Assembly (NCBI RefSeq): GCF_900141915.1
Contig: NZ_FQZG01000013.1
Location: 1-64,000 of the forward strand
DNA: 64,000 nucleotides
Direction: 5' to 3'
Source: Tessaracoccus bendigoensis DSM 12906
GTDB taxonomy: Bacteria > Actinomycetota > Actinomycetes > Propionibacteriales > Propionibacteriaceae
Shown: positions 1 through 64,000 of the stretch, in pieces
How positions within the stretch are numbered: position 1 is the stretch's first letter
How the letters are laid out: each line of letters begins with the position of its first letter
Made by a program: the position numbers and the translations under genes
Notes under the pieces: generated by a model
The model's database searches: none
Told to the model about the DNA's origin: nothing
The model's input: only the letters and a program-made list of their open reading frames with translations

Positions 1-135
1 ACCCAACCCCCGCCCCACCCAAAATGAGCAGGATCCGACACTCAACGGGAAGCTGACGGCATCGTCAGCAGACAACGCGACGACGCCGTCAATGAACAGT
101 AAATCCTGCTCAAACCCGCACCCAACCCCCGCAAG
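1..135. other. Non-coding left edge with nested inverted repeats; possible terminator
   Basis: No gene is supported here. A 7-bp stem GCTGACG/CGTCAGC (52-58 and 63-69) with loop GCAT lies inside a perfect 10-bp inverted repeat, TGAGCAGGAT (25-34) and ATCCTGCTCA (103-112). The sequence ACCCAACCCCCGC occurs at both 1-13 and about 119-131. The position just past the stop of the leftward glycosyltransferase fits a transcription terminator, but no clear U tract is visible and the window edge prevents a fuller view. Confidence 0.35.
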
Positions 136-1608
136 TCAGGCGACCGGGTCCACCTCGGTCGACCCGAACGGGCCAGACGGCTCCTCGCCGACGAAGTCCG
201 TCAACCGCCCGAACGACGCGATCAGCATCTTCTCGTTGCTCTGCCACGAGTACTTCTCAGCCAACTCATGCAGATGGGCCTGCGGCACCGGGTGAGCCAG
301 TTGGGCCGTCGCCTTCTCCGCGAGGTCCACCGGGTCGCCGGTGGTGAACACGTTGCCCATGCCGTTGTCGACGACGAACTGCGCCATCGTCTTCGCGTCC
401 GACGACACGAGCGGCAGCTCCGCGTGCAGGTACTCGAACAGTTTGTTCGGCAGCGTCCGGTCGTGGTTCGGCGACCCGCCGGGAAGCGGGTGGACGGCGA
501 CGTCGGCGCCGTGCAGGTAGTAGGACAGGTTCGCCTGGTTCACCGGGTCGAGGTAGTGGATCCGATCGCGGACCCCCAACTCCTCGGCGAGCGGGTCGAG
601 CTTCGTCTGCATCGGGTGCGGCAGCGGCATCGTCACGATCGCCAGGTGGATCTTCTCATCCAGGTGCGCCATCGACTCGATCAGCGTCTCGATCCCACGC
701 GCCCAGCTCATCACCCCGGCGTAGACCAGCAGAGGCACGCCATCCCCCAGCCCCGCGGCCTCACGGACCGTGACGTCGCCCACCATCGGCTGGAAAACCG
801 ACAGGTTGACGACCGTCTCTGGCAGCACCGGCAGCTTGTACTTGTCCTGCAGCAGGTGGGCGTGCGACTCGGTGACCGTCATCACGTAGTCGGCCAGTGG
901 CATGAACGCCCGCTCGGTGCCGAGCAGCGCCTCATGCGCGGCCGGGTTGCCGATCTCCTTGGCCGGCAGACCCGCGAAATCCTCCCGGACGTCGTAGGAC
1001 AGCTTCACGAAGCGCCCGTTCTCCCGCAACTCCCGGGCCGCGGCCCACGCAACTGGAAGCACCAGCGGGTTGTGCGCGTGCAGCACGTCGGGTTCGAGTT
1101 CGACGAGCAGATCTTTGAGCGTGTAGACGAGGTTGTGCGCGACCGGCAGGTTACGCGGCATGTCGAGGCCCTCGAACGGGTCGTCCGACCTCCGCAGCTT
1201 CGCACGGACGGCCTTACCCCTGGTGACCAGCCGGTCCTTGACCGTCAACGACCCGACGACGCAGAGCTTCGCCGTGGTGATCGCCCACTTGGCGACCGAC
1301 TTCGCGGAGGCGACGTCGAGGCCTCGGACACGCCCGGCGTACACGTCCCGCTGCCTCCTCAACCGCGAAGCGCGACCGGCGTTCGGGTTGGGCTTGGGCG
1401 CCTGCTCGGTCGGCCAGGCCTGGAGCGGCACCCGGATCACCCGGGTGTGCCCGCCAAGGAGGAACTCGCCGGACTCGCCGCCTGCGGGCTCCGTCGAGAT
1501 GATGATTGGCTCGAATCCGCCACGGTGCAGCGTCGTCGCGATGCGCTTGATTCGCGAATCGAAGTCGACGGGCGCGTGCCGGAACAGCACGATCCTGGGC
1601 TTGGGCAC
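136..1608 (-). CDS. GT-B (family 4-like) glycosyltransferase
   Basis: A 490-residue cytosolic or membrane-peripheral glycosyltransferase. The N-terminus (RIVLFRHAPVDFDSRIKRIA) is a Rossmann-type acceptor-domain start, and VYAGVMSWARGIETLIES begins the second Rossmann lobe. NHDRTLPNKLFEYLHAELP near residue 400 matches the nucleotide-sugar binding region of GT4 enzymes (E-x-Y-x-A pattern). The GTG start has AAGGGGAA upstream and lies 2 bases after the stop of the UDP-sugar dehydrogenase gene, so the two are probably co-transcribed. The fold call is firm; donor, acceptor and linkage cannot be read from sequence. Its N-terminal half resembles that of the 836-residue enzyme at 10315-12825. Confidence 0.85.
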   Translation of the reverse strand: MPKPRIVLFRHAPVDFDSRIKRIATTLHRGGFEPIIISTEPAGGESGEFLLGGHTRVIRVPLQAWPTEQAPKPNPNAGRASRLRRQRDVYAGRVRGLDVASAKSVAKWAITTAKLCVVGSLTVKDRLVTRGKAVRAKLRRSDDPFEGLDMPRNLPVAHNLVYTLKDLLVELEPDVLHAHNPLVLPVAWAAARELRENGRFVKLSYDVREDFAGLPAKEIGNPAAHEALLGTERAFMPLADYVMTVTESHAHLLQDKYKLPVLPETVVNLSVFQPMVGDVTVREAAGLGDGVPLLVYAGVMSWARGIETLIESMAHLDEKIHLAIVTMPLPHPMQTKLDPLAEELGVRDRIHYLDPVNQANLSYYLHGADVAVHPLPGGSPNHDRTLPNKLFEYLHAELPLVSSDAKTMAQFVVDNGMGNVFTTGDPVDLAEKATAQLAHPVPQAHLHELAEKYSWQSNEKMLIASFGRLTDFVGEEPSGPFGSTEVDPVA

Positions 1609-1610
1609 GA

Positions 1611-2903
1611 TCAGTTCCCCTTCCCGAGCGAGATGAACGTGGTGCCCGCGAATCGCGCGGCGTCGAGGACCCGACGTCCGTCGACGACGACGCCAGCTCC
1701 GGGCAGGTCCTCTGCCCCGAGGTCGCGGTACATGGCGTGGTCGGTTTGGACGATGGCCGCGTCGACCTCGTCCCCGATCTGATAGGCGTCGAATCCCATC
1801 GCCGCGAGTTCGGCGTCGCTGAACAGCGGGTCGTGCACGAAGGGCCGTGCCCCCCGCTCGGCAAGGGCCTTGACAACCGGGAACACCCCGGAAAGCGCGG
1901 TCTCCTTCACCCCGCCGCGGTAGGCGGCGCCGAGCACGGCGACCCGGCGTCCCTCGAGCGACCCGAGTGCCTCGGCGGCCAGGTCGACGGCGTAGGCGGG
2001 CATGGCGGCGTTCGCCTCACGGGCGGTGGCGACGATGCTGGCGTCGGGGTCCGTCCAGAGGTACAGCTTGGGGTAGACGGGGATGCAGTGGCCGCCGACG
2101 GCGATCCCGGGGCGATGGATGTGGCTGTACGGCTGCGAGTTCGACGCCTCGATCACCTGGAACACGTCGATGCCGTGGCTACCGGCGAACCGGGCGAACT
2201 GGTTCGCCAAACCGATGTTGACGTCGCGGTACGTGGTTTCGGCCAGCTTCGCCATCTCTGCCGCCTCCGCGGTGCCGAGATCCCAGACCCCGTTGGGCCG
2301 GGGAAGGTCGGGGCGCTCGTCGAAGGCGAGGACGGCCTCGTAGAACGCCTTGGCGTGGGCGGCGCCGTCCTCCGAGAGGCCCCCGATGAGCTTGGGGTAC
2401 TTACGCAGGTCTGCGAACACCCGGCCGGTGAGGACCCGCTCTGGTGAGAACACCAGGTGGAAGTCACGGCCCTCGGTCAGGCCCGATACTTCCTCAAGCA
2501 TCGGCTTCCAGCGGCCTCGGGTGGTGCCGACAGGAAGGGTCGTCTCGAAGCTGACCAGCGTCCCCGGCTTGAGGCCACGACCGATGTTGCGGGTCGCCTC
2601 GTCCATCCAGCCGAAGTCCGGTCGCGCCTCGGCGTCGACCAGCAGGGGCACGACCACGACCACGGCCTCCGACTCGGCGACCGCCGCGGCCACGTCGGTG
2701 GTGGCTCGCAGCCGACCGGCGGGGACCACCTCGGAGAGCTTCTCCTGGAGGTGTGCCTCACCGGGGAACGGCTCGGTCGCGGCGTTGACCAGGTCGACAG
2801 TCTTCTGGTTGACGTCGGCACCGATGACCTCTTGCCCGGCGTCGGCGTACTGGACGGCGAGCGGCAGCCCGATCTTGCCGAGCGCTACGACCGCAATCTT
2901 CAT
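1611..2903 (-). CDS. UDP-N-acetylsugar 6-dehydrogenase (WbpA/WecC-like)
   Basis: A 430-residue nucleotide-sugar dehydrogenase, expected to oxidise C6 of a UDP-N-acetylhexosamine to the uronic acid with two NAD+. It has the N-terminal NAD motif (ALGKIGLPLA, residues 7-16), the middle-domain stretch ETTYRDVNIGLANQ, and the catalytic cysteine in GGHCIPVYPK (Cys273). ATG start with GGAGGAG about 8 bases upstream. It lies just downstream of a WlbB/WlbC/WlbA-type gene set, which suggests the 6-dehydrogenation step for a diacetamido-uronic acid. A strong hairpin (2980-3005) separates it from that set. A second, clearly WecC-like dehydrogenase is encoded at 19882-21117, so substrate assignments are inference. 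Confidence 0.85.
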   Translation of the reverse strand: MKIAVVALGKIGLPLAVQYADAGQEVIGADVNQKTVDLVNAATEPFPGEAHLQEKLSEVVPAGRLRATTDVAAAVAESEAVVVVVPLLVDAEARPDFGWMDEATRNIGRGLKPGTLVSFETTLPVGTTRGRWKPMLEEVSGLTEGRDFHLVFSPERVLTGRVFADLRKYPKLIGGLSEDGAAHAKAFYEAVLAFDERPDLPRPNGVWDLGTAEAAEMAKLAETTYRDVNIGLANQFARFAGSHGIDVFQVIEASNSQPYSHIHRPGIAVGGHCIPVYPKLYLWTDPDASIVATAREANAAMPAYAVDLAAEALGSLEGRRVAVLGAAYRGGVKETALSGVFPVVKALAERGARPFVHDPLFSDAELAAMGFDAYQIGDEVDAAIVQTDHAMYRDLGAEDLPGAGVVVDGRRVLDAARFAGTTFISLGKGN

Positions 2904-2979
2904 GGGTTTCTCCTCCCGGGCCTTGGCCCTGGGTCAGCCTACGCGCCGCAACGCACGGCACCTATCCCGGACGCGGCAA

Positions 2980-3005
2980 CCGCGCCGCACAGTGGTGCGG
3001 CGCGG
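2980..3005 (-). terminator. GC-rich hairpin between two operon segments
   Basis: A perfect 11-bp stem, CCGCGCCGCAC (2980-2990) and GTGCGGCGCGG (2995-3005), with loop AGTG. It lies 15 bases past the stop of the oxidoreductase gene read leftward. There is no downstream U tract, as is common in high-GC actinobacteria. It could terminate or attenuate transcription before the dehydrogenase gene, whose own promoter would have to lie in 2904-2980. Confidence 0.6.
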
Positions 3006-3020
3006 TCGGCGTCATGCTTT

Positions 3021-4022
3021 TCAGCTCTGCAGCGCGACGAACCTGCCGGTGGCAGCCGATTCGATCATCGCCTCGCACACCTCGACGACGCGGGCGCCCT
3101 GCTCCATCGTGACGATGTCGGCGCCTTCCTTACCGAGGACGGCGTCACGGAAGTTCTCGTGCTCCGTCCGCAGCGGCTCCGGCTTGGGGATCGCGAACCG
3201 GGTGACGTCGCCCTCGGTGACGCCACCGAACTGCGCGATGTCGTCCCAGCTCTCGTGCACCTGGCCGTTGGCGTAGAACGTGAGGTCGGCGGTCAAGGTG
3301 TCGGCGATGAACATGCCCTTCTCGCCTGTGACGATGGTGAGGCGTTCCTTGGTCGGCGTCAGCCAGTTGACCAGGTGCGAGGTCATCACACCTCCGGTGA
3401 GCTGGCAGGTGGCGGCGACCATGTCCTCGTACTCACGCCCGGCCTTCGACACGGTGCGGGCCGCGACCAGTTCGTAGTCGCGCTGCGTCACCCAGGCGGT
3501 CAGGTCGATGTCGTGCGACGCGAGGTCCTTGACGACGCCGACGTCGGCGATGCGGGCCGGGAACGGTCCCTGACGGCGGGTGACTACCTGGTAGAGGTCG
3601 CCGAGTTGCCCGTCTGCGAGTCGACGGCGAAGTTCCTGCAGGGCAGGGTTGTACCGCTCGATGTGGCCGGTGGCACCGACCAGGCCGCGCGACGAGAATG
3701 CCTCGGCGAGCCTACGGGCAGCCGCGGTGTCGACCGCGAGCGGCTTCTCGACCAGGGCGTGCACGCCGGCCTGAGCAAGCGCGGTGCCGATCGGCTCGTG
3801 GAACTTCGTCGGCGTGGCGACCACCACGTAGTCGAGGCCCTGTTCGATGAGAGCCTCGACGCTCGGCAGCACCTCGAGCCCGCCTGCGACGCCGAACGCG
3901 TCACCTGCCGGGTCGGCTACCGCGACCAGGTCGACCCCGGAGATGGCGCGCAGGTTGCGCGCGTGGTGACGGCCCATGGAGCCGAGGCCGATGAGGCCGG
4001 CGCGGAGGTTCGCCATGGTCAC
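3021..4022 (-). CDS. Gfo/Idh/MocA oxidoreductase (WlbA/WbpB-like UDP-sugar 3-dehydrogenase)
   Basis: A 333-residue NAD(P)-dependent oxidoreductase. The N-terminal Rossmann motif is LIGLGSMGRHHARN. The family EKP motif occurs in HALVEKPLAV, and KDLASHDIDLTAWV supplies the conserved active-site Asp and His. In WlbA/WbpB enzymes this fold oxidises C3 of a UDP-GlcNAc uronic acid before transamination. The neighbouring PLP aminotransferase and hexapeptide acetyltransferase are the exact partners of that pathway. GTG start at 4022 shares 4 bases (GTGA) with the aminotransferase stop; an ATG at 4016 is an alternative start. Confidence 0.85.
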   Translation of the reverse strand: MTMANLRAGLIGLGSMGRHHARNLRAISGVDLVAVADPAGDAFGVAGGLEVLPSVEALIEQGLDYVVVATPTKFHEPIGTALAQAGVHALVEKPLAVDTAAARRLAEAFSSRGLVGATGHIERYNPALQELRRRLADGQLGDLYQVVTRRQGPFPARIADVGVVKDLASHDIDLTAWVTQRDYELVAARTVSKAGREYEDMVAATCQLTGGVMTSHLVNWLTPTKERLTIVTGEKGMFIADTLTADLTFYANGQVHESWDDIAQFGGVTEGDVTRFAIPKPEPLRTEHENFRDAVLGKEGADIVTMEQGARVVEVCEAMIESAATGRFVALQS

Positions 4023-5107
4023 GCACCGGCCTTGGCGAGGGTGCTCACCGCGGTGACGATGCGCTCAAGGTCGGCTTGCGAAACCGACGGGTGTACCGGG
4101 AGGGAGAGGCACTCAAGGGCCGCCTGCTCGGTGTTGGCCAGGTGGTAGTCACGCTGGAACGTCTTGAGGCGGTGGTTTGGAACCGGGTAGAACATCCCGG
4201 AGCCGATGTTGTACTCGTCCTTCAGCGCCTTCGCGAGGCCGTCACGGTCGCTCGCGACGCGGATCGTGTACTGGTGGTAGACGTGCACCGCGCCGTCGGC
4301 CACGGCGGGGACGATGACGCCTTCGAGGTTCGCAGACAGGAATGCCGCGTTGTCCTGGCGCTGCTTGGTCCAGGCGTCCACCTTGGTGAGCTGCACCCGG
4401 CCGATGGCGGCGTGGATGTCGGTCATTCGGTTGTTCAGGCCGACGACCTCGTTGTGGTATTGCTGCAACATGCCCTGGTTGCGGTAGAGGCGCAGGTTGC
4501 GCTCGATCTCGTCGTTGGCGGCAGAGACCATGCCGCCCTCGCCGGAGGTCATGTTCTTGGTCGGGTAGAGCGAGAACATCCCGAACACACCGAATGCGCC
4601 GACGGGGGTGCCGTTGAGCGAGGCGCCATGCGCCTGGGCCGCGTCCTCGAAGATCATCAGGCCGTGCTTGTCGGCGACGGCCTGAAGCTCAGGCATCTTG
4701 GCGGGGTGCCCGTAGAGGTGCACCGGCATGATCGCCTTGGTCTTATCGGTGATGAAAGACTCAACCGATGCCGGGTCGAGCGTGAAGTCGTCAAGCGCGA
4801 TGTCTGCGAACACCGGGGTGGCGCCGGTCAGCGCGACGGAGTTGGCCGTCGCAGCGAACGTGAACGACGGGACGATGACCTCGTCGCCCGCACCGATGCC
4901 GGCGCTCAGCAGCCCGAGATGCAGGCCGGAGGTGCCGGAGTTGACCGCCACACATGCGCGTCCGAGGCCGAAATGCTCGGAGAACTCCTTCTCGAAGGCC
5001 GCAACTTCCGGGCCTTGCGCGATCATGCCGGAGCGCAGGACACGGTCGACGGCCGCGCGCTCCTCATCGCCGATCAGCGGCTTGGCCGGTGGGATGAAGT
5101 CGTTCAC
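4019..5107 (-). CDS. DegT/DnrJ/EryC1 PLP aminotransferase (WlbC/WbpE-like)
   Basis: A 362-residue sugar aminotransferase that would convert the 3-keto UDP-sugar to the 3-amino sugar, using glutamate and PLP. Family signatures are AVNSGTSGLHLGLL (PLP phosphate contact), FEDAAQAHGA (Asp and Gln around the cofactor) and the Schiff-base lysine in SLYPTKNMTSGEGG (Lys184). I chose the GTG at 5107 because GGAGG lies 7 bases upstream and the GTGA overlaps the acetyltransferase stop. The reading frame stays open to 5338, but that extension is out-of-character, Arg-rich shadow sequence. It is the middle gene of a tightly overlapping three-gene unit. Confidence 0.9.
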   Translation of the reverse strand: MNDFIPPAKPLIGDEERAAVDRVLRSGMIAQGPEVAAFEKEFSEHFGLGRACVAVNSGTSGLHLGLLSAGIGAGDEVIVPSFTFAATANSVALTGATPVFADIALDDFTLDPASVESFITDKTKAIMPVHLYGHPAKMPELQAVADKHGLMIFEDAAQAHGASLNGTPVGAFGVFGMFSLYPTKNMTSGEGGMVSAANDEIERNLRLYRNQGMLQQYHNEVVGLNNRMTDIHAAIGRVQLTKVDAWTKQRQDNAAFLSANLEGVIVPAVADGAVHVYHQYTIRVASDRDGLAKALKDEYNIGSGMFYPVPNHRLKTFQRDYHLANTEQAALECLSLPVHPSVSQADLERIVTAVSTLAKAGA

Positions 5108-5700
5108 TTTGAAACCTCCACGAGGATGTCGTCTTGTTCTTGGTACTGCTGGCCGGTCTCGGGGCAGACCCACGAGCCGTCGGCCTCGCCGGGTTCGAGC
5201 GGCACACCGGCACGCCCCACCCAGCGGATGCGTTTGGCGGGAACCCCCGCCATGAGTGCGAAATCCGGCACGTCCCTGGTGACGACCGCACCGGCGGCGA
5301 TCATGGCCCAGCGGCCGATCGTCACAGGCGCGACGCACACGGCCCTGGCGCCGATGGACGAGCCGGTAAGGCAGGTGACGCCGACCGCCTCCCAGTCGTC
5401 GCCGCGCTTGAGCTTGCCGTCGGGGTCGACCGAGCGGGGGAAGTGGTCGTTGGTGAACACGACGGCGGGGCCGACGAACACGCCGTCCTCCAGCACCGCG
5501 GGCTCGTAGACCAATGCGTAGTTCTGCAGTTTGCAGTTGTCGCCCATCTTCACGCCGGTACCGACGTAGGCCCCACGCCCAACGATGCAGTTCTCTCCGA
5601 GTACCGCGTCCTCACGCACCTGCGCCAGATGCCAGATTGAGGATCCCTCGCCGATTGTGGCGTCGGGTGAGACGTCGGCGCTTTCCTGAATGCGGACCAT
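5104..5700 (-). CDS. Left-handed beta-helix N-acetyltransferase (WlbB/WbpD-like)
   Basis: A 198-residue hexapeptide-repeat acetyltransferase. Imperfect hexapeptides (IGEGSSIWHLAQVREDAVLG, IVGRGAYVGTGVKMG) run from about residue 15 to 140, followed by VPAKRIRWVG and a short C-terminal tail. WlbB/WbpD enzymes of this size acetylate the 3-amino group of UDP-2-acetamido-3-amino-uronic acid using acetyl-CoA. It is the first gene of the leftward operon, with aminotransferase and oxidoreductase following in 4-base overlaps. Its upstream region (5701-6299) carries unusual repeats. Function rests on fold plus context. Confidence 0.88.
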   Translation of the reverse strand: MVRIQESADVSPDATIGEGSSIWHLAQVREDAVLGENCIVGRGAYVGTGVKMGDNCKLQNYALVYEPAVLEDGVFVGPAVVFTNDHFPRSVDPDGKLKRGDDWEAVGVTCLTGSSIGARAVCVAPVTIGRWAMIAAGAVVTRDVPDFALMAGVPAKRIRWVGRAGVPLEPGEADGSWVCPETGQQYQEQDDILVEVSK

Positions 5701-5921
5701 CCACCAATTCCCTTCGATCGCTGAGGGTGAGCATACCGCGCGGAGTTTCGTTGTCTGGGGTCAACCCGTGAGATGCGCGGGCACGCTGGTCATCGAGGTG
5801 GGCCTCAACCACCGTCAGGTCGCGGCTGAGGAGCGCCGGGGGTTGGGCCGACTCCCGAGGGACTGCCGAAGAGGGCCGGACGCTGGGACGGCGACTCCCG
5901 AGGGGACTGCCGAGAACCCAC

Positions 5922-6020
5922 GAGGGACTGTCGACACCCCGAAGGACTCCCGACAACCCCCGACACCCCCGAAGCACTCCCGACACCCCGAAGCACTCCC
6001 GACACCCCGAAGCACTCCCG
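5922..6020. repeat. Degenerate 19-bp tandem repeat (GAAGCACTCCCGACACCCC)
   Basis: Exact units at 5971-5989 and 5990-6008 and a partial unit at 6009-6020 are preceded by a variant, GAGGGACTGTCGACACCCC (5922-5940), and an irregular copy (5941-5970). Weaker relatives (GAGGGACTGCCGA) extend back to about 5848. The array has minisatellite character. It lies outside any coding sequence. Confidence 0.8.
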
Positions 6021-6022
6021 AA

Positions 6023-6162
6023 AATCGACCAGTGGCCAGTTCTGATCCGTCTTGCCTGGAAAATCGACCACTGCCGCTTTTCCGACCACAACCCAGGACA
6101 CCCACACAAGGCAGTGGCCGATCCTCGACACCAGACAAAGCACAATCGACCACTGGCCGATT
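6023..6162. repeat. Four copies of a semi-palindromic box (AATCGACCACTGGCCGATT type)
   Basis: Copies: 6023-6041 (AATCGACCAGTGGCCAGTT), 6062-6080 (AATCGACCACTGCCGCTTT), an inverted partial copy at 6110-6124 (GGCAGTGGCCGATCC), and 6144-6162 (AATCGACCACTGGCCGATT). The last is a near palindrome, AATCG-A-CC-ACT-GG-C-CGATT. The second is additionally bracketed by GGAAAA/TTTTCC (6058-6063 and 6078-6083). The clustered arrangement upstream of an operon suggests either operator boxes or remnants of a small palindromic repeat family. Confidence 0.65.
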
Positions 6163-6299
6163 TTCCGAGTCGGGACCGGGGACGGGGCGTCCGGACCAGG
6201 ACGGGGGCGAGCCGGGACCGAGCCGACCCCGGGAGTGCCCGCATTGGTCAGGTGTTCGAGCGTCTGAGCCTTCCGTCCGGCCTCGTCGTCCGCGGAAGT

Positions 6300-7391
6300 T
6301 CAGCGGTGCACGAGTTCCAGGATCCGGGCCGCGGCCTCGTCATAGGTGTTGTGCCCCGCCCTGGACGCGACCGCCGCCTTCTTCGCCGCCGCACGCAGGC
6401 CCGCTCGCCATTGCGGGTCGGTGGCGAACCTACGCAGCGCCTCCGTCGTCTCGGGCACGTCACGCACCAGGGTCCCCGCGCCAGTGCGGCGGATCAGGTC
6501 GGCGACCCTGGGCAGCGGCGTCGCGATCGTCGGCAGCCCACAGGCCTGGTATTCGTACACCTTCGACGGCATCGCCTCCACGAATGCCGGGGTGTCGGCC
6601 AATAGGCACAGGCCGACGTCGGCGCCCTCCGCGACCCGCCACGCCCGCAGCGGCTCCTGCCTGCCATGCGAGGTGATCCGGCGGGCGTCGGGCTGCGTCA
6701 ACCTCTCGGCGAGCCAATCCCGATCGGTGTCTGCCACCGGGCCGACCAGGTCAAGCGTCCAAGGCTCCTCATCCCCCGACGTCGCCGCGACGGCCTCGAC
6801 CATCGTGCGCAGCCCCCTTGTCTCCCGGTTGTCACCGATGTAGATCGCACGCCACGGCGCCTCGTCGCTCATCTCTCCCGGTTCGGGGAGCAGCGAGAAG
6901 TCGGGCTCGTTGCGCATCACGTACCTGCTGCGGGCCACGCCGGGCGGCACGTGCTCGTCGGCCACCAGAACCAGGTCGGCCCGCGCGATCAGCCTGGTCA
7001 GGAGCCGGACCGCGCCCTGCAACACCTTAAGCAGGGGCATCGGCACCCAGGCCCGGTCCCTGAGGAGCGACGCGTAATCCTCGTGCACGTCTGCGACCCA
7101 GGCAGCCCTGCCACGGGTGGCGAGGAAGGCCGCAAGCGATGTCTCCGGGTCGATCGTGATCAGCACGTCGGCGGTCGGACGCCACGGGAGGGCGAGGGCC
7201 TGCACGGCCCGCACGACCTTGTGCGCCCTGCGCCGCGAATGCACCCGGCATCCGACCGGGCCGCGCTGCGCGTCACCCAGACCGAACACCTCGACGTCGA
7301 AGCCGGCCCGGCGGAGTGCCGCGGCCGTGCGGTGCAGCCTTGCGTCGGCGACGTCATGCCCAGTTGTGACGATGGCTGCCCTGGGGTTCAG
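6300..7391 (-). CDS. GT-B (family 4-like) glycosyltransferase with a likely CTG start
   Basis: A retaining-type glycosyltransferase of about 363 residues. AIYIGDNRETRGLRTMVEAV opens the donor lobe and MPSKVYEYQACGLPTIAT is the nucleotide-sugar binding signature. The first in-frame ATG/GTG/TTG is at 7289, but the frame upstream continues with a convincing GT N-terminus (RAAIVTTGHDVADARLHRTA). The only plausible start there is CTG at 7391, preceded by GGAGGA and overlapping the TGA of the ABC ATPase gene. I therefore call the gene from 7391. Sugar specificity is unknown. It is the last gene of the exporter unit starting at 9095. Confidence 0.78.
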   Translation of the reverse strand: MNPRAAIVTTGHDVADARLHRTAAALRRAGFDVEVFGLGDAQRGPVGCRVHSRRRAHKVVRAVQALALPWRPTADVLITIDPETSLAAFLATRGRAAWVADVHEDYASLLRDRAWVPMPLLKVLQGAVRLLTRLIARADLVLVADEHVPPGVARSRYVMRNEPDFSLLPEPGEMSDEAPWRAIYIGDNRETRGLRTMVEAVAATSGDEEPWTLDLVGPVADTDRDWLAERLTQPDARRITSHGRQEPLRAWRVAEGADVGLCLLADTPAFVEAMPSKVYEYQACGLPTIATPLPRVADLIRRTGAGTLVRDVPETTEALRRFATDPQWRAGLRAAAKKAAVASRAGHNTYDEAAARILELVHR

Positions 7392-8257
7392 AAGTCCTCC
7401 ATCACTACGGCCTCGTCCCCGACCTTGAGGAACTCGAGATACGCGTCGCAGATCTCCTTCGGTTCGCCGCGGCGGATCAGCCGTCCCTTGTGCAGCCAGA
7501 TGACCTCGTCGGACATCTCCTGGATAGAGGTGAGCGCATGCGAGACCAGGAGCATGGTGCCGGCCGTCTCCATCAACTCAGACATCTTCTGGCTAGCCTT
7601 CTGCTTGAACTTCGCATCTCCTGCGGACAGCGCCTCGTCGATGATGAGGATGTCGGGGTTCATGAACACCGACACCGAGAACGCCAGTCGTGAACGCATG
7701 CCGGAGGAGTAGGTGCGCAGGGGCATGTCGATGAAGTCGCCGAGATCCGCAAAACCGGCGATCTCGTCGAACCTCTCGTTGACCTGATCGCGGGAAAGCC
7801 CCGCGGCCATCCCGCCGAGGAGGACATTCTCGCGGCCGGTCAGAGCGGTGTTGAAACCGACGCCGAGCGCGAGCAGGGTGCTGACCTTGCCACGCACCTC
7901 GATGCGGCCCTTCGTCGGGGGAAGGATCCCTGCGACGGCGCGCATCAGCGTCGACTTGCCAGCACCGTTGGCGCCGATGAATCCGGTGCACTTCCCGGCA
8001 GGCACGTCGAAGGACACGCCTTTGATCGCCTTGACCTCACGGTAGCGGACCTGCTCATGCCTGGCTTTGCGCACAAGGGCGTTCTTCAGTGAGTTCTTGC
8101 GCTCAAGACTCACCCGGTAGGTGATGTCGAGGCCGTCGACGACTACGGCAGCGTCGTCTGAGTAGAGGGTGGGCGCGGCGACCGACTCGTCGCTCTTGGG
8201 CTCCTCGGCCCCTGGGTCGCGCTCGATTGGTTTCTCAGAGGCGGACAGCGAACTCAC
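7388..8257 (-). CDS. ABC-2 exporter ATP-binding protein (Wzt/TagH type)
   Basis: A 289-residue polysaccharide-export ATPase. After a roughly 40-residue acidic N-terminal extension come Walker A (GFIGANGAGKSTLMRAVAG), the ABC signature (TYSSGMRSRLAFSV) and Walker B (ILIIDEALSAGD). The spacing matches Wzt/TagH proteins that energise export of lipid-linked O-antigen or teichoic-acid-like polymers. It lacks the long C-terminal carbohydrate-binding domain of some Wzt proteins. The GTG at 8257 overlaps the permease end by 23 bases; the frame stays open to 8521, but that part is antisense-like shadow. It pairs with the permease at 8235-9095. Confidence 0.9.
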   Translation of the reverse strand: MSSLSASEKPIERDPGAEEPKSDESVAAPTLYSDDAAVVVDGLDITYRVSLERKNSLKNALVRKARHEQVRYREVKAIKGVSFDVPAGKCTGFIGANGAGKSTLMRAVAGILPPTKGRIEVRGKVSTLLALGVGFNTALTGRENVLLGGMAAGLSRDQVNERFDEIAGFADLGDFIDMPLRTYSSGMRSRLAFSVSVFMNPDILIIDEALSAGDAKFKQKASQKMSELMETAGTMLLVSHALTSIQEMSDEVIWLHKGRLIRRGEPKEICDAYLEFLKVGDEAVVMEDF

Positions 8258-9095
8258 GCTCCCTTGACATGTAGACGAGGCCACCGACGATCGTGAGCAG
8301 GAGGCTCCAGCCGACCGCGATGACAATGTAGGTGAGGGAAGGATTGGCGGCATGCGTGGCGTCGCCCCAGATACCGAGCACCGAGGTGGCCGGGTTGAGC
8401 TGCACGAACGGGCCCATGTGCTTCCCGATGGCGGTGTCGAGGAACTGCTCTGCCGTGTAGAGCACCGGCGAGGCGTACAACCAGATCCGGATGATGTAGG
8501 GCAGGAACTGGGCGGTGTCACGGAAGTAGACCTGCAGCGTGGCGACGAGCGCCCCGATGCCCATCCCGACCATGGTGGCGCAGAGAATCGCGAGCGGAAT
8601 CCAGAGCATGTGCACGGTGAACGGCTTGCCCCACAGCAGGTGGATCACCAGATACACGAGCAGCGTAGGGAGGTAGCGACGCACCGCCAGATATGTGTTC
8701 GACACGATCAGCAGCAGCTTTGGGAAGTTCATGTTCAGCACGAGCGACCCGGAGTTTGTGACCGAAGTGGCGCACGACTGGATGATTCCGGTGATCAGGA
8801 AGAACAGGAACAGGCCGCCTGCGATCTGGGGGAAATCCACGCTGCCGCCACTTGAGCCGCGCAGCACGACAACCAGCAGGAAGTAGACCGCCGCCAGCAG
8901 CAGCGGGTTGACGACCAGCCACAGTTGCCCGAGCACCGTGTTGGTGTTCGCGGCACGCATGTTGGTGTTTGCCAGTTCCATGGCGAAGTCCCAACGCCGC
9001 CACAGGTCCCGGAAGTACTCCCCCATCCGGGGAAGGCCCGCCTTGTGCGGGGTGTAAATGTGTACGTCCGAGCGAGACTCGGTCTTTCCCTTCAC
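8235..9095 (-). CDS. ABC-2 exporter permease (Wzm/TagG type)
   Basis: A 286-residue inner-membrane protein of the ABC-2 polysaccharide exporter family. A cytosolic N-terminal segment (GEYFRDLWRRWDFAMELANT) precedes hydrophobic spans near LGQLWLVVNPLLLAAVYFLL, GGLFLFFLITGIIQ, LPTLLVYLVIHLLW, WIPLAILCATMVGMGIGALV, and a last span before SREREFAVRL. TNTVLGQLW and the C-terminal ASPVLY stretch are typical of O-antigen/teichoic-acid permeases. Start GTG 9095 has a poor Shine-Dalgarno; a later ATG in MGEYFRDL is possible. It would form the channel half of exporter 1 with the adjacent ATPase. Confidence 0.88.
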   Translation of the reverse strand: MKGKTESRSDVHIYTPHKAGLPRMGEYFRDLWRRWDFAMELANTNMRAANTNTVLGQLWLVVNPLLLAAVYFLLVVVLRGSSGGSVDFPQIAGGLFLFFLITGIIQSCATSVTNSGSLVLNMNFPKLLLIVSNTYLAVRRYLPTLLVYLVIHLLWGKPFTVHMLWIPLAILCATMVGMGIGALVATLQVYFRDTAQFLPYIIRIWLYASPVLYTAEQFLDTAIGKHMGPFVQLNPATSVLGIWGDATHAANPSLTYIVIAVGWSLLLTIVGGLVYMSREREFAVRL

Positions 9096-9132
9096 CTTCT
9101 GACCCCGTCATTCTGGGCGAGGCGGCACCGCT

Positions 9133-10302
9133 TCACGATGTCCTCTCCTCCCTCGTGCGATCCAAATCTGCGTATACCGCCACCAGACGGTCGGCGTCGC
9201 TTTCCCAGCTGAGCTCGCTACGCGCTGCCCTGACATTACCTGCCCACCGCGGATAATCTCGTACCACGGTCCCTATCGCGCAGCGCAACGATTCAGCATC
9301 GCCCGGTGTGTAAAGCGCGCCCAGGTCGTATCGGCGTACCATCCGGGCCAGTTCACCGACATCCGTGGCGACGAGTGGCACCCCGAGGCTGACGGCGTGG
9401 AACAGCTTGTTCGGCATCGCGAGGCGGTGGTTGAGCCACTTGTTCGAGTGGGTCACCAGCGATACGCCTGCCTCCTGCAGCAGTTGCGACGCTTCTTCGA
9501 GGGGCCGGGCCGGCTGCACGTCGAGGCGGGCGCGGTCGAAGGTCGTCAGCCAGGTCTCGTCGGCGGGGCCGATGACGGTGATGGGCAGGTCGAATCCCCG
9601 GCTGGCTTCCGCGATCGTCTCGAGTTCCCGGAATGCGGCGACACGGCCTGCGTAAACGAGCCCCCGGGGCCGCGGCAACGGTTCAGGCAGGTCGTCGCGG
9701 AGGGGGAAACTGTTGTGCACGACGGTGACGTTGTCCCAGCCGTACAGGTTCCGCAGGGCGTCTGCGACACCCTCACCGACGGTGAGCACCGCGGCGGCGC
9801 GGCCCCCGAACTCGGCCTCCTCCCGGCGCTCGCGGCGGTCGGCCAGCGGTGTGGGGCGATATTCGCGCGGCAGCCCTGGCCAGAACTCGTGCGAGTCATA
9901 GACGAACGGCACATTCCGCTCGCCTGCCAGGGTCGCCGCCGCCCTGAGTGCGGTGAAGTCGTGGGCGTGTACGACGTCGAACTGACGGCCACGCCCGTCC
10001 TCGATCGCGCCGTCGGCCCATCGTCCGAAGGCGGAGTGGCGGTGTTGGGGCAGGAGCGCCCAGCGGGCGAGCCGCGTCACCGGGGACATTTTCCTGCCTT
10101 GGAGCGACGACCCGCCCTCTGCCCTGAACACCGACGAGGTGCCGACGCTGGAGACGGTCAGGCCGTCACCCGGGTCGAAACCGTCTGGCACCGAGCGGCC
10201 GACGATGTGGACGCTGTGTCCGGCCTGCACCAGGGTGCGCGCCTCCCGGAGGACCCGGGTGTCGGTCGCAACCGAGGTCGCCACCAGCATCAGGATGTTC
10301 AC
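9133..10302 (-). CDS. GT-B (family 4-like) glycosyltransferase
   Basis: A 389-residue glycosyltransferase. The N-terminal TSVATDTRVLREARTLVQAG is a typical GT4 acceptor-lobe start. HAHDFTALRAA and YDSHEFWPGLPREYRP follow, with LVYAGRVAAFRELETIAEAS opening the donor lobe and MPNKLFHAVSLGVPLVATDVGELA at the nucleotide-sugar site. GTG start preceded by GAGGGCG. It sits 12 bases after the 836-residue GT gene and 37 bases before the exporter permease, suggesting one leftward transcription unit of GTs and exporter. Linkage cannot be predicted. Confidence 0.85.
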   Translation of the reverse strand: MNILMLVATSVATDTRVLREARTLVQAGHSVHIVGRSVPDGFDPGDGLTVSSVGTSSVFRAEGGSSLQGRKMSPVTRLARWALLPQHRHSAFGRWADGAIEDGRGRQFDVVHAHDFTALRAAATLAGERNVPFVYDSHEFWPGLPREYRPTPLADRRERREEAEFGGRAAAVLTVGEGVADALRNLYGWDNVTVVHNSFPLRDDLPEPLPRPRGLVYAGRVAAFRELETIAEASRGFDLPITVIGPADETWLTTFDRARLDVQPARPLEEASQLLQEAGVSLVTHSNKWLNHRLAMPNKLFHAVSLGVPLVATDVGELARMVRRYDLGALYTPGDAESLRCAIGTVVRDYPRWAGNVRAARSELSWESDADRLVAVYADLDRTREERTS

Positions 10303-10314
10303 GATTCGACGCCC

Positions 10315-12825
10315 TCAGAGGCCCATGAATCCGGAGAGCACCTCGGCGCTGCGGGTCCCGTCGTGCCACTCCCGGACGTAGCCACGTCCGGCCTCGGAGA
10401 TTTCCGCGGCCCGGGCGGGGTCGGTCAGAAGGTTGCGGAGCACGTCTTCGAGGGTGTGTGCATCGGCCTCGACGATCGGCACGTCGCCGGGGATCCGCTC
10501 ACGGACCCGGTCGGCGACATGCCCGATGACGAGCTTGCCACCGGACATGGCCTCGACCGCGGTGATGCCGTAGTCGCCGAGCCTGAGCTGGTCGATGACG
10601 ATGTCGGCGTCCATCATCCTGGCCCGCATCTGATCGCGGGTCAGGTGTTCGTCCCGCACGTAGCGGATCAGCCCCTCAGATTGCAGCAGCTCGCACACCT
10701 CGTCTACCCGGTCGCTGCCCTTCATCGACCCTCTGCTCGGGACATGGAAGACGATCGGGGCCCCGTCCCGGGTCAGCGGCACGACGTCGCTGTGCCAGAA
10801 ACCGGTATCGACGACGATGGGCAACCAGGACGCGCCGGGCAGGTAGTCGAGCAGGTCATTTGTGGTGACGTAGACGGGGCCGTCGAACGCCAGCACGTGC
10901 GGGGTGATCGCCTCGACCTGCTTCTGCAGCACGGCGGTCAGTTCATCGCTCGCGTCCACAAACGGCGAATCCGGCTCCAGTTCCGTGTGCCTCCGCGGGT
11001 TCCGGATGTCGGAGCCGTGGAACACCAGCCCCTGCCGGATGCCCTGCTGACGGAAATAGTTGGTCTCCTCGTAGAAGAACTTTCCGAAGTGGGCGCCGAC
11101 GCTCGCGCGGGCCGATTCGGTGAGGACGTGCGATACGCGATTCTCCAGCTTGCGCATCAGGTTTCGCTGCCAGGCAGGCGAGACCCACTGCTGATAGGTC
11201 ACCGTCTCGTCTACCGGGAACTTGAGGGGACCTTCGCGGTAGATCCAGACGGACTCCGCGATCGCCTCTGGGTGTTCGCGCATCAGGCTGGTCGCCCACA
11301 GCTGGGGTTGACCGCCGGTGTTGGCCGTCCCGATCCGCAGCCGGGGACGCGGCTCGAAGATCTCGGAATCAGACAAGCTGGCGCGCTGGCGGAGCATGTC
11401 GGAGCGGATGGCGGCGAGTTGCCCGTGCAGGCTGCCGGGGCGCAACCCCTCCTTGGCCCGCTCGGCCGTGACCCCGAGCACGACCTTCTGGACCGTCGGC
11501 TCGAACTCCTCGAACGTGTGGGACGCGACGAGTTCGTCGGTCAGCCTGGCACGGTACGAGTCGAGGTCGCCTAGCAGCTTCCTGGTCGCCTCGACGATCG
11601 ACGCCGGGTTGGAGTGCTCGAAAACCTCTCCGATGCCAAGGCTGGTGACGCGTTGGGTGAGCCAGTCCATGTTGGAGGTGAGGATCGGCAGCCGGGCCTG
11701 CACCGATTCGTAGTACTTGTTCGGCGCGGCCCAGTTGTGGTTGCCGACCGGCAGGAACGGGAAAATCGCGGCGGTCGCCGACGAAAGGTATTCGGCGACC
11801 TCGTGGGTCGGGGCGAACGGCACGAAGTGGACCCGGTTCCTGACCCCCAGCCGCTCGGCCTGCTCCTCCAACTCGACGACGTAGGAGCTGCCCCGCCGCG
11901 CACCGATCGCGAGATGCACCTCGGCAAGCTCGGGCAGCGCGGAGATCACGTCGTGTACCCCACGGTGGTATGACAGGCCACCGGCATAGACGAGGAGGGG
12001 GGTGCCCTCTGGCAGCTTCAGGAAGTCACTGATCGTCATCGGGTGCTCAACCGGCGGCAGTTGGCCGATCGGCGCGTTGGGCACCAGCTCCGGCTCCACG
12101 GGAAGGTCGTACTTCTCCTGAAGAAACTCCGCGATGGGCTCGCAGACGGTGAAGGTCGCGTCGACCTGCCTGATGTACTCGGATTCGAGCGCCGGGAACC
12201 CCTCAGTGACGTTCGGGTCCTCGCTGGCGAGGCCGTAGACGTACTCGCGGGCGTCGTAGACCACACCGACCCGGTGCCCGCGTGCACGGAACACCGTGGC
12301 GACCTCGGTGGCCAGCGGAAGCAGGTGTACGTCGGTGACGATCACGTCGGGCTGCAGCTCGATCAGCGTCGGCTTCATCGCGGCGGTCATCACGCCCACC
12401 TGCGGAAGCGCTTTCTCCCAGAACCTATGGTCGTCGGCACCCTCGACCGGTTTGGCGGGGGCGACCTTGGCGCGCACCTTCCCTGCGGCCTTCGTGGCCC
12501 GGCTCTTGACGGAGTTGGTGAAGTGGTCGACGCGGGCGACGGCCCCGAGTACCTTCTGCGGGGGTCGCCGCTTCATCGTGACGTGGAAGGCCTTGCGGAC
12601 GGCGCGGTAGGTGAGCGTGAGCCGCGCTGGCCCGGCGACGGGTGCCTTCGGCGAGCAGAGGATGTAGTCCAGCCCTGCGATCGTGCCCTGCGGGGGAATA
12701 CCAGATCCGAAACCGACCATGGTGACGCGGTAGCCGGCGGCGACGAGCGCCAGGCCGTTGCGGTGGGCCCGCGCGTCGATTTCGATGTTGTTCGGCAGGG
12801 CGATGACCGCGTGCGGCTGCTGCAT
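10315..12825 (-). CDS. Two-module glycosyltransferase
   Basis: An 836-residue protein with two GT-B-like modules. Module 1 (about 1-450) runs from MQQPHAVIALPNNIEIDARA to NKYYESVQARLPILTSN and includes the donor-lobe start LLVYAGGLSYHRGVHDVI. Module 2 (about 480-836) is more divergent (LVFHGSDIRNPRRHTELEPD, IVFHVPSRGSMKGSDRVDEV, IDQLRLGDYGITAVEAMSGG), the last piece resembling the E-x7-E region of GT4. ATG at 12825 chosen for its AAGGAGAA 7-8 bases upstream; the frame extends to 12963 without coding character. Two modules in one chain suggest a two-step or polymerising transferase, but that is inference. Confidence 0.8.
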   Translation of the reverse strand: MQQPHAVIALPNNIEIDARAHRNGLALVAAGYRVTMVGFGSGIPPQGTIAGLDYILCSPKAPVAGPARLTLTYRAVRKAFHVTMKRRPPQKVLGAVARVDHFTNSVKSRATKAAGKVRAKVAPAKPVEGADDHRFWEKALPQVGVMTAAMKPTLIELQPDVIVTDVHLLPLATEVATVFRARGHRVGVVYDAREYVYGLASEDPNVTEGFPALESEYIRQVDATFTVCEPIAEFLQEKYDLPVEPELVPNAPIGQLPPVEHPMTISDFLKLPEGTPLLVYAGGLSYHRGVHDVISALPELAEVHLAIGARRGSSYVVELEEQAERLGVRNRVHFVPFAPTHEVAEYLSSATAAIFPFLPVGNHNWAAPNKYYESVQARLPILTSNMDWLTQRVTSLGIGEVFEHSNPASIVEATRKLLGDLDSYRARLTDELVASHTFEEFEPTVQKVVLGVTAERAKEGLRPGSLHGQLAAIRSDMLRQRASLSDSEIFEPRPRLRIGTANTGGQPQLWATSLMREHPEAIAESVWIYREGPLKFPVDETVTYQQWVSPAWQRNLMRKLENRVSHVLTESARASVGAHFGKFFYEETNYFRQQGIRQGLVFHGSDIRNPRRHTELEPDSPFVDASDELTAVLQKQVEAITPHVLAFDGPVYVTTNDLLDYLPGASWLPIVVDTGFWHSDVVPLTRDGAPIVFHVPSRGSMKGSDRVDEVCELLQSEGLIRYVRDEHLTRDQMRARMMDADIVIDQLRLGDYGITAVEAMSGGKLVIGHVADRVRERIPGDVPIVEADAHTLEDVLRNLLTDPARAAEISEAGRGYVREWHDGTRSAEVLSGFMGL

Positions 12826-12957
12826 GCTTCTCCTTGACGCTGTTTGACTTCGGGAGGACGACCTCCGCCAACGGCAGTCTAAACGTGGCGGCGTGCATTC
12901 CCTGAAGTTGCGCCGGTTGAGCCGCCTCGTGAGGGAGGACAACGCCCAACTCTCGCC

Positions 12958-13003
12958 TAACATCGTGATGTTGGTTCATCCACGAACAAACATCACGATG
13001 TTA
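12958..13003. promoter_or_regulatory. Long AT-richer dyad, candidate double operator
   Basis: TAACATCGTGATGTT (12958-12972) and its exact inverse AACATCACGATGTTA (12989-13003) flank a 16-base centre that itself carries GTTC/GAAC (12974-12977, 12984-12987) around the same axis. Each 15-base arm is internally palindromic (AACATC-nn-GATGTT), so the site looks like two identical operators as well as one 20-bp hairpin with one mismatch. It stands out as AT-rich against its surroundings. No T tract follows, so a simple terminator is less likely. Confidence 0.6.
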
Positions 13004-13004
13004 A

Positions 13005-14669
<1,665 letters not shown>

Positions 14670-14682
14670 TCCCGGCCTTCGC

Positions 14683-14710
14683 GGTCGGGCCAGGATGTCG
14701 TCGCCCGACC
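14683..14710 (+). terminator. Hairpin after argG
   Basis: GGTCGGGC (14683-14690) pairs perfectly with GCCCGACC (14703-14710) across a 12-base loop, beginning 13 bases after the argG stop. No strong T run follows. It is likely to end argG transcription ahead of the coiled-coil gene. Confidence 0.5.
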
Positions 14711-14744
14711 CTCCAGGAATTCCCCGGCTGGCTATGCTCACTTT

Positions 14745-15086
14745 GTGGCGACCACCGATGACACGCACCCGAGAGACCACCTGCTGAGCTTGGCCGAACA
14801 GCAGGCTGCCGACGCGACGGCGCGCCTGCAGGACGCTGGTCGCCTCATCGACGAACTGCGTCGCGACGCCGTCGAGTTGGCGACCCGACTCGACCGGGTC
14901 CGCACCGACAATGAAGCGCTGCAGGCCGAGGTCGAGGCGCTCCGCGCGGAGCGTGACGCGGTGAAGGCCGACCTTGCCTCCGCAACCGCCGCCAGCGAAT
15001 CCCTGGAGGCCAAGGTCAGCGAAATGGCTGACCGCCTGCAACGCGACCCGCTGCGACGGGTCGCCCGCGCGATCCGCAGGAAGTAG
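14745..15086 (+). CDS. Small coiled-coil protein, unknown function
   Basis: 113 residues, predicted soluble. From about residue 15 to 100 it is almost entirely heptad-patterned and charged (LRRDAVELATRLDRVRTDNE, ALQAEVEALRAERDAVKADL), so it should form a long coiled coil; the C-terminus is basic (RRVARAIRRK). GTG start 35 bases past the post-argG hairpin. It is followed after 6 bases by a glycosyltransferase gene, suggesting co-transcription and perhaps a scaffold role for surface-polymer enzymes, which is inference. No catalytic motif is visible. Confidence 0.7.
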   Translation: MATTDDTHPRDHLLSLAEQQAADATARLQDAGRLIDELRRDAVELATRLDRVRTDNEALQAEVEALRAERDAVKADLASATAASESLEAKVSEMADRLQRDPLRRVARAIRRK

Positions 15087-15092
15087 GCGGGC

Positions 15093-16262
15093 GTGAGCGA
15101 TCCGTTCGACCAACTCCGTGCCCGACATGACTTCGTTCTGTTCGCCGTCACCTATCCGCATGGGTGGCGCACCGGGTCGGAGTTCGTGCGGCAACGCGTT
15201 CGCGCCTACGCCGCCGCGGGGCTGGAGGGTGTGGTCGTCGACTATTCCCCGCTCAATGTCGAGTCGGCCCGCTGGCAGCCGGAGGACGACGCCCCGGTCC
15301 TGTCGATCCGGGCGGATCAACTCGCCTCTGCGATCGACGCCGCCGTCGCAGGCGGGTCAGCGCTGCTGGCGCATTCCCCGACCCCGGTCGCCATCGATGA
15401 ACTACGTGCCCGCGTGCCCGGCGGGCGGCTCGCCATCTGGTTCCACGGCTACGAGGTCCGAGACTACCGCCGGCTGCACGGCAACACCGACACGCACACC
15501 CTGACGGCGATCCGGCACATCCGCGACGGCCAGAACCGCGACCGGTTCAAGGCGGCGGCCCCCCTGTTCGCCGACCCGGCCATCACCAAGGTATTCGTCT
15601 CAGCCACCCAACGGCGCCACTCGGAGTTCGACGTCGGAATCCCGGCCACCAACACGCGGATCATCCCCAACTTCATCGACGACGACACCTACCGCGCCAG
15701 GGTGCGGCAGCCAGGTGAGGAGCGCCGCATCCTCCTGCTGCGCAGCTTCGCCACCCACAACTACGCAGGCGACATCGCCGTCAAGGCCCTCGACCTTTGC
15801 TCGCGCCGCGACGGCTTCTCCGACCTCGCCATCACGATCCGCGGCTACGGCGCACTGTTTCGGGAGGCGGTCGCCGACGTGCGCCGGTTCGACAACGTGA
15901 CCGTCACGGAAGGTTTCTCCAGCACCGCCCAGATGGCTGCCCTCTACGACGCGCACGGCGTTGCACTAGTGCCCACCCGCTACGACACACAGGGCGTCAT
16001 GCTCGGCGAGGCGATGGCCAGCGGCGCGGTCACGATCACCAACCCGGTCGCCGCGATCCCCGAGTTCACGGACGCGAAGTCGTCGCTGGTGCCGAGGGGC
16101 AACGATCCGCGCGCGTTCGCCGACGCGATCTGGCATCTGATCGGGCACCCGGAGGTGATGCCAAAGATGTCGACGGCCGCCGCCGAACGCGTCCGGGCGC
16201 AGTGCGGCCGGGACCAGACGATCGGTCTCGAACTGGAGCTCATCAAGGAGTTGTCCGCATGA
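15093..16262 (+). CDS. GT-B (family 4-like) glycosyltransferase
   Basis: A 389-residue glycosyltransferase. IWFHGYEVRDYRRLHGN lies in the acceptor lobe, IPNFIDDDTYRAR marks the inter-lobe hinge, ILLLRSFATHNYAGDIAVKA opens the donor lobe, and VPTRYDTQGVMLGEAMASGA is a clear GT4 E-x7-E-like site. GTG start 6 bases after the coiled-coil gene. Its stop overlaps the next gene as ATGA. Donor and acceptor are unknown. Confidence 0.85.
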   Translation: MSDPFDQLRARHDFVLFAVTYPHGWRTGSEFVRQRVRAYAAAGLEGVVVDYSPLNVESARWQPEDDAPVLSIRADQLASAIDAAVAGGSALLAHSPTPVAIDELRARVPGGRLAIWFHGYEVRDYRRLHGNTDTHTLTAIRHIRDGQNRDRFKAAAPLFADPAITKVFVSATQRRHSEFDVGIPATNTRIIPNFIDDDTYRARVRQPGEERRILLLRSFATHNYAGDIAVKALDLCSRRDGFSDLAITIRGYGALFREAVADVRRFDNVTVTEGFSSTAQMAALYDAHGVALVPTRYDTQGVMLGEAMASGAVTITNPVAAIPEFTDAKSSLVPRGNDPRAFADAIWHLIGHPEVMPKMSTAAAERVRAQCGRDQTIGLELELIKELSA

Positions 16263-17314
16263 GTCTGCACAGCCCGGTCGTGTTCACCGACGACCCCGCC
16301 CTCACGTCCGAGGCGCGTGCCAGGCGTTGGCCGGTGGTCTCCCGGGACGGCGCCACGCTGCGCATGTCCGGGGTCAGGCAGTCTGCCCCGCTGCCCGAGC
16401 CCAACATGGACATCACCGCCGGATCGCTAACCGACGTGGCCGCGGGCGGTTGGAAGTTCGTCCTCGACTGGGTCGCCAAGTATGTCCACCGTCCGCTCCT
16501 CGTGCTCGAGCCGGGCTCCTGGGCAGGCGACCTGGGTCGCTGGGCCGAGGCGACCCGCGGCTGGGGCTGGACCGAGGCGAGCGAGGTTCCCGGCAAGGGC
16601 CCGAGCCTTTCCGGGTTGGACAGCGCAGCCCTTGCCGAGTTGCCTGCCGCACCGGAACCTCCCAGCCCCGCCGACCGGATCCCCGGCCGCGGCCGGATGC
16701 TCCTGGTGCGCCACGGCGAGTGGACGGAGCGACAAGGAGCCTGGGTCGACGCGGCCGAGCGCATCGGATTGCTCGTCGACATCGCGTCGGATCGCATTCT
16801 GGACGGCCGCGACCGGGTCCACGTCGTGGCAGACCTCGGCCCGGCGAACCTGACCCTCGACGCGGGCACGGGACCGCTCGACCCCGCCTATGCGCTGGCG
16901 CTGGCCCGCGCGGTCGACTCCGGCGACCCGACGTTGGGCGCGGCCGGCCACTGGCAGGTCGCGTTGGAGCACTGGTTCAAGCCCCGCCCCGACGACTTCG
17001 ATGTGGTCGTGCTCGCTGGCCCACCCGTCGGGTTCTTCGGGTTCGGCGCGTTCGCTTCCCGACACTGGTACGCGCGCGTCGTGATCGATCATGCAACGCA
17101 TGCCCCGTGGCCCGCCGACGAAACCGCGGCGCTACTCCTGAAGGACTGGGAGCAGGGGTGGCACCTCGCCGCCGACGCCGTCACGGTCGCCGACGAACCG
17201 ACGCTCGGCCAGGTCGCTCCCAGCGGCCCGGACGCGACGGTCGAGGTCGCCGATGGGGCCAGGATGGAGACGCTGCTGCAGGTACTGAGCGACCACTCGT
17301 TCACCGCGATGTGA
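16259..17314 (+). CDS. Unknown protein of the glycopolymer locus
   Basis: A 351-residue protein that I do not recognise. No signal peptide or membrane segment is seen. It is Trp-rich (WKFVLDWVAKYVHRPLLVLE, ATRGWGWTEAS) with alternating hydrophobic blocks (RMLLVRHGEWTERQGAWVDA, HVVADLGPANLTLDAG, FDVVVLAGPPVGFFGFGAFA) that suggest an alpha/beta fold. ATG 16259 shares ATGA with the preceding GT stop, so translation is probably coupled and the product likely works with that enzyme. The same frame is open back to 15797, but only as GT antisense-style shadow. Confidence 0.65.
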   Translation: MSLHSPVVFTDDPALTSEARARRWPVVSRDGATLRMSGVRQSAPLPEPNMDITAGSLTDVAAGGWKFVLDWVAKYVHRPLLVLEPGSWAGDLGRWAEATRGWGWTEASEVPGKGPSLSGLDSAALAELPAAPEPPSPADRIPGRGRMLLVRHGEWTERQGAWVDAAERIGLLVDIASDRILDGRDRVHVVADLGPANLTLDAGTGPLDPAYALALARAVDSGDPTLGAAGHWQVALEHWFKPRPDDFDVVVLAGPPVGFFGFGAFASRHWYARVVIDHATHAPWPADETAALLLKDWEQGWHLAADAVTVADEPTLGQVAPSGPDATVEVADGARMETLLQVLSDHSFTAM

Positions 17315-17472
17315 GCCACCATTGTCCCCGCTGCTGGCAGAGCGGATTCCTCCGGTCCTTGTCGAGCGGCAAATGCCGATTCGGAAGTGTCCATTTGGTC
17401 AGGTAGCATGCGCAGCAGGAGGCGTTTGCCGACCGGGCTTGCGCCGCTTGACCTTGGGTAATTGACCAGATC

Positions 17473-19788
17473 ATGCAGACACGTTCCCGACGCCGATTCA
17501 TCCCATTCCTGGTTGCCGCGCTGATCGCCGCGATCGGCATCGTCGCGGTCCCGGAGCCGCAGCCCGCCGTGGCAGACGACCACCCCTACACCACTCCCGG
17601 TGAACGGGAGTACAACGGCCGTAAGTGGCGCACCACCTGCTCAAACTACTCCACCAATGTGCAGCGCTGCCGGGCGGAAATCTTTGCCACGCAGGCCAGG
17701 CTGGTCAACGGCAGGTATCAACTCGTCAACGAGTACGTCTTCAACAACCTGACCTACCTTCCCTCGCCCAGGGAGAGCTGGAAGGACAACCCGTTGGCGA
17801 AGGCCGGCCAGTTCACCGGAACGGACGGCCGGATCTGGCAGACCGAGTGCGATACCGCATGGACCGGCAAGAACGGTTGCCGCAGCTTCGCCTGGGTCAC
17901 CGTCATCAACCAGACCAAGACCGCCACCGGGTGGAAGTTCACGCCCGAGAACAAGTGGGTCTTCAACAACGTCGTCCAGTTCAAGGCTTCGCCGAAACCA
18001 CCGGTCGATCCCGCCTACGACAACCCGTGCAACGCCAAGGCACCCGACGGCTGGGCGTTCACGGAAGAGGGGCGCCCGCACGTCATCAAGACGCCGTACA
18101 CCCCGAACACCAACTACAACCCGATCTCGCTGGCGAACTTCATCAAGGTGGCTTTGCGGTCCACGACCCTGAGTGACGCCGACCGGTTGTGCTTCGCCCT
18201 GCTGGGCGCCAACCACCTGATCGACGACGGCGCGACGACGCGCACGTACCAGGGTGAGACCAGCCTTTGGCTGCCCTACCCGTTCGGGTTCAGCGCCAAC
18301 CCCTCCATCCCTGCCCTGACGACCGGCTGGTACTCGGGCCTCGGCCAGGCAGGCGCCATGACCTCGATGCTGGAACTCGCCAACTTCACCGGCGACCCCA
18401 AGTGGGATGCGTACGCCGACCAGCTGTTCAACTCGTACCTCGTCCCGATGTCCGAGGGTGGCTTCACCAACCGCGATAACGGCTTCCTATGGTTCGAGGA
18501 GTATCCCACCGACCCGCCGACGGTGGTCTACAACGGCCACTTCCAGGCGGTGCTCGCGCTCCACGCATACGGCAGGGAACGCCGTTCGGCCGACCCGGAG
18601 AAGTCGGATGCGGCCTTTGCCCTCTTCGATGACACGCTCGGGGCACTAGCCACCCAGGTCCCGAAGATGGAGGTGCCCGCCGAGGGCGGCACCATGTCCT
18701 CCTACGACATGGTGCGCGGCTACGACGCCGTCCCCCTGCGGGCCGTGAGCGTCGGTTCGGGCACCGCCACGATCACCGACACCCGCCTCAACGAAGCGCC
18801 CAGCACCGCGCTCCCGATCGGCACGCAGACCACTTTGGCCCCAAACAGGCTGCTCAACTCTTCGATGGAGACCAGCGCCGGCGCGCTGACCGGCTGGGTC
18901 GTCGTCAACAACAACTTAGCGGGCATCACGTTGAGGGACGGTTGGCTCGGGGTGCACCCGACCGGCAACGCGTGGGCGGGCGTCGAGCAGACGATCGCGG
19001 CAGGCACGTTCCCGGCGGGCTCCGAGTTGTCCTTCTCGATGATGTCGCGCCTCGAGATCCCCGAGGGAAAGGCGGGCACCGGCGGCAAGGTCGCCATCTA
19101 CTCGGTGTGCCCCAGCGGCACCACGTTGATCCACGAGAACGCCAAGAACCGCTCCCGTGAGGCGGCGTGGTCGGCCACCACCTTCAGGGCCCCGGCCGCC
19201 AACTGCTCGATCAAGGTGCAGCTGCTCACGTACTCGTACACGGTGACCAACACCACGGCCTGGTATGACGATGTCCAATTGCGGCTGGCCGATCCGGTCG
19301 GCGTCAGCATGACGCCGGAGTACGACCTGCTCGTGCACCGGACGCCCAGCAACCACCTCACCCTTCAAGGTTCGGGGCAGGTTCAGGTGCAGGGCTGGTA
19401 CGGCGGACGCTGGCAGGACATCGGCGACCCGGTCACGCTGAGCACCGACGGCGCCCAGGTGGAGATCCCCGAGCTGTACACGGGCCGCAACATCAACATC
19501 AACTACCACGACGGCCACGTCTCCGAGCTGCAGCGCATCGCGGCTTTCGCCGACCAACAGGGGTTCCCCGAGGAAGCCGAGATCCTCGACGCCACCGCGT
19601 ACAAGCTGAGCCGGATGTCGGTTGGCACGCCATACAACAAGGACAACCTCACCCGCGACTCCGAGCCGGAGACCATCACCCTCGACATGCTCACCGGGAC
19701 CATCGAGGTGGCCGCCGAGCCGGAGCCGATGGCCATCCAGCCCAGGTCGGTCCCGACCAGCATGGAACTGCCCGAGGCCACCAGCTGA
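17473..19788 (+). CDS. Secreted D-glucuronyl C5-epimerase-like protein with accessory domains
   Basis: 771 residues. An N-terminal signal (RRRFIPFLVAALIAAIGIVA, likely cut near AVADDH) implies export. Residues about 45-175 hold two related Cys-pair modules (W-x-T-x-C ... C, each ending WVFNN or YVFNN). Residues about 185-420 match the C-terminal fold of D-glucuronyl C5-epimerases: TGWYSGLGQAGAMTSML, GGFTNRDNGFLWFEEYPTDP and VVYNGHFQAVLALHAYGR. From about 440 to 615 a jelly-roll-like, possibly carbohydrate-binding segment follows, then a beta-rich tail. The family inverts C5 of glucuronate in polymers such as heparosan. Here the substrate may be the locus's own uronic acid polymer (inference). 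Confidence 0.72.
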   Translation: MQTRSRRRFIPFLVAALIAAIGIVAVPEPQPAVADDHPYTTPGEREYNGRKWRTTCSNYSTNVQRCRAEIFATQARLVNGRYQLVNEYVFNNLTYLPSPRESWKDNPLAKAGQFTGTDGRIWQTECDTAWTGKNGCRSFAWVTVINQTKTATGWKFTPENKWVFNNVVQFKASPKPPVDPAYDNPCNAKAPDGWAFTEEGRPHVIKTPYTPNTNYNPISLANFIKVALRSTTLSDADRLCFALLGANHLIDDGATTRTYQGETSLWLPYPFGFSANPSIPALTTGWYSGLGQAGAMTSMLELANFTGDPKWDAYADQLFNSYLVPMSEGGFTNRDNGFLWFEEYPTDPPTVVYNGHFQAVLALHAYGRERRSADPEKSDAAFALFDDTLGALATQVPKMEVPAEGGTMSSYDMVRGYDAVPLRAVSVGSGTATITDTRLNEAPSTALPIGTQTTLAPNRLLNSSMETSAGALTGWVVVNNNLAGITLRDGWLGVHPTGNAWAGVEQTIAAGTFPAGSELSFSMMSRLEIPEGKAGTGGKVAIYSVCPSGTTLIHENAKNRSREAAWSATTFRAPAANCSIKVQLLTYSYTVTNTTAWYDDVQLRLADPVGVSMTPEYDLLVHRTPSNHLTLQGSGQVQVQGWYGGRWQDIGDPVTLSTDGAQVEIPELYTGRNININYHDGHVSELQRIAAFADQQGFPEEAEILDATAYKLSRMSVGTPYNKDNLTRDSEPETITLDMLTGTIEVAAEPEPMAIQPRSVPTSMELPEATS

Positions 19789-19798
19789 ACTGGCAGCC

Positions 19799-19833
19799 AC
19801 CACGCGACCGGGGGCCCGCCCCGGCCGCGTGGT
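19799..19833 (+). terminator. Strong hairpin between the epimerase-like gene and the dehydrogenase gene
   Basis: ACCACGCG (19799-19806) then CCGGGG (19808-19813) pair with CCCCGG (19819-19824) then CGCGTGGT (19826-19833), a 14-bp stem with a single A/C mismatch and a 5-base loop. It starts 11 bases past the stop codon. It probably separates the secreted epimerase-like gene from the dehydrogenase operon. Confidence 0.65.
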
Positions 19834-19881
19834 AGTCTGCCCGGCGAGGTCCGACTATCCGTTGAACGGAAGGAAACCCAC

Positions 19882-21117
19882 ATGTTCTCGAGCGTCTGCG
19901 TTGTCGGCCTGGGATACATCGGCCTACCAACGGCCGCGATCCTGGCTGCGCAGGGGATCCATGTCACCGGCGTGGACGTCAAGGAGAGCTCGGTCGAGGC
20001 GATCAACGCCGGCCACGTGCCGTTCGTCGAACCCGACCTTGAGCGCTTCGTGGTCGACGCGGTCGGGAAAGGGCTGCTCCATGCCCAGACGGAACCGGGC
20101 CCCGCCGACGTCTACATCGTGGCGGTTCCGACGCCGTTCCACGAGGACAAGAGCGCGGACCTGTCGTACATCGAGGCGGCGGCCAAGTCGATCGCCCCGC
20201 ACCTGAGCGGCAACGAACTGCTGATCCTCGAGTCGACATCTCCGCCCGGAGCGACCCATCACATGGCCGATGTCGTGTTCGAATCACGCCCAGACCTCGC
20301 CGACTCCGGTTTGTTGTTCGCGCACTGCCCGGAACGCGTGCTGCCCGGCCGCGTCATGATCGAGTTGGTCGACAACGACCGCATCATCGGAGGCATCACC
20401 CCCGAGGCGGCCGAGCGGGCCGCCGACCTCTACCGTTCCTTCTGCAAGGGCGAACTTCTCCTCACCGACGCGACGACCGCCGAGATGGCCAAGCTCGTCG
20501 AGAACTCATTCCGCGACGTCAACATCGCGTTCGCGAACGAATTATCCGTCATCGCCGACAAGCTCGGCATCGACGTGTGGGAACTGATCGAACTGGCCAA
20601 CCATCATCCGCGCGTCAACATCCTGCAGCCCGGCCCCGGAGTCGGTGGCCACTGCATCGCCGTCGACCCCTGGTTCATCGTGTCGGCCGCCCCGGATGAG
20701 GCGCGCCTGATCCGCAGCGCCCGCGAGATCAACGACGCGAAGCCCGGTTGGGTCATCGACAAGGTGCTCGCCGCGGCCTACGGGCTCGATGCCCCGAAGG
20801 TCGCGCTGCTCGGGTTGGCGTTCAAGCCGAACATCGACGACCTACGCGAGTCGCCCGCGCTGGCGATCGCGGCGCAACTGGCCGACCGGATGCCCACCGC
20901 CCAACTGTTGGCGGTCGAGCCGCACGTACACGAGTTGCCCCGTCAGCTGGCCGGGCGCGACAACGTCACGCTGACCCCGCTCGCCGAGGCGCTTGAAACG
21001 GCCGACATCCTCGTTGTCCTCGTCGACCACGACGTATTCAAGGCCGTGCCTTCCGACAAGGTCGCCGGGAAGCACCTGGTCGACACCAAGGGTCTCTGGG
21101 ACCGCAAGAAGAAATGA
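19882..21117 (+). CDS. wecC: UDP-N-acetyl-D-mannosamine dehydrogenase
   Basis: A 411-residue dehydrogenase, expected to convert UDP-ManNAc to UDP-ManNAcA with two NAD+. NAD motif VVGLGYIGLPTAAI (residues 8-21), VPTPFHEDKSADLSYIEAA, and the active-site block PRVNILQPGPGVGGHCIAVD with catalytic Cys258; this last block is characteristic of WecC/MnaB enzymes. ATG with GGAAGGAAA upstream. The needed UDP-ManNAc would come from the 2-epimerase at 26812-27954. Its stop overlaps the following gene by ATGA. It differs clearly from the other dehydrogenase (1611-2903), implying two different uronic acids or redundancy. Confidence 0.9.
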   Translation: MFSSVCVVGLGYIGLPTAAILAAQGIHVTGVDVKESSVEAINAGHVPFVEPDLERFVVDAVGKGLLHAQTEPGPADVYIVAVPTPFHEDKSADLSYIEAAAKSIAPHLSGNELLILESTSPPGATHHMADVVFESRPDLADSGLLFAHCPERVLPGRVMIELVDNDRIIGGITPEAAERAADLYRSFCKGELLLTDATTAEMAKLVENSFRDVNIAFANELSVIADKLGIDVWELIELANHHPRVNILQPGPGVGGHCIAVDPWFIVSAAPDEARLIRSAREINDAKPGWVIDKVLAAAYGLDAPKVALLGLAFKPNIDDLRESPALAIAAQLADRMPTAQLLAVEPHVHELPRQLAGRDNVTLTPLAEALETADILVVLVDHDVFKAVPSDKVAGKHLVDTKGLWDRKKK

Positions 21118-21986
21118 ATCAGGCCCAACGACTCGTGCGACTTGCCGGACGGTTCAAGAACCACGTCACACCCCTGCTCGCCCTCACCGAAGGCCTTGTG
21201 CTGGGCGGGGGCCTCCTGCTGGTGGTCGATCATGCCATCCGCGGCGATGCACTGAGCGCGGTAGGGGCCCTCGCGTTGACGTTGGCCGCTGCGCTCCTCA
21301 CGTGGAAGCTCCACACCACAGGCGTGGCCGTCGGGCAGCTCCGCACGCTCCTGAAGCACGCCCCGGCGCCCGCTCCGCAGGTGACGGTCGTGCCAGCACC
21401 CGCCCCGCAGGCGCCCGACCCGCGCGAGAAGCTCAACACCATCGGAACATTTACCCCCGAGACCATCCCCGGCGCGGAGTCCGGTCGGATCGCAGCGGCC
21501 GTCACAACGGATCCGGATGCCCCGTTCCGGCTTCTCGTCGCGACAAAGGGTGCCAGCGGTGGTGGCGCGGCGGGCCGCAGCCTCGCGCTCGTCGGTTCCG
21601 ATGGGCTCGCACAAGCGTTGGCGGGACACTGCGCCGTCCACCGCATCCACCCCAGCATGAGCCAGGCGGAGTTCGTCAGCGCTGCCCCCGAGATCCTGGT
21701 GATCGAGGAGGACGCGTTGAACGGCGGCGCCTGGGATGGCGCCCTCGCACCCCAGGGGTCGCAACTGCTGCTCGAGCTTCGGGTCGCGATGGCGTCGATC
21801 CGGGCCGCTGAGGGATTCATCTACGTCATCCCCACCCGCGGCATGCAGGGGATGGCGGCTGAGGCGATGAGGGCCGACACCGTGCTCGTCGACGACGAGT
21901 TCGCGGCCCGGTTCACGGCCGAGGACGCACCCGACAGCCTGCTGAAGACGTTGGGGAATTACCGTCTCGGGGTGCCTGCGCTGTGA
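21114..21986 (+). CDS. Membrane-anchored unknown protein
   Basis: A 290-residue protein I do not recognise. Two adjacent hydrophobic spans (LLALTEGLVLGGGLLLVVDH and LSAVGALALTLAAALLTWKL, residues about 22-65) form a membrane hairpin. A Pro/Ala linker (APAPAPQVTVVPAPAPQAPD) follows, then a cytosolic alpha/beta domain with a methyltransferase-like feel (EILVIEEDALNGGAWDGALA, then a helix and strand). A methyltransferase fold is only a guess. It overlaps both neighbours by 4 bases (ATGA or GTGA), so it is translationally coupled to wecC and the tandem GT. Confidence 0.6.
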   Translation: MNQAQRLVRLAGRFKNHVTPLLALTEGLVLGGGLLLVVDHAIRGDALSAVGALALTLAAALLTWKLHTTGVAVGQLRTLLKHAPAPAPQVTVVPAPAPQAPDPREKLNTIGTFTPETIPGAESGRIAAAVTTDPDAPFRLLVATKGASGGGAAGRSLALVGSDGLAQALAGHCAVHRIHPSMSQAEFVSAAPEILVIEEDALNGGAWDGALAPQGSQLLLELRVAMASIRAAEGFIYVIPTRGMQGMAAEAMRADTVLVDDEFAARFTAEDAPDSLLKTLGNYRLGVPAL

Positions 21987-24130
21987 CCCGCCGCAACATC
22001 GTCATCTACGGCGACGTCAACCTCAACATCGTGGACGGTTCGGCCGCGTGGCTGGCGTCCCTCGCGGAAACGCTGACTCTGACTGACTCGACCGTCCATG
22101 TGGTCCTCAAGGCAACGGTGACGACCGACCGGTTGTTGCGCCGGATGGCGGCCAACCCCCACGTCGTGCTACACGAAGCGACCCCACGGGAGGGCCAACC
22201 TGCCATGACGGTCGACGTAGCGGTCGACAGGTTGGAAGAAGTCACCGCGCAGGTCGGGGCGACCGTCCTGATCACACGTGGGCGTGACCTGTCGCTTGCC
22301 GTGGCCCGTTCCGACGCGCTAGCCCCCATCCTGTGGGCCTACGTCACCGACTTCGCGTTCCCGTTCTCGATCCTGCCCGCAGCCCAGCATGCGCAACTCC
22401 GGGAGATCGCAACCCGCGCGTGCAGAATGTTCATGCAGACCGAGGACAGCCGCAGCTACCTCGAATCGATCGTCCCCGAGGCTGCGGGCAAGACTCTCCT
22501 GATGACGCCGACGGTGCCAGACGATTTCTTCATCGACGAGCCGATCGAGGCGGACGGCCCGCTCAAGCTGATCTACTCCGGCAAGCATCACCCCGATTGG
22601 CGCACCCTCGAGATGCTCGAACTCCCGGCGCGCCTGGCGGAGATCGGGGTCGAGGCGACGCTCACCGTCCTCGGCGACAAGGTCAGCGCACCGGACAAGG
22701 TCTGGGTCAAGGCGATGCGTTCCGGGCTGGAACAGCCCCCCGAATCGGTGACGTGGGGTGGCGGGTTGCCCCGCGAAGACGCGGTCGCTGAGATCTCCCG
22801 GCACGACGTCGGGCTCAGCTGGCGCACTTCCCGGCTCGACAACAGCCTGGAGATCTCCACCAAGCTGTTGGAGTACGCCGCCGCGGGTGCAGCCCCGCTC
22901 CTCAACCGCACCCGAGCACACGAGGCCCTCCTCGGGGTCGACTACCCCCTGTTCATCGACGATGATTCGACCGACGCAGTGGTCGCGACCCTGGCTGCGG
23001 CCAGGGGCAACCTCGCAGAGGCGCGGGCCACGGCCCGCGCGGCCGCCCGGCGCTACTCAAGCAGCGCGACGGCACTGCGCCTCGAGAGCTACTTCGCCCG
23101 ATCCGAGCCCGATCTCGGGGCGCATCCCGCGCGGAGTCAGCCACTGAACGTCGTCGTCGCCGGGCACGACCTGAAATTCGCGGGCGAGTTGCTGGCCATG
23201 CTGCAGGCCCGCCCGGACGTGGAGCTGCGGATCGATCAGTGGGAGGCCCTCTCAAGCCACGATGAAGCCGACTCCGAAGAACTCCTCGCCTGGGCCGATC
23301 TCGTCATCTGCGAGTGGGCAGGGCCAAACGCCGTGTGGTATTCGCAACGGGTCGCCCCGCACCAGCGGTTGTTGGTGCGACTGCACCGGTTCGAGCTCAC
23401 GTCCGCTTGGATCGGCGACATCGCCATCGACAAGGTCGACGCAGTGATCACGGTCTCCGAGTACTACCAGGACATGGTGCGCGCCAACACGGATTGGCCC
23501 CACGAACTGATCCACGCCATCCCGAACGGCCTGGACATGCAGGATCTGAACAGGCCGAAACTGGAAGATGCCAGGTTCACCCTTGGCCTCGTCGGCATGG
23601 TGCCCTTCCTGAAGCGCCCCGACCGCGCCCTCGACCTGCTCGAGGCGCTGCGCGCAAGGGATCGCCGGTTCAGGCTGGCGATCCGCGGCAGAAAGCCCTG
23701 GGAATACCCGTGGATCTGGCGCAAGCCGGAGGAGCAGGAACCGTACCGGAGGTTCTTCGAACGGATCGGCTCTTCGGACGACCTGTTGGAGAACGTCACA
23801 TTCGAGCCCTTCGGCGCCGACATGGGCAACTGGCTCCGGCGCGTCGGCTGGGTACTGTCCCCCTCTGAGCACGAAAGCTTCCACCTGGCACCTGCCGAGG
23901 GCATGGCCTCGGGGGCGCTGCCCCTGTTCTGGCCCCGCGACGGGGTCGTCCAGATCTTCGGAGACCGGTTCCTGTACGGCAGCGTCGAAGAGATGGCAGA
24001 CGCGGTCCTCGCCATGGTCGACGACCAGGACTCCCGGCGTCTTGCTGTCGAGTTCGCGCAGGCGGCCGCGACACGGTTTGACGCCCCAGTCGTCGACGCC
24101 CAGTGGCTTGACCTCCTACTCGCGCCCTAA
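21983..24130 (+). CDS. Tandem two-module glycosyltransferase
   Basis: 715 residues, two GT-B-like modules. Module 1 (about 1-375): IVIYGDVNLNIVDGSAAWLA, donor lobe LKLIYSGKHHPDWRTLEMLE, and EISTKLLEYAAAGAAPLLN at the nucleotide-sugar site. Module 2 (about 385-715): NVVVAGHDLKFAGELLAMLQ, AIPNGLDMQDLNRP, FTLGLVGMVPFLKRPDRALD, and SPSEHESFHLAPAEGMASGA, an intact E-x7-E-like pattern. The gene ends a rightward operon that starts with wecC. Two transferase modules in one protein suit addition of a disaccharide or alternating polymerisation; this is not provable from sequence. Confidence 0.8.
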   Translation: MTRRNIVIYGDVNLNIVDGSAAWLASLAETLTLTDSTVHVVLKATVTTDRLLRRMAANPHVVLHEATPREGQPAMTVDVAVDRLEEVTAQVGATVLITRGRDLSLAVARSDALAPILWAYVTDFAFPFSILPAAQHAQLREIATRACRMFMQTEDSRSYLESIVPEAAGKTLLMTPTVPDDFFIDEPIEADGPLKLIYSGKHHPDWRTLEMLELPARLAEIGVEATLTVLGDKVSAPDKVWVKAMRSGLEQPPESVTWGGGLPREDAVAEISRHDVGLSWRTSRLDNSLEISTKLLEYAAAGAAPLLNRTRAHEALLGVDYPLFIDDDSTDAVVATLAAARGNLAEARATARAAARRYSSSATALRLESYFARSEPDLGAHPARSQPLNVVVAGHDLKFAGELLAMLQARPDVELRIDQWEALSSHDEADSEELLAWADLVICEWAGPNAVWYSQRVAPHQRLLVRLHRFELTSAWIGDIAIDKVDAVITVSEYYQDMVRANTDWPHELIHAIPNGLDMQDLNRPKLEDARFTLGLVGMVPFLKRPDRALDLLEALRARDRRFRLAIRGRKPWEYPWIWRKPEEQEPYRRFFERIGSSDDLLENVTFEPFGADMGNWLRRVGWVLSPSEHESFHLAPAEGMASGALPLFWPRDGVVQIFGDRFLYGSVEEMADAVLAMVDDQDSRRLAVEFAQAAATRFDAPVVDAQWLDLLLAP

Positions 24131-24147
24131 GTGACAGGCCGACGTCG

Positions 24148-25251
24148 TCACCTGCCGTTAGCCGCCACTGCCCCGTCAAGCAGCATCGCGGCCCGCTCGG
24201 CCACCGCCGCATGTGTCCGCTCGGTGCGCATCAGGGGCTGGAAGGCATCCTGGAACGCCTGGTAGTTGCCGGGTTGCAGGAACCAGTGCACGTCGTCGAC
24301 GATGGTCGACTCCGGCACCCGGAAGACGCGGTGGTCGCCGAAATTGGAGCCCAACACCAGGTCGCGGTTGGCTGGGGTCGACATCCCAACCACGCTGCGG
24401 ATGCCCGCGCCGAGGCAGGCGGTCCCCATGCAGAGCGACTGGGTTCCGGTGACCCCGCCTCCCACGGTGAACAGTGCGCCAGCCATCGTGGCGGCGACCG
24501 TGGCCTCCTCGGCCCATCCCAGCATCTGGAGCCGGACCCTCGGGTCGTGCGTGAGCTGGCTGAGCCCCGCTTCGAACACGGCAGCCATCGGCCCGCCGCC
24601 GAGCACCTCGATGCTGACCGAGCCGACCTCGGGTGCCTGGAGCAGGGTCTCGACGAGCAACCGGGTGGCGGGAATCTGGTTCAGCTTGTCCTGGCTGAGC
24701 CGCGAGGCGAGTACGATCCGGGCGGTCCCATCGGGTGCGATCCGTTCCTGCGGGGCGACCACGCGCTCGGGGAAGAACGCCGCAGAGGCGCCGTTGGCCA
24801 GGACGTGGACGATCGCGGGGTCGATGCCGTCGAAGGCGCTCATGGTGTCCTGCAGAGACGAACTCGCCAGGGCAACCAGGCTGACCGCCCCGGCCCAGGT
24901 GTAGCCCTCATCCGAAGAGTTCCCATGGCTCATGTACGCCATCGGCACCCCCCAGCGGCGGCTCACCTCAACCCCCATCCGGCGGGCTCCGAACGGCTGC
25001 GCGAAGACGATGTCCCACGGGCCTTCGGCCTCCAGCGCGGCCGCGGTCGGTTCCCAGTCGTCCCAGTCGACGTCGAGGTTCACGGCCGCCGCTGCACCGG
25101 CGCGTTCTCGGACGAGCGCGTTGTTGGACACCAGCGCGACCTCCCTGCCGAGCGCCGTGAGCCCCTTCACCATGCCGACGGCCCAGTCCTGCAACCCGCC
25201 CCAAGGGGCCGTGGTGTGGACCGGAAGCACGATTCGCTGTGCCCGCTTCAC
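24148..25251 (-). CDS. GT-B (family 4-like) glycosyltransferase
   Basis: A 367-residue glycosyltransferase. TTAPWGGLQDWAVGMVKGL gives the N-terminal glycine-rich loop, AYMSHGNSSDEGYTW and ANGASAAFFPE mark the hinge region, and ARIVLASRLSQDKLNQIPAT opens the donor lobe. The usual E-x7-E site is weak (TVGGGVTGTQSLCMGTACLG), so activity or subfamily is less certain than for neighbouring GTs. GTG start overlaps the stop of the upstream gene (GTGA). It ends convergently 17 bases from the tandem GT gene, with no hairpin evident between them. Confidence 0.75.
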   Translation of the reverse strand: MKRAQRIVLPVHTTAPWGGLQDWAVGMVKGLTALGREVALVSNNALVRERAGAAAAVNLDVDWDDWEPTAAALEAEGPWDIVFAQPFGARRMGVEVSRRWGVPMAYMSHGNSSDEGYTWAGAVSLVALASSSLQDTMSAFDGIDPAIVHVLANGASAAFFPERVVAPQERIAPDGTARIVLASRLSQDKLNQIPATRLLVETLLQAPEVGSVSIEVLGGGPMAAVFEAGLSQLTHDPRVRLQMLGWAEEATVAATMAGALFTVGGGVTGTQSLCMGTACLGAGIRSVVGMSTPANRDLVLGSNFGDHRVFRVPESTIVDDVHWFLQPGNYQAFQDAFQPLMRTERTHAAVAERAAMLLDGAVAANGR

Positions 25252-26810
25252 CGCCCTGCCCCTTCCTGCTCAAATGACATCGTCGAAACCTGCGGCCCCG
25301 GCCCGCGGTGGAAGAGCCAACCGCCCGCCGGAGGGTTTGAAGGGGGCACAGCCGGGGCGCCTTCGACGATGGCGGCTTCAGCCCCGGGGCTCGCGCGGCG
25401 TCTCCTGGCGATGGCCCGGTCCAGTTCATCCTTCCCCGCGCCTGGCCCGAGGAACGCCTCGAACGCGTGTCCTCCCCTCGACAGCAGCGCCATGTCGCGC
25501 CAGGTGCAGGGCGTCAGCGTGGCAGATTCGTGGAAGAGCCGACCCTTGCCGTCAAACTCGGCCACCAGTTCGTCGAGCCGGTCGTAGGCGTCCAACTCGT
25601 CGACCTTCAGCACGCAGTTTCGACGCAGCACCAGGGTGCGCGGCCCGAACCGATCAGGCAGACACGCGCGCACCGACTCGACGCCCCGCGCCCACGTGGT
25701 GCGCCATGGGGCGCCGGTGATGGGGTCGTCGGCCCCGGGCGTCAAGGCCACGGCGATCGGGCTCGGCTGGGGTCGGCGCCCGACGACGGCGTCGGCGAGC
25801 TCCGCGACCGAGGCGACCGGCGTCGGCCACCAGCGGCGCAGCAGGTTTGTCGCGACACAGGCCACCGTTTCCAGGTTCCGATCACTTCGTGGAGGGACCG
25901 ACCCGTCGCGGTCGAACGGCACCCGGAGCCCGGCGATGCTGCGCGTGTGCGGAGCCAGTTGTTTCAGCATCGACTCTGCGGCCCAGGGCAGGACGATGTC
26001 GTCGGAGCCGAGCAGCAGCGTCCACTGTCCTTCGAGAGCATCAACCACCCGCCGCCACCCGGCTACCGGATCGTCGGAGATGTCGTGACGCCTGACCCCG
26101 CCCCAGGCGCCGAACCTTAGCCTTGGCACCACACTGTGCGCGGCCACCCACTCCCGCGGAAACGTGTCCCCGGTCAGGTCGACGACGTGCACGTCGATGT
26201 CGTCGATGCTCTGCGCCTGCGCGGCGAGGATGGTCTCGTCCTGCCGACGATCGGGGCCCGAGCCGACGATCAGGACCGACAGGATCGGCGGGGCTGCGAC
26301 CGGCCGGGCGGGCCACAGCGGAAGGTTGCGCAGCGGGGCGGTTGCCGCGGCGCCGCCCACCGTGGTGGGCTCCAACGCGGCGACCCTGCCGAGCAGGTCG
26401 ACCAGGAGTTCCTCGGCGTCACCCAACCGGGTGTCGAAACCCCGCACCGAGGCGTAGTCCGCCATTGTGAAGCCTCCGCCGTAGACCCGTTCGTCGGTTA
26501 CACCTGCCAGCTCGGACACCCCCGGCTGCCGCCAGCCTGGGAGCACCTCGGCGGGCCCGCTGATCAGCGTCACGCGATCGGTGAGCACCCCTTGGAGGGC
26601 GGCCCCCCAGCCCACGGCTCGCCCGACCCGGGCGCTCCGCACAGGGACCAGCGATGCCCCCTCGTCCGTCAACTCACGGCTGAGCAGCCCACCTTCCAAC
26701 ACCATGACGGCGACGGGGCAACCGTCCGCGGCAGCCAGCCAAGCCTTGGCGACTTCAACGGTCGACGGGTCGTCGTGCGCGACGAGGTCGACAACCAGCG
26801 AAACCGACAT
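25248..26810 (-). CDS. GT2-like glycosyltransferase, divergent
   Basis: 520 residues. The central region reads like a family 2 GT-A fold: PILSVLIVGSGPDRRQDETI, strand DIDVHVVDLTGD, then QWTLLLGSDDIVLPWAAESM with the metal-binding Asp pair. A preceding segment (1-185) resembles the second half of such a fold (YGGGFTMADYASVRGFDTRL, like the usual GGFDE motif), and the C-terminal part is unlike any family I know. ATG at 26810, one base after the 2-epimerase stop (TGAGATG), indicating coupling. The frame is open back to 26900 without coding character. The domain order is odd for GT2. Confidence 0.65.
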   Translation of the reverse strand: MSVSLVVDLVAHDDPSTVEVAKAWLAAADGCPVAVMVLEGGLLSRELTDEGASLVPVRSARVGRAVGWGAALQGVLTDRVTLISGPAEVLPGWRQPGVSELAGVTDERVYGGGFTMADYASVRGFDTRLGDAEELLVDLLGRVAALEPTTVGGAAATAPLRNLPLWPARPVAAPPILSVLIVGSGPDRRQDETILAAQAQSIDDIDVHVVDLTGDTFPREWVAAHSVVPRLRFGAWGGVRRHDISDDPVAGWRRVVDALEGQWTLLLGSDDIVLPWAAESMLKQLAPHTRSIAGLRVPFDRDGSVPPRSDRNLETVACVATNLLRRWWPTPVASVAELADAVVGRRPQPSPIAVALTPGADDPITGAPWRTTWARGVESVRACLPDRFGPRTLVLRRNCVLKVDELDAYDRLDELVAEFDGKGRLFHESATLTPCTWRDMALLSRGGHAFEAFLGPGAGKDELDRAIARRRRASPGAEAAIVEGAPAVPPSNPPAGGWLFHRGPGPQVSTMSFEQEGAGR

Positions 26811-26811
26811 C

Positions 26812-27954
26812 TCAGACGCCGAAGTCGGGGAGCCTGTCCCCGACACCGAGCAGGGCGGCGATCGCCGCGACGGAACGCTCAGCCGCGTGCCCGTCCCCAT
26901 ACGGGTTGACGGCGTTGGCCATCGCCTCGTAGGCGGCCGGATCGTCCAGCAGATTCATCGAATGCGCGACGATCGCATCGGTGTCGGTGCCGATCAGTTT
27001 CACCGTCCCCGCGGTGACGGCCTCGGGGCGTTCCGTGTTCTCCCGGAGCACCAGCACAGGTTTACCCAGGCTCGGAGCCTCTTCCTGGACGCCGCCGGAG
27101 TCGGTGAGGATGAGCTTTGCCCATTGCTGGGCGTGGACGAACTGGGGGTAGTCGAGCGAATCGCAAACCACGACGTTGTCGAACCGGTCGATCACCGGAA
27201 TGATCACCTCGCGCACCTTCGGGTTCGCATGCGCGGGGAACACGAACAGGTGATCCGGGGCCCGCTCGGCGAGTGTCGCGACCGCCTTCGCGATCCGGGC
27301 CATGGGCTCGCCCCAGTTCTCCCTGCGGTGGGCGGTCAACAGCACCATCGGAACTCCGGCGTTACAGCCCTCCGCCAATCGTGGGTCGCTGAACTCGACC
27401 GGGCGGCCGATGGTCCATTTCAGGGCGTCGATCACGGTGTTGCCGACCACGGGGATCATGGCCGGGTCGACCGCCTCACGCAGCAGGTTCTGTTTGGAGA
27501 TGGTGGTCGGGGCCAGGTGCAGCGCCGTGACCTGACCGGCGAGTTTCCGGTTGGCCTCCTCGGGGAACGGGGAGTGGATGTCCCCGGAGCGCAGCCCGGC
27601 CTCCAGGTGGACGACCGGGATCTCCTCGTAGAAGCACGCGATCGCGGCCATCGCGACGGTGGTGGTGTCACCCTGCACCAGCACGGCGTCAGGCTTGAAG
27701 CGCGACAAGACATCGGGGAGCCGCTCGAGGATCCTTGCGGACAGCTGCGTCAGGGTCGCGCCGTGCCGGAACACGTTCAGGTCATAGTCGGGGGTCACGC
27801 CGAACCAGCGGTTGATCTGGTCGAGCATGTCACGGTGTTGCCCGGTCGAGACGACGACCGGTTCGAGCACGGGGGACGCCTGGAGCGCCATGATCACCGG
27901 TGCAACCTTGACCGCCTCGGGCCGCGTCCCGTAGATGACCATTACCTTCTTCAT
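26812..27954 (-). CDS. wecB: UDP-N-acetylglucosamine 2-epimerase (non-hydrolysing)
   Basis: A 380-residue cytosolic enzyme interconverting UDP-GlcNAc and UDP-ManNAc, or a WbpI-like epimerase of the diacetamido uronate. Family blocks: IYGTRPEAVKVAPVI, STGQHRDMLDQ, VQGDTTTVAMAA, HLEAGLRSGD, FPEEANRKL, TAHRRENWG and TDSGGVQEEAPSLGKPVLVL. ATG 27954 gives the standard N-terminus MKKVMVIYGTRPE; the open frame back to 28380 is shadow. It feeds the WecC-like dehydrogenase and possibly the WlbABC-type pathway. It is followed by a GT2-like gene one base later. Confidence 0.93.
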   Translation of the reverse strand: MKKVMVIYGTRPEAVKVAPVIMALQASPVLEPVVVSTGQHRDMLDQINRWFGVTPDYDLNVFRHGATLTQLSARILERLPDVLSRFKPDAVLVQGDTTTVAMAAIACFYEEIPVVHLEAGLRSGDIHSPFPEEANRKLAGQVTALHLAPTTISKQNLLREAVDPAMIPVVGNTVIDALKWTIGRPVEFSDPRLAEGCNAGVPMVLLTAHRRENWGEPMARIAKAVATLAERAPDHLFVFPAHANPKVREVIIPVIDRFDNVVVCDSLDYPQFVHAQQWAKLILTDSGGVQEEAPSLGKPVLVLRENTERPEAVTAGTVKLIGTDTDAIVAHSMNLLDDPAAYEAMANAVNPYGDGHAAERSVAAIAALLGVGDRLPDFGV

Positions 27955-28288
27955 GCCACGCCTTCCATCAGCCTCCCGACAGCCTACCGGGCTGCTGTGA
28001 CCCTGTGTCGCACCTATCACTGCTGGATCATCGCGAACCGGCTGCGGCATCACAGCCTGTGGAGCCTGAACCGATCCAGCGATGGCCGAGCACCATCTTC
28101 CCTGGTCAGTGACACATTGATTGCGAGGTTGTCCCGATCGCTGAGCATTGCTACTCATCCCGGCGTCAGTGGATACCCAGAGAAGTCGGGTAGGTCCCCC
28201 CACGCTTCCGGAGCCCCACGGCCGCGGTTTCACGCCACTGTAGTAACAACCGGAAATCCACTGGGGGTTCCGAGGAGAGGGCCGAGCG
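27955..28288. other. 334-bp divergent intergenic region
   Basis: This lies between the leftward 2-epimerase and the rightward WhiB-like gene, so it should hold both promoters. GGTTCCGAGGAGAGGG just before 28289 supplies the ribosome binding site of the WhiB-like gene. CACTGTAGTAACAAC near 28236-28250 has a TAGTAA-like -10 candidate. No repeat, hairpin or open frame of note was seen. Confidence 0.6.
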
Positions 28289-28831
28289 ATGAACACCACA
28301 GACACCACAGCCTGTGTGGTCTTTTCGAACATCTTCCTGCACCCGCTCATGGACGATGCGGCCAACCCCGAAGCACGCAACGAACGGCGTGAACAACAGA
28401 TGCTGCGTACTCAGGCGGAGAAGCTGTGCGCCGGTTGCCCTCTCCTGGCACAGTGCCTGACCGATGCCGTGACCCGCTTCGATGTCGCGGGCTACGTCGC
28501 AGGCACCACGAAACGCCAGCGACAGGAGATCCGTGCCCGGCTCGGCGTGCAGGTCGCGGCCGAGGACCTGGATACGTTCGTCGGCGTCAACTCGGGCCGC
28601 CAGTTCGACCGAGGCGAGATCCAACGCATCCGCGCAGCCAACCCGACCCTCCCCCTCAGCGTCATCGCCACGAAGATCGGCTGCTCGGTCTCCACCGTGA
28701 AGCGCCATCTCCGTCGCGACGCCGAAGACGGTACCCCCACCCCCCGCACCAGGATGCAGCCAGCGCCGTCCGAGGTCCTGGCGGTCGCCATCGACGTCAA
28801 GAGAGGCACCCGCCGCTCCGCCGCCGCCTGA
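28289..28831 (+). CDS. WhiB-like [4Fe-4S] protein with C-terminal helix-turn-helix
   Basis: 180 residues. Four cysteines in WhiB spacing (Cys9, then C47-x2-C50-x5-C56 in KLCAGCPLLAQCL) should bind a 4Fe-4S cluster. The usual G-[IV]-W-G-G turn is replaced by GYVAGTTKRQR (residues 68-78), which keeps glycines and the basic tail but lacks Trp. A second part (about 105-145: RIRAANPTLPLSVIATKIGC then SVSTVKRHLRR) is a helix-turn-helix, absent from canonical short Wbl proteins. It is probably a redox- or NO-sensing transcription regulator (inference), perhaps of adjacent polymer genes. ATG with a strong GAGGAGAGGG upstream. Confidence 0.8.
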   Translation: MNTTDTTACVVFSNIFLHPLMDDAANPEARNERREQQMLRTQAEKLCAGCPLLAQCLTDAVTRFDVAGYVAGTTKRQRQEIRARLGVQVAAEDLDTFVGVNSGRQFDRGEIQRIRAANPTLPLSVIATKIGCSVSTVKRHLRRDAEDGTPTPRTRMQPAPSEVLAVAIDVKRGTRRSAAA

Positions 28832-28836
28832 CCGGT

Positions 28837-28885
28837 TAGGCTACGGGGAGCGCCCCTCGCCGGGCGGACGCCGACGAGAGGGGCG
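28837..28885 (+). promoter_or_regulatory. Promoter plus leader hairpin covering a ribosome binding site
   Basis: TAGGCT (28837-28842, within GGTTAGGCTA) is a good actinobacterial -10. A transcript starting about 7 bases on would begin almost at an 8-bp stem, CGCCCCTC (28851-28858) with GAGGGGCG (28878-28885). The right arm contains the Shine-Dalgarno (GAGGGG) of the GTG at 28889. The hairpin could therefore hide the ribosome binding site; it could also be the terminator of the WhiB-like gene. Confidence 0.4.
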
Positions 28886-28888
28886 GGT

Positions 28889-30238
28889 GTGAAGCGGGTA
28901 ATCACCTACGGCACGTTCGACCTGTTCCACGATGGTCACAAACGGCTGCTTGAGCGCGCCAGGGCCCTCGGGGACTATCTCATCGTCGGTGTCACCTCGC
29001 CCAGCTACGACAACGCACGGGGCAAGCTCAACGTCCGGCAATCACTGGTTGAACGGATCGGAAACGTCGTCGAATCCGGCTTGGCCGACGAGGTGATCGT
29101 CGAGGAGTACGAGGGGCAGAAGGTTCTCGACATCCAGCGCCTCGGCGTCGACGTCTTCGTGATCGGGTCCGACTGGGCGGGGAAGTTCGACCACCTGGCC
29201 GACTACTGCGAGGTCGTCTACCTGGAGCGCACCAAGGGGGTCTCAAGCACAGGGCTGCGTGAGGCGGGCGGGGTCCTCCGCATGGGCATCATCGGCACCG
29301 GCCGGATCGCGCGGAGGTTCGTCAGGGAGGCCCGCTACGTCTCGGGAGTCAACGTCGAGGAGGTCTGGGCCAGGACCCACTCCAACGCGCTGGCCTTCGT
29401 TGAGGAGTTCGAACTGGCGGGGGCTCCTGAAACGCTGCCCGACCTGCTGCAAGGAATCGATGCCGTCTACATCGCCACCCCCCACGAGACGCATGTCGGG
29501 TTCGCGCGCCTAGCGCTGGAGGCCGGGGTCCATGTTCTCTGTGAGAAGCCGATGGCGCTCAGCGTCGCGGAACTTGAACAGCTCTCCACGCTCGCCGACG
29601 AGAGGTCGCTGGTGCTGCTGGAGGCCCTGAAGACGGCGTTCGCCCCCGGGTTCCAGAGGATGGTCGCCGTCGCCCGCAGCGGCACGATCGGCAGCATCCG
29701 CTCGGTGAGCGCGACATTCACCAAACTCGTCCGCTCAGGGAGGGAGGTCGAGGGACCGGAGGCCGGGGCACTCTCCGAGCTGGCCTCATACCCCTTCCTC
29801 GCCATCGTGAAACTGCTGGGCACGTCTCCGGAGTCGGTAACTGCCCGGGCACTGAAAACGGACGGGCACACCGTAGACCTTTTCGCACGCGTCAACGTCG
29901 ACTACCCGCACGCGATCGCCACCGCGACGGTGGGGCTGGGCGTCAAATCCGAGGGCAGCCTTGTGGTTTCGGGCACGGAGGGCTACCTGTACGTCCCTGC
30001 GCCCTGGTGGCTCACCGACTACTTCGAGACGCGCTTCGAGGATCCGCGGCAGAACAGGAAGTACTACACCCCGTTCGACGGCGACGGGCTGCGCTACGAG
30101 TTGGCCGAGTTCAGCTCGATGATCCGGGACGGGGCGAGCGAGTCGTTCATGCTGCGACGCTCCGACTCGCTGGCCATCGCGGCCCTGATGGAGCGGTCCC
30201 GACGCGATGCACGGCCGTTCGGCGGCACCCAGCCGTGA
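28889..30238 (+). CDS. Fusion: TagD-like cytidylyltransferase + Gfo/Idh/MocA oxidoreductase
   Basis: 449 residues. Domain 1 (1-127) is a glycerol-3-phosphate-type cytidylyltransferase: GTFDLFHDGHKRLLERA with HDGH (14-17) and the RTKGVSST motif (114-121), expected to make a CDP-polyol from CTP. Domain 2 (about 132-449) is an NAD(P) oxidoreductase: MGIIGTGRIARRFVREA, then HVLCEKPMALS with EKP at 219-221. The junction is very short, so this is a true fusion, not a read-through. Coupled reduction of a sugar phosphate and CDP activation is suggested but unproven. GTG start; stop overlaps the Stealth gene (GTGA). Confidence 0.85.
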   Translation: MKRVITYGTFDLFHDGHKRLLERARALGDYLIVGVTSPSYDNARGKLNVRQSLVERIGNVVESGLADEVIVEEYEGQKVLDIQRLGVDVFVIGSDWAGKFDHLADYCEVVYLERTKGVSSTGLREAGGVLRMGIIGTGRIARRFVREARYVSGVNVEEVWARTHSNALAFVEEFELAGAPETLPDLLQGIDAVYIATPHETHVGFARLALEAGVHVLCEKPMALSVAELEQLSTLADERSLVLLEALKTAFAPGFQRMVAVARSGTIGSIRSVSATFTKLVRSGREVEGPEAGALSELASYPFLAIVKLLGTSPESVTARALKTDGHTVDLFARVNVDYPHAIATATVGLGVKSEGSLVVSGTEGYLYVPAPWWLTDYFETRFEDPRQNRKYYTPFDGDGLRYELAEFSSMIRDGASESFMLRRSDSLAIAALMERSRRDARPFGGTQP

Positions 30239-31635
30239 GCCGCTCCGGCGTCTCTGCGATCGCGCACCGGACGCTCCGGCTGGCCGAGGCGGGACGGGAG
30301 GGAGCAGGCCATGCCTGGACCCGCATCCGCGACCGCGGGCTCGCCTTCCCCGGCTCCGTCTGGGTGACGTTCCGGGGCAACTCGGTGCCCGCTTCACCCT
30401 GGGAATCGTCGCGCGCTGCAGTCGACGCCACGCTCGCGACCTGCGTCGAGGCGCTCGGGTCGCTCCCGCATCGGGTCGACGCCGATGGCTGGGAACTGCC
30501 GACGATCACGGTCGCCGACTGGGATGCGGCGATGGCCGCCCTCCGCCGCACCGACGGGCCACCTCTGTACACCGGCGACCCCCACCCACTGCCTCTGGAC
30601 CGGGCGCACCCGTCCGAGGTGGCCCGCCTGTTCCACTTCTGGGAGGTGGGTGGCCGCATGGTGGCGGGGCCCGACGTCGGCGTCGACATCTGCCTCTCGG
30701 ACACCACCCGGGCACCCCGGGTGGGTGACATCGACCTCGTGTTCACGTGGGTCGACGGGAGCGATCCGACGTGGCGGGCCGCACGGGACGCAAGGCTCGG
30801 TCGATCCCCAGGGCTGCACCCGACGGCGGCCAACGACGCCCGCTTCGATCAGATCGACGAGCTGCGATACGCGTTGCGCGCCGTCGAGCGCTACGCCCCC
30901 TGGCGTCGCCACGTGTTCCTGGTGACCAACGGCCAGCGCCCCTCCTGGCTGGCCGAGGAGTTCCCGCATGTGGTCCTCGTACGCCACGAGGAACTGTTCG
31001 ACGATCCGACGGCATTGCCGACGTTCAACTCACACGCGATCGAGTCGCGGCTGCACCACATCGACGGCCTGGCGGAGCGCTGGGTCTACTTCAACGACGA
31101 CGTCTTCCTCGGCCGCTACACCCCACCGTCGGTCTTCTTCGATGAGTCGGGCAACCCGCGGGTGTTCCTGGCCGAGGAGACCATACCGGACGTGTCGCCG
31201 TCCCGCGAGGACCAGCCGGTCGTCGCCGCGGCGAAGAGCAACCGGGAGGTGCTGGCGCGGCTGACCGGCCAACCGCTGCGGCACAAGCTCAAGCACGTGG
31301 CGCATCCGCAGCTGCGGTCGGTCGGTGCAGAGCTAGAACGCCGCGCACCCGCCGAGTTCCGCGAGACCGGCCGCTCGCCGTTCCGCGCGCCGGAGAACCT
31401 GTCGGTCGCCTCCTCGCTCGCCCCCCACTACGCCCTGGCCACCGGAAGAGCCAGCCTTGGTAGCGTCTCGCATTTCTATGCAGACGTGGGCTCTCCCGAG
31501 TTGGCGTGGCGGCTCCCCCACCTCCTCGAGTGGCGCGACGCGGACATCGCGTGCCTCAACGCGACCGAGTCGTCGCCACGTGCCAGCCGTGCGGTCGTCC
31601 GCGGTTTCCTGGACGCTTACCTGCCGACGGCTTAA
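30235..31635 (+). CDS. Stealth-family sugar-phosphate transferase
   Basis: 466 residues. Stealth conserved region 1 is DIDLVFTWVDGSDPTW (about 165-180) and region 2 is RFDQIDELRYALRAVERYAP then FNSHAIESRLHHIDGL and YFNDDVFLGRY. Region 3 is KHVAHPQLRS, and the C-terminus carries the region 4-like CLNATESSPRAS. Stealth enzymes transfer hexose-1-phosphate (or related) units from nucleotide sugars to make phosphodiester-linked capsule or wall polymers. GTG 30235 overlaps the upstream stop; about 160 residues precede region 1. It is coupled to the CDP-forming fusion protein, which could supply or modify its partner substrate. Confidence 0.9.
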   Translation: MSRSGVSAIAHRTLRLAEAGREGAGHAWTRIRDRGLAFPGSVWVTFRGNSVPASPWESSRAAVDATLATCVEALGSLPHRVDADGWELPTITVADWDAAMAALRRTDGPPLYTGDPHPLPLDRAHPSEVARLFHFWEVGGRMVAGPDVGVDICLSDTTRAPRVGDIDLVFTWVDGSDPTWRAARDARLGRSPGLHPTAANDARFDQIDELRYALRAVERYAPWRRHVFLVTNGQRPSWLAEEFPHVVLVRHEELFDDPTALPTFNSHAIESRLHHIDGLAERWVYFNDDVFLGRYTPPSVFFDESGNPRVFLAEETIPDVSPSREDQPVVAAAKSNREVLARLTGQPLRHKLKHVAHPQLRSVGAELERRAPAEFRETGRSPFRAPENLSVASSLAPHYALATGRASLGSVSHFYADVGSPELAWRLPHLLEWRDADIACLNATESSPRASRAVVRGFLDAYLPTA

Positions 31636-31690
31636 TGATTACTCGACCGGACGGAACAAACCCGCAGTCGCGAAACGAGGAGGATTCGCC

Positions 31691-34387
31691 TCACCGGCGG
31701 CGGGATCGATCTGCGTCCTGAATTGCCTCGACCAGCCTTTGTGAGTTGCCTCCACCGCTGAATGCAAAGAACGAATCAACCCGGTCACGGTAGCGGGCGG
31801 GCATCGCACACGAGTCGACGATCAGATCGCGCAGGGTGTCAACCAGTTCCGGCACCGTTGCAACCACCGGGCCGAAGCCGTCATCGTCATATGAGAAGTA
31901 GCCCTCGCGGTACAGATGCCCACCGAAGAACTCCTCACGGTCTCCCTGAACGTAGACGACAGGCTTGCGCAGATATGCGAAATCGAAGGCGACGCTGGAA
32001 TAGTCGGTGACAAGCACCTCTCCATGAGCGAAGAAGTCGCGGTAGTCGTGTGGGTACTCCCCGATCGAGATGCGATCGGTTCCCCTAAATCGGAATGCCT
32101 CCGCCGCATGAGACGGGTGTAGCGCAAAGACTCCCCGATAGCCGCAGGCCCTCATCACATCGTTCAGCCTTCGATCACCGATCACCCCTTGCCAGAACTG
32201 GAAGTAGTCGCTCTCTGCGAAGTTCGGCGCGCTCTGGACGCGTCCGGACTTCTTGTCGAGGGCCCCACTGAGGTTGCGGCGCCAGGTGGGGGCGAAGACG
32301 ATGAGCCTATCTGGGTCATTCTCCAGCCTGTCGAAGCGGGGCATCCCGGTCAGCGCCACCTGTTCGGGTCGGTACCCGTAGGGGCCGTTTAGGATGGATT
32401 CCCTCTCCCGCTCGGCGCTGGTGACAAAGAGATCGAAGCCCTTCGCGGGACGGTTCAGCCAAGCACTCTGATCGTCCTTGGTAACACCGTGTTGGAGGAA
32501 GACGGAGCGTGACTTCACAAGATCATTGAGCATGGTGGGGCTGGCCCCCAGGAGATTGACCATGTAGTCATCGCCAGCCGAGTTCAACACCACCGCAGCG
32601 TCGAGGTAAGAACGGATGTGCTTCCGGCTGCCCGGTTCGAGTACCACGCCCAGCCTTGAGAGTTCCTTATACTCCCCTGCGCACCTGCTGAGCACGAATC
32701 TGGGCTCTATCCCTCGGACCGGGTTCGCCGCAAGGTATCTGAACAATGCTTCGCCATTATCGCCTGCCTCCGACTTGTGGTCGGCGATCAGCCAGATGTC
32801 TTTGCGCCTGATGAGCCTGCGTGTCAGCACGCCGACACGTGCCAGCAGATCGGCCTTCGGGTACCTGCCCTTGACCCCCCTCAGCAAGAGTCCGACCTCG
32901 GCCATGATCATGCCGCGGACAGACAGATGGCGGCGGGCAATGCTGAACGGCCGACGAAGCGTGTACAGGGTGTGGCCGTCTCGTCGGTAGTAGGGGAGCT
33001 TGGGACTCCCCGCGAACCGGGTGAACCGATTGAGTCGCGGCGTCACCGGTGCCTCGTCGCCAGCCCCGTCACCCAGGTGCACCACGGCGCGCAGATCCTC
33101 TCCTGCTGCCAACCGCACTCGGACCCGGAAGCGCCGCGCCGCCACGAGATCGTCGGCGAGCCTATGCCGGACCGGCGACGTATCCGGGAGGATTTCGGCC
33201 GGATAGTAGCGCTCACCAGCCTCGAATCCGTAAGACCATTGCCCGATCTCAACCGCCCGGAACCTGCCTTCAAGCACCACGTCATCGCCGTCTGGTTCGA
33301 AGAAGTCGATATCGCAACGGATTGGGCGGTGCCTGGCTCCTGGCCGAGGCTCGAAACTGTAGACCGGGAATCCGTCAAGCCGGAAGATGCGCTTGTCTCG
33401 GACCAACCGTTGAGCCAGGTGGCCATCCTCACGCAGGTTGAGCATCGCGAGCCGGACCTCGATGGGTGCCCTCTGCGCCATGATGACTTCCACGTCGAGC
33501 TGACGCAGCAGGTCGCGGAGGTCTGCGCGGTACCGGTCTTCGAGGGCTGGGTCCATCATCGAGAGGTCGCCGCGTACCCGCCAGGAGAGGTCGTATGCCA
33601 CCATGGCCTGGGCATATCGAGGGGTCGCACCATGGAGCTCCCGGCCCGCATCGAGCATCCGCTGATAAGCCAGTGCCGGTACCTCCGTGTAGTACTCAGA
33701 CCGGAACTGGCTCCCGGAGACGAGCGACCCCCCGACCGCGTGGCGTCGATTCAGATAGCGTGGTCCTGCGACGACCCCGTATTTCATCTTCTTGAGGATC
33801 ACCTGCGTATTCAGGGTCTGGTCCTCGGAGATGAAGAGCCGCTCATCGAAGGCCAGGCCGTCAAGCGCCGCCGCCCTTATGAAACTGCCCCCTCCGTGCG
33901 GCTGGACAAGGTTCCACTCCTGCTCGACGTCAATGACGCGGGTGGTGTCGAACCTGCTCCTGTTGTTCCAGTGGGGGCCATTCTTGGTGCCGAACATGTG
34001 CAGCCCTATGGCCACTAGATCCACTTCGTCGCCGTGCTCTGCAAAGAAGTTCGCCACGTCGCCGATCGCGGTGTCCGAGTAGAGGTCATCCGCGCCTAAG
34101 AACCCCAGGATCTCACCCCTTGCCTCGCGGACCCCACGATTCAGCGCGCTCGAGACACCACCGTTGGGCTTCGAAAAGCACTTGACGACCCCGGGGTGCA
34201 CGCTCTCATAGGTTTCGCAGACCGACGCGGTGTCGTCTGTGGAACCGTCATCGACCACCACCACCTCGACCATCTCAGAAGGAACCTGCTGGTCCAGGAC
34301 CGACTGGATCGCCTGCCCCAGGTACCCTTCGGCGTTGTAGGCAGGGATGATGATGGAAATGAGTGGGGCTGGCGCACCGCTGGTCAC
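31691..34387 (-). CDS. Fusion: GT2 glycosyltransferase + TagF-like CDP-glycerol glycerophosphotransferase
   Basis: 898 residues. The N-terminal GT-A domain (1 to about 230) has ISIIIPAYNAEGYLGQAIQS, VVVDDGSTDDTAS and FLGADDLYS. A linker of about 300 residues follows. The C-terminal glycerophosphotransferase domain (about 540-890) shows FLQHGVTKDDQS, VALTGMPRFDRL, IVFAPTWRRNLSG, ALHPSHAAE and VTDYSSVAFDFAYLRKPVVY, the His and Asp/Ser blocks of TagF. It should add a sugar and polymerise polyol phosphate from a CDP-polyol. Sampled lines of this gene are about 55-63% GC against about 70-77% in neighbours, so it may have been acquired by transfer. GTG start. Confidence 0.88.
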   Translation of the reverse strand: MTSGAPAPLISIIIPAYNAEGYLGQAIQSVLDQQVPSEMVEVVVVDDGSTDDTASVCETYESVHPGVVKCFSKPNGGVSSALNRGVREARGEILGFLGADDLYSDTAIGDVANFFAEHGDEVDLVAIGLHMFGTKNGPHWNNRSRFDTTRVIDVEQEWNLVQPHGGGSFIRAAALDGLAFDERLFISEDQTLNTQVILKKMKYGVVAGPRYLNRRHAVGGSLVSGSQFRSEYYTEVPALAYQRMLDAGRELHGATPRYAQAMVAYDLSWRVRGDLSMMDPALEDRYRADLRDLLRQLDVEVIMAQRAPIEVRLAMLNLREDGHLAQRLVRDKRIFRLDGFPVYSFEPRPGARHRPIRCDIDFFEPDGDDVVLEGRFRAVEIGQWSYGFEAGERYYPAEILPDTSPVRHRLADDLVAARRFRVRVRLAAGEDLRAVVHLGDGAGDEAPVTPRLNRFTRFAGSPKLPYYRRDGHTLYTLRRPFSIARRHLSVRGMIMAEVGLLLRGVKGRYPKADLLARVGVLTRRLIRRKDIWLIADHKSEAGDNGEALFRYLAANPVRGIEPRFVLSRCAGEYKELSRLGVVLEPGSRKHIRSYLDAAVVLNSAGDDYMVNLLGASPTMLNDLVKSRSVFLQHGVTKDDQSAWLNRPAKGFDLFVTSAERERESILNGPYGYRPEQVALTGMPRFDRLENDPDRLIVFAPTWRRNLSGALDKKSGRVQSAPNFAESDYFQFWQGVIGDRRLNDVMRACGYRGVFALHPSHAAEAFRFRGTDRISIGEYPHDYRDFFAHGEVLVTDYSSVAFDFAYLRKPVVYVQGDREEFFGGHLYREGYFSYDDDGFGPVVATVPELVDTLRDLIVDSCAMPARYRDRVDSFFAFSGGGNSQRLVEAIQDADRSRRR

Positions 34388-34514
34388 TGTAATCCGGCTT
34401 TCGAATTTGGGAATTGGATGGGCTGGCGCAACGGATCGTCTCGCCCATGAAACGCGAACAGGATACCAAGCGGCCTCTTGCTCGGCCCCGTCCGGACGCC
34501 GGGCCCCGGCACCG

Positions 34515-36173
34515 TCATGGGCGGTCGCTCTCGAATCCGCTGGTCAGCGGGAAATAGGACTGGAGAAAGGCCGTGAGAGCCCGCCTCGCGGGCCCGTCGA
34601 CCTCACTCGATCCGGTGTCGTTGAGGCAGAAGACCGCGAACCGGCGGTCGCGCAGCCAGCGCGCCAGGACAGATTCGATGTCGGGCCGGGAAATGTCGGC
34701 GTAATTATACGAGATGCCACCGACCACTGCCCTGCCGGTGGCCGCCCCGTAGCGCTGCGCCAGCCCAGAAAGGACGGAGTGGTCGGTGTGGGAGCGGAAC
34801 CTTGCTGCCACATTCGCGGCGAACACCTCGGGGAAACGCTCCTCCATCTCGCTGAGGACCGCCACCCGGTGCGCGTGCGGCGTGTGCTTGAGTTTGGTGG
34901 TGATGGTGCGTCCCAAGACTGCTTCGAGCAATGCCCGGTTGTTTTTCGCGGCGCTCGTGACCGAGACGTCGTCCGCACGGCTCGGCCCTGGGTCGATGGT
35001 CGCCTTACTGGGGAAGAACTTCGGCTGCCCCGCACCGGTGAAGAACTGCTCGGGACGCACCGGCCGCCCGAAGAAGACGTCGTCGTTGAGATAGATGAAT
35101 CGGTCGGACAGCCCGGCGATGTGGTGCAGCCGCGATTCGATCGCGTGCGAGTTGAACACCGGCAGTTCGTCTGGCGTGAAGATGTCCCTGTGGTCCACCA
35201 CCGTCAGGCGGGGGTGCGCGAGGTTCAACCAGGCCGGGAGTTGGGCATCGGTCACGAGATAGAGACGGTTGAACCAGTTCGCATACATCTCCACGGAACG
35301 CAGCGAGTAGCGCAGTTCGTCGTGGCTCTCGAATCGGGACGCGATCTGGGCGTCGGGGGAGAATCCCTCCCCGCTCCACCTCGCCCGCTCGGCCAGCCAG
35401 GCCGGGTCGGCGCCGTCCACCCACGTGTAGACGATGTCGACCGGTTCGACGACCGCATCGACCGACGGCTTGAAGCGCGGCTCCGGTTCGAGTAGCGCGG
35501 CCTGGACCTGGGGGGTGATGTAGGACGCGAACCCGTTCTTCGGCCCTCCCGCGCTGACCAGCGTGCCAACCTCGAAGGTGCCACCGTCGACCCGTTCGAC
35601 GCCCTCCCGGCCGATCTCCGTCCAGCGTTCCAGCCTCACGCATTCCTCCCGGTCAGCCACCCGCCCACCGTCGGAGGAGACCAGCCTGCGGAACAGATCC
35701 ACCGACCCGCGCTCCGGTGCGGAACCGAGCGCCGCCACGGCAACCAGCCTTGTCCCGATGGCGGCCCACAATCCCGAATCGGCAGCGCCGGCCGCTAGCA
35801 GGCGCCAGGCGCGCTCCCACTGTTGTCCGCTCACCACGAGCACCGGGGGCCACTGCCCCGGCAGACGGTATGCGGGCACCTGATCCTGCGCCAACGCCTC
35901 GACCACGACCTCGGCGAGGCGACCGAGGTGTTCCTCAGCGTCGAACTCGGTGACCACCTGGGCGCGGTACGGGCGTGCCGACCCGACGATCAGGTCGCCC
36001 GCACCCGGGACGTTGCCCAGCCTGGTGCGTGCATCACGCAGTCCCGCAAGGAGGCTGCGCTGCACGCGGGTCTCGCCGTGCAGGATCGCCGACGCCCGGG
36101 CCCGGGCCCCTGCGGGCAGCGCCCGGTACAGGCGTCTACCGGTGCGCTTCGCGGCACCTACGGGTCCACTCAT
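34515..36173 (-). CDS. Stealth-family sugar-phosphate transferase (second copy)
   Basis: 552 residues. Stealth region 1 is VDIVYTWVDGADPAWL (about 245-260). Region 2 is SRFESHDELRYSLRSVEMYA then FNSHAIESRLHHIAGLSDRF and YLNDDVFFGRPV; region 3 is KLKHTPHAHRVAVLSEME; region 4 is FCLNDTGSSEVDGPARRAL. The N-terminal 240 residues are a divergent extension. It forms an operon with the upstream GT2, CDP-alcohol transferase and exporter 2 genes. Having two Stealth proteins in one locus suggests two different phosphodiester linkages (inference). Start ATG with GGGAG 6 bases upstream. Confidence 0.9.
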   Translation of the reverse strand: MSGPVGAAKRTGRRLYRALPAGARARASAILHGETRVQRSLLAGLRDARTRLGNVPGAGDLIVGSARPYRAQVVTEFDAEEHLGRLAEVVVEALAQDQVPAYRLPGQWPPVLVVSGQQWERAWRLLAAGAADSGLWAAIGTRLVAVAALGSAPERGSVDLFRRLVSSDGGRVADREECVRLERWTEIGREGVERVDGGTFEVGTLVSAGGPKNGFASYITPQVQAALLEPEPRFKPSVDAVVEPVDIVYTWVDGADPAWLAERARWSGEGFSPDAQIASRFESHDELRYSLRSVEMYANWFNRLYLVTDAQLPAWLNLAHPRLTVVDHRDIFTPDELPVFNSHAIESRLHHIAGLSDRFIYLNDDVFFGRPVRPEQFFTGAGQPKFFPSKATIDPGPSRADDVSVTSAAKNNRALLEAVLGRTITTKLKHTPHAHRVAVLSEMEERFPEVFAANVAARFRSHTDHSVLSGLAQRYGAATGRAVVGGISYNYADISRPDIESVLARWLRDRRFAVFCLNDTGSSEVDGPARRALTAFLQSYFPLTSGFESDRP

Positions 36174-36213
36174 CGGAGGCTCCCTTCATGGTTTCTCGGG
36201 ATGGGCATGTCCT

Positions 36214-37101
36214 TCACACGATCGGTGGTCGGCCGTGTCTGGTCATGGTCGCCACCGTCGACCACTTGAGTTTGGGGCGGCGCCGCCCCTCCCAGGGTCG
36301 CTCGGTCCAGCCGTCGAACCAGCCGTTCCACCACACCCGGTCTGCGTGTTCCGGCAGGTCGCGCACCAGGTGGTGCAGGGTCCACGTGAGCACATAGGCC
36401 CAGGACAAGGGCCAGTGCAGGCAGCGTCGCGCGAGCCAGACCCTGTTCCTGGCGTTCATGTAATGGAACTCGCTGTGCCGGGTCGGAGCCACCACCGGGT
36501 GCCCCACGAGCAGATCGGCCCGGTACTCGACGCGTCTGCCGACGTCCCAGACCCGCCAGGCCAGTTCGATGCCCTCGTGCGCGTAGAAGAACTCGGAAGG
36601 CCAGCCGCCCGTCGAATCGAAGACCACCCTCGGCAGCACGACGGCCGTCTCCAGCACCGAGAAGACCTCGCTACTCCTCGCGGGGTCGCCCTTCCGGATC
36701 CGTGGGATCCAGCGGCGCGGTTCCTCGCCGCGGCGCTCGGGATCGATGATGCGCGGCTGGATCATGCCGAGCGTCGGGTCTGCGCGCAGCAGGGTCGCAC
36801 AGTCGGCCAGGAACGTGTCGGACAGGAGCCAGGAATCGTCATCCAGGAAGAAGATGAACTCCCCCTGCACGAGCTCCGCGCCCGCGTTCCTGCCCGCAGG
36901 GATGCCGAGGTTCTCACCCAGCAGGTCGACCCTGACCCCCTCGGGCACATCCACCGCTTTCGACCCGTTGCACACCACCACCACGTCGAGGTGCACGTCG
37001 CGTTGCGCGAGCAGTGAATCCAGGGCCCGCTTCAGTTCCACGGGGCGCTTCCCCATCGTCAGCACCACCGCCCCGTAGGCATACCCTGAGGCAGGATTCA
37101 T
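36214..37101 (-). CDS. GT2 (rhamnosyltransferase-like) glycosyltransferase
   Basis: 295 residues, GT-A fold. AVVLTMGKRPVELKRALDSL opens the nucleotide-binding part, followed by VVVVCNGSKAVDVPEGVRVD. FIFFLDDDSWLL is the DxD metal site and FFYAHEGIELAWRVWDVG the acceptor-site motif. A C-terminal Trp/Arg-rich amphipathic stretch (YVLTWTLHHLVRDLP, VWWNGWFDGW) may attach to the membrane. ATG 37101 overlaps the CDP-alcohol transferase stop by ATGA. The frame extends upstream to 37587 only as shadow of that gene. Confidence 0.87.
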   Translation of the reverse strand: MNPASGYAYGAVVLTMGKRPVELKRALDSLLAQRDVHLDVVVVCNGSKAVDVPEGVRVDLLGENLGIPAGRNAGAELVQGEFIFFLDDDSWLLSDTFLADCATLLRADPTLGMIQPRIIDPERRGEEPRRWIPRIRKGDPARSSEVFSVLETAVVLPRVVFDSTGGWPSEFFYAHEGIELAWRVWDVGRRVEYRADLLVGHPVVAPTRHSEFHYMNARNRVWLARRCLHWPLSWAYVLTWTLHHLVRDLPEHADRVWWNGWFDGWTERPWEGRRRPKLKWSTVATMTRHGRPPIV

Positions 37102-37904
37102 CCGGTGGCCAGCCTCGGCGACTTCCAGATCGCGACGAAGTGCCCGGCGCTGACCACCCAGATTCCCACGGCCAGCACCGCCACATAGCCTGGCCACACC
37201 GCCGGGGCGAAGGCTGCCACGACGGCAACGACCAGGCTGACCAGGGTCAGCTCGATGGAGTGGAAGATGCGGTGGAACGGCACAAACCGGGACAGCCTGC
37301 GAAGCCTCGCCAGGAAGGAGCGGCCGGGGATCTCGCGGAGGCCTTCCTGGTCCGGCAGGCGGTCGAGCCCCGAGTTGGTCCGCGCGAGGGTGACCATCAT
37401 GTTCAGCGACTTGTTGAACCAGATCCCCGCGGTCAGAAGCGCCCCGAGGAACGCGAAGCGCCAGTCGAACGGCGGTCCTATCAGGAACCCGGCGGAGACG
37501 CCCAGGAAGAGACCGATCGAGCCCTCTGCCACGTAGTGGCCGATCTGGTCGAGGAAGATGCCCCGGGGGCTCATGGTGTCGCGCCACCTGGCGACCTCAC
37601 CGTCACAGCAGTCGAGCAGCATCTGCAACTGCGTCAGCAGCACGGCCACGATCGGTCCCCACAGCCCCGGCAGCAGCAGCGCCGGGCCCGCCAGGCCGCC
37701 CGCGATGATCATCAACCAGGTGACCCCGTTCGCGGTGATAGGGGTCCGCACGAGCAACCAGGTGAGGTGCACCGAGATGCGCCGCATATACAAGGTGCCC
37801 GTCCAGTGCTCCGCGGTGGCCCGCCCGAGCACCGAGTCGGGTTGCACCACGGCACGCAGTTCGGGAAGGGTCGGCCGCTGCGGCCGCGCTGGCGACGGCG
37901 TCAT
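37098..37904 (-). CDS. CDP-alcohol phosphotransferase with a variant active site
   Basis: 268-residue integral membrane protein with about six spans. The family motif D-x2-D-G-x2-A-R-x8-G-x3-D-x3-D appears as DCCDGEVARW (Asp98, Asp101, Gly102, Ala105, Arg106) and GIFLDQIGHY (Gly115, Asp119, His123). The fourth aspartate, the proposed base, is therefore His. Such enzymes move a phosphoalcohol from a CDP-alcohol to a membrane or sugar alcohol. Here it overlaps both the exporter ATPase and the GT2 gene by 4 bases, so it probably makes or caps the exported glycopolymer rather than phospholipid (inference). Confidence 0.85.
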   Translation of the reverse strand: MTPSPARPQRPTLPELRAVVQPDSVLGRATAEHWTGTLYMRRISVHLTWLLVRTPITANGVTWLMIIAGGLAGPALLLPGLWGPIVAVLLTQLQMLLDCCDGEVARWRDTMSPRGIFLDQIGHYVAEGSIGLFLGVSAGFLIGPPFDWRFAFLGALLTAGIWFNKSLNMMVTLARTNSGLDRLPDQEGLREIPGRSFLARLRRLSRFVPFHRIFHSIELTLVSLVVAVVAAFAPAVWPGYVAVLAVGIWVVSAGHFVAIWKSPRLATG

Positions 37905-38647
37905 CGCCGCACCCCTTCGTACGCGGTGACCACCTCGTCGGTCGGCCCGTCCATCTGCAGCACTCCCTGGTTGATCCAGATTGTGCGGTCGCAGGTATCG
38001 CGGATCGACGACATCGAGTGCGAGACGAGAAAGATCGTGCCCGCCTCGGTGGCGAGTTCACGGATCCGGGCCTCTGAGCGCTTCCGGAACCTCTTGTCGC
38101 CGACCGCGAGCGCCTCGTCGACGATGAGGATGTCGTGGCTGCGGGCCGACGCGATGGAGAACTTCAGCCTCGCCTGCATCCCCGACGAGTAGGTCCGCAT
38201 CGGCAGGTCGATGGAGTCACCCAACTCGGCGAAAGCGGCGATATCGCCTTTGAGTGTCTCGACCTCCTCTCGGGTGAAACCCATCGCGAGCCCGCCAAGG
38301 ACAATGTTGCGCGACCCCGACAGGTTTGGCAGGAGAGCCGCCCCGACTCCCAGGAGGTTCGGGCGCGACCGGGCGTAGACGGCCCCGGCCGCGGGCGGGG
38401 TGAGCCCTGTCAGGGCCCGCATCAAGGTGGATTTGCCCGACCCGTTTGACCCGATCACCCCGATGGTCTCGTTCTCGTACGCGGTGAAGGACACCCCTTT
38501 GAGCGCGTGTACCTCCCGGATCCCGCGCGTCATATTGAGCAGCCCGCTTCGGGCGTTGCCCGCCGCCTTTCCGGAGGCGAAGACGCGGTACTTGACGTGG
38601 AGGTCGTCGACGACGACCACGGGCACCCGGGGCTCAGTCGCGTCCAT
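37901..38647 (-). CDS. ABC-2 exporter ATP-binding protein (Wzt/TagH type), exporter 2
   Basis: 248 residues. Walker A GVIGSNGSGKSTLMRALTG, signature TYSSGMQARLKFSI and Walker B ILIVDEALAVGDKRF. No C-terminal carbohydrate-binding domain. ATG 38647 overlaps the permease end by 14 bases. It is similar to but distinct from the exporter 1 ATPase (7388-8257), which has an N-terminal extension. It should power export of a lipid-linked polymer together with the permease at 38634-39479. Confidence 0.92.
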   Translation of the reverse strand: MDATEPRVPVVVVDDLHVKYRVFASGKAAGNARSGLLNMTRGIREVHALKGVSFTAYENETIGVIGSNGSGKSTLMRALTGLTPPAAGAVYARSRPNLLGVGAALLPNLSGSRNIVLGGLAMGFTREEVETLKGDIAAFAELGDSIDLPMRTYSSGMQARLKFSIASARSHDILIVDEALAVGDKRFRKRSEARIRELATEAGTIFLVSHSMSSIRDTCDRTIWINQGVLQMDGPTDEVVTAYEGVRR

Positions 38648-39479
38648 AGCGCTCCTCCGCCCGCCAGAAGAAGACCGCTCCGCCGAAGAACACGAGAATC
38701 GAGCTGAGGGCCAGTACCCCCCAGTAGTAGGAGGGGTAGTCCGAGCCGCCGATCAGGTGGTGGCGGGCGATCTCCAACACCTGGTAGAGCGGGTAGAAGT
38801 CGTAAGCGCGCAGCACCGCCGGATGATTGGCGAGGATCCGGTCGACGGCGAACAGCACCCCGGAGGTGTAGAACAGGATGCGGCTGATGAAGGGCAGCAA
38901 CTGGGTCAGGTCGGCGACGTGGACCGTGAGCCGGGCCGTGATCAGCGCGATGCCGGCATTGAACAGCGTGAAACAGGCGACCAGCGGGATCATCACGAGC
39001 CAGTGCCACGACGGGAAGTGCCCGAACACCATTAGGATCGGGATGAGGACCACGAGCATGATCAGGAACTGCAGGAAGCGTTCAACGGTCGCGGCGAGTG
39101 GCAGCGTCATCCGGGGGAACGCCAACGACTGGACGAGGTTGCGGTTTCCGCTGATGGCCTTCGAACCGTCGTTGAAGCAGCCTTGGAAGAACTCGAACAG
39201 GAATACCCCGACCACGACGTAGGCCGGATAGTCGGGGGGACGGTTCCCCGCCTGCAACAACCCGAAGATCAGCCCGTAGATGCAGGCGTTGAGGATCGGC
39301 CGGAGCACGACCCAGGCGATCCCCAGACGGTTGCTCTCCAGCCCGGCCCGCATCCGGAACCTGGCCATGGTGACGATGAAGTCGCGCCGTCGCCAAACCT
39401 CGGCGACATACGCGGGGAAGGAAGGCCGCGCACCGACCCGCGGCAGGTCCCATGCCTGGGCTGAGGGAGGCGACGACAC
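38634..39479 (-). CDS. ABC-2 exporter permease (Wzm/TagG type), exporter 2
   Basis: 281-residue membrane protein. Amphipathic start SFPAYVAEVWRRRDFIVTMA, then spans near LGIAWVVLRPILNACIYGLI, YVVVGVFLFEFFQG, LQFLIMLVVLIPILMVF, WLVMIPLVACFTLFNAGIAL and a last one at VLALSSILVFFGGAVFF. Motif SRILFYTSGVLFAVDRIL matches the ABC-2 family. GTG 39479 is used because MSSPPSAQAWDL follows an AAAGG-type ribosome binding site; the frame runs open to 39752 as shadow. First gene of the leftward operon of exporter, CDP-alcohol transferase, GT2 and Stealth. Confidence 0.88.
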   Translation of the reverse strand: MSSPPSAQAWDLPRVGARPSFPAYVAEVWRRRDFIVTMARFRMRAGLESNRLGIAWVVLRPILNACIYGLIFGLLQAGNRPPDYPAYVVVGVFLFEFFQGCFNDGSKAISGNRNLVQSLAFPRMTLPLAATVERFLQFLIMLVVLIPILMVFGHFPSWHWLVMIPLVACFTLFNAGIALITARLTVHVADLTQLLPFISRILFYTSGVLFAVDRILANHPAVLRAYDFYPLYQVLEIARHHLIGGSDYPSYYWGVLALSSILVFFGGAVFFWRAEERYGRD

Positions 39480-39532
39480 TGGGGGGCCTTTCGGGTGAGC
39501 GATCCCGAGCAGTGTACCCGCACAACCTATCG

Positions 39533-40387
39533 TCAGGAGGCGACCGCTGCCGTGTCCGCGAACCAGCGGTCGAGCTCCTCGACCGTGCCCAGGTCCTGGA
39601 AGCCCCCGGTGACGGCGTCGGCGGCGGCCTTGACCTCGTCGGGCGCATCCCCCATCGCTACCCCGCGGCCCGCCCATTCGAGCATCTCGATGTCGTTGCG
39701 GCCGTCCCCGATGGCCAGCACGTCCGCGCGGTCGATGCCGAGGTCGTCGCACACGATCTGCAGCCCGTGGGCCTTGTCGACGCCCTGCGGGGCGATGTCG
39801 AGCCAGGCGGACCAGCCGATGAAATAGGAGACCTCGTGCAGCCCGAGTTGCGAGACCAGGCCGGAGAACTTCTCTTCGGTGCTCTCCGGGTCACGCACGA
39901 TCACGCGTGAAACGGGCCTGGAGGCCAACTGCTCAACGGATTCGAAGGTGATGTCACCGAGGAGTTCACCCGGTGGGAACTCCTTGTTGACCCGCCAGTC
40001 GAGCCCATCCTGGACGGCGATCCGGGCTTGGGGCGCCAGTTGCGCCACCCGGGTGACCACCGCCGCCGGGTCGAACCGGCTCTCGTGACGGACCTCGAAC
40101 GGCGGATAGGTCACGACCATCGCCCCGTTGGACGACACCGCCCACCCCGGGGGCAGGCCGAGTTCATCGAACACCGTCCGGGTCGCGAGCCACGAGCGAC
40201 CGGTCGACAACACCACGGGCACGCCGTTGTCCACGACCCGGCGGACCGCCGCGTGTACCTCCGGCGGCATCACGCCGAACCCGTCGACCAGCGTGCCGTC
40301 GATGTCGAGGGCCACCAGCCTGGGGCGGAACCCTGACGCCGTCTCGTGAGTCGGCCGGCGCAGCGTCCTGGCAAGCCAGCCCTGCAT
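39533..40387 (-). CDS. HAD-superfamily Cof-type phosphatase
   Basis: 284 residues. HAD motif I is VALDIDGTLVDG, motif II is VVLSTGRSWLA, and motif IV is LAIGDGRNDIEMLEWAG, with Lys in VDKAHGLQ as motif III. A C2-type cap (about 95-200) is typical of Cof/YbiV sugar phosphatases. Start ATG 40387 follows the serS stop, which begins two bases upstream; TTG 40396 is possible. Substrate unknown, probably a sugar phosphate or similar metabolite. It lies 53 bases before exporter 2 and may be transcribed from the serS promoter. Confidence 0.85.
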   Translation of the reverse strand: MQGWLARTLRRPTHETASGFRPRLVALDIDGTLVDGFGVMPPEVHAAVRRVVDNGVPVVLSTGRSWLATRTVFDELGLPPGWAVSSNGAMVVTYPPFEVRHESRFDPAAVVTRVAQLAPQARIAVQDGLDWRVNKEFPPGELLGDITFESVEQLASRPVSRVIVRDPESTEEKFSGLVSQLGLHEVSYFIGWSAWLDIAPQGVDKAHGLQIVCDDLGIDRADVLAIGDGRNDIEMLEWAGRGVAMGDAPDEVKAAADAVTGGFQDLGTVEELDRWFADTAAVAS

Positions 40388-40388
40388 G

Positions 40389-41654
40389 TCAGCCAAGGCT
40401 CTCTCGGCCGCCGAGGAACGGGCGCAGCGCCTCGGGGATCCGGACGGAGCCGTCGGCCTGCTGATGATTTTCCAGCAGCATGATGATGATGCGGGTCATG
40501 GCGCACAACGTCCCGTTGAGCGTCGCGACCGGGCGGACACCGTCTTCGAACCGGCCCCGGATGTTGAGTCGCCTGGCCTGGAACTCGGTGCAGTTGGAGG
40601 TTGAGGTGACCTCGCGGTAGCGCTGCTGCGTGGGCAGCCAGGCGTAGCAGTCATATTTGCGGGCGGCGCTGAGGCCGAGGTCGCCGGACGCGACGTCGAG
40701 CACCTGGAACGGCAGTTCGAGCTCTTGCAGGAACTCCTTCTCGTAGCCCAGCAGCCTCTGGTGCCAATCCTCCGCATCGGCCGGTTCGCAGTAGACGAAC
40801 ATCTCGACCTTGTCGAACCAGTGGACCCGGAAGATGCCGCGGGTGTCCTTGCCGTAGGAGCCGGCCTCTCGGCGGAAGCAGGGCGAGTAGGCGGCGTACC
40901 GGCGAGGCAGGCTGGCGCCGTCGAGGATCTCGTCGGAGTGGTAGGCGGCGAGCGCGACCTCGGAGGTGCCGACGAGGTAGAGGTCGTCCTCTTCCAGGTG
41001 GTAGACGTCCTGCGCGGCCTGGCCGAGGAACCCGGTGCCTTCCATCGCGGACGGCTTGACCAGCGCGGGCGGGATCATCGGGGTGAAGCCCCACTCGGCG
41101 GCCTTCGTCATGGCGAGGTTGAGCAGCGCCAGCTCGAGTTGCGCGCCGACGCCGGTGAGCACGTAGAAGCGCGAGCCGGAGATCTTGGTGCCGCGCTCCA
41201 TGTCGATCGCGCCCAGTGCCTCCCCGAGCTCGAGGTGGTCCTTCGGCTCGAAGCCTTCGGCGGCAAAGTCGCGGGGGGTGCCGCAGGTTTCGATGACGAT
41301 GCCCTCGTCCTCGCCACCTTCGGGGACGCCGTCGATGACGAGGTTGCCTAGCCTGCTCATCAGGTCGTGGAACCTGGCTTCGGCTGCGGTGGTGGCGGCC
41401 TGGGATTCCTTGACATCGGCGGCCAGCTGCTTCGTGGCGGCCAGCAGTTCCTGCTTTTCTGCGCCCTTGGCCTGGGCGACCTTCTTCCCCAGCGACTTCT
41501 GCTCGGCGCGCTGCGTCTCGGAGGCGAGGATGGCGGCCCTGCGAGCCTCGTCGGCGGCGATGAGTTCGTCGACCAGCTCGACCGAGGCGCCGCGGGCGGC
41601 CTGGGAGCGTCGGACTCGGTCGGGGTCTGCCCTCAACCACTTCGGATCAATCAT
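40389..41654 (-). CDS. serS: Seryl-tRNA synthetase
   Basis: 421-residue class II synthetase charging tRNA-Ser (and tRNA-Sec). The N-terminal coiled-coil arm (about 25-100, [20 protein letters not shown] ...) binds the tRNA long variable arm. Class II motifs: motif 2 in [20 protein letters not shown] and motif 3 in [35 protein letters not shown] is the serine/ATP pocket. ATG 41654 gives the usual N-terminus [15 protein letters not shown]. The upstream extension of the frame is shadow. Followed directly by the HAD gene. Confidence 0.97.
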
Positions 41655-41718
41655 GTCGCCAACCATACTCAGGCGACGCCCGGTCGACCGCGTTGGCACG
41701 CTCGGTGCAGGTCAGACG

Positions 41719-41798
41719 TTGAGCACTATTCCGGGTTCGTTTACCGAAATGACGCCCAGCTGCGGCGTGTCGCGGTTCGAGACCGGGATAGTGCTCAA
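41719..41798. repeat. 80-bp element bounded by 21-bp inverted repeats (MITE or REP-like)
   Basis: Outer arms 41719-41739 and 41778-41798 match as inverted repeats at 18 of 21 positions (left arm begins TTGAGCACTATTCC, right arm ends GGGATAGTGCTCAA). An inner GACGCC/GGCGTGTC pairing around CAGCTGC makes the whole element a long imperfect palindrome. It lies between serS and glpA with no coding potential, and looks like a small mobile or extragenic palindromic element. Confidence 0.65.
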
Positions 41799-41825
41799 AC
41801 CCCTCACCTTGCGCAGCCCAAATCT

Positions 41826-41867
41826 CCGTGCACGATGGTCCGCGGGCGTTGCGTCGGTCGTGCACGA
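41826..41867. promoter_or_regulatory. Two palindromic GTGCAC sites upstream of glpA
   Basis: TCGTGCACGA (41858-41867) is a perfect 10-bp palindrome and CCGTGCACGA (41826-41835) is nearly identical, centred 32 bp apart (about three helical turns). They lie 80-125 bp before the glpA start, a suitable place for an operator. The cognate regulator is unknown; no nearby regulator gene suggests itself. Confidence 0.3.
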
Positions 41868-41948
41868 ATGCGGCCCAACCACCCTTGCCACACCCCTCGA
41901 CGGGGCAAGATGGGGTCAACCAGCGCAGGGGCCCAAGGAGGGGACACC

Positions 41949-43526
41949 ATGAAGCGTCTCGACACTGACGTCGTCATCATCGGAGGCGGGTCGACCGGGC
42001 TAGGAGTGGTCCGTGACGCCGCGATGCGCGGCTACCGCGCGGTGCTCGTCGAACGGGTCGACCTCGGTCAAGGCACCACTGGACGGTTCCACGGGCTGCT
42101 GCACTCCGGTGGCCGCTACGTGGTCAGCGACCCCGGTTCGGCCACCGAATGCGCCGAAGAGAACGCCATCCTCAGACGCATCCAGGCGGGCGCGGTTGAG
42201 GACACCGGCGGCTTCTTCGTCACCCTCGCCGACGACGACCCCGCCTACGCCGACAAGTTCCTCGCGGGGGCGGCGGCGACCGGCGTGCCCGCCACCGAGA
42301 TCTCCGTCAAGGAGGCCCTGCGACGCGAACCGCGCCTCGACCCGCGCATCAAACGAGTCATCGAAGTGGCCGACGGCTCGGTCGACGGCTGGCAACTCGT
42401 GTGGGGGGCCGCCCGCTCCGCGATGGCCCACGGCGCACAGGTGCTGACGTATCACCGCGTCACGAAGATCGAGCGCGACGGCGAAAGGGTCGCCGCGGTG
42501 ATCTGCCGCGACGAGAAGGGCGGTGAGGACGTCCGCATCGACTGCACCTTCGTGCTCAACTGCGCCGGGCCATGGGCGGGGCAGATCTCCTCGATGGCCG
42601 GTGCCCGCGAGGTCGCCGTCGTGCCGGGCCGCGGCATCATGATCGCGATGAACCACCGGCTGGTCAACACCGTGATCAACCGCTGCGTGTACCCCACCGA
42701 CGGCGACATCCTCGTCCCCGTGCATACCGTCTCCATCATCGGCACCACCGACATCCACGAGACCGACCCGGACCACCTGCCCATCCCACACGCCGAGGTG
42801 CAGCAGATGCTCGACGCCGGCGAAGCGATGATCCCCGGCTTCCGCAAGTCGCGGGCGCTGCACGCCTGGGCCGGGTCGCGTCCACTGATCAAGGACTCGC
42901 GGGTATCCGTCGACGACACCCGCCACATGAGCCGCGGCATGGCCGTCATCGACCACTCCCAGACCGACGGCCTGGCAGGCATGCTCACGATCGGCGGCGG
43001 CAAGCTGACCACCTACCGGCTGATGGCCGAGCACATCGTCGACGCGATGAACCGCCAACTGGGCGAGGAGCGGCCCTGCACCACCGCGGACGAGGAGGTG
43101 CCAGGCAGCGAGGACCGCAGGCTCTACACCGTCACCCACCGCCTGCACGACCGCGAGGCCGACCGGCTCGACGACCAGATCATCTGCGAGTGCGAGCTGA
43201 TGAACCGCCAGATGTTCGTCTCGTTGCTCAACGAGCAGCCCGACGCGACCCTCGACGACCTCCGCCGCCAGCTGCGCCTGGGCATGGGCCCTTGCCAGGG
43301 CGGTTTCTGCGCCGCACGGGCGGCCGGTATCGCATGCTCGGAGCAGGCGATCGACGCCGAACGCGCAAGCGGGCTGCTGCGGCTGTTCCTGAAGCACCGC
43401 TGGATCGGGATCTGGCCGATCCTGTACGGCCAGCAGGTCCGCCAGACCGCGCTGGACCATTGGATCTTCAACGGCACGCTCGACGTCGAGCACCTGCCCC
43501 AACCTGAAGAGGAGATCGTGCGATGA
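41949..43526 (+). CDS. glpA: Anaerobic glycerol-3-phosphate dehydrogenase subunit A
   Basis: 525 residues, catalytic FAD subunit oxidising sn-glycerol-3-phosphate to dihydroxyacetone phosphate. FAD dinucleotide motif VVIIGGGSTGLGVVRDAAMR, then GTTGRFHGLLHSGGRYVV. FAD-oxidoreductase core to about residue 390. A C-terminal BFD-like cysteine domain has ICECE and GPCQGGFCAAR (candidate [2Fe-2S] ligands), as in E. coli GlpA (542 residues). ATG 41949 follows AAGGAGG; the longer open frame back to 41367 is shadow of serS. First gene of glpABC; its stop overlaps glpB by ATGA. Confidence 0.93.
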   Translation: MKRLDTDVVIIGGGSTGLGVVRDAAMRGYRAVLVERVDLGQGTTGRFHGLLHSGGRYVVSDPGSATECAEENAILRRIQAGAVEDTGGFFVTLADDDPAYADKFLAGAAATGVPATEISVKEALRREPRLDPRIKRVIEVADGSVDGWQLVWGAARSAMAHGAQVLTYHRVTKIERDGERVAAVICRDEKGGEDVRIDCTFVLNCAGPWAGQISSMAGAREVAVVPGRGIMIAMNHRLVNTVINRCVYPTDGDILVPVHTVSIIGTTDIHETDPDHLPIPHAEVQQMLDAGEAMIPGFRKSRALHAWAGSRPLIKDSRVSVDDTRHMSRGMAVIDHSQTDGLAGMLTIGGGKLTTYRLMAEHIVDAMNRQLGEERPCTTADEEVPGSEDRRLYTVTHRLHDREADRLDDQIICECELMNRQMFVSLLNEQPDATLDDLRRQLRLGMGPCQGGFCAARAAGIACSEQAIDAERASGLLRLFLKHRWIGIWPILYGQQVRQTALDHWIFNGTLDVEHLPQPEEEIVR

Positions 43527-44767
43527 GGGACGCCGTCGTCATCGGGGCCGGGCTCGCCGGCCTCACCGCCGCCCTGCGGCTCGCCCGGGCCGGGCGCTCG
43601 GTCACGCTCGTGACGAAGGGACCGGGAGGCTGCCAACTCTCGCAGGGCACCGTCGACATCCTCGGCTACACCCCCGACCGCGTGACGCGGCCCTTGGAGG
43701 CCGTCGCCGCCGTCGACCAAAGCCACCCCTACTCCGGAATCGGTGCCGACAGGGTGGCCGAGTCGGTGTCGTGGCTCAGGGACGAACTCGGGCCCGAGCT
43801 GCTGGTCGGCGACCCGGCCGGCAACTTCCACCTGCCGACGGCGGTCGGCGCGCTGCGTCCCACCGCGCTGGCCCAGCCTGGCATGGTCGCGGGCGACGCC
43901 GTCGGCGGCCGCACGTACGCCGTGGTGGGGGTTCGGCAATTGAAGGACTTCCCGGCCGACCTGGTCGCCGGGAACCTGGCCCGCTCGAAGGCCCCCGACG
44001 GTGGGTCGCTCGGCGCGACCGTCGCCTGGGTCGACCTACCGGCGAGACGGGGTGAGGCCGACCCCACGTCGCTGACCTATGCCCGCGCGATGGACGACGA
44101 GGCGTTCGCCGCCAAGTTCGCGAGGGCGGTGGCCGCGGTGGCCGGGGAGGGTGACGTGGTCGCGCTGCCCGCGGTGCTCGGCGTGCGCCGCCTGGGGGTG
44201 TGGCGGCAGGTGCGAGACGTCCTCGGGCGCGAGGTGTGCGAGATTCCGCTGCCCCCACCGTCGGTGCCGGGGCTCAGGCTCTACGAGGCGCTGCTGGGGA
44301 TGGTGCGGGCGGCCGGGGTGCGTTTCATCCAGGGCAACCGGATCGTCGGCTTCACCCCTGGCGACGGCGGGATCGAATCGGTGACGCTCGCCGCGGCGGG
44401 CGGTGCCAGGCATCTCAAGGCGGCCTCGTTCATATTCGCGCCAGGGGGCTTCGAGAGCGGCGCGCTGGACGTCGACTCCCACGGCCGCATCTCCGAGCCG
44501 GTCTTCGGGCTGCCGCTCACCGCCGACGATGCCGCCCCGCTGATCCCGTCGGTGTTCTGGGGGCCGCACGAGCTGTTCGAGGTGGGGGTCCGCACCGACG
44601 ATGCGGGTCGACCGGTCGACGGCTCGGGCGCGGCCGTCCATGACAACCTGTTCGTCGCCGGTGGGATCATCGCGGGGGCAGAACGCTGGCGGGAGAAGTC
44701 CGGCGACGGGGTCGCCGTCGCGACGGCCTACCGGGCCGCAGATCAGATCACCGGAGGTGCACGATGA
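43523..44767 (+). CDS. glpB: Anaerobic glycerol-3-phosphate dehydrogenase subunit B
   Basis: 414 residues, flavoprotein subunit. N-terminal dinucleotide motif VIGAGLAGLTAALRLARAG, followed by GGCQLSQGTVDILGYTPDRV typical of GlpB. C-terminal FVAGGIIAGAERWREKSGDG is the FAD-closing segment. In E. coli GlpB links the GlpA flavin to the GlpC iron-sulfur membrane anchor. It overlaps glpA and glpC by 4 bases each, so subunits should be made in fixed ratio. Confidence 0.93.
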   Translation: MRDAVVIGAGLAGLTAALRLARAGRSVTLVTKGPGGCQLSQGTVDILGYTPDRVTRPLEAVAAVDQSHPYSGIGADRVAESVSWLRDELGPELLVGDPAGNFHLPTAVGALRPTALAQPGMVAGDAVGGRTYAVVGVRQLKDFPADLVAGNLARSKAPDGGSLGATVAWVDLPARRGEADPTSLTYARAMDDEAFAAKFARAVAAVAGEGDVVALPAVLGVRRLGVWRQVRDVLGREVCEIPLPPPSVPGLRLYEALLGMVRAAGVRFIQGNRIVGFTPGDGGIESVTLAAAGGARHLKAASFIFAPGGFESGALDVDSHGRISEPVFGLPLTADDAAPLIPSVFWGPHELFEVGVRTDDAGRPVDGSGAAVHDNLFVAGGIIAGAERWREKSGDGVAVATAYRAADQITGGAR

Positions 44768-46029
44768 GCAAGCGGCAAGATGAGCGGGCCAAGGAGCTGA
44801 GGGAACGGCTCAACAACGAGCTGCAGCGGATGAGCCTCGACATGTGCGTCAAGTGCACGATCTGTGAGACGAGCTGCCCGGTGGCCCCGGTCACCCCGCT
44901 CTTCTCCGGGCCCAAGTTCGTCGGCCCACAGGCGGAGCGGTTCCGCGACGGGGAGTCGGTCGACCACTCGGTCGACTACTGCTCGAGCTGCGGCACCTGC
45001 AGCGTCGTGTGCCCGCAGGGCGTGCATGTCGCGGAGTTGAACTCCCTTGCCAGGGCGGTCATGAAGGCCGAGCAGGGCGTGCCGGTGCGCGACCAGCTGA
45101 TCACCCAGACGGTGCTGATGGGCAAGGCGATGACGCCGGTGGCGCCGATCGCCAACGCCGTGCTCGACAACAAGCTCGCCCGCATCGCCATGGAGAAGAT
45201 CGTCGGGGTACACCGTGACGCCCCCATGCCGACGGCGCGCACGCAGTCGCTCCACTCGTGGTTGAAGAAGCGGCCTGCCCGGACGAAGCCGGCGACGCGG
45301 GGGTCGGTGGTCTACTTCCACGGCTGCGCCGGTGGCTACTTCGAGGTGGACGCGGCGAAGAAGGCCATTGAGGTGCTCGAACACATCGGCTATGACGTGA
45401 TCGTCCCCGAGCAGGGCTGCTGTGGCCTGGCCGAGCAGAGCAACGGGCTGTTCGAGAAGGCCAGCGCCTCGGTGCGCAAGCTCGACGAACAACTGCGCTC
45501 CGCGGGCACCGACCTACCCATCGTCAGCACGGCTGGCAGCTGCACCGGGATGCTCAAGCACGAGGCCCACGAGATCCTCGGCATCCACGACCCGGAACTC
45601 CTCGACGTCGGCACCCGGATCCGGGAGATCTCAGAGTTCCTGATGGAGCTCTACGAGGCCGACGAGCTGCCCACCGACTTCCGGCCGATCAACATGCGGC
45701 TGCCGTACCATGCGCCGTGCCAGGTCAAGAGCCAGGGCATGGGCACGCCAGCCTACGATCTGCTGCGCCTGATCCCCGGGCTCGAGGTGATCGACAGCAA
45801 CGTCACGTGCTGCGGGATCGCGGGCACCTACGGGTTGAAGAAGGAGAAGTACGAGATCGCGCAGGCGGTCGGCAAGCCGCTCTTCGACATGATCAAGGAC
45901 ACCAACGAGGGTCTGGCAGCGTGCGATACCGAGACCTGCCGCTGGCAGATCGAGAAGTCCAGCGGGGTGACGACGGTGCATCCGATCGTGCTGATCCATC
46001 AGGCCTACGGGTTGGGAGACGGCGAATAG
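44764..46029 (+). CDS. glpC: Anaerobic glycerol-3-phosphate dehydrogenase subunit C
   Basis: 421 residues, iron-sulfur subunit passing electrons to the quinone pool. Two 4Fe-4S ferredoxin motifs: CVKCTICETSCPV and CSSCGTCSVVCPQG. Two CCG domains follow: FHGCAGGYFEV with EQGCCGLAEQ, and YHAPCQVKSQ with NVTCCGIAGTYG, plus CDTETCRWQI near the end. No obvious transmembrane helix, so attachment would be peripheral as in E. coli. The set implies respiration on glycerol phosphate under low oxygen. Confidence 0.93.
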   Translation: MSKRQDERAKELRERLNNELQRMSLDMCVKCTICETSCPVAPVTPLFSGPKFVGPQAERFRDGESVDHSVDYCSSCGTCSVVCPQGVHVAELNSLARAVMKAEQGVPVRDQLITQTVLMGKAMTPVAPIANAVLDNKLARIAMEKIVGVHRDAPMPTARTQSLHSWLKKRPARTKPATRGSVVYFHGCAGGYFEVDAAKKAIEVLEHIGYDVIVPEQGCCGLAEQSNGLFEKASASVRKLDEQLRSAGTDLPIVSTAGSCTGMLKHEAHEILGIHDPELLDVGTRIREISEFLMELYEADELPTDFRPINMRLPYHAPCQVKSQGMGTPAYDLLRLIPGLEVIDSNVTCCGIAGTYGLKKEKYEIAQAVGKPLFDMIKDTNEGLAACDTETCRWQIEKSSGVTTVHPIVLIHQAYGLGDGE

Positions 46030-46050
46030 ATCGCCGGTCACGGCCGTAAA

Positions 46051-46089
46051 CACCGGTTCAGGCCCGGGCTTGGCGCCCATCGGCCGGTG
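46051..46089. terminator. Weak candidate terminator between convergent genes
   Basis: CACCGG (46051-46056) and CCGGTG (46084-46089) could pair across a loop that contains further self-complementary GGCCCGGGC and GGCGCC. It sits between the glpC and toxin stops, where a bidirectional terminator is expected. The stem is short. Confidence 0.3.
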
Positions 46090-46102
46090 CGGTCGGGATT
46101 AA

Positions 46103-46513
46103 TCAGCGGCGGGCAGGCAGGTCGAGCATCTCGATGCCGGGCAGTTCCGCGAAACGCGCCCGCGCATCCAAGGTCACCAACACCCGCCCGGTCTGGGCGG
46201 CATGTGCGGCGATGATCAGATCGTGTGCACCGCGTGCCCTGTGTGACCGTCGGGCGTGAGCGATCAGTTGGGCATGGTAGAGCGCTGTTTCGGCGTCGTA
46301 GTCGAGCACCTCCAGCACGTCGATCATCGCCGCCAGCGCCCTCGAACGGGCGGCCGCACGCTCCGCAGTCTCGGCCAACTCTATGCCCGTGCGGTACTCG
46401 GCCACGGTGACGGCAGCGATGGCCAGGTCATCGTCGTCGAACTCGGTGCGGTCGATTTCAGCGCGTTCATAGGCGATCAGAACGTTCGTGTCCAGGATCA
46501 GCGCCCGCCCCAC
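46103..46513 (-). CDS. PIN-domain (VapC-like) toxin
   Basis: 136 residues, probable ribonuclease toxin. PIN acidic residues: Asp in LILDTNVLIAYERAE, Glu in VTVAEYRTGIE, and Asp in GAHDLIIAAHA followed by LVTLDARARFAEL. It overlaps the upstream antitoxin gene by 16 bases, the usual antitoxin-first arrangement. Target RNA unknown. This accessory pair sits between housekeeping operons and may mark an integration-prone spot. Confidence 0.88.
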   Translation of the reverse strand: MGRALILDTNVLIAYERAEIDRTEFDDDDLAIAAVTVAEYRTGIELAETAERAAARSRALAAMIDVLEVLDYDAETALYHAQLIAHARRSHRARGAHDLIIAAHAAQTGRVLVTLDARARFAELPGIEMLDLPARR

Positions 46514-46764
46514 GGATCCTCCCCCTCAGCGTCCAGCAGGGCGACCGCCTCGGCGATGTCTCGTTCGAACCGGTCTTCGGGCGGGGCAATGCCCTGCAGG
46601 GCAGCGCGCAGGTCACGGCCGGTGCGCCTCGTGGCCGGTCGGATCTCGGCCACCATCTTGCCTCCCCGGCTTATGGTCACCGTTTCCCCGGCCGCGACCG
46701 CATCAAGGAGATCGGAGAACCTCCTCGATGCCTCGGTGGCGCTGACGGTTCGCATGCGACCCAT
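46498..46764 (-). CDS. Phd/YefM-type antitoxin
   Basis: 88 residues (85 from the second Met). RTVSATEASRRFSDLLDAVA is the Phd/YefM DNA-binding N-terminus and TVTISRGGKMVAEIRPA the dimerisation strand; the acidic C-terminal part (FERDIAEAVALLDAEGEDPW) should wrap the PIN toxin. A TAGAAT hexamer overlaps the first ATG (46764), placing a transcription start near the second ATG (46755), so a leaderless start there is likely. Expected to repress its own promoter. Confidence 0.85.
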   Translation of the reverse strand: MGRMRTVSATEASRRFSDLLDAVAAGETVTISRGGKMVAEIRPATRRTGRDLRAALQGIAPPEDRFERDIAEAVALLDAEGEDPWGGR

Positions 46765-46774
46765 TCTACTCGAC

Positions 46775-46790
46775 TATCTGATTATCTGAT
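46775..46790 (-). promoter_or_regulatory. Direct repeat operator candidate of the toxin-antitoxin promoter
   Basis: Two exact tandem 8-mers, TATCTGAT at 46775-46782 and 46783-46790 (ATCAGATA on the coding strand), lie just upstream of the TAGAAT element. They are AT-rich in a GC-rich neighbourhood. This position suits autorepression by the antitoxin. Confidence 0.45.
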
Positions 46791-46856
46791 TTTTGACGGT
46801 GTCAGCGTTGCCCTCCTCGCGGTCCGCCTGTCGGCCGAGGCGGATATGGTGAACGA

Positions 46857-48035
46857 ATGCGCACCCGGCAACCGATCCCCTCAGAGATCTGGGTGCTGGT
46901 CTGTGCCGCTTTCCTGATCGCGCTCGGTTACGGCCTAGTCGCCCCGATCCTGCCCCAGTTCGCCCGCTCGTTCGACGTCGGAGTCGTCCTCGCCTCGGCG
47001 ATCGTGACGGTGTTCGCGCTGGTCAGGCTAATCTTCGCTCCCGCTGGTGGCGCCCTGGTCGCGAAGTTCGGCGAACGTCGCATCTACCTGATCGGCCTGT
47101 TCATCGTCGCCGTCTCGAGCGCGCTGTCCGGCCTGGCGCCGGATTATTGGACGCTCATGGCCTTCCGCGGCCTCGGCGGCATCGGTTCGGTGATGTTCAC
47201 CGTCTCATCGATGGGGCTGCTCGTGCGGCTCTCGCCGCCTGCCCAGCGCGGGCACACCTCGTCGCTGTACGGGACCGCGTTCCTGCTCGGCAACATCCTC
47301 GGCCCGACGCTCGGGTCGCTGTTGCAGGGCTTCGGGATGCGGATCCCGTTCTTCATCTACGCCGCCGCGGTGCTCGTCGCGGCGCTCGTCGTGACGGTGT
47401 TCCTCCGTGGCGGCGCCGGTGGCCGACCACTCGAGGACGACGCACGCGCCGAGAAGATGACGCTGGCGGAGGCGCTCGGGCTGCCGTACTACCGCGCCCT
47501 GCTCCTGACGGCGTTCGCGCACGGCTGGTCCAACTTCGGGGTGCGGATAGCGCTGTTGCCACTGATGGCCGCCAGCGTCCCGGCGATCGGCGAGGCGGCC
47601 GCGGGCCTGGCGTTGACACTCTTCGCACTCGGCAACGCGGTCACCCAACAGGCGACGGGGAGGCTGATCGACCAGCGCGGCAGGCGTCCCTTCCTCGTCC
47701 TCGGCCTGGCGATCTCTGCCGCAGCGACCGCCCCGTTCGGCTGGCTCGACACCCTTCCCTGGTTCCTGGTGCTCGCGACCCTCGCGGGCGTCGGCGCGGC
47801 GTTCATCGCGCCAGCCTCGCAAGCCCTGCTGGCCGACCTGATCGGGTCGAACCGCAACGGCGGCCAGGCCCTGTCGACCTACTCGATGGCGACCGACCTC
47901 GGCTCCATCGCAGGCACGCTGCTGGCAGGCACGATCGCCCAGCTCGTCGGGTTCGGTTGGGCATTCGCTGCCACCGCTCTGGTGATGATCGCTGCGGCGA
48001 TGCCGTGGTTCCTGGTCAAGCGGAAGACCCCCTGA
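46857..48035 (+). CDS. Major facilitator superfamily transporter
   Basis: 392 residues, about 12 membrane spans. The first starts at EIWVLVCAAFLIALGYGLVA. Loop 2-3 has GALVAKFGERRIYLIGL, close to the DHA1 drug-efflux motif A. Motif C-like RGLGGIGSVMF and the second-half loop GRLIDQRGRRPFLVLG are also visible. TetA/MdfA-like exporters of this size expel drugs or metabolites by proton antiport; the substrate is unknown. Divergent from the toxin-antitoxin pair; one base before the PAP2-kinase gene. Confidence 0.88.
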   Translation: MRTRQPIPSEIWVLVCAAFLIALGYGLVAPILPQFARSFDVGVVLASAIVTVFALVRLIFAPAGGALVAKFGERRIYLIGLFIVAVSSALSGLAPDYWTLMAFRGLGGIGSVMFTVSSMGLLVRLSPPAQRGHTSSLYGTAFLLGNILGPTLGSLLQGFGMRIPFFIYAAAVLVAALVVTVFLRGGAGGRPLEDDARAEKMTLAEALGLPYYRALLLTAFAHGWSNFGVRIALLPLMAASVPAIGEAAAGLALTLFALGNAVTQQATGRLIDQRGRRPFLVLGLAISAAATAPFGWLDTLPWFLVLATLAGVGAAFIAPASQALLADLIGSNRNGGQALSTYSMATDLGSIAGTLLAGTIAQLVGFGWAFAATALVMIAAAMPWFLVKRKTP

Positions 48036-48036
48036 C

Positions 48037-49554
48037 GTGCGACGCCACCTGCCACTCCTGACCACGCTGCTGACAGGCGTGGCCGTCATCGCGTGGACGC
48101 TGTGGATCCCGACTGCCCTCGACCGGCTCTGGGCGTGGCCCTACCTCCCCAAGGGACCGTTCCCCGGGCAGCTGGCGGAGGTGTGGGCCCAGGTATCACA
48201 GCCGACCGTGTCCTATCTGGCGATGATCGGGCTGGTCGTCGCCTTGTTCCGGTGCCGCTGGCGCGACCTCGCCGGCTCGGTGCTGCTGGCGGGCATCTTG
48301 ACGGTGTCGTCGGTCACGGTCCTGAAATCGCTGGTGGCGAGACCACGACCGAGCACGCCTTGGCTCGGCAACCTGGGCGCGGACGCCTCGTTCCCATCTG
48401 GGCATGCGGCCGCGGCCACGGCCCTGGCCATCGCCGTCGTCCAGGTCACCTGGACGCTCACCGGGGGCCGCCGCCCGACGGTCATCGCCACCGTCGGCGC
48501 TGTCCTGACGGCCTCCGCGGTGGCAATCGGTCGCCTGCTGCTCGGGGTCCATCACGTCAGCGACGTGCTCGGTGCCGCGCTCATCGCGTGCTTCGCGGCC
48601 AGCCTCTCCGCGCTGATCACCGGCGCCTGGCGGACGGCGTCAACCGCGACGCAACCAAAGGCGATCCACGTCGTGTGGCACACGCACCGGGTGCGGGGCC
48701 TGGCCGGGGCGCAGGCCCGCCTGGCCCGTGAGGCCGCGGCGCGCGGTTGCCCGCCACCGGTGTGGCTGGCGACCGAACGCGACGGCCACGGCGTCGCGCA
48801 GGCCAGGCAGGCGGTCCTGGACGGGGCGGACCTGGTCATCGCGCTCGGCGGTGACGGCACGATCAGGCAGGTCCTCACCGCAGTCGGCACGGCCGCCGAC
48901 GTCGCCGTCCTGCCCGCAGGCAGCGGGAACCTCCTTGCCAAGAACCTCGACATCCCGCTCGACCTGGGCCGGGCGATCTGGCTCGCCCTCGACGGCCAGG
49001 CGACCCCGCTCGACCTGATGCGTGTCGAGTTCACGGACCTGGACGACGCGGTCGCGGCCGTCATGGTCGGGGCCGGGGCCGATGCCGCCGTCCTGGAGGA
49101 CACCTCGGAGCGGGCCAAGCGGTTCGGTGGCCCCCTGGCGTACCTGCTCGCGGGACGTCGGCACATCGGTGCCCGGCCCAGCGCTGTCACCGTCACGGTC
49201 GACGGGACGGCTCACGCCTTCGACGCCTCGCTGGTGACGGTGGGCAATGTCGGCTCCTTGCATCCCGGGATCGCCCTGATGCCGTCGGCGGACCCGTCGG
49301 ACGGTCGGCTGGAGGTGCTGGTCGCCTCGCCCCGCGGTGCGGCGGACGTGTTGAAGATGATGTTCGACGTGCTGCTGGTGCGCGACCCGATCCCCCGCAC
49401 GGCGCGGTTCTCGGGCTCCGTGGTCGACCTCCGGTTCGGGATCCCGACGCCGTTCCAGGTCGACGGCGACGTGGTCGGCCGCATCGACGAGGCAAAGGTC
49501 GCGGTCCTTCCCGGGGCCGCCCGGCTGGTGACCCGTGCCCGCGGTCACCGCTGA
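48037..49554 (+). CDS. Fusion: PAP2 phosphatase + diacylglycerol-kinase-type lipid kinase
   Basis: 505 residues. The N-terminal membrane domain (about 1-195) carries PAP2 motifs KSLVARPRPSTP, FPSGHAAAAT and GRLLLGVHHVSD, for dephosphorylating a lipid phosphate. The C-terminal cytosolic domain (about 205-500) is a DAGK catalytic fold: VIALGGDGTIRQVL, VLPAGSGNLLAKNLDIP and FQVDGDVVG. The two activities are formally opposite, so substrates probably differ or sit on opposite membrane faces. Related PAP2-DAGK fusions occur in actinobacteria. GTG start one base after the MFS stop. Confidence 0.88.
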   Translation: MRRHLPLLTTLLTGVAVIAWTLWIPTALDRLWAWPYLPKGPFPGQLAEVWAQVSQPTVSYLAMIGLVVALFRCRWRDLAGSVLLAGILTVSSVTVLKSLVARPRPSTPWLGNLGADASFPSGHAAAATALAIAVVQVTWTLTGGRRPTVIATVGAVLTASAVAIGRLLLGVHHVSDVLGAALIACFAASLSALITGAWRTASTATQPKAIHVVWHTHRVRGLAGAQARLAREAAARGCPPPVWLATERDGHGVAQARQAVLDGADLVIALGGDGTIRQVLTAVGTAADVAVLPAGSGNLLAKNLDIPLDLGRAIWLALDGQATPLDLMRVEFTDLDDAVAAVMVGAGADAAVLEDTSERAKRFGGPLAYLLAGRRHIGARPSAVTVTVDGTAHAFDASLVTVGNVGSLHPGIALMPSADPSDGRLEVLVASPRGAADVLKMMFDVLLVRDPIPRTARFSGSVVDLRFGIPTPFQVDGDVVGRIDEAKVAVLPGAARLVTRARGHR

Positions 49555-49559
49555 TCCGT

Positions 49560-50462
49560 TCAGCGGGACAGGCTCGCCACCCAGGCCGCCGCGGCCGCGA
49601 ACTCGCCGTCGCTGAACCCGACGCCGATCTCGGGGCGCCGCTGGTTGGCCCGCGGGTAGGAGCCGAGGAAGTAGACCTGCGGACACACCCGGTGCAACCC
49701 CTGGAGCGCCTCGGCGACCCGCTTCTCCCGCAGATGGCCCTCACAGTCGATGGAGAAGCAGTAGGAGCCGAGTGTCGTCTTCGTCGGGCGCGACTCGATG
49801 CGGCTCAGGTTCACCCCACGCACGGCGAACTGCTCCAAAATCTCCAGCAGGGCGCCCGAATGGTCGCGCCGCATGAACGCCACCAGGGTGGTCTTGTCCG
49901 CCCCGGTCGGCTCTGGCACCCGACCGGCCGGGCCGACCTCGACGAACCGGGTGACCGCCCCGACATTGTCCTCGATCTGATACGCCAACTCGGTCAGCCC
50001 GTAGAGGTCGCCCGCCACGCGGGCGCACACCGCGGCGTCGTAGCGTGAATCCGGCCGTGCCACCTCCGCGGCCGCACCAGCGGTCGAACCGGCCTCCGTG
50101 ACGGTGGCCTCCGGCAGGTTGGTGGCCAACCAGTCGCGGCACTGGGCCGCGGCGTGCCCGTGCGTCAACACCTGGCGGACGGCCGCGAGGTCGGTTCCCT
50201 CGCGGACATAGAGCCCGAACTCGACCGGGATCACGATCTCGCCCTTGATGGCGAGCGGGGCTCCGGCGATCAGTTCGTCCAGGGTGGCGGAGACGCCACC
50301 TTCGACCGAGTTCTCGATCGGCACCACGGCTCGGCTGACGGCGCCCTGGCGGACGGCGTCGAGCGCCTCACGGACGCTGGCGAAGGCGACCCCATCCTCG
50401 GTGGTGATGGTGCGCAACGCCTGGTGGGTGAATGTCCCTGCGGGACCGAAGTATCCGAGCAC
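49560..50462 (-). CDS. pheA: Prephenate dehydratase
   Basis: 300 residues. The catalytic domain (1 to about 185) has YFGPAGTFTHQAL, VPIENSVEGGV and NVGAVTRFVEV with the TRF motif. An ACT regulatory domain (about 195-275) follows, with GALLEILEQFAVRGVNLSRI and the ESRPTK phenylalanine-binding site. It makes phenylpyruvate in phenylalanine synthesis and should be feedback-inhibited by phenylalanine. GTG start. Converges on the PAP2-kinase gene 5 bases away, without a visible hairpin. Confidence 0.95.
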   Translation of the reverse strand: MLGYFGPAGTFTHQALRTITTEDGVAFASVREALDAVRQGAVSRAVVPIENSVEGGVSATLDELIAGAPLAIKGEIVIPVEFGLYVREGTDLAAVRQVLTHGHAAAQCRDWLATNLPEATVTEAGSTAGAAAEVARPDSRYDAAVCARVAGDLYGLTELAYQIEDNVGAVTRFVEVGPAGRVPEPTGADKTTLVAFMRRDHSGALLEILEQFAVRGVNLSRIESRPTKTTLGSYCFSIDCEGHLREKRVAEALQGLHRVCPQVYFLGSYPRANQRRPEIGVGFSDGEFAAAAAWVASLSR

Positions 50463-50581
50463 GCACCCTAGTTTCCACCCAAGGGCGGCCGGATCGCCAC
50501 CCGTCCAGACCCGGGAACGCCTGAAGTCGCCGCAGTTGGGTCCCTTGGGCGCTGGCCCACAGGCGCACTAGCCTGACCAGC

Positions 50582-51865
50582 ATGAAACCTCTGCTGGGGC
50601 GGTTGGTGGCCGCCGTAACCGTCGGCGCGGTCGTCGGCGTCGGCGCAACCGCCCCGGCGGTCGCGGATGGTCCGGCTCTACTGGCCCAGGACAGGTGCGC
50701 GACCTCCGACCCGACCCCGACCGGCCAGTTGAGCAACGCCTGGCAGCTACAACGCCTCGACACGGAGCAACTCTGGAAACTGTCCACCGGGAAGGGCATC
50801 AGGATCGCCGTCATCGACACCGGCGTCTCCACCATCGGCTCGCTCTATTTCGACGACAACCGGGTAACGGCCAGGGACATGATCCCAGAAGCGGACAATC
50901 CGGGCGGCGACTTCCTCGACTGCGAGCACGGCACGATAGTCACCTCTCTGATCGCGGCAGGGCGCAACGCCGACGGAGAGTCACTGAACCCTGCAACCAG
51001 CTTCGCGGGCATCGCTCCTGACGCCGAGATCCTCGCCTACCGCACACTCAAGGCGTCCAACGCCGACGCGGGCAGCCAGAGCGAAGAGAACCTGCAGTAC
51101 ACGATCGACGCCGTCCGGGAAGCGACGAGGGAGGGCGTCGACATCATCAACCTGTCACAGGTGACATTCCGCGACCCGCTGCTGTCCTCTTTCCGGGCCG
51201 CGGTCGCCGATGCGATCGACGCGGGGATCGTGGTCGTGGCCGCGGCGGGCAACTCATCCCAGGGTCAGGGGGAGACGCCCTACCCTGCGGCGTTCCCTGG
51301 GGTCATCAGCGTCGGCATCTCGAACCGGGCGGATGCGGGCGACTGGGCGACCAACCCGAGCCACCACATCACCATTGGGGCGCCGGGCAAGGACCTCGTC
51401 GCACTCCGACCGTCGCGCCTCACCTCTCAGCTCACCGTCGAAAACCAGGCCTACGTCACCGACGCGACCGGCACGTCGTTTGCCGCGCCGATCGTCACGG
51501 GCGTCGTCGCACTCCTGCTCGACTACGAGTTGCGCACCAGGGGTGTGGATCTGACTCCCGCCGAGGTCACGCAACGGCTTGTCGCGACGGCCGACCGGAT
51601 GAGCGCCCCACTCCCAGACCCGTACGTCGGCAACGGCATCGTCAACCCGATGCGGGCATTGACAGATCTGACGTCGGGTCCGGCCTCCGTGCCGTCGGCC
51701 GTACAGAGCGTCGTGCCGGAGATGCCGACCAATGAGCCGCGGCGCATCCCCGCGGTATCCATGGTGGCGCTGGGGGTCGGGATCGGCGCGGTCGGGGCCG
51801 TCATCCTCGGGCTGGTCGCCGCAATCGCGATCCCGGCCTCGCGCCGCCGGCCGGGGCGCCGCTGA
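50582..51865 (+). CDS. mycP: Mycosin, T7SS subtilisin-like protease
   Basis: 427 residues. A signal peptide (LVAAVTVGAVVGVGATAPAV, cut near AVADG) leads to an S8 protease domain with catalytic Asp79 (RIAVIDTGV), His116 (DCEHGTIV) and Ser299 (TGTSFAAPIV); Asn224 in AAGNSS is the oxyanion residue. A C-terminal membrane anchor (VSMVALGVGIGAVGAVILGL) ends in a short basic tail. Mycosins sit on the outer face and stabilise the T7SS membrane complex. Starts the T7SS block and runs convergently into eccC, 2 bases apart. Confidence 0.94.
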   Translation: MKPLLGRLVAAVTVGAVVGVGATAPAVADGPALLAQDRCATSDPTPTGQLSNAWQLQRLDTEQLWKLSTGKGIRIAVIDTGVSTIGSLYFDDNRVTARDMIPEADNPGGDFLDCEHGTIVTSLIAAGRNADGESLNPATSFAGIAPDAEILAYRTLKASNADAGSQSEENLQYTIDAVREATREGVDIINLSQVTFRDPLLSSFRAAVADAIDAGIVVVAAAGNSSQGQGETPYPAAFPGVISVGISNRADAGDWATNPSHHITIGAPGKDLVALRPSRLTSQLTVENQAYVTDATGTSFAAPIVTGVVALLLDYELRTRGVDLTPAEVTQRLVATADRMSAPLPDPYVGNGIVNPMRALTDLTSGPASVPSAVQSVVPEMPTNEPRRIPAVSMVALGVGIGAVGAVILGLVAAIAIPASRRRPGRR

Positions 51866-51867
51866 CG

Positions 51868-54800
51868 TCAGGGCTCGATGCGCGGCAGGTGCGCCGTCTG
51901 GATCAGTCCCTTGAATCCGCGCGTGATGAGCGTGCCCCTTCCCGGTGGCATCGGTGAACCCTTCACGTCGCCGTACAGGTTCCCCTCCTCCTTGTTGCCG
52001 CTCATCACGAGGGCAGGGTTCACGGAATCCTTCATCCGGCTGATCAACGGGTCACCGAAGATCACCCGCCCGGCTCCACCGAACGCGCGCGTCATGATCA
52101 GGTGCAATCCGATGTCGCCCGCCTGGTTGATCAGGTCCGCGAACGGCGCCATCGGGTTGCCCGAGGCCGTGGCGACCAACTCGTAGTCGTCGACGACCAC
52201 GAACACCTCGGACCCGGTCCACCAGGAGCGGTCACGCAACTGCTGCTGCGTGACGTCCGGCCCTGGCAGCCTGGCCCTCACAGCCTCAGCGGTCTGCTGC
52301 AGCATCGGGGTCGCCGCTGCGGCCGATGGGTAGTAACCGATCAGGTGTTCGGTCTCCACCTCACCGAGCAACGAACGCCGGTAGTCGACGATGATGATCT
52401 TGGCTTCCTTGGGCGTGAAGCGGGTCGTGATGCCCTTCAGGAAGAGCCTGAGCAGGTTCGACTTGCCCGACTCGGGGCCACCGAACGCAACGAAGTGCGG
52501 CTCGCTCATGGTTTCCAGATTCACCGGCGCCAGTTCGAGTTCGTCGACGGCGTACGGGATCGTCTTGTCTGGCCCGTGCCCGATGTCAGGCAACGCCGAG
52601 TAGTCAAGGTTCTCCGGCAGCAGCCGCACCTCCGCGGCCCGCGGACCCTTCCACGCCTTGTTGACGGCGCCGATGAACGCGCGCTGCCCGGCGCTGACGT
52701 CGGTGGCGTCCTCCACCCCGTCGATGCGTGGCAGCCCGATCATCGTGTGGAGCCCACCGCCCATGATTCCGCGCCCGGGACGTGCAGCAGGCACGATCGC
52801 CTGGATCTTGCGGTCGATCTCCGAATCGAAGGGGTCACCGAGTTTCAGTTCGATGCGCGACTGAAGCGTGTCCTTCGTCGCGGCCCGGATCTCCGACCAT
52901 TTGGCGGCCGCGACCCAGATGTGGATGCCGAACCCGAGACCGCCGTTCGCAAGGGCCTGGATCTGCGGTTCGAGGTTCTCGAACTCGGCCTTGAGCGTCG
53001 ACCAGCCGTCGACGACCAGAAACACGTCTGTCGGGAACCGGTCAGGAGCGATGCCGCCGTCCCTTCGGCCTTGCCGGTAGGTCGTCATCGAATCGATGCC
53101 GAGTTCGGCGAAGCGCTGTTCCCGGCTGGAACGCAACGACACGATCTCAGCCACGGTGCGACGCACCCGGTCGACGTCGAGGCGGCCGGTGACCGAGCCG
53201 ACATGCGCCAGCTTGCGCATCGAGGTGAGCGACCCGCCTCCGAAGTCGAGGCAGTAGAACCCGACCTCCTGCGGGGTGTGCGTCAGCGACAGCCCCGCGA
53301 TGCCTGCCCTCAGCGCCATCGACTTTCCGGCCTGTGGGCCGCCGACCACACCCAGGTTGCCGCCCGAACCATCGAAGCGGATCCACCATGGGTCGCGCCG
53401 TTGCTGTCGTGGCCTGTCGATCAGGCCGAACGGGGCTGCGAGGGCCCCACGCATGGCAGGGTCGGACGCCTGGAGCCCGCGGCCCTCCACCTCGGCCAGG
53501 CCGCCGAGCAGTTGGTTCATCGCCGGCGGCTCGTCGAGGGGTGGCAGCCACACCTTGTGCGAAGGCCAGCCATGTCCCTTGAGCCGACCCACCGCTATGC
53601 CGAGCAGCGTCTCCTCGTCCTCATGCTCCTTGTCGTCGGCGTCGGGCTCCTGCGGCCCGAGGGCCGCGGCAACCGGCGGTGCCGCGAGGTCAAGGGCCGG
53701 CGGTACGGCCGGGATGACGTAGTCGGTCGTGAACTCGAGCACAGGCGGGGTCCAGCCCTTACGCTCGACTACCACTTCACCCACCGGCCGATCCTCAGGC
53801 GCGGGCGGTGCCGCGCTGCCGTGCCACGGCCCCGAGACGTAGGCGGCCTTGAACCTGGTCATGCCTGTCGTGTCGAACTTCAGATAGCCGTTTCCGGGAG
53901 GCGTCGGCAGCTCATAGGCATCGGGCACGCCGATGACGGTGCGGGATTCCGCCGGGGAGAAGGTGCGCAGCGCGATCCGATAAGAGAGAAAGGTGTCGAG
54001 ACCGCGGAGCTTGTTCTCCTCGAGGCGCTGCGACGCAAGGAGTTGGTGGACGGCGATCGACCGGCCCACGCGGCCGATCTGCACGAAAAGGTCGATGAAC
54101 TCGGGTCGGGCGCTGAGCAGTTCTGAGAACTCGTCGACGACGATGAAGAGGCTCGGCATCGGGGGGATGTCGGCACCGGCCTGGCGGGCGGTCTCGTAGT
54201 CCTCGCGGTTCTTGAAGTTGCCAGCGTCACGCAACACCTCCATGCGCCGGTCGAGTTCGCCACCGATGGCGTCGGCCATCCTGTCGACCAGCGAAAGTTC
54301 CCCTTCCAGGTTCGTGATCACGGCCGAGACATGCGGCAGATGCTCGAGCCCGAGGAAGGTCGCGCCTCCCTTGAAGTCGACCAGGATGAAGTTGAGTTGC
54401 TCGGTCGAATGCGTCATCGCCAGGCCGAGCACCAGCGTGCGGAGAAACTCCGACTTACCGGAACCGGTCGCACCGATGCAGATGCCGTGCGGCCCCATGC
54501 CGCCCTGCGCCGATTCCTTGATGTCCAGCTCGACCGGGGAACCGTCGTCAGCGGTGCCGAACGGAATCCGCAGGTGCTGCCGCAGGGGTCGGGGTCGCCA
54601 CGCCATGCGCGGGTCGAGCGTGAGGGGGTCACCGACGCCGAGCATGGTGGGAAAATCCTTCGGTGCCTCGAACACCGCCTCGGCTGGCCCCTCGTCGCCT
54701 CCGGCTGTGAGTTCCGGCATCCGGTAAGGCGCCATGGCGCGGGCCAACATCTCGCAGTAGACCATCGGCACCTGGTCGGGGCGCCCGAACGGGGTTTGTG

Positions 54801-55908
54801 CATGCGCGGTGCGCGCGGTGCGTCGGTGCAGGATGACGGAGTCCGGCGTCACCTCGAAGACCGCGACACCGGCCTCCAGGCTGCGCGGCAGGTCGCGGCG
54901 AGCGGTCACCTCGATCATGACGGCGTTGGTGTTGGGGGTGACAAACTGCTGAGAGTTGACGCCTTCGACTCCGTCGGAGACGACGACGGTCAGGGAGGGC
55001 GGATTGGTCGAGGCCTGGGCGGAGGTGCCCATCTGCGAGAGTTCCCCTGCCCCGGTGGCGAACATCCGAACCGGACCGACGCCGTCGCTCTCGGTGGGAT
55101 GTTGGAGATGCGGCAGCCATTTGACCCATTGCCAGGCTTCCTGGTTCGGCTTGCCTGCGGCAACCATCAGAGACACGTCGCTCGGGGCATGCCAGGTGAC
55201 GAGTTGGGCGACCATCGAGTAGGCGACCTTCCGGCATGCCTCCTCGTCCCCGACCAGGGAGATCGCCCGGAACCCGCGGAGGTCGACCGCCAGCGGCACC
55301 GACTGGATCACGCGATGGGTGCGGATGAAGCGACGCAGCGCACCGGTGGTCAGCGGCTCCAAATCCTCGAGGGGCTGCGCTTCGGGCGGGGTGATCCGCT
55401 TCGCCGACTGCTGTCTCCCGACCGAGAGCCTGACGGAGCCGAACTCCTCGGCGTCGGGTCGCCGCTCCCACATCCGCACGCCTCCGACCACGGTCCACAG
55501 GCTGTCGGGTGCCGGATGCCGGTAGGCGACGCTCGAGCGCTGCTCTTCGGCGGTGCGGGCGAAGTTGCGGCGTGTCTGGGCCAGGTAGCGGAAGTAGTCG
55601 CGCCGGTTCGCATCGAGTTGGGACGACTGGTCGTCGTTCTGCCTGCCCACCTGAGAGAGCATCATGCCCATCATGGAGACGGCATACAGGCCGCCCACAA
55701 TGCTGCCCATCAGGCCGCGTCCCCCGCCCGCGAACATCAGACCCATAGCGAGCCCACCGGCGACCATCGGCAACATCCGCAGTAGGTTCCCGAACGGCTT
55801 CGACGGCGTGGGCGGCGGAATCTCCGGCGGCGACTCGAGCAACAGGTCGCCTCGTGGCATCGCCGGCGGGGTCACCCGCTTCGGCCGATGGAACGTGATC
55901 AGACCCAT
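51868..55908 (-). CDS. eccC: T7SS ATPase EccC
   Basis: 1346 residues, one chain with two N-terminal membrane spans (MLPMVAGGLAMGLMF, LMGSIVGGLYAVSMMGMML) and three FtsK/SpoIIIE ATPase domains. Walker A sites: GATGSGKSEFLRTL, GGPQAGKSMALRAG and GGPESGKSNLLRLF. Walker B-like strands: NFILVDFKGGATFLGLEHLP, YCLDFGGGSLTS and KIIIVDYRRSLLGEV. It recruits substrates through ATPase domain 3 and drives secretion. ATG 55908 gives MGLITFHRPKRVTPPAMPRG, the expected EccC N-terminus. The frame extends to 56235 only as shadow of eccD. Confidence 0.96.
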   Translation of the reverse strand: MGLITFHRPKRVTPPAMPRGDLLLESPPEIPPPTPSKPFGNLLRMLPMVAGGLAMGLMFAGGGRGLMGSIVGGLYAVSMMGMMLSQVGRQNDDQSSQLDANRRDYFRYLAQTRRNFARTAEEQRSSVAYRHPAPDSLWTVVGGVRMWERRPDAEEFGSVRLSVGRQQSAKRITPPEAQPLEDLEPLTTGALRRFIRTHRVIQSVPLAVDLRGFRAISLVGDEEACRKVAYSMVAQLVTWHAPSDVSLMVAAGKPNQEAWQWVKWLPHLQHPTESDGVGPVRMFATGAGELSQMGTSAQASTNPPSLTVVVSDGVEGVNSQQFVTPNTNAVMIEVTARRDLPRSLEAGVAVFEVTPDSVILHRRTARTAHAQTPFGRPDQVPMVYCEMLARAMAPYRMPELTAGGDEGPAEAVFEAPKDFPTMLGVGDPLTLDPRMAWRPRPLRQHLRIPFGTADDGSPVELDIKESAQGGMGPHGICIGATGSGKSEFLRTLVLGLAMTHSTEQLNFILVDFKGGATFLGLEHLPHVSAVITNLEGELSLVDRMADAIGGELDRRMEVLRDAGNFKNREDYETARQAGADIPPMPSLFIVVDEFSELLSARPEFIDLFVQIGRVGRSIAVHQLLASQRLEENKLRGLDTFLSYRIALRTFSPAESRTVIGVPDAYELPTPPGNGYLKFDTTGMTRFKAAYVSGPWHGSAAPPAPEDRPVGEVVVERKGWTPPVLEFTTDYVIPAVPPALDLAAPPVAAALGPQEPDADDKEHEDEETLLGIAVGRLKGHGWPSHKVWLPPLDEPPAMNQLLGGLAEVEGRGLQASDPAMRGALAAPFGLIDRPRQQRRDPWWIRFDGSGGNLGVVGGPQAGKSMALRAGIAGLSLTHTPQEVGFYCLDFGGGSLTSMRKLAHVGSVTGRLDVDRVRRTVAEIVSLRSSREQRFAELGIDSMTTYRQGRRDGGIAPDRFPTDVFLVVDGWSTLKAEFENLEPQIQALANGGLGFGIHIWVAAAKWSEIRAATKDTLQSRIELKLGDPFDSEIDRKIQAIVPAARPGRGIMGGGLHTMIGLPRIDGVEDATDVSAGQRAFIGAVNKAWKGPRAAEVRLLPENLDYSALPDIGHGPDKTIPYAVDELELAPVNLETMSEPHFVAFGGPESGKSNLLRLFLKGITTRFTPKEAKIIIVDYRRSLLGEVETEHLIGYYPSAAAATPMLQQTAEAVRARLPGPDVTQQQLRDRSWWTGSEVFVVVDDYELVATASGNPMAPFADLINQAGDIGLHLIMTRAFGGAGRVIFGDPLISRMKDSVNPALVMSGNKEEGNLYGDVKGSPMPPGRGTLITRGFKGLIQTAHLPRIEP

Positions 55909-56092
55909 GCCGTGACCCCTTCCTGAAGTTGCTCGACGCCTTGAGGAACCACTGACCAATCGCGTCCTCGCTGCGGCGCACCGGATCGGGCGATCTGCCC
56001 CCACCACGCCTAACTTAACCGACGCCCAGTCCGTGCCGATGCCACCGACGTCGCTGCCACCGGTGCGCCCCGGTGGCATTAGGGTACGAGGC
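55909..56092. promoter_or_regulatory. Divergent eccC/eccD promoter region
   Basis: 184 bases between the leftward eccC and rightward eccD starts must hold both promoters. TTAACCGACGCC and TAGGGT (within ATTAGGGTACG) are possible -35 or -10 fragments for eccD. No strong inverted repeat was seen apart from CACCGGTG-type GC sequence near 56058. Confidence 0.35.
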
Positions 56093-57523
56093 GTGAGTAT
56101 CTTGCCCGAAGAAGACCTCTCCCGGGTCACCATCATCTCGAGCAGCCGACGGGTCGATCTGGCGCTGCCGGGCGCGGTGACGCTGAGCGAGTTGATGCCG
56201 AGCATCGTGCGGTTCTCCGGGCTGGAGTCGAACACCCCGACCGAGGCCGTCCATGCCTGGGTGCTGCAGCGTTTCGGCTCTGATCCGTTCGATCTCTACA
56301 CCCCGGTCAACAAACTGAACCTGCGCGACGGCGAGACCCTGCACCTCAGGCACCGGGAGAACGCAATCCCGGACGCCGCATTCGACGACGTGGTCGATGC
56401 CGTTGCGGGGGCCACCAACTCGCGATCGTCCTGGGGTGCCGGGAACTCGCGGCTGTTCGGCCTGATCCTGCTCATGACGGTGCTGATCGGACTGCCGCTG
56501 CTGCTGATCGTGGCCCAACCCGACATCGACCCCGACCTCGCACGCATCGACCCTTGGCTGCGGTTCCCGCTAGGCGTGGCGGTGGCTGCGACGGGGTTCC
56601 TGAGTTTCGCCGCCTGCATCGGCTCGATCGCGCTGGCAAGGGCCGCGAATGAGACGCCCACCGCGACCTGCCTCGCGTGGGCCAGCGCCACACTGGCAGG
56701 GATCACGGGCTGGTTCGCGGCCGTTCCAGTCTCGGATTCGGTTCCGATGGCCGTGCGGCTGGTGTTGTGCTCCGCGCTGGTCCTGGTCATGGCCGGGGCC
56801 TGCGCGCTGGCAGCCAGAGTCAGCGCCCTCGCGCTCTTCTCTGTCGCCCTGACGGCGCTGTTCACGCTGGTCGCGGCCAGTTCGATGATCCTTCTGGGAA
56901 ACCAGAGCGTGGAGGTCGCCGCGGTCACCCTGACGGTGATGGCGTTCCTGACATCCTTCCTCCCGACGCTCAGCTACCGCATCGCGGGCATCGCGCTGCC
57001 CAACCTTCCCGTCACCACCGAGGCGATGCTGGCCGATGAGACCCCGGTGCAGTCCGACATCGTCAACCGGGCGCTTTTCGCCGACCGGCTGCTCGGATCG
57101 ATGCTGGCCGCCACCTCGGCGACGGCCGTCCTGGCAGCGCTCCTGACGTTGATGCAGGGCACACTGTGGTCGACCCTGCTCGTCCTGTGCGTGGGCCTGG
57201 CGTTCCTGCTCCGCGCACGCGCGTTCGTCGGCCTGATGCAGCGGCTCGCGCTGCTCATCGGTGGGGCGATGTGCGTGGCGATGGCGGCCATCGCCGTCGG
57301 GGTCGGCGCGGCGCAATCGTTGGCGGGGCTGTCTTCAATGTTTGTGGTCTGCCTGCTGCTGGCCTATGTGTTCGCCCACTACTGCGCGGCCATCTACCAC
57401 CGGGTCCTCTCGCCCACCTGGGGCCGGTGGGGCGACGTGTTCGAGTGGCTGGCGATCATCGGGATCGTTCCCGCATTGCTGGGCGTGCTCGACCTCTACT
57501 CATACTTCGCCAGCCTCCTGTAG
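56093..57523 (+). CDS. eccD: T7SS membrane channel component EccD
   Basis: 476 residues. An N-terminal ubiquitin-like domain (about 1-85: LSRVTIISSSRRVDLALPGA ... YTPVNKLNLRDGETLHLRHR) is followed by about 11 membrane spans from LFGLILLMTVLIGLPLLLIV to the C-terminus. This is the EccD layout and forms the bulk of the membrane pore complex. GTG 56093 (VSILPEEDLSRVTI) is preferred because the further upstream open sequence is Pro-rich shadow. It converges with the unknown T7SS gene 11 bases on. Confidence 0.92.
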   Translation: MSILPEEDLSRVTIISSSRRVDLALPGAVTLSELMPSIVRFSGLESNTPTEAVHAWVLQRFGSDPFDLYTPVNKLNLRDGETLHLRHRENAIPDAAFDDVVDAVAGATNSRSSWGAGNSRLFGLILLMTVLIGLPLLLIVAQPDIDPDLARIDPWLRFPLGVAVAATGFLSFAACIGSIALARAANETPTATCLAWASATLAGITGWFAAVPVSDSVPMAVRLVLCSALVLVMAGACALAARVSALALFSVALTALFTLVAASSMILLGNQSVEVAAVTLTVMAFLTSFLPTLSYRIAGIALPNLPVTTEAMLADETPVQSDIVNRALFADRLLGSMLAATSATAVLAALLTLMQGTLWSTLLVLCVGLAFLLRARAFVGLMQRLALLIGGAMCVAMAAIAVGVGAAQSLAGLSSMFVVCLLLAYVFAHYCAAIYHRVLSPTWGRWGDVFEWLAIIGIVPALLGVLDLYSYFASLL

Positions 57524-57534
57524 AGGCCCTTCCG

Positions 57535-58191
57535 CTACCCTCCGAAGAGCAGACGGTGCTCGGTCGGTGACGGCACTACCGGGACCCGCATGACGCGCCG
57601 GACACCGGCCAGGACCGCCTCGGCCTCCCCCAGATCCGTCGCCGCCCTCGCCTGTCCGGACGACAACGCGTAGGCACGGCGGAGGTGCTCCGACCCCTTC
57701 GTCGTCAACGGTGAGATCAGCGCGACGTCGGCGGCTCGCAGGTCTCCCACCGCGCGGCTCTCCTCCGGGTCGCCCAGGCTGACGAGCGCCTGCCAGGCGC
57801 CGATCCGATCGTTGGCCGAGACCGCGTCCATGCCGTCGACGATCAGGCTCGGTCGGTACGGGCGCCCCCGCCCAGGGATGTTCTCCGTGCCACGCAGGAG
57901 GTCGATGGTTCCACCGCAGGCGCGGACGGTGTCGGCGAGCATCAACCAGGGGCGGTGATCCTCGACGAGTACCGAAAGGTGCGCCCCCAGACACATCGCC
58001 CGGAACGCGACAAGCCAGGCCATGTATTCAGGTGTGGCCAGGAACAGCCGGGTCGGCTGCTGCCTGAATAGCCGCAACGTGACCGGGCCGCCCGATCCGA
58101 CGCCGACGATGAGGCCTGCCGGCCCGGTCAGCATCTCGCTGTTCACAGCAACCGCGCTCGGGCCTGAAGCCTGGGAGGTGGGATCGGTCAT
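57535..58191 (-). CDS. Unknown protein coupled to eccE
   Basis: 218 residues, no signal or membrane span. Alternating strands and helices: SGGPVTLRLFRQQPTRLFLA, YMAWLVAFRAMCLGAHLSVL, ALISPLTTKGSEHLRRAYAL. I do not recognise the family; a Rossmann-like half domain is possible. ATG 58191 shares ATGA with the eccE stop, so it is translationally coupled and likely a T7SS accessory or a split-off portion of a larger EccE-like protein (inference). Confidence 0.6.
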   Translation of the reverse strand: MTDPTSQASGPSAVAVNSEMLTGPAGLIVGVGSGGPVTLRLFRQQPTRLFLATPEYMAWLVAFRAMCLGAHLSVLVEDHRPWLMLADTVRACGGTIDLLRGTENIPGRGRPYRPSLIVDGMDAVSANDRIGAWQALVSLGDPEESRAVGDLRAADVALISPLTTKGSEHLRRAYALSSGQARAATDLGEAEAVLAGVRRVMRVPVVPSPTEHRLLFGG

Positions 58192-59366
58192 TGCGCGATC
58201 TGCCTTCCCAGCGGGATGGTGGCCAGAAGCCCTGGCACCTGGATTCCGCCCCTGGGGCCGGACCTCAGGTCGCGCCGGAGCGCAGACATCAGGAACTCAT
58301 CTGCGCTTCCGGCCTGCTCGACGGAAGGGGTGACGAGCCGTACCGCTCCGCGCGGCGGCTCACCGGGCGCCACCGTCAGGGAAGTGACGGCGAACAGCGC
58401 AGGCGCCTTGGCCACCACGTCGAGCACCCCTTGGTACTGCGCGCTCACCGCCTCACCGAAGCCGCTGATCCCGCGGGTCTGGTGGATGAGGGTGTCGCAG
58501 GTGAATCTCTCCCAGTCTTCATGGCTGCGCTGTCCGACGACGTCGTCGCTGGCACCGCTGGTGAGGGTCAACACGTCGGAGATGCCAAGCGGATCGAGCG
58601 GTTCGGTGGCCATGCCGTGGCGCTTCAGGGTGGCCTGCGTCCGATGGAGCCCGAAACGGAGCGTCGCGAACACACCGACCTGACCGGTGCCACGCCGTCC
58701 GACCGCCTCGAGGCAGAGGCGGGGGTCGAGCCGCAGCGCGATCCAGGTGCGTCTCATGGCAGGTGGCGTCGCCCGTCCGGCAACTTCGCGGTAGGACTGC
58801 AGCCCGGGTGAGTTGTCGGGCAGCAGCGCCCTCACCGGAGCGGGCACCGTGAAGGTGACCACCTGGATACCCGCGAAGACGACGTCATCCTGCTGAGTCA
58901 GCGACCTGAGCACCGAAAGGTCGAGCCGGGAACCGCGGTCGGTGAACAGCGGGTTGTCGCTGTTGACCTCAAGCAGCCCGGACCACGATTCCCCGTCGGC
59001 GACGACACCGATCTCCCCGTCATGGGCGTCCTTGATCTGGGTCAGCTCGAGCTTCGGAACCCATTGGGCCAGGGGCACTAATTCGGGTGCCACGTCCGGC
59101 GCCTCCACCCGGTGGCGCCTGCGGGCCGCGAACCCGCGTCGGATCCGCACGGTCGCCCCGAGCGTGCGCCCGTTGACCGGGATGGTGAACAGGAGCGCGG
59201 TCAGCAGCAGTGCCCCGGCGACGACGCCCCAGACCACACTCGCCTGCAGCGCCAGGGCGATGACGGCCACGAGGACGAGTTGCCACGCGACTACGACGCC
59301 GACATGACGGGTACCGCGGGTCCGGCCGGGATACGCCGCCCGCGGTGGCTGTGTCCTGCGCAGCAT
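58188..59366 (-). CDS. eccE: T7SS component EccE
   Basis: 392 residues. Two adjacent N-terminal spans (VVVAWQLVLVAVIALALQ and WGVVAGALLLTALLFTIP, about 23-63) are followed by a soluble domain of about 330 residues, the EccE layout. It caps the periphery of the membrane complex in mycobacteria. EccE proteins vary widely in sequence, so the call leans on topology, size and locus. Upstream divergent gene is eccB (133-base gap). Confidence 0.83.
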   Translation of the reverse strand: MLRRTQPPRAAYPGRTRGTRHVGVVVAWQLVLVAVIALALQASVVWGVVAGALLLTALLFTIPVNGRTLGATVRIRRGFAARRRHRVEAPDVAPELVPLAQWVPKLELTQIKDAHDGEIGVVADGESWSGLLEVNSDNPLFTDRGSRLDLSVLRSLTQQDDVVFAGIQVVTFTVPAPVRALLPDNSPGLQSYREVAGRATPPAMRRTWIALRLDPRLCLEAVGRRGTGQVGVFATLRFGLHRTQATLKRHGMATEPLDPLGISDVLTLTSGASDDVVGQRSHEDWERFTCDTLIHQTRGISGFGEAVSAQYQGVLDVVAKAPALFAVTSLTVAPGEPPRGAVRLVTPSVEQAGSADEFLMSALRRDLRSGPRGGIQVPGLLATIPLGRQIAQ

Positions 59367-59499
59367 CTCTCCTCCTTTGCGCCGCGCCCTACTCTATGGC
59401 CTGCCCCGGGTCGCGGTTCGCGGCAATCGAGGCGCGGGGCTGAGCGGGTCAGCGCGATATTGTGGCCCCGAATCAGGAAATCTTGACCCCAGGACAGGT

Positions 59500-60888
59500 A
59501 TGGCGACCCGCAAAGACCTCCTGAAGGCACAGTCCTTCACGTCACGACGGATGATCGCTGCCTTCGTGGACCGCGATCCCGACGATCCGACGCCGCCGCT
59601 GCGCCGCGTGGGGACCGCCACATTCGTGTCGGTCCTTCTCGGCGTCGTACTCCTGGCAGGCACCACGCTGCTCGGGCTGTTCCGGGGAGGCACCTCCGAC
59701 GACTCGTGGAAGACCCAGCAGAACGCCGTCATCGCCGACGCCGACTCCGGGGCGTTGTTCGTCTACCTTGACGACAAGCTCTTCCCGATGGCAGATGTCG
59801 CCTCCGCGCGTCTGAAAGCCGCCGGCCCGGACGCCAAGGAAGAGCCCCGGGTGATCGAGGTCAAGACCGCGGCGCTACAGGGCGTCCCGCAGCAGCCCGA
59901 GTTCGGAATCCCCGGAGCCCCACGCCAACTGCCCGCCGCAACGGACCTGCATGACGCCCCGCTCCGGCTCTGTTCCTCGGCACCGGTGCGTCAGAATCAG
60001 CGCTACCTGACACTCGAGTTCGAGTCGACCGCGGCAAGCTACGACAACTTCGCCATCGTGGCCGAGCATTCCAACGGCAGCCAGTATCTCGTGTTCGGCG
60101 GCAAGACGCACCGCCTGTACTCGTCGACGGGGGGCGCGTCCAGCCTCGTCGGAGACCTCCAGGTCTTCACCCCGGGTGATGGTTGGATCACGGCACTACC
60201 CGCAGGCGACCCGATCGATCCACAGCCGGTCGACGCATATGGGAGCTACGGCAGCGAGCGGCTGACCGTCGGCCAGATGGCGGTGGTCGAGGGCGACGGG
60301 AACGACCGGTTCTACATCCAGCTCGCGGGAGGCTTGTCCCGGATCCCGTACATGGAGATGCGCGCGATCCAGCAGGCGAACAACGACGACCGGCAGCCGG
60401 TCCACCTCAGCGAGGTCGAAGCCACCAACTTGCAGCATCCTGAGCGGCAGACCTTCGGGTCCAGCGACGTCCCGCCAGACAAGCCCGTCGCACCACCGGG
60501 TGCTTTCAACGCGGACAAGGTGTCGGTGTGCGCCACGTTCAGCGCCGACTCACCTGAACGTGCCACCCTTGCCGTCGACCAGGCCACGCCGGAGATCCCG
60601 GCGAACGCGCCTGCCCCGGAGGGACAGCAGGTTCAACTGGTCGATCTCCCACCACTTGGCGGAGCCCTTCTGCGCAACGCGAAGACTGTCACGGAGGACA
60701 GCGCCACCACCCTGTTGTTGAACGGAAAGGCCTACTCGATCCCATCAGTCAGCGCCCGGAACGCGCTCGGCTACGGGACGGTAAGACCTATCGCAGTGAC
60801 CGCGGGCCTGCTGAATCTCCTTCCTCCGGGCCTGACCGATGCTGGCAGCGCGCTCTCCGAAGAGAAGATCGTCGCCACGGGCAACTGA
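59500..60888 (+). CDS. eccB: T7SS component EccB
   Basis: 462 residues. The cytosolic N-terminus (MATRKDLLKAQSFTSRRMIA ... FVDRDPDDPTPPLRR) is diagnostic of EccB, followed by a single span (FVSVLLGVVLLAGTTLLGLF, about 44-63) and a large extracytoplasmic domain ending near LLPPGLTDAGSALSEEKIVA. Two conserved cysteines occur (LRLCSSAP and VSVCATF). ATG 59500 gives the standard N-terminus; the frame is open back to 59377 without coding character. EccB stabilises the outer face of the pore. Confidence 0.93.
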   Translation: MATRKDLLKAQSFTSRRMIAAFVDRDPDDPTPPLRRVGTATFVSVLLGVVLLAGTTLLGLFRGGTSDDSWKTQQNAVIADADSGALFVYLDDKLFPMADVASARLKAAGPDAKEEPRVIEVKTAALQGVPQQPEFGIPGAPRQLPAATDLHDAPLRLCSSAPVRQNQRYLTLEFESTAASYDNFAIVAEHSNGSQYLVFGGKTHRLYSSTGGASSLVGDLQVFTPGDGWITALPAGDPIDPQPVDAYGSYGSERLTVGQMAVVEGDGNDRFYIQLAGGLSRIPYMEMRAIQQANNDDRQPVHLSEVEATNLQHPERQTFGSSDVPPDKPVAPPGAFNADKVSVCATFSADSPERATLAVDQATPEIPANAPAPEGQQVQLVDLPPLGGALLRNAKTVTEDSATTLLLNGKAYSIPSVSARNALGYGTVRPIAVTAGLLNLLPPGLTDAGSALSEEKIVATGN

Positions 60889-60897
60889 TCTTCCGAG

Positions 60898-60939
60898 GGC
60901 CACCGGCTGGCCGGAACTGACCCTGGCGTTGGTTAGGCT
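60898..60939 (+). promoter_or_regulatory. Weak hairpin after eccB and promoter of the substrate gene
   Basis: GGCCA (60898-60902) and TGGCC (60908-60912) form a short hairpin just past the eccB stop. Downstream, TAGGCT (60934-60939, in GGTTAGGCTG) is identical to the -10 candidate at 28837-28842 and would start transcription of the next gene about 110 bases before its ATG. Confidence 0.35.
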
Positions 60940-61057
60940 GGGTCTGTGCGCGGGCTCGATCGTCGCCGTCGATCGACCACCTGCACAGGAAGCGAAACAC
61001 GGTGGATTCTCGCCAGAGGGTACGCAGGTGGCTGTTCGGCCTTGAGGAGGTTGCCTG

Positions 61058-62389
61058 ATGAGTGACGGGTTTGCGGCATGGGACGAGTTGGCGCGCCGCG
61101 CGGCCGAGGGTCGGTTCGCGGGGTTGCGTGCCGACAGCGATGATGAGATTGACGACCAAGACCTTCGCGAGGGTCAGATCAACCCCAACGCCTCTGGGTC
61201 GAAGAGCTCGGGTGCCGGTGGCCCCGGGATGATGCCACCGATGATGGGCGGCGGAGGGGCTGGCGCCAAGACCGGTGCGGCCGGGGGCGCGGGCCTCTCC
61301 TCCGGAACCGGTGCCCCGGTCGGCATGGACCCGTCCTTGGCTGGAGGGCTGCGCCCAGGGACCGCACCCGCGGCCGCTGCAGGCACGGTCGCCGGCGGCC
61401 TGGGGGCGATGCCAGGCGGGTCGGGTTCCGGCCTTGGTGGCGGTTCCGGCCTTGGTGGCGGTTCCGGCCTTGGTGGCGGTTCCGGGCTCGGCTCTTCCGG
61501 GCTTGGCGGCGGGGCCGGCTCCTTCGGCCCGTTGGCCGCCGGCGATGCCGCGTCGATGCTGGTCGACACGGATGGCGACGGCATCCCCGACACACATCTG
61601 AGCCATGGCTTCGACTCCGACGGCGACGGGGTATCGGACTATCAGGAATGGCTCGACACGCTGCCCGAGCACGATTCGACCTCCACCTGGCGTCCTCCTT
61701 CCACCGCGCCGGGTGTTCCAGGCGGCGGTTCCGGCTCAGGCGGCTCCGGCGCAGGCTCGGGCGGCTCCGGTTACCCGGGCTCTGGCAACGGCGGTTCCGG
61801 TTCGGGTGGGGGCTCCGGCTCCTCCGGCGGCGGCTGGGGTTCCGGGGGCAACACCGGATCAGACGGAGGTTCGGGTTCCAACTGGGGCTCGGGCTGGTTG
61901 GGGTCCACCGGCAGCGGTGGCTCTGGCTCTGGCAGTCTCGGTTCGGGCACCACGGGGACCATCGGCAGTTCCGGCTCGGCCGGCAGCGGATCATCGCTCG
62001 GCTCCCCCGGTTCGGGTTCATCGGGTCTCGATTTCGGTTCGCCCTCCCAGTCCCCTGTCGGGACGCTCCCACAAGGCGGCGTCTCCAGCCAAGGCGAGTC
62101 CGGTGGGGACTACACGGTCGATCCGGACCTTCTGCGTCAAACCGCGAGCAAGTGGGCTGAGTTGAGCGACGCCGTGGCCCGCGCTTCTTCCACCCCGATA
62201 CCCACCCGATTCGGTGTGGTCGAGGCACAAACGGTGACCAGCCTCGGATCTGGCCTGCAGCAACAAGCCTCGGCGGCCAGCGCCGAGTTCTCGTCGATCT
62301 CCGAGCGCCTCCTCAAGGCCGCCGAGGGATACGCCGAAATGGAACAGTGGAACGCACAGCAGGCCAAAGAGACTGGGAAGCGGAAATGA
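61058..62389 (+). CDS. Candidate T7SS substrate: Gly/Ser-rich, calcium-repeat, EspC-like C-terminus
   Basis: 443 residues. An N-terminal acidic head (1-45) is followed by Gly/Ser-rich low complexity with three exact 18-bp repeats (61424-61477) encoding a Gly-Ser-Gly-Leu-Gly-Gly unit. Two DxDGDGxxD calcium-type repeats follow (Asp170-Asp178 DTDGDGIPD, Asp186-Asp194 DSDGDGVSD), then a second Gly/Ser stretch. The helical C-terminus (about 355-443; LLRQTASKWAELSDAVARAS ... LLKAAEGYAEMEQWN) resembles EspC/WXG-like T7SS partners and carries YAEME (425-429), matching the YxxxD/E export signal. No Sec signal. Strong GAGGAGG upstream. Secretion is inference from motif and locus. Confidence 0.72.
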   Translation: MSDGFAAWDELARRAAEGRFAGLRADSDDEIDDQDLREGQINPNASGSKSSGAGGPGMMPPMMGGGGAGAKTGAAGGAGLSSGTGAPVGMDPSLAGGLRPGTAPAAAAGTVAGGLGAMPGGSGSGLGGGSGLGGGSGLGGGSGLGSSGLGGGAGSFGPLAAGDAASMLVDTDGDGIPDTHLSHGFDSDGDGVSDYQEWLDTLPEHDSTSTWRPPSTAPGVPGGGSGSGGSGAGSGGSGYPGSGNGGSGSGGGSGSSGGGWGSGGNTGSDGGSGSNWGSGWLGSTGSGGSGSGSLGSGTTGTIGSSGSAGSGSSLGSPGSGSSGLDFGSPSQSPVGTLPQGGVSSQGESGGDYTVDPDLLRQTASKWAELSDAVARASSTPIPTRFGVVEAQTVTSLGSGLQQQASAASAEFSSISERLLKAAEGYAEMEQWNAQQAKETGKRK

Positions 62390-63174
62390 ACCCGATCGCA
62401 CTGATGCTGTCCCTCATGGGCAAGGTCCTTGAGAAACTCAACAACCCGTCGCCCAGGCCGGCCCAGGTACCCAAGACGGAACTGAAGCTCGCCGAGACGC
62501 ACCAGCAACTGCAATCTGCCGTCAACGGAGCCTTCCAGGCCGACCTGGCCGCGTTCCACCGGTTCGCGGCGCCGTTGTTGCTGATCCCAAACCTGGTGAG
62601 CGTACTGGGCTCGATCGAACTGTGGGCACGCACCACGCATCAGGGCCACCTCGAGATCCTCAATCAACAATCTCAGGCCATCAATGCACTGGAAGGCGAC
62701 ATGGTCGCCTCGCTCGAGCACCTCCACGACCGTGAAGCTGCCTGGAAGCCAGTCAGAGACGCCCTGGAGGAGGTTCCCGAGCTGATCGAGACACTCAAGA
62801 GGATCCCCGGCTGGAGCGGAAACGCTTCAGTCAACTACGGCACCGCCTCGGACGGTCAGGCCTCGGCATCCACCAATCTCGCCAATTCCGTTCCGTCCAT
62901 GCCGAGCGCGATTGACCGGGTGATCCAGGGCAATAAATCAGTCGCGCTACGACTGAACTCCGAGCTGAAGAGGTCGGCTGAGATTGTCGCCGCCGCTTCC
63001 GGGGCTCCTTGGATGTTCCCCAGGACCCGGGCTACCGGACCCGCGCTGGCCAAGGCCGCCCAGATGATCGACGCTGCGGTCGGCGGTGACATGGCGTCCG
63101 GATTCGCCGCGAGGATCAACGATGAGGCCAACGAGGTGCTGGATGGCATCGACCCGTGGCCCACGACCGCATGA
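62386..63174 (+). CDS. Helical T7SS-associated protein
   Basis: 262 residues, mostly alpha-helical and soluble by eye (KTELKLAETHQQLQSAVNGA, LHDREAAWKPVRDALEEVPE, LAKAAQMIDAAVGGDMASGF). I do not recognise the family. ATG 62386 overlaps the substrate gene stop by ATGA; an earlier in-frame codon at 62347 is less likely. As many T7SS substrates travel as pairs of helical proteins, this could be the partner or chaperone of the preceding protein (inference). No YxxxD/E tail at its own C-terminus. Confidence 0.68.
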   Translation: MNPIALMLSLMGKVLEKLNNPSPRPAQVPKTELKLAETHQQLQSAVNGAFQADLAAFHRFAAPLLLIPNLVSVLGSIELWARTTHQGHLEILNQQSQAINALEGDMVASLEHLHDREAAWKPVRDALEEVPELIETLKRIPGWSGNASVNYGTASDGQASASTNLANSVPSMPSAIDRVIQGNKSVALRLNSELKRSAEIVAAASGAPWMFPRTRATGPALAKAAQMIDAAVGGDMASGFAARINDEANEVLDGIDPWPTTA

Positions 63175-63184
63175 GCGACCCCGC

Positions 63185-63871
63185 TCAGCCCACCGCTTCG
63201 AACACAGCATCGACGAGCGCCCGAAACTCCGCCGGTGGGGGATCCTCCGGATCGCCTGTGTTCAGGCTCAGGATCAGCCCCTCCGCCGTCTCGATGTAGC
63301 ACATCGGAGCCGCGTCGAAGGTGCCGCACACGACCCGACCGTCATCCGACACCGAAGGGTCATCCAGCGTCCCGGCGTAGAGCTCCATGGTGTCCCCCTC
63401 CCAACCCAACGTGACCAACACGGGGCCGAAGACGTTCTTATCGGCGGTATAGCCGCTCTGGCGGTCTGTGCCTGGGAGATATTCCCACACCCCTACGGTC
63501 AACGGCATCGGCAGGTCGGCCATCGTCAACTCACCACCCCCCGAAGCCGACGGTGAGCTGGCCGCACTCCGAGACGGCGAAGGCCCGACCGGACCGGGCG
63601 AACCACCCCGCGCACCCCCGAGCGCAAGATAGACCACCAAGGCAAGAACGGCGACCAACACCACCGCCCCACCGACGATCAACGCAACCTTGACGCCGCC
63701 CCCCGAACGCCGACCGGGACCACCCGGTGGAAAGCCCGGCTGTCCAGGCGGCGGAAAGCCCTGCGGCCCAGGCTGCGGAAAGCCCTGCTGGCCAGGCGGA
63801 TACCCACCCGGGCCGTAACCACCCTGCGGGCCCTGCCCGGCCGCGGCGCCGTTCCACTGTTGGTTACTCAT
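63185..63871 (-). CDS. Pro/Gly-rich single-pass membrane protein
   Basis: 228 residues. A cytosolic Pro/Gly/Gln-rich head (1-55: repeated QGFPQPGPQGFPPPGQPGFP) is followed by one span (VALIVGGAVVLVAVLALVVY) and a Ser/Pro linker. An extracytoplasmic domain follows with two Cys (VVCGTFDAAPMCYIE), possibly disulfide-linked. This layout is common in actinobacterial membrane proteins of unknown role near T7SS loci. ATG with GGAGG four bases upstream. Convergent with the helical protein gene. Confidence 0.75.
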   Translation of the reverse strand: MSNQQWNGAAAGQGPQGGYGPGGYPPGQQGFPQPGPQGFPPPGQPGFPPGGPGRRSGGGVKVALIVGGAVVLVAVLALVVYLALGGARGGSPGPVGPSPSRSAASSPSASGGGELTMADLPMPLTVGVWEYLPGTDRQSGYTADKNVFGPVLVTLGWEGDTMELYAGTLDDPSVSDDGRVVCGTFDAAPMCYIETAEGLILSLNTGDPEDPPPAEFRALVDAVFEAVG

Positions 63872-64000
63872 CTGCCCTCCAGATCGGATCGGCCCAGTCT
63901 ACGAGCGCCGGGGAGCAAGTCTGGTGCTGTCTAGGTACTGCTACTTGTTTAGGCTGGACCGGCAGGGAACTGACCCTCTCGCCCAATAGTGTCTTGTCTG
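63872..64000. other. Right-edge non-coding sequence
   Basis: 129 bases upstream of the leftward membrane protein gene, so its promoter should be here. On the + strand TAGGCT (63950-63955, in TTTAGGCTGG) repeats the -10 candidate seen at 28837 and 60934 and could serve a gene beyond the window. Nothing else is evident. Confidence 0.35.

Follow-up and report, generated by a model that had tools for sequence, protein, structure and literature searches.

The open reading frame at positions 17473..19788 (+ strand) of Tessaracoccus bendigoensis DSM 12906 contig NZ_FQZG01000013.1 encodes an apparently secreted protein of 771 amino acids, which profile searches and a structure model confirmed as a member of the D-glucuronyl C5-epimerase (GLCE, PF06662) family. 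The gene sits in a teichuronic-type wall-polymer locus, the polymer being predicted from gene families, and its product is probably a secreted uronate C5-epimerase that acts on the finished, exported wall polymer. In addition, the protein carries a basic module that recurs in the genus, where the epimerase and the multi-copy module set mostly come and go together.

An earlier note on this DNA had proposed a glucuronyl C5-epimerase-like enzyme with the blocks GWYSGLGQ, WFEEYPTDP and YNGHFQAVLALH. All three are present in the translation, and the Pfam profile C5-epim_C (PF06662) matched residues 271-413 with 67.5 bits (E 1.4e-18; profile positions 11-143 of 188), against a curated Pfam cut-off of 23.3 bits. 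A profile search of the T. bendigoensis genome gave this reading frame as the sole PF06662 match. Inspected by eye, the N-terminus resembles a signal peptide, as had been proposed (residues ~1-34, ending in AVA; 17473..17574, +). When the PDB sequences were searched with the epimerase alone, the GLCE chains scored from 4.7e-06 (zebrafish GLCE, the top match) to 0.0016, with human GLCE at 0.0015 and an unrelated hydrolase next at 0.0045. With a profile built from 13 sequences, the T. bendigoensis epimerase among them, the GLCE chains scored from 4.7e-18 (human) to 3.4e-17 and the first unrelated chain 0.38; no chain other than those of GLCE came well under E 0.001 in this search. The C-terminal piece of the epimerase, searched on its own against the PDB sequences, gave no GLCE match.

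The AlphaFold2 model of the epimerase had a mean pLDDT of 73.9. Foldseek placed CBM-bearing and other beta-sandwich chains on top, and the first GLCE chain was found at rank 33 (TMq 0.18). VIA re-alignment ranked human GLCE (6hzz) first (Z 20.2, 247 residues, rmsd 3.6), although the active-site loops (residues 346-350, 401-416 and 674-680) were weakly modelled, with pLDDT below 50; the first place of GLCE arises from this re-alignment only and not from Foldseek's own ranking. The VIA alignment covers model residues 191-767, spanning the insert described below, and begins at residue 180 of the GLCE chain; animal GLCE has an N-terminal beta-hairpin dimerisation domain and a central beta-sandwich. 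Among the VIA matches listed, other enzymes, which we take to be toroid enzymes, reached Z values up to 14.5, namely 7tem (14.5), 4mu9 (14.5), 8h1l (AGE-type, 14.4) and 6u4z (GH76, 14.2). A better fit to another alpha/alpha toroid family, which according to the earlier note would speak against its assignment, was rejected on these lower scores.

The predicted catalytic domain is in two parts, the first at residues 191-417 (18043..18723, +; Pfam match at 271-413, VIA alignment to 6hzz from 191) and the second at residues 671-717 (19483..19623, +; placed by profile alignment). Between its two catalytic tyrosines, a CBM16/CBM4-like beta-sandwich is inserted (residues 453-606; 18829..19290, +), for which VIA gave Z 16.2 to the CBM16 chain 2zew_B (136 residues, rmsd 2.4) and about 14.7 to CBM4. 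As a result, Y411 and Y678 are separated by 266 residues, whereas Y560 and Y578 of GLCE are separated by 17 according to their numbering. The Pfam match ends early because this stretch splits the catalytic tyrosines; a truncated domain was rejected as the cause, since the missing part follows the insert. The probable carbohydrate-binding domain of the earlier note thus exists, but it lies inside the catalytic domain and not ahead of it.

The catalytic residues of GLCE are given as E499, Y500, N510, Y560 and Y578 in the accessible part of PMC13308652. In profile alignments E343, Y344 and N354 of the epimerase aligned with E499, Y500 and N510, and Y678 with Y578, this second piece being weak alone (i-E 1.3). 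The surrounding NYHDGHVSEL, with its YHxxH pattern, was aligned to WDYHTTHINQL of GLCE, again weakly on its own. Y411 was equated with Y560 through an insert-free bridge relative (L002), aligned to GLCE, and a shared motif rather than by direct alignment. The chain in 6i01 and 6i02, the former being the GLCE substrate complex, has a Phe at position 578, to which Y678 aligns; this agrees with a catalytic Tyr at that position. All five residues were invariant across the 9 rows of one alignment, T. bendigoensis included, and across 12 of the 13 rows of a second one, composed of the T. bendigoensis epimerase and 12 named relatives (the frameshifted L033 was left out). The L036 epimerase has a Leu in place of the catalytic Glu (E343), and the Y678 position is a Tyr in all 13 rows. 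The E/Y/N/Y/Y set of the GLCE family is therefore found in the T. bendigoensis enzyme, and both tyrosines, the loss of which would have counted against the earlier note, are kept. Together with the Pfam score and the first place of GLCE by VIA, this bears out the original assignment.

C5-epimerases and uronate lyases have their first chemical step in common. A polysaccharide lyase, in which abstraction of the C5 proton is followed by beta-elimination so that a uronate polymer, whether the cell's own or foreign, is cleaved, would be suited by the CBM insert, and also by the location of 6 of the 13 named family members outside polymer loci. We nevertheless consider a lyase improbable: the enzyme retains the catalytic residues of GLCE; GLCE led the VIA fold comparison and was alone among the PDB sequences in scoring well under E 0.001; and the T. 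bendigoensis gene lies within a biosynthetic run.

This run was annotated in the window, i.e. the whole stretch of 64,000 nucleotides that was analysed. Upstream of the epimerase gene and in the same direction are a glycosyltransferase gene (Glycos_transf_1 type by Pfam; 15093..16262, +) and a gene for a conserved protein with no family match (16259..17314, +). The UDP-N-acetylmannosamine dehydrogenase gene (wecC; 19882..21117, +) starts 93 bases downstream (NF008286, 572.6 bits, cut-off 459); its stop is overlapped by a further conserved gene with no family match (21114..21986, +), which is followed by a gene for a protein with two Pfam glycosyltransferase matches (21983..24130, +). Both the neighbouring dehydrogenase and the nearby glycosyltransferases had been pointed out in the earlier note. 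To the left, on the - strand, are genes for a nucleotide-sugar dehydrogenase (1611..2903; TIGR03026, 303.5 bits, cut-off 189.8), WbpA-like by its position in a putative 2,3-diamino-uronate set, a WbpB/WlbA-like GFO/IDH/MocA oxidoreductase (3021..4022; best NCBIfam match UDP-GlcNAc 3-dehydrogenase, below cut-off), a WbpE/WlbE-like DegT/DnrJ sugar aminotransferase (4019..5098; a family match, which also set the start) and a hexapeptide transferase, WbpD-like by position (5104..5700). According to the accessible text of PMC10622841, these four resemble the set for UDP-ManNAc3NAcA; several of their NCBIfam matches fall below the equivalog cut-offs. Export of the polymer is represented by an ABC ATPase (7388..8521, -; closest to teichoic acid/galactan exporters, with scores under the cut-offs) and an ABC-2 permease (8235..9095, -), and a UDP-GlcNAc 2-epimerase gene (wecB) lies at 26812..27948 (-; TIGR00236, 444.5 bits, cut-off 210.15). 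At the level of gene families, uronate-sugar genes, glycosyltransferases and an exporter, as expected of a teichuronic-type locus, are thus all present. An Rfam scan of the 64-kb window gave 0 matches. The genome holds three dehydrogenases of the nucleotide-sugar type, the third of which lies outside the epimerase locus and is best matched by the UDP-glucose 6-dehydrogenase model (578.5 bits, below its cut-off of 757).

PF06662 was present in 26 of the 391 genomes sampled from the order, and the named relatives matching the whole epimerase were from Tessaracoccus, uncultured Arachnia and Propionibacteriaceae MAGs, the group in which this places the window. A search of plasmid sequences for the epimerase gave no match. 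In seven of the 13 named loci the epimerase gene is part of the same argG-bearing polymer cluster; wecC is adjacent to the epimerase gene in three of the 13 (L032, L033 and L042) and 5 kb distant in L031, and in three others (L035, L041 and L038) it is absent from the 10-kb flanks. The epimerase genes of L035 and L041 lie less than 1 kb from the aminotransferase gene of the 2,3-diamino-uronate set, and that of L038 lies 4.8 kb from it. The remaining six (L034, L036, L037, L039, L040 and L043) are outside the polymer locus, at a housekeeping site recognisable by prfB-ftsEX, pfk-aceE or both. The epimerase genes of G223 and G045 are at this site as well, and the surroundings of that of G203 have neither the prfB-ftsEX nor the pfk-aceE markers. 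The link between WecC and the epimerase, on which the earlier note drew, is therefore not general. Within the genus, WecC (counted at more than 500 bits, or as pieces in the case of G391) occurred in 8 of the 13 genomes with the epimerase and in 3 of the 26 without (Fisher p 0.002; 4.0 of 6 tree contrasts), and WlbA in all 13 and in 18 of the 26, respectively, a weak link (Fisher p 0.035; 2.0 of 6 contrasts); G322 was treated as a non-carrier of the epimerase in these figures.

The association with WecC favours ManNAcA as the substrate residue. It is rivalled by ManNAc3NAcA and GlcA because of the 2,3-diamino-uronate set in the locus and the UDP-glucose-type dehydrogenase elsewhere, the latter making GlcA possible. 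Taken singly, each of the three has less than even chances, ManNAc3NAcA being slightly ahead of ManNAcA and GlcA. A 'ManNAcA polymer' as the settled substrate was rejected, since WecC is not general and a UDP-glucose-type dehydrogenase is present. Of the overall reading in the earlier note, the GLCE-family enzyme with a signal-peptide-like start in a wall-polymer locus stood; the corrections concern the placing of the carbohydrate-binding domain, the nature of the Cys modules, the link with WecC, which is not general, and the substrate, for which ManNAcA has two rivals. In the proposed mechanism, the N-terminal module would hold the enzyme at the wall and the CBM-like insert would feed the polymer chain into the cleft. 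By analogy with GLCE, E343 and Y678 (and Y411) would then abstract the proton at C5 of a uronate within the chain and add it back, and some D-manno (or D-gluco) residues would become L-gulo (or L-ido).

The module occupies residues 37-170 of the epimerase (17581..17982, +). The two Cys-pair modules of the earlier note both exist as units, but they were modelled as one 134-residue domain, which is repeated genus-wide. Modelled alone, it had a pLDDT of 95.1 and was all beta save one short helix. An alignment of 30 rows showed invariant positions (Cys, Trp, Arg and FNNLTY). The median pI of the module is 9.5 and its median net charge +7 (range -2 to 12); the basic charge suits an anionic polymer. 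The module of the epimerase had no match in Pfam even at E 1, SLH included, and 30 modules had none in NCBIfam at 0.01. Against the PDB, Foldseek gave nothing at E <= 0.001 for the module model, and VIA on the best 1000 Foldseek matches gave a best Z of 3.5; judged against PDB structures only, the module is possibly a new fold. A comparison with viral structures yielded no clear match (best E 0.046), none of the 94 pattern matches in viral contigs was a relative, and phage records yielded no match.

The T. bendigoensis genome contains at least 27 module matches. In total 259 module-encoding stretches were found, of which the best 80 (74 loci) gave 100 open reading frames with the module in a motif scan, epimerases included. 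The module was near the N-terminus in 49, near the C-terminus in 41 and in between in 10. In a Pfam scan of 83 of these proteins (13 epimerases and 4 others were left out), the partners among the best 25 of 66 families included LRR (6), subtilase (5), CAP (5) and metallophosphatase (5) domains. L,D-transpeptidase (4), Rpf-type (3), M23 (2), lytic transglycolase (2) and glycoside hydrolase family 26 (GH26, 2) matches were also found. L,D-transpeptidases and the Rpf-type, M23 and lytic transglycolase families act on the cell wall. Judged from these sequences, the module looks like a widespread, unnamed wall anchor. A module-swap idea was rejected: G045, G080, G170 and G184, which have a module-bearing Rpf, each also have a module-free Rpf, so that the former are extra copies (the Rpf motif test read 19 of 29 loci, 10 being unread, and probably included one false 'module', L160).

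These partners also bear on whether the epimerase modifies a foreign polysaccharide, such as heparosan-like or alginate-like environmental glycans, and not its own wall. Apparent secretion, the CBM-like insert and the two GH26 matches among the 83 module proteins would fit such a role. We regard it as very unlikely in view of the module on four L,D-transpeptidase, three Rpf-type, two M23 and two lytic transglycolase proteins, and of the wall-polymer cluster location in 7 of 13 named loci and in T. bendigoensis.

Among genomes of the order, the module was found in 14 of 391, all of the genus Tessaracoccus; at the level of the class it was found in 6 of 394, with weak matches outside the genus. 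In one of the latter genomes (G470, L107) it is on amidase-like and SpoIID-like proteins, as judged by eye. We compared 39 genomes of the genus, of which 34 had a completeness of 90% or more and a contamination of 5% or less. A whole-protein query found the epimerase in 13, the gene of G391 being split by a frameshift, as are many genes in that assembly. These 13 genomes and G322 have many module matches each (from 11 to at least 28), G119 has one and 24 have none. The 14 multi-module genomes are thus those with the epimerase, that of G322 being seen as a contig-end fragment. The G322 contig breaks off after the first 70 codons of what is probably an orthologue of the L039 epimerase (65% identical), at the same prfB site. 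For this reason G322 was counted as a likely carrier; the fragment shows the signal peptide and the module start only, and another module protein at this site is possible.

An rpoB tree could hold 33 of the 39 genomes (no match in G268, G290, G314, G346 and G392; G393, in pieces, was left out), including 12 of the 14 carriers, and showed 7 changes in the presence of the epimerase. With G322 as a carrier, epimerase and multi-copy module agreed in 6 of 6 independent contrasts (sign test p 0.031); for any module, 5 contrasts agreed and 1 was without difference (p 0.0625). With G322 as a non-carrier, a mean of 5.7 of 6 contrasts agreed for the multi-copy module (p 0.03-0.06), and the Fisher p for epimerase and module was 1.7e-9, uncorrected and inflated by relatedness.

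From this co-variation, the epimerase may prepare the wall polymer to which the module proteins stick. An alternative to which we give nearly even chances is that polymer and module came first and that the enzyme rides along on the wall-anchoring module as one more passenger, without making the ligand. The co-variation would then show only that enzyme and module depend on one and the same polymer; this reading is at odds with the epimerase as ligand maker, not with its activity. The epimerase itself bears the module, so that the two are not fully independent, and the module is present without PF06662 in Brevibacterium senegalense, a Propionibacterium MAG (L065) and G119, three exceptions to a strict link that favour the passenger reading. 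Two observations speak against it. Polymer genes persist in genomes that lack the multi-copy module (WlbA/WbpB in 17 of 25, compared with all 14 multi-module genomes), and this module agrees more closely with the epimerase than with WlbA (2.6 of 6 contrasts) or WecC (3.3 of 6). A more tentative proposal is that the basic module, carried by tens of exoproteins and among them by the epimerase itself, docks onto the L-configured uronate that this enzyme makes; in such a stereochemical surface display, loss of the epimerase would entail loss of the multi-copy module protein set.

The Tessaracoccus enzyme shares with GLCE (PDB 6hzz, 6i01 and 4pw2) the PF06662 family, the catalytic-domain fold and the catalytic set, but differs in its long insert, its N-terminal anchor-like module and its bacterial wall-polymer context. 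The available text of PMC13308652 describes two further C5-epimerases. That of Bermanella marisrubri is a bacterial member with a stated GLCE-like mechanism, but its reported activity was on O-desulfated heparin; we set it beside ours by description. Agl32 of Halobacterium salinarum likewise inverts C5 of a uronate already within the glycan, but shares neither the catalytic residues nor the overall structure of GLCE.

Cutibacterium acnes belongs to the same family as Tessaracoccus. A ManNAc3NAcA-containing polysaccharide of C. acnes is described as a wall polysaccharide in the accessible part of PMC6598116, and a teichuronic-like Streptomyces polymer with ManNAc3NAcA as a lectin receptor in that of PMC13274773. 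This is also the sugar predicted from the 2,3-diamino-uronate genes, but no C5-epimerase step was found for these polymers in the text available from either source. Our search, which most subscription papers lay outside, found no literature joining 'teichuronic' with 'C5-epimerase', nor did the titles and abstract openings listed for Tessaracoccus walls and for guluronic or iduronic acid in actinobacteria reveal work of this kind.

If the epimerase makes the docking site, the closest likeness would be CsaB and the SLH domain, where a polymer-modifying enzyme is co-present with a wall-binding module on exoproteins and where, according to the accessible part of PMC6030368, genomic co-presence also served as support. 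The chemistry would differ, C5 inversion outside the cell as opposed to pyruvylation by CsaB, and so does the module, which is unrelated to SLH because it has no Pfam match. New here is a module at either end of many exoproteins that has no Pfam or NCBIfam match and no clear PDB match. Wall glycobiology would gain a new step with a GLCE-type C5-epimerase that forms part of a Gram-positive wall-polymer system. If it is true that the product of the epimerase is the ligand of the module, an enzyme-made mark on the wall would sort exoproteins, beside pyruvylation and SLH domains.

The window epimerase, an apparently secreted protein of the D-glucuronyl C5-epimerase family, carries an unnamed double Cys-pair module of 134 aa (17581-17982). 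Comparison of the module's structural model (pLDDT 95) with PDB structures gave no clear match. Across the genus the module occurs in many places (loci L031-L104), at the N- or C-terminal end of numerous exoproteins. Remote copies are found in a different family of the same class, with three lying near one another in each of 4 genomes (L106-L109, L112-L114).

The polymer locus around the epimerase includes an argininosuccinate synthase gene (13239-14666, + strand), and such a gene recurs within the polymer locus of 7 named relatives. The epimerase also has a second fixed site (L034, L036, L037, L039, L040, L043, L190 and L192), marked by prfB-ftsEX and/or pfk-aceE, with no polymer genes nearby.

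Elsewhere in the window, a subtilase gene adjoins the gene of a 1455-aa FtsK/SpoIIIE protein (50582-56235); the pair looks like a portion of a type VII secretion locus. A glycerol-3-phosphate cytidylyltransferase-like domain is fused to a MocA-type oxidoreductase (28889-30235, +). Two Stealth-type proteins (30007-31632, +; 34518-36173, -) flank a protein of 898 aa (31694-34387, -) that combines a GT2 domain with a CDP-glycerol glycerophosphotransferase domain, and these three perhaps represent a second, phosphate-linked polymer system.
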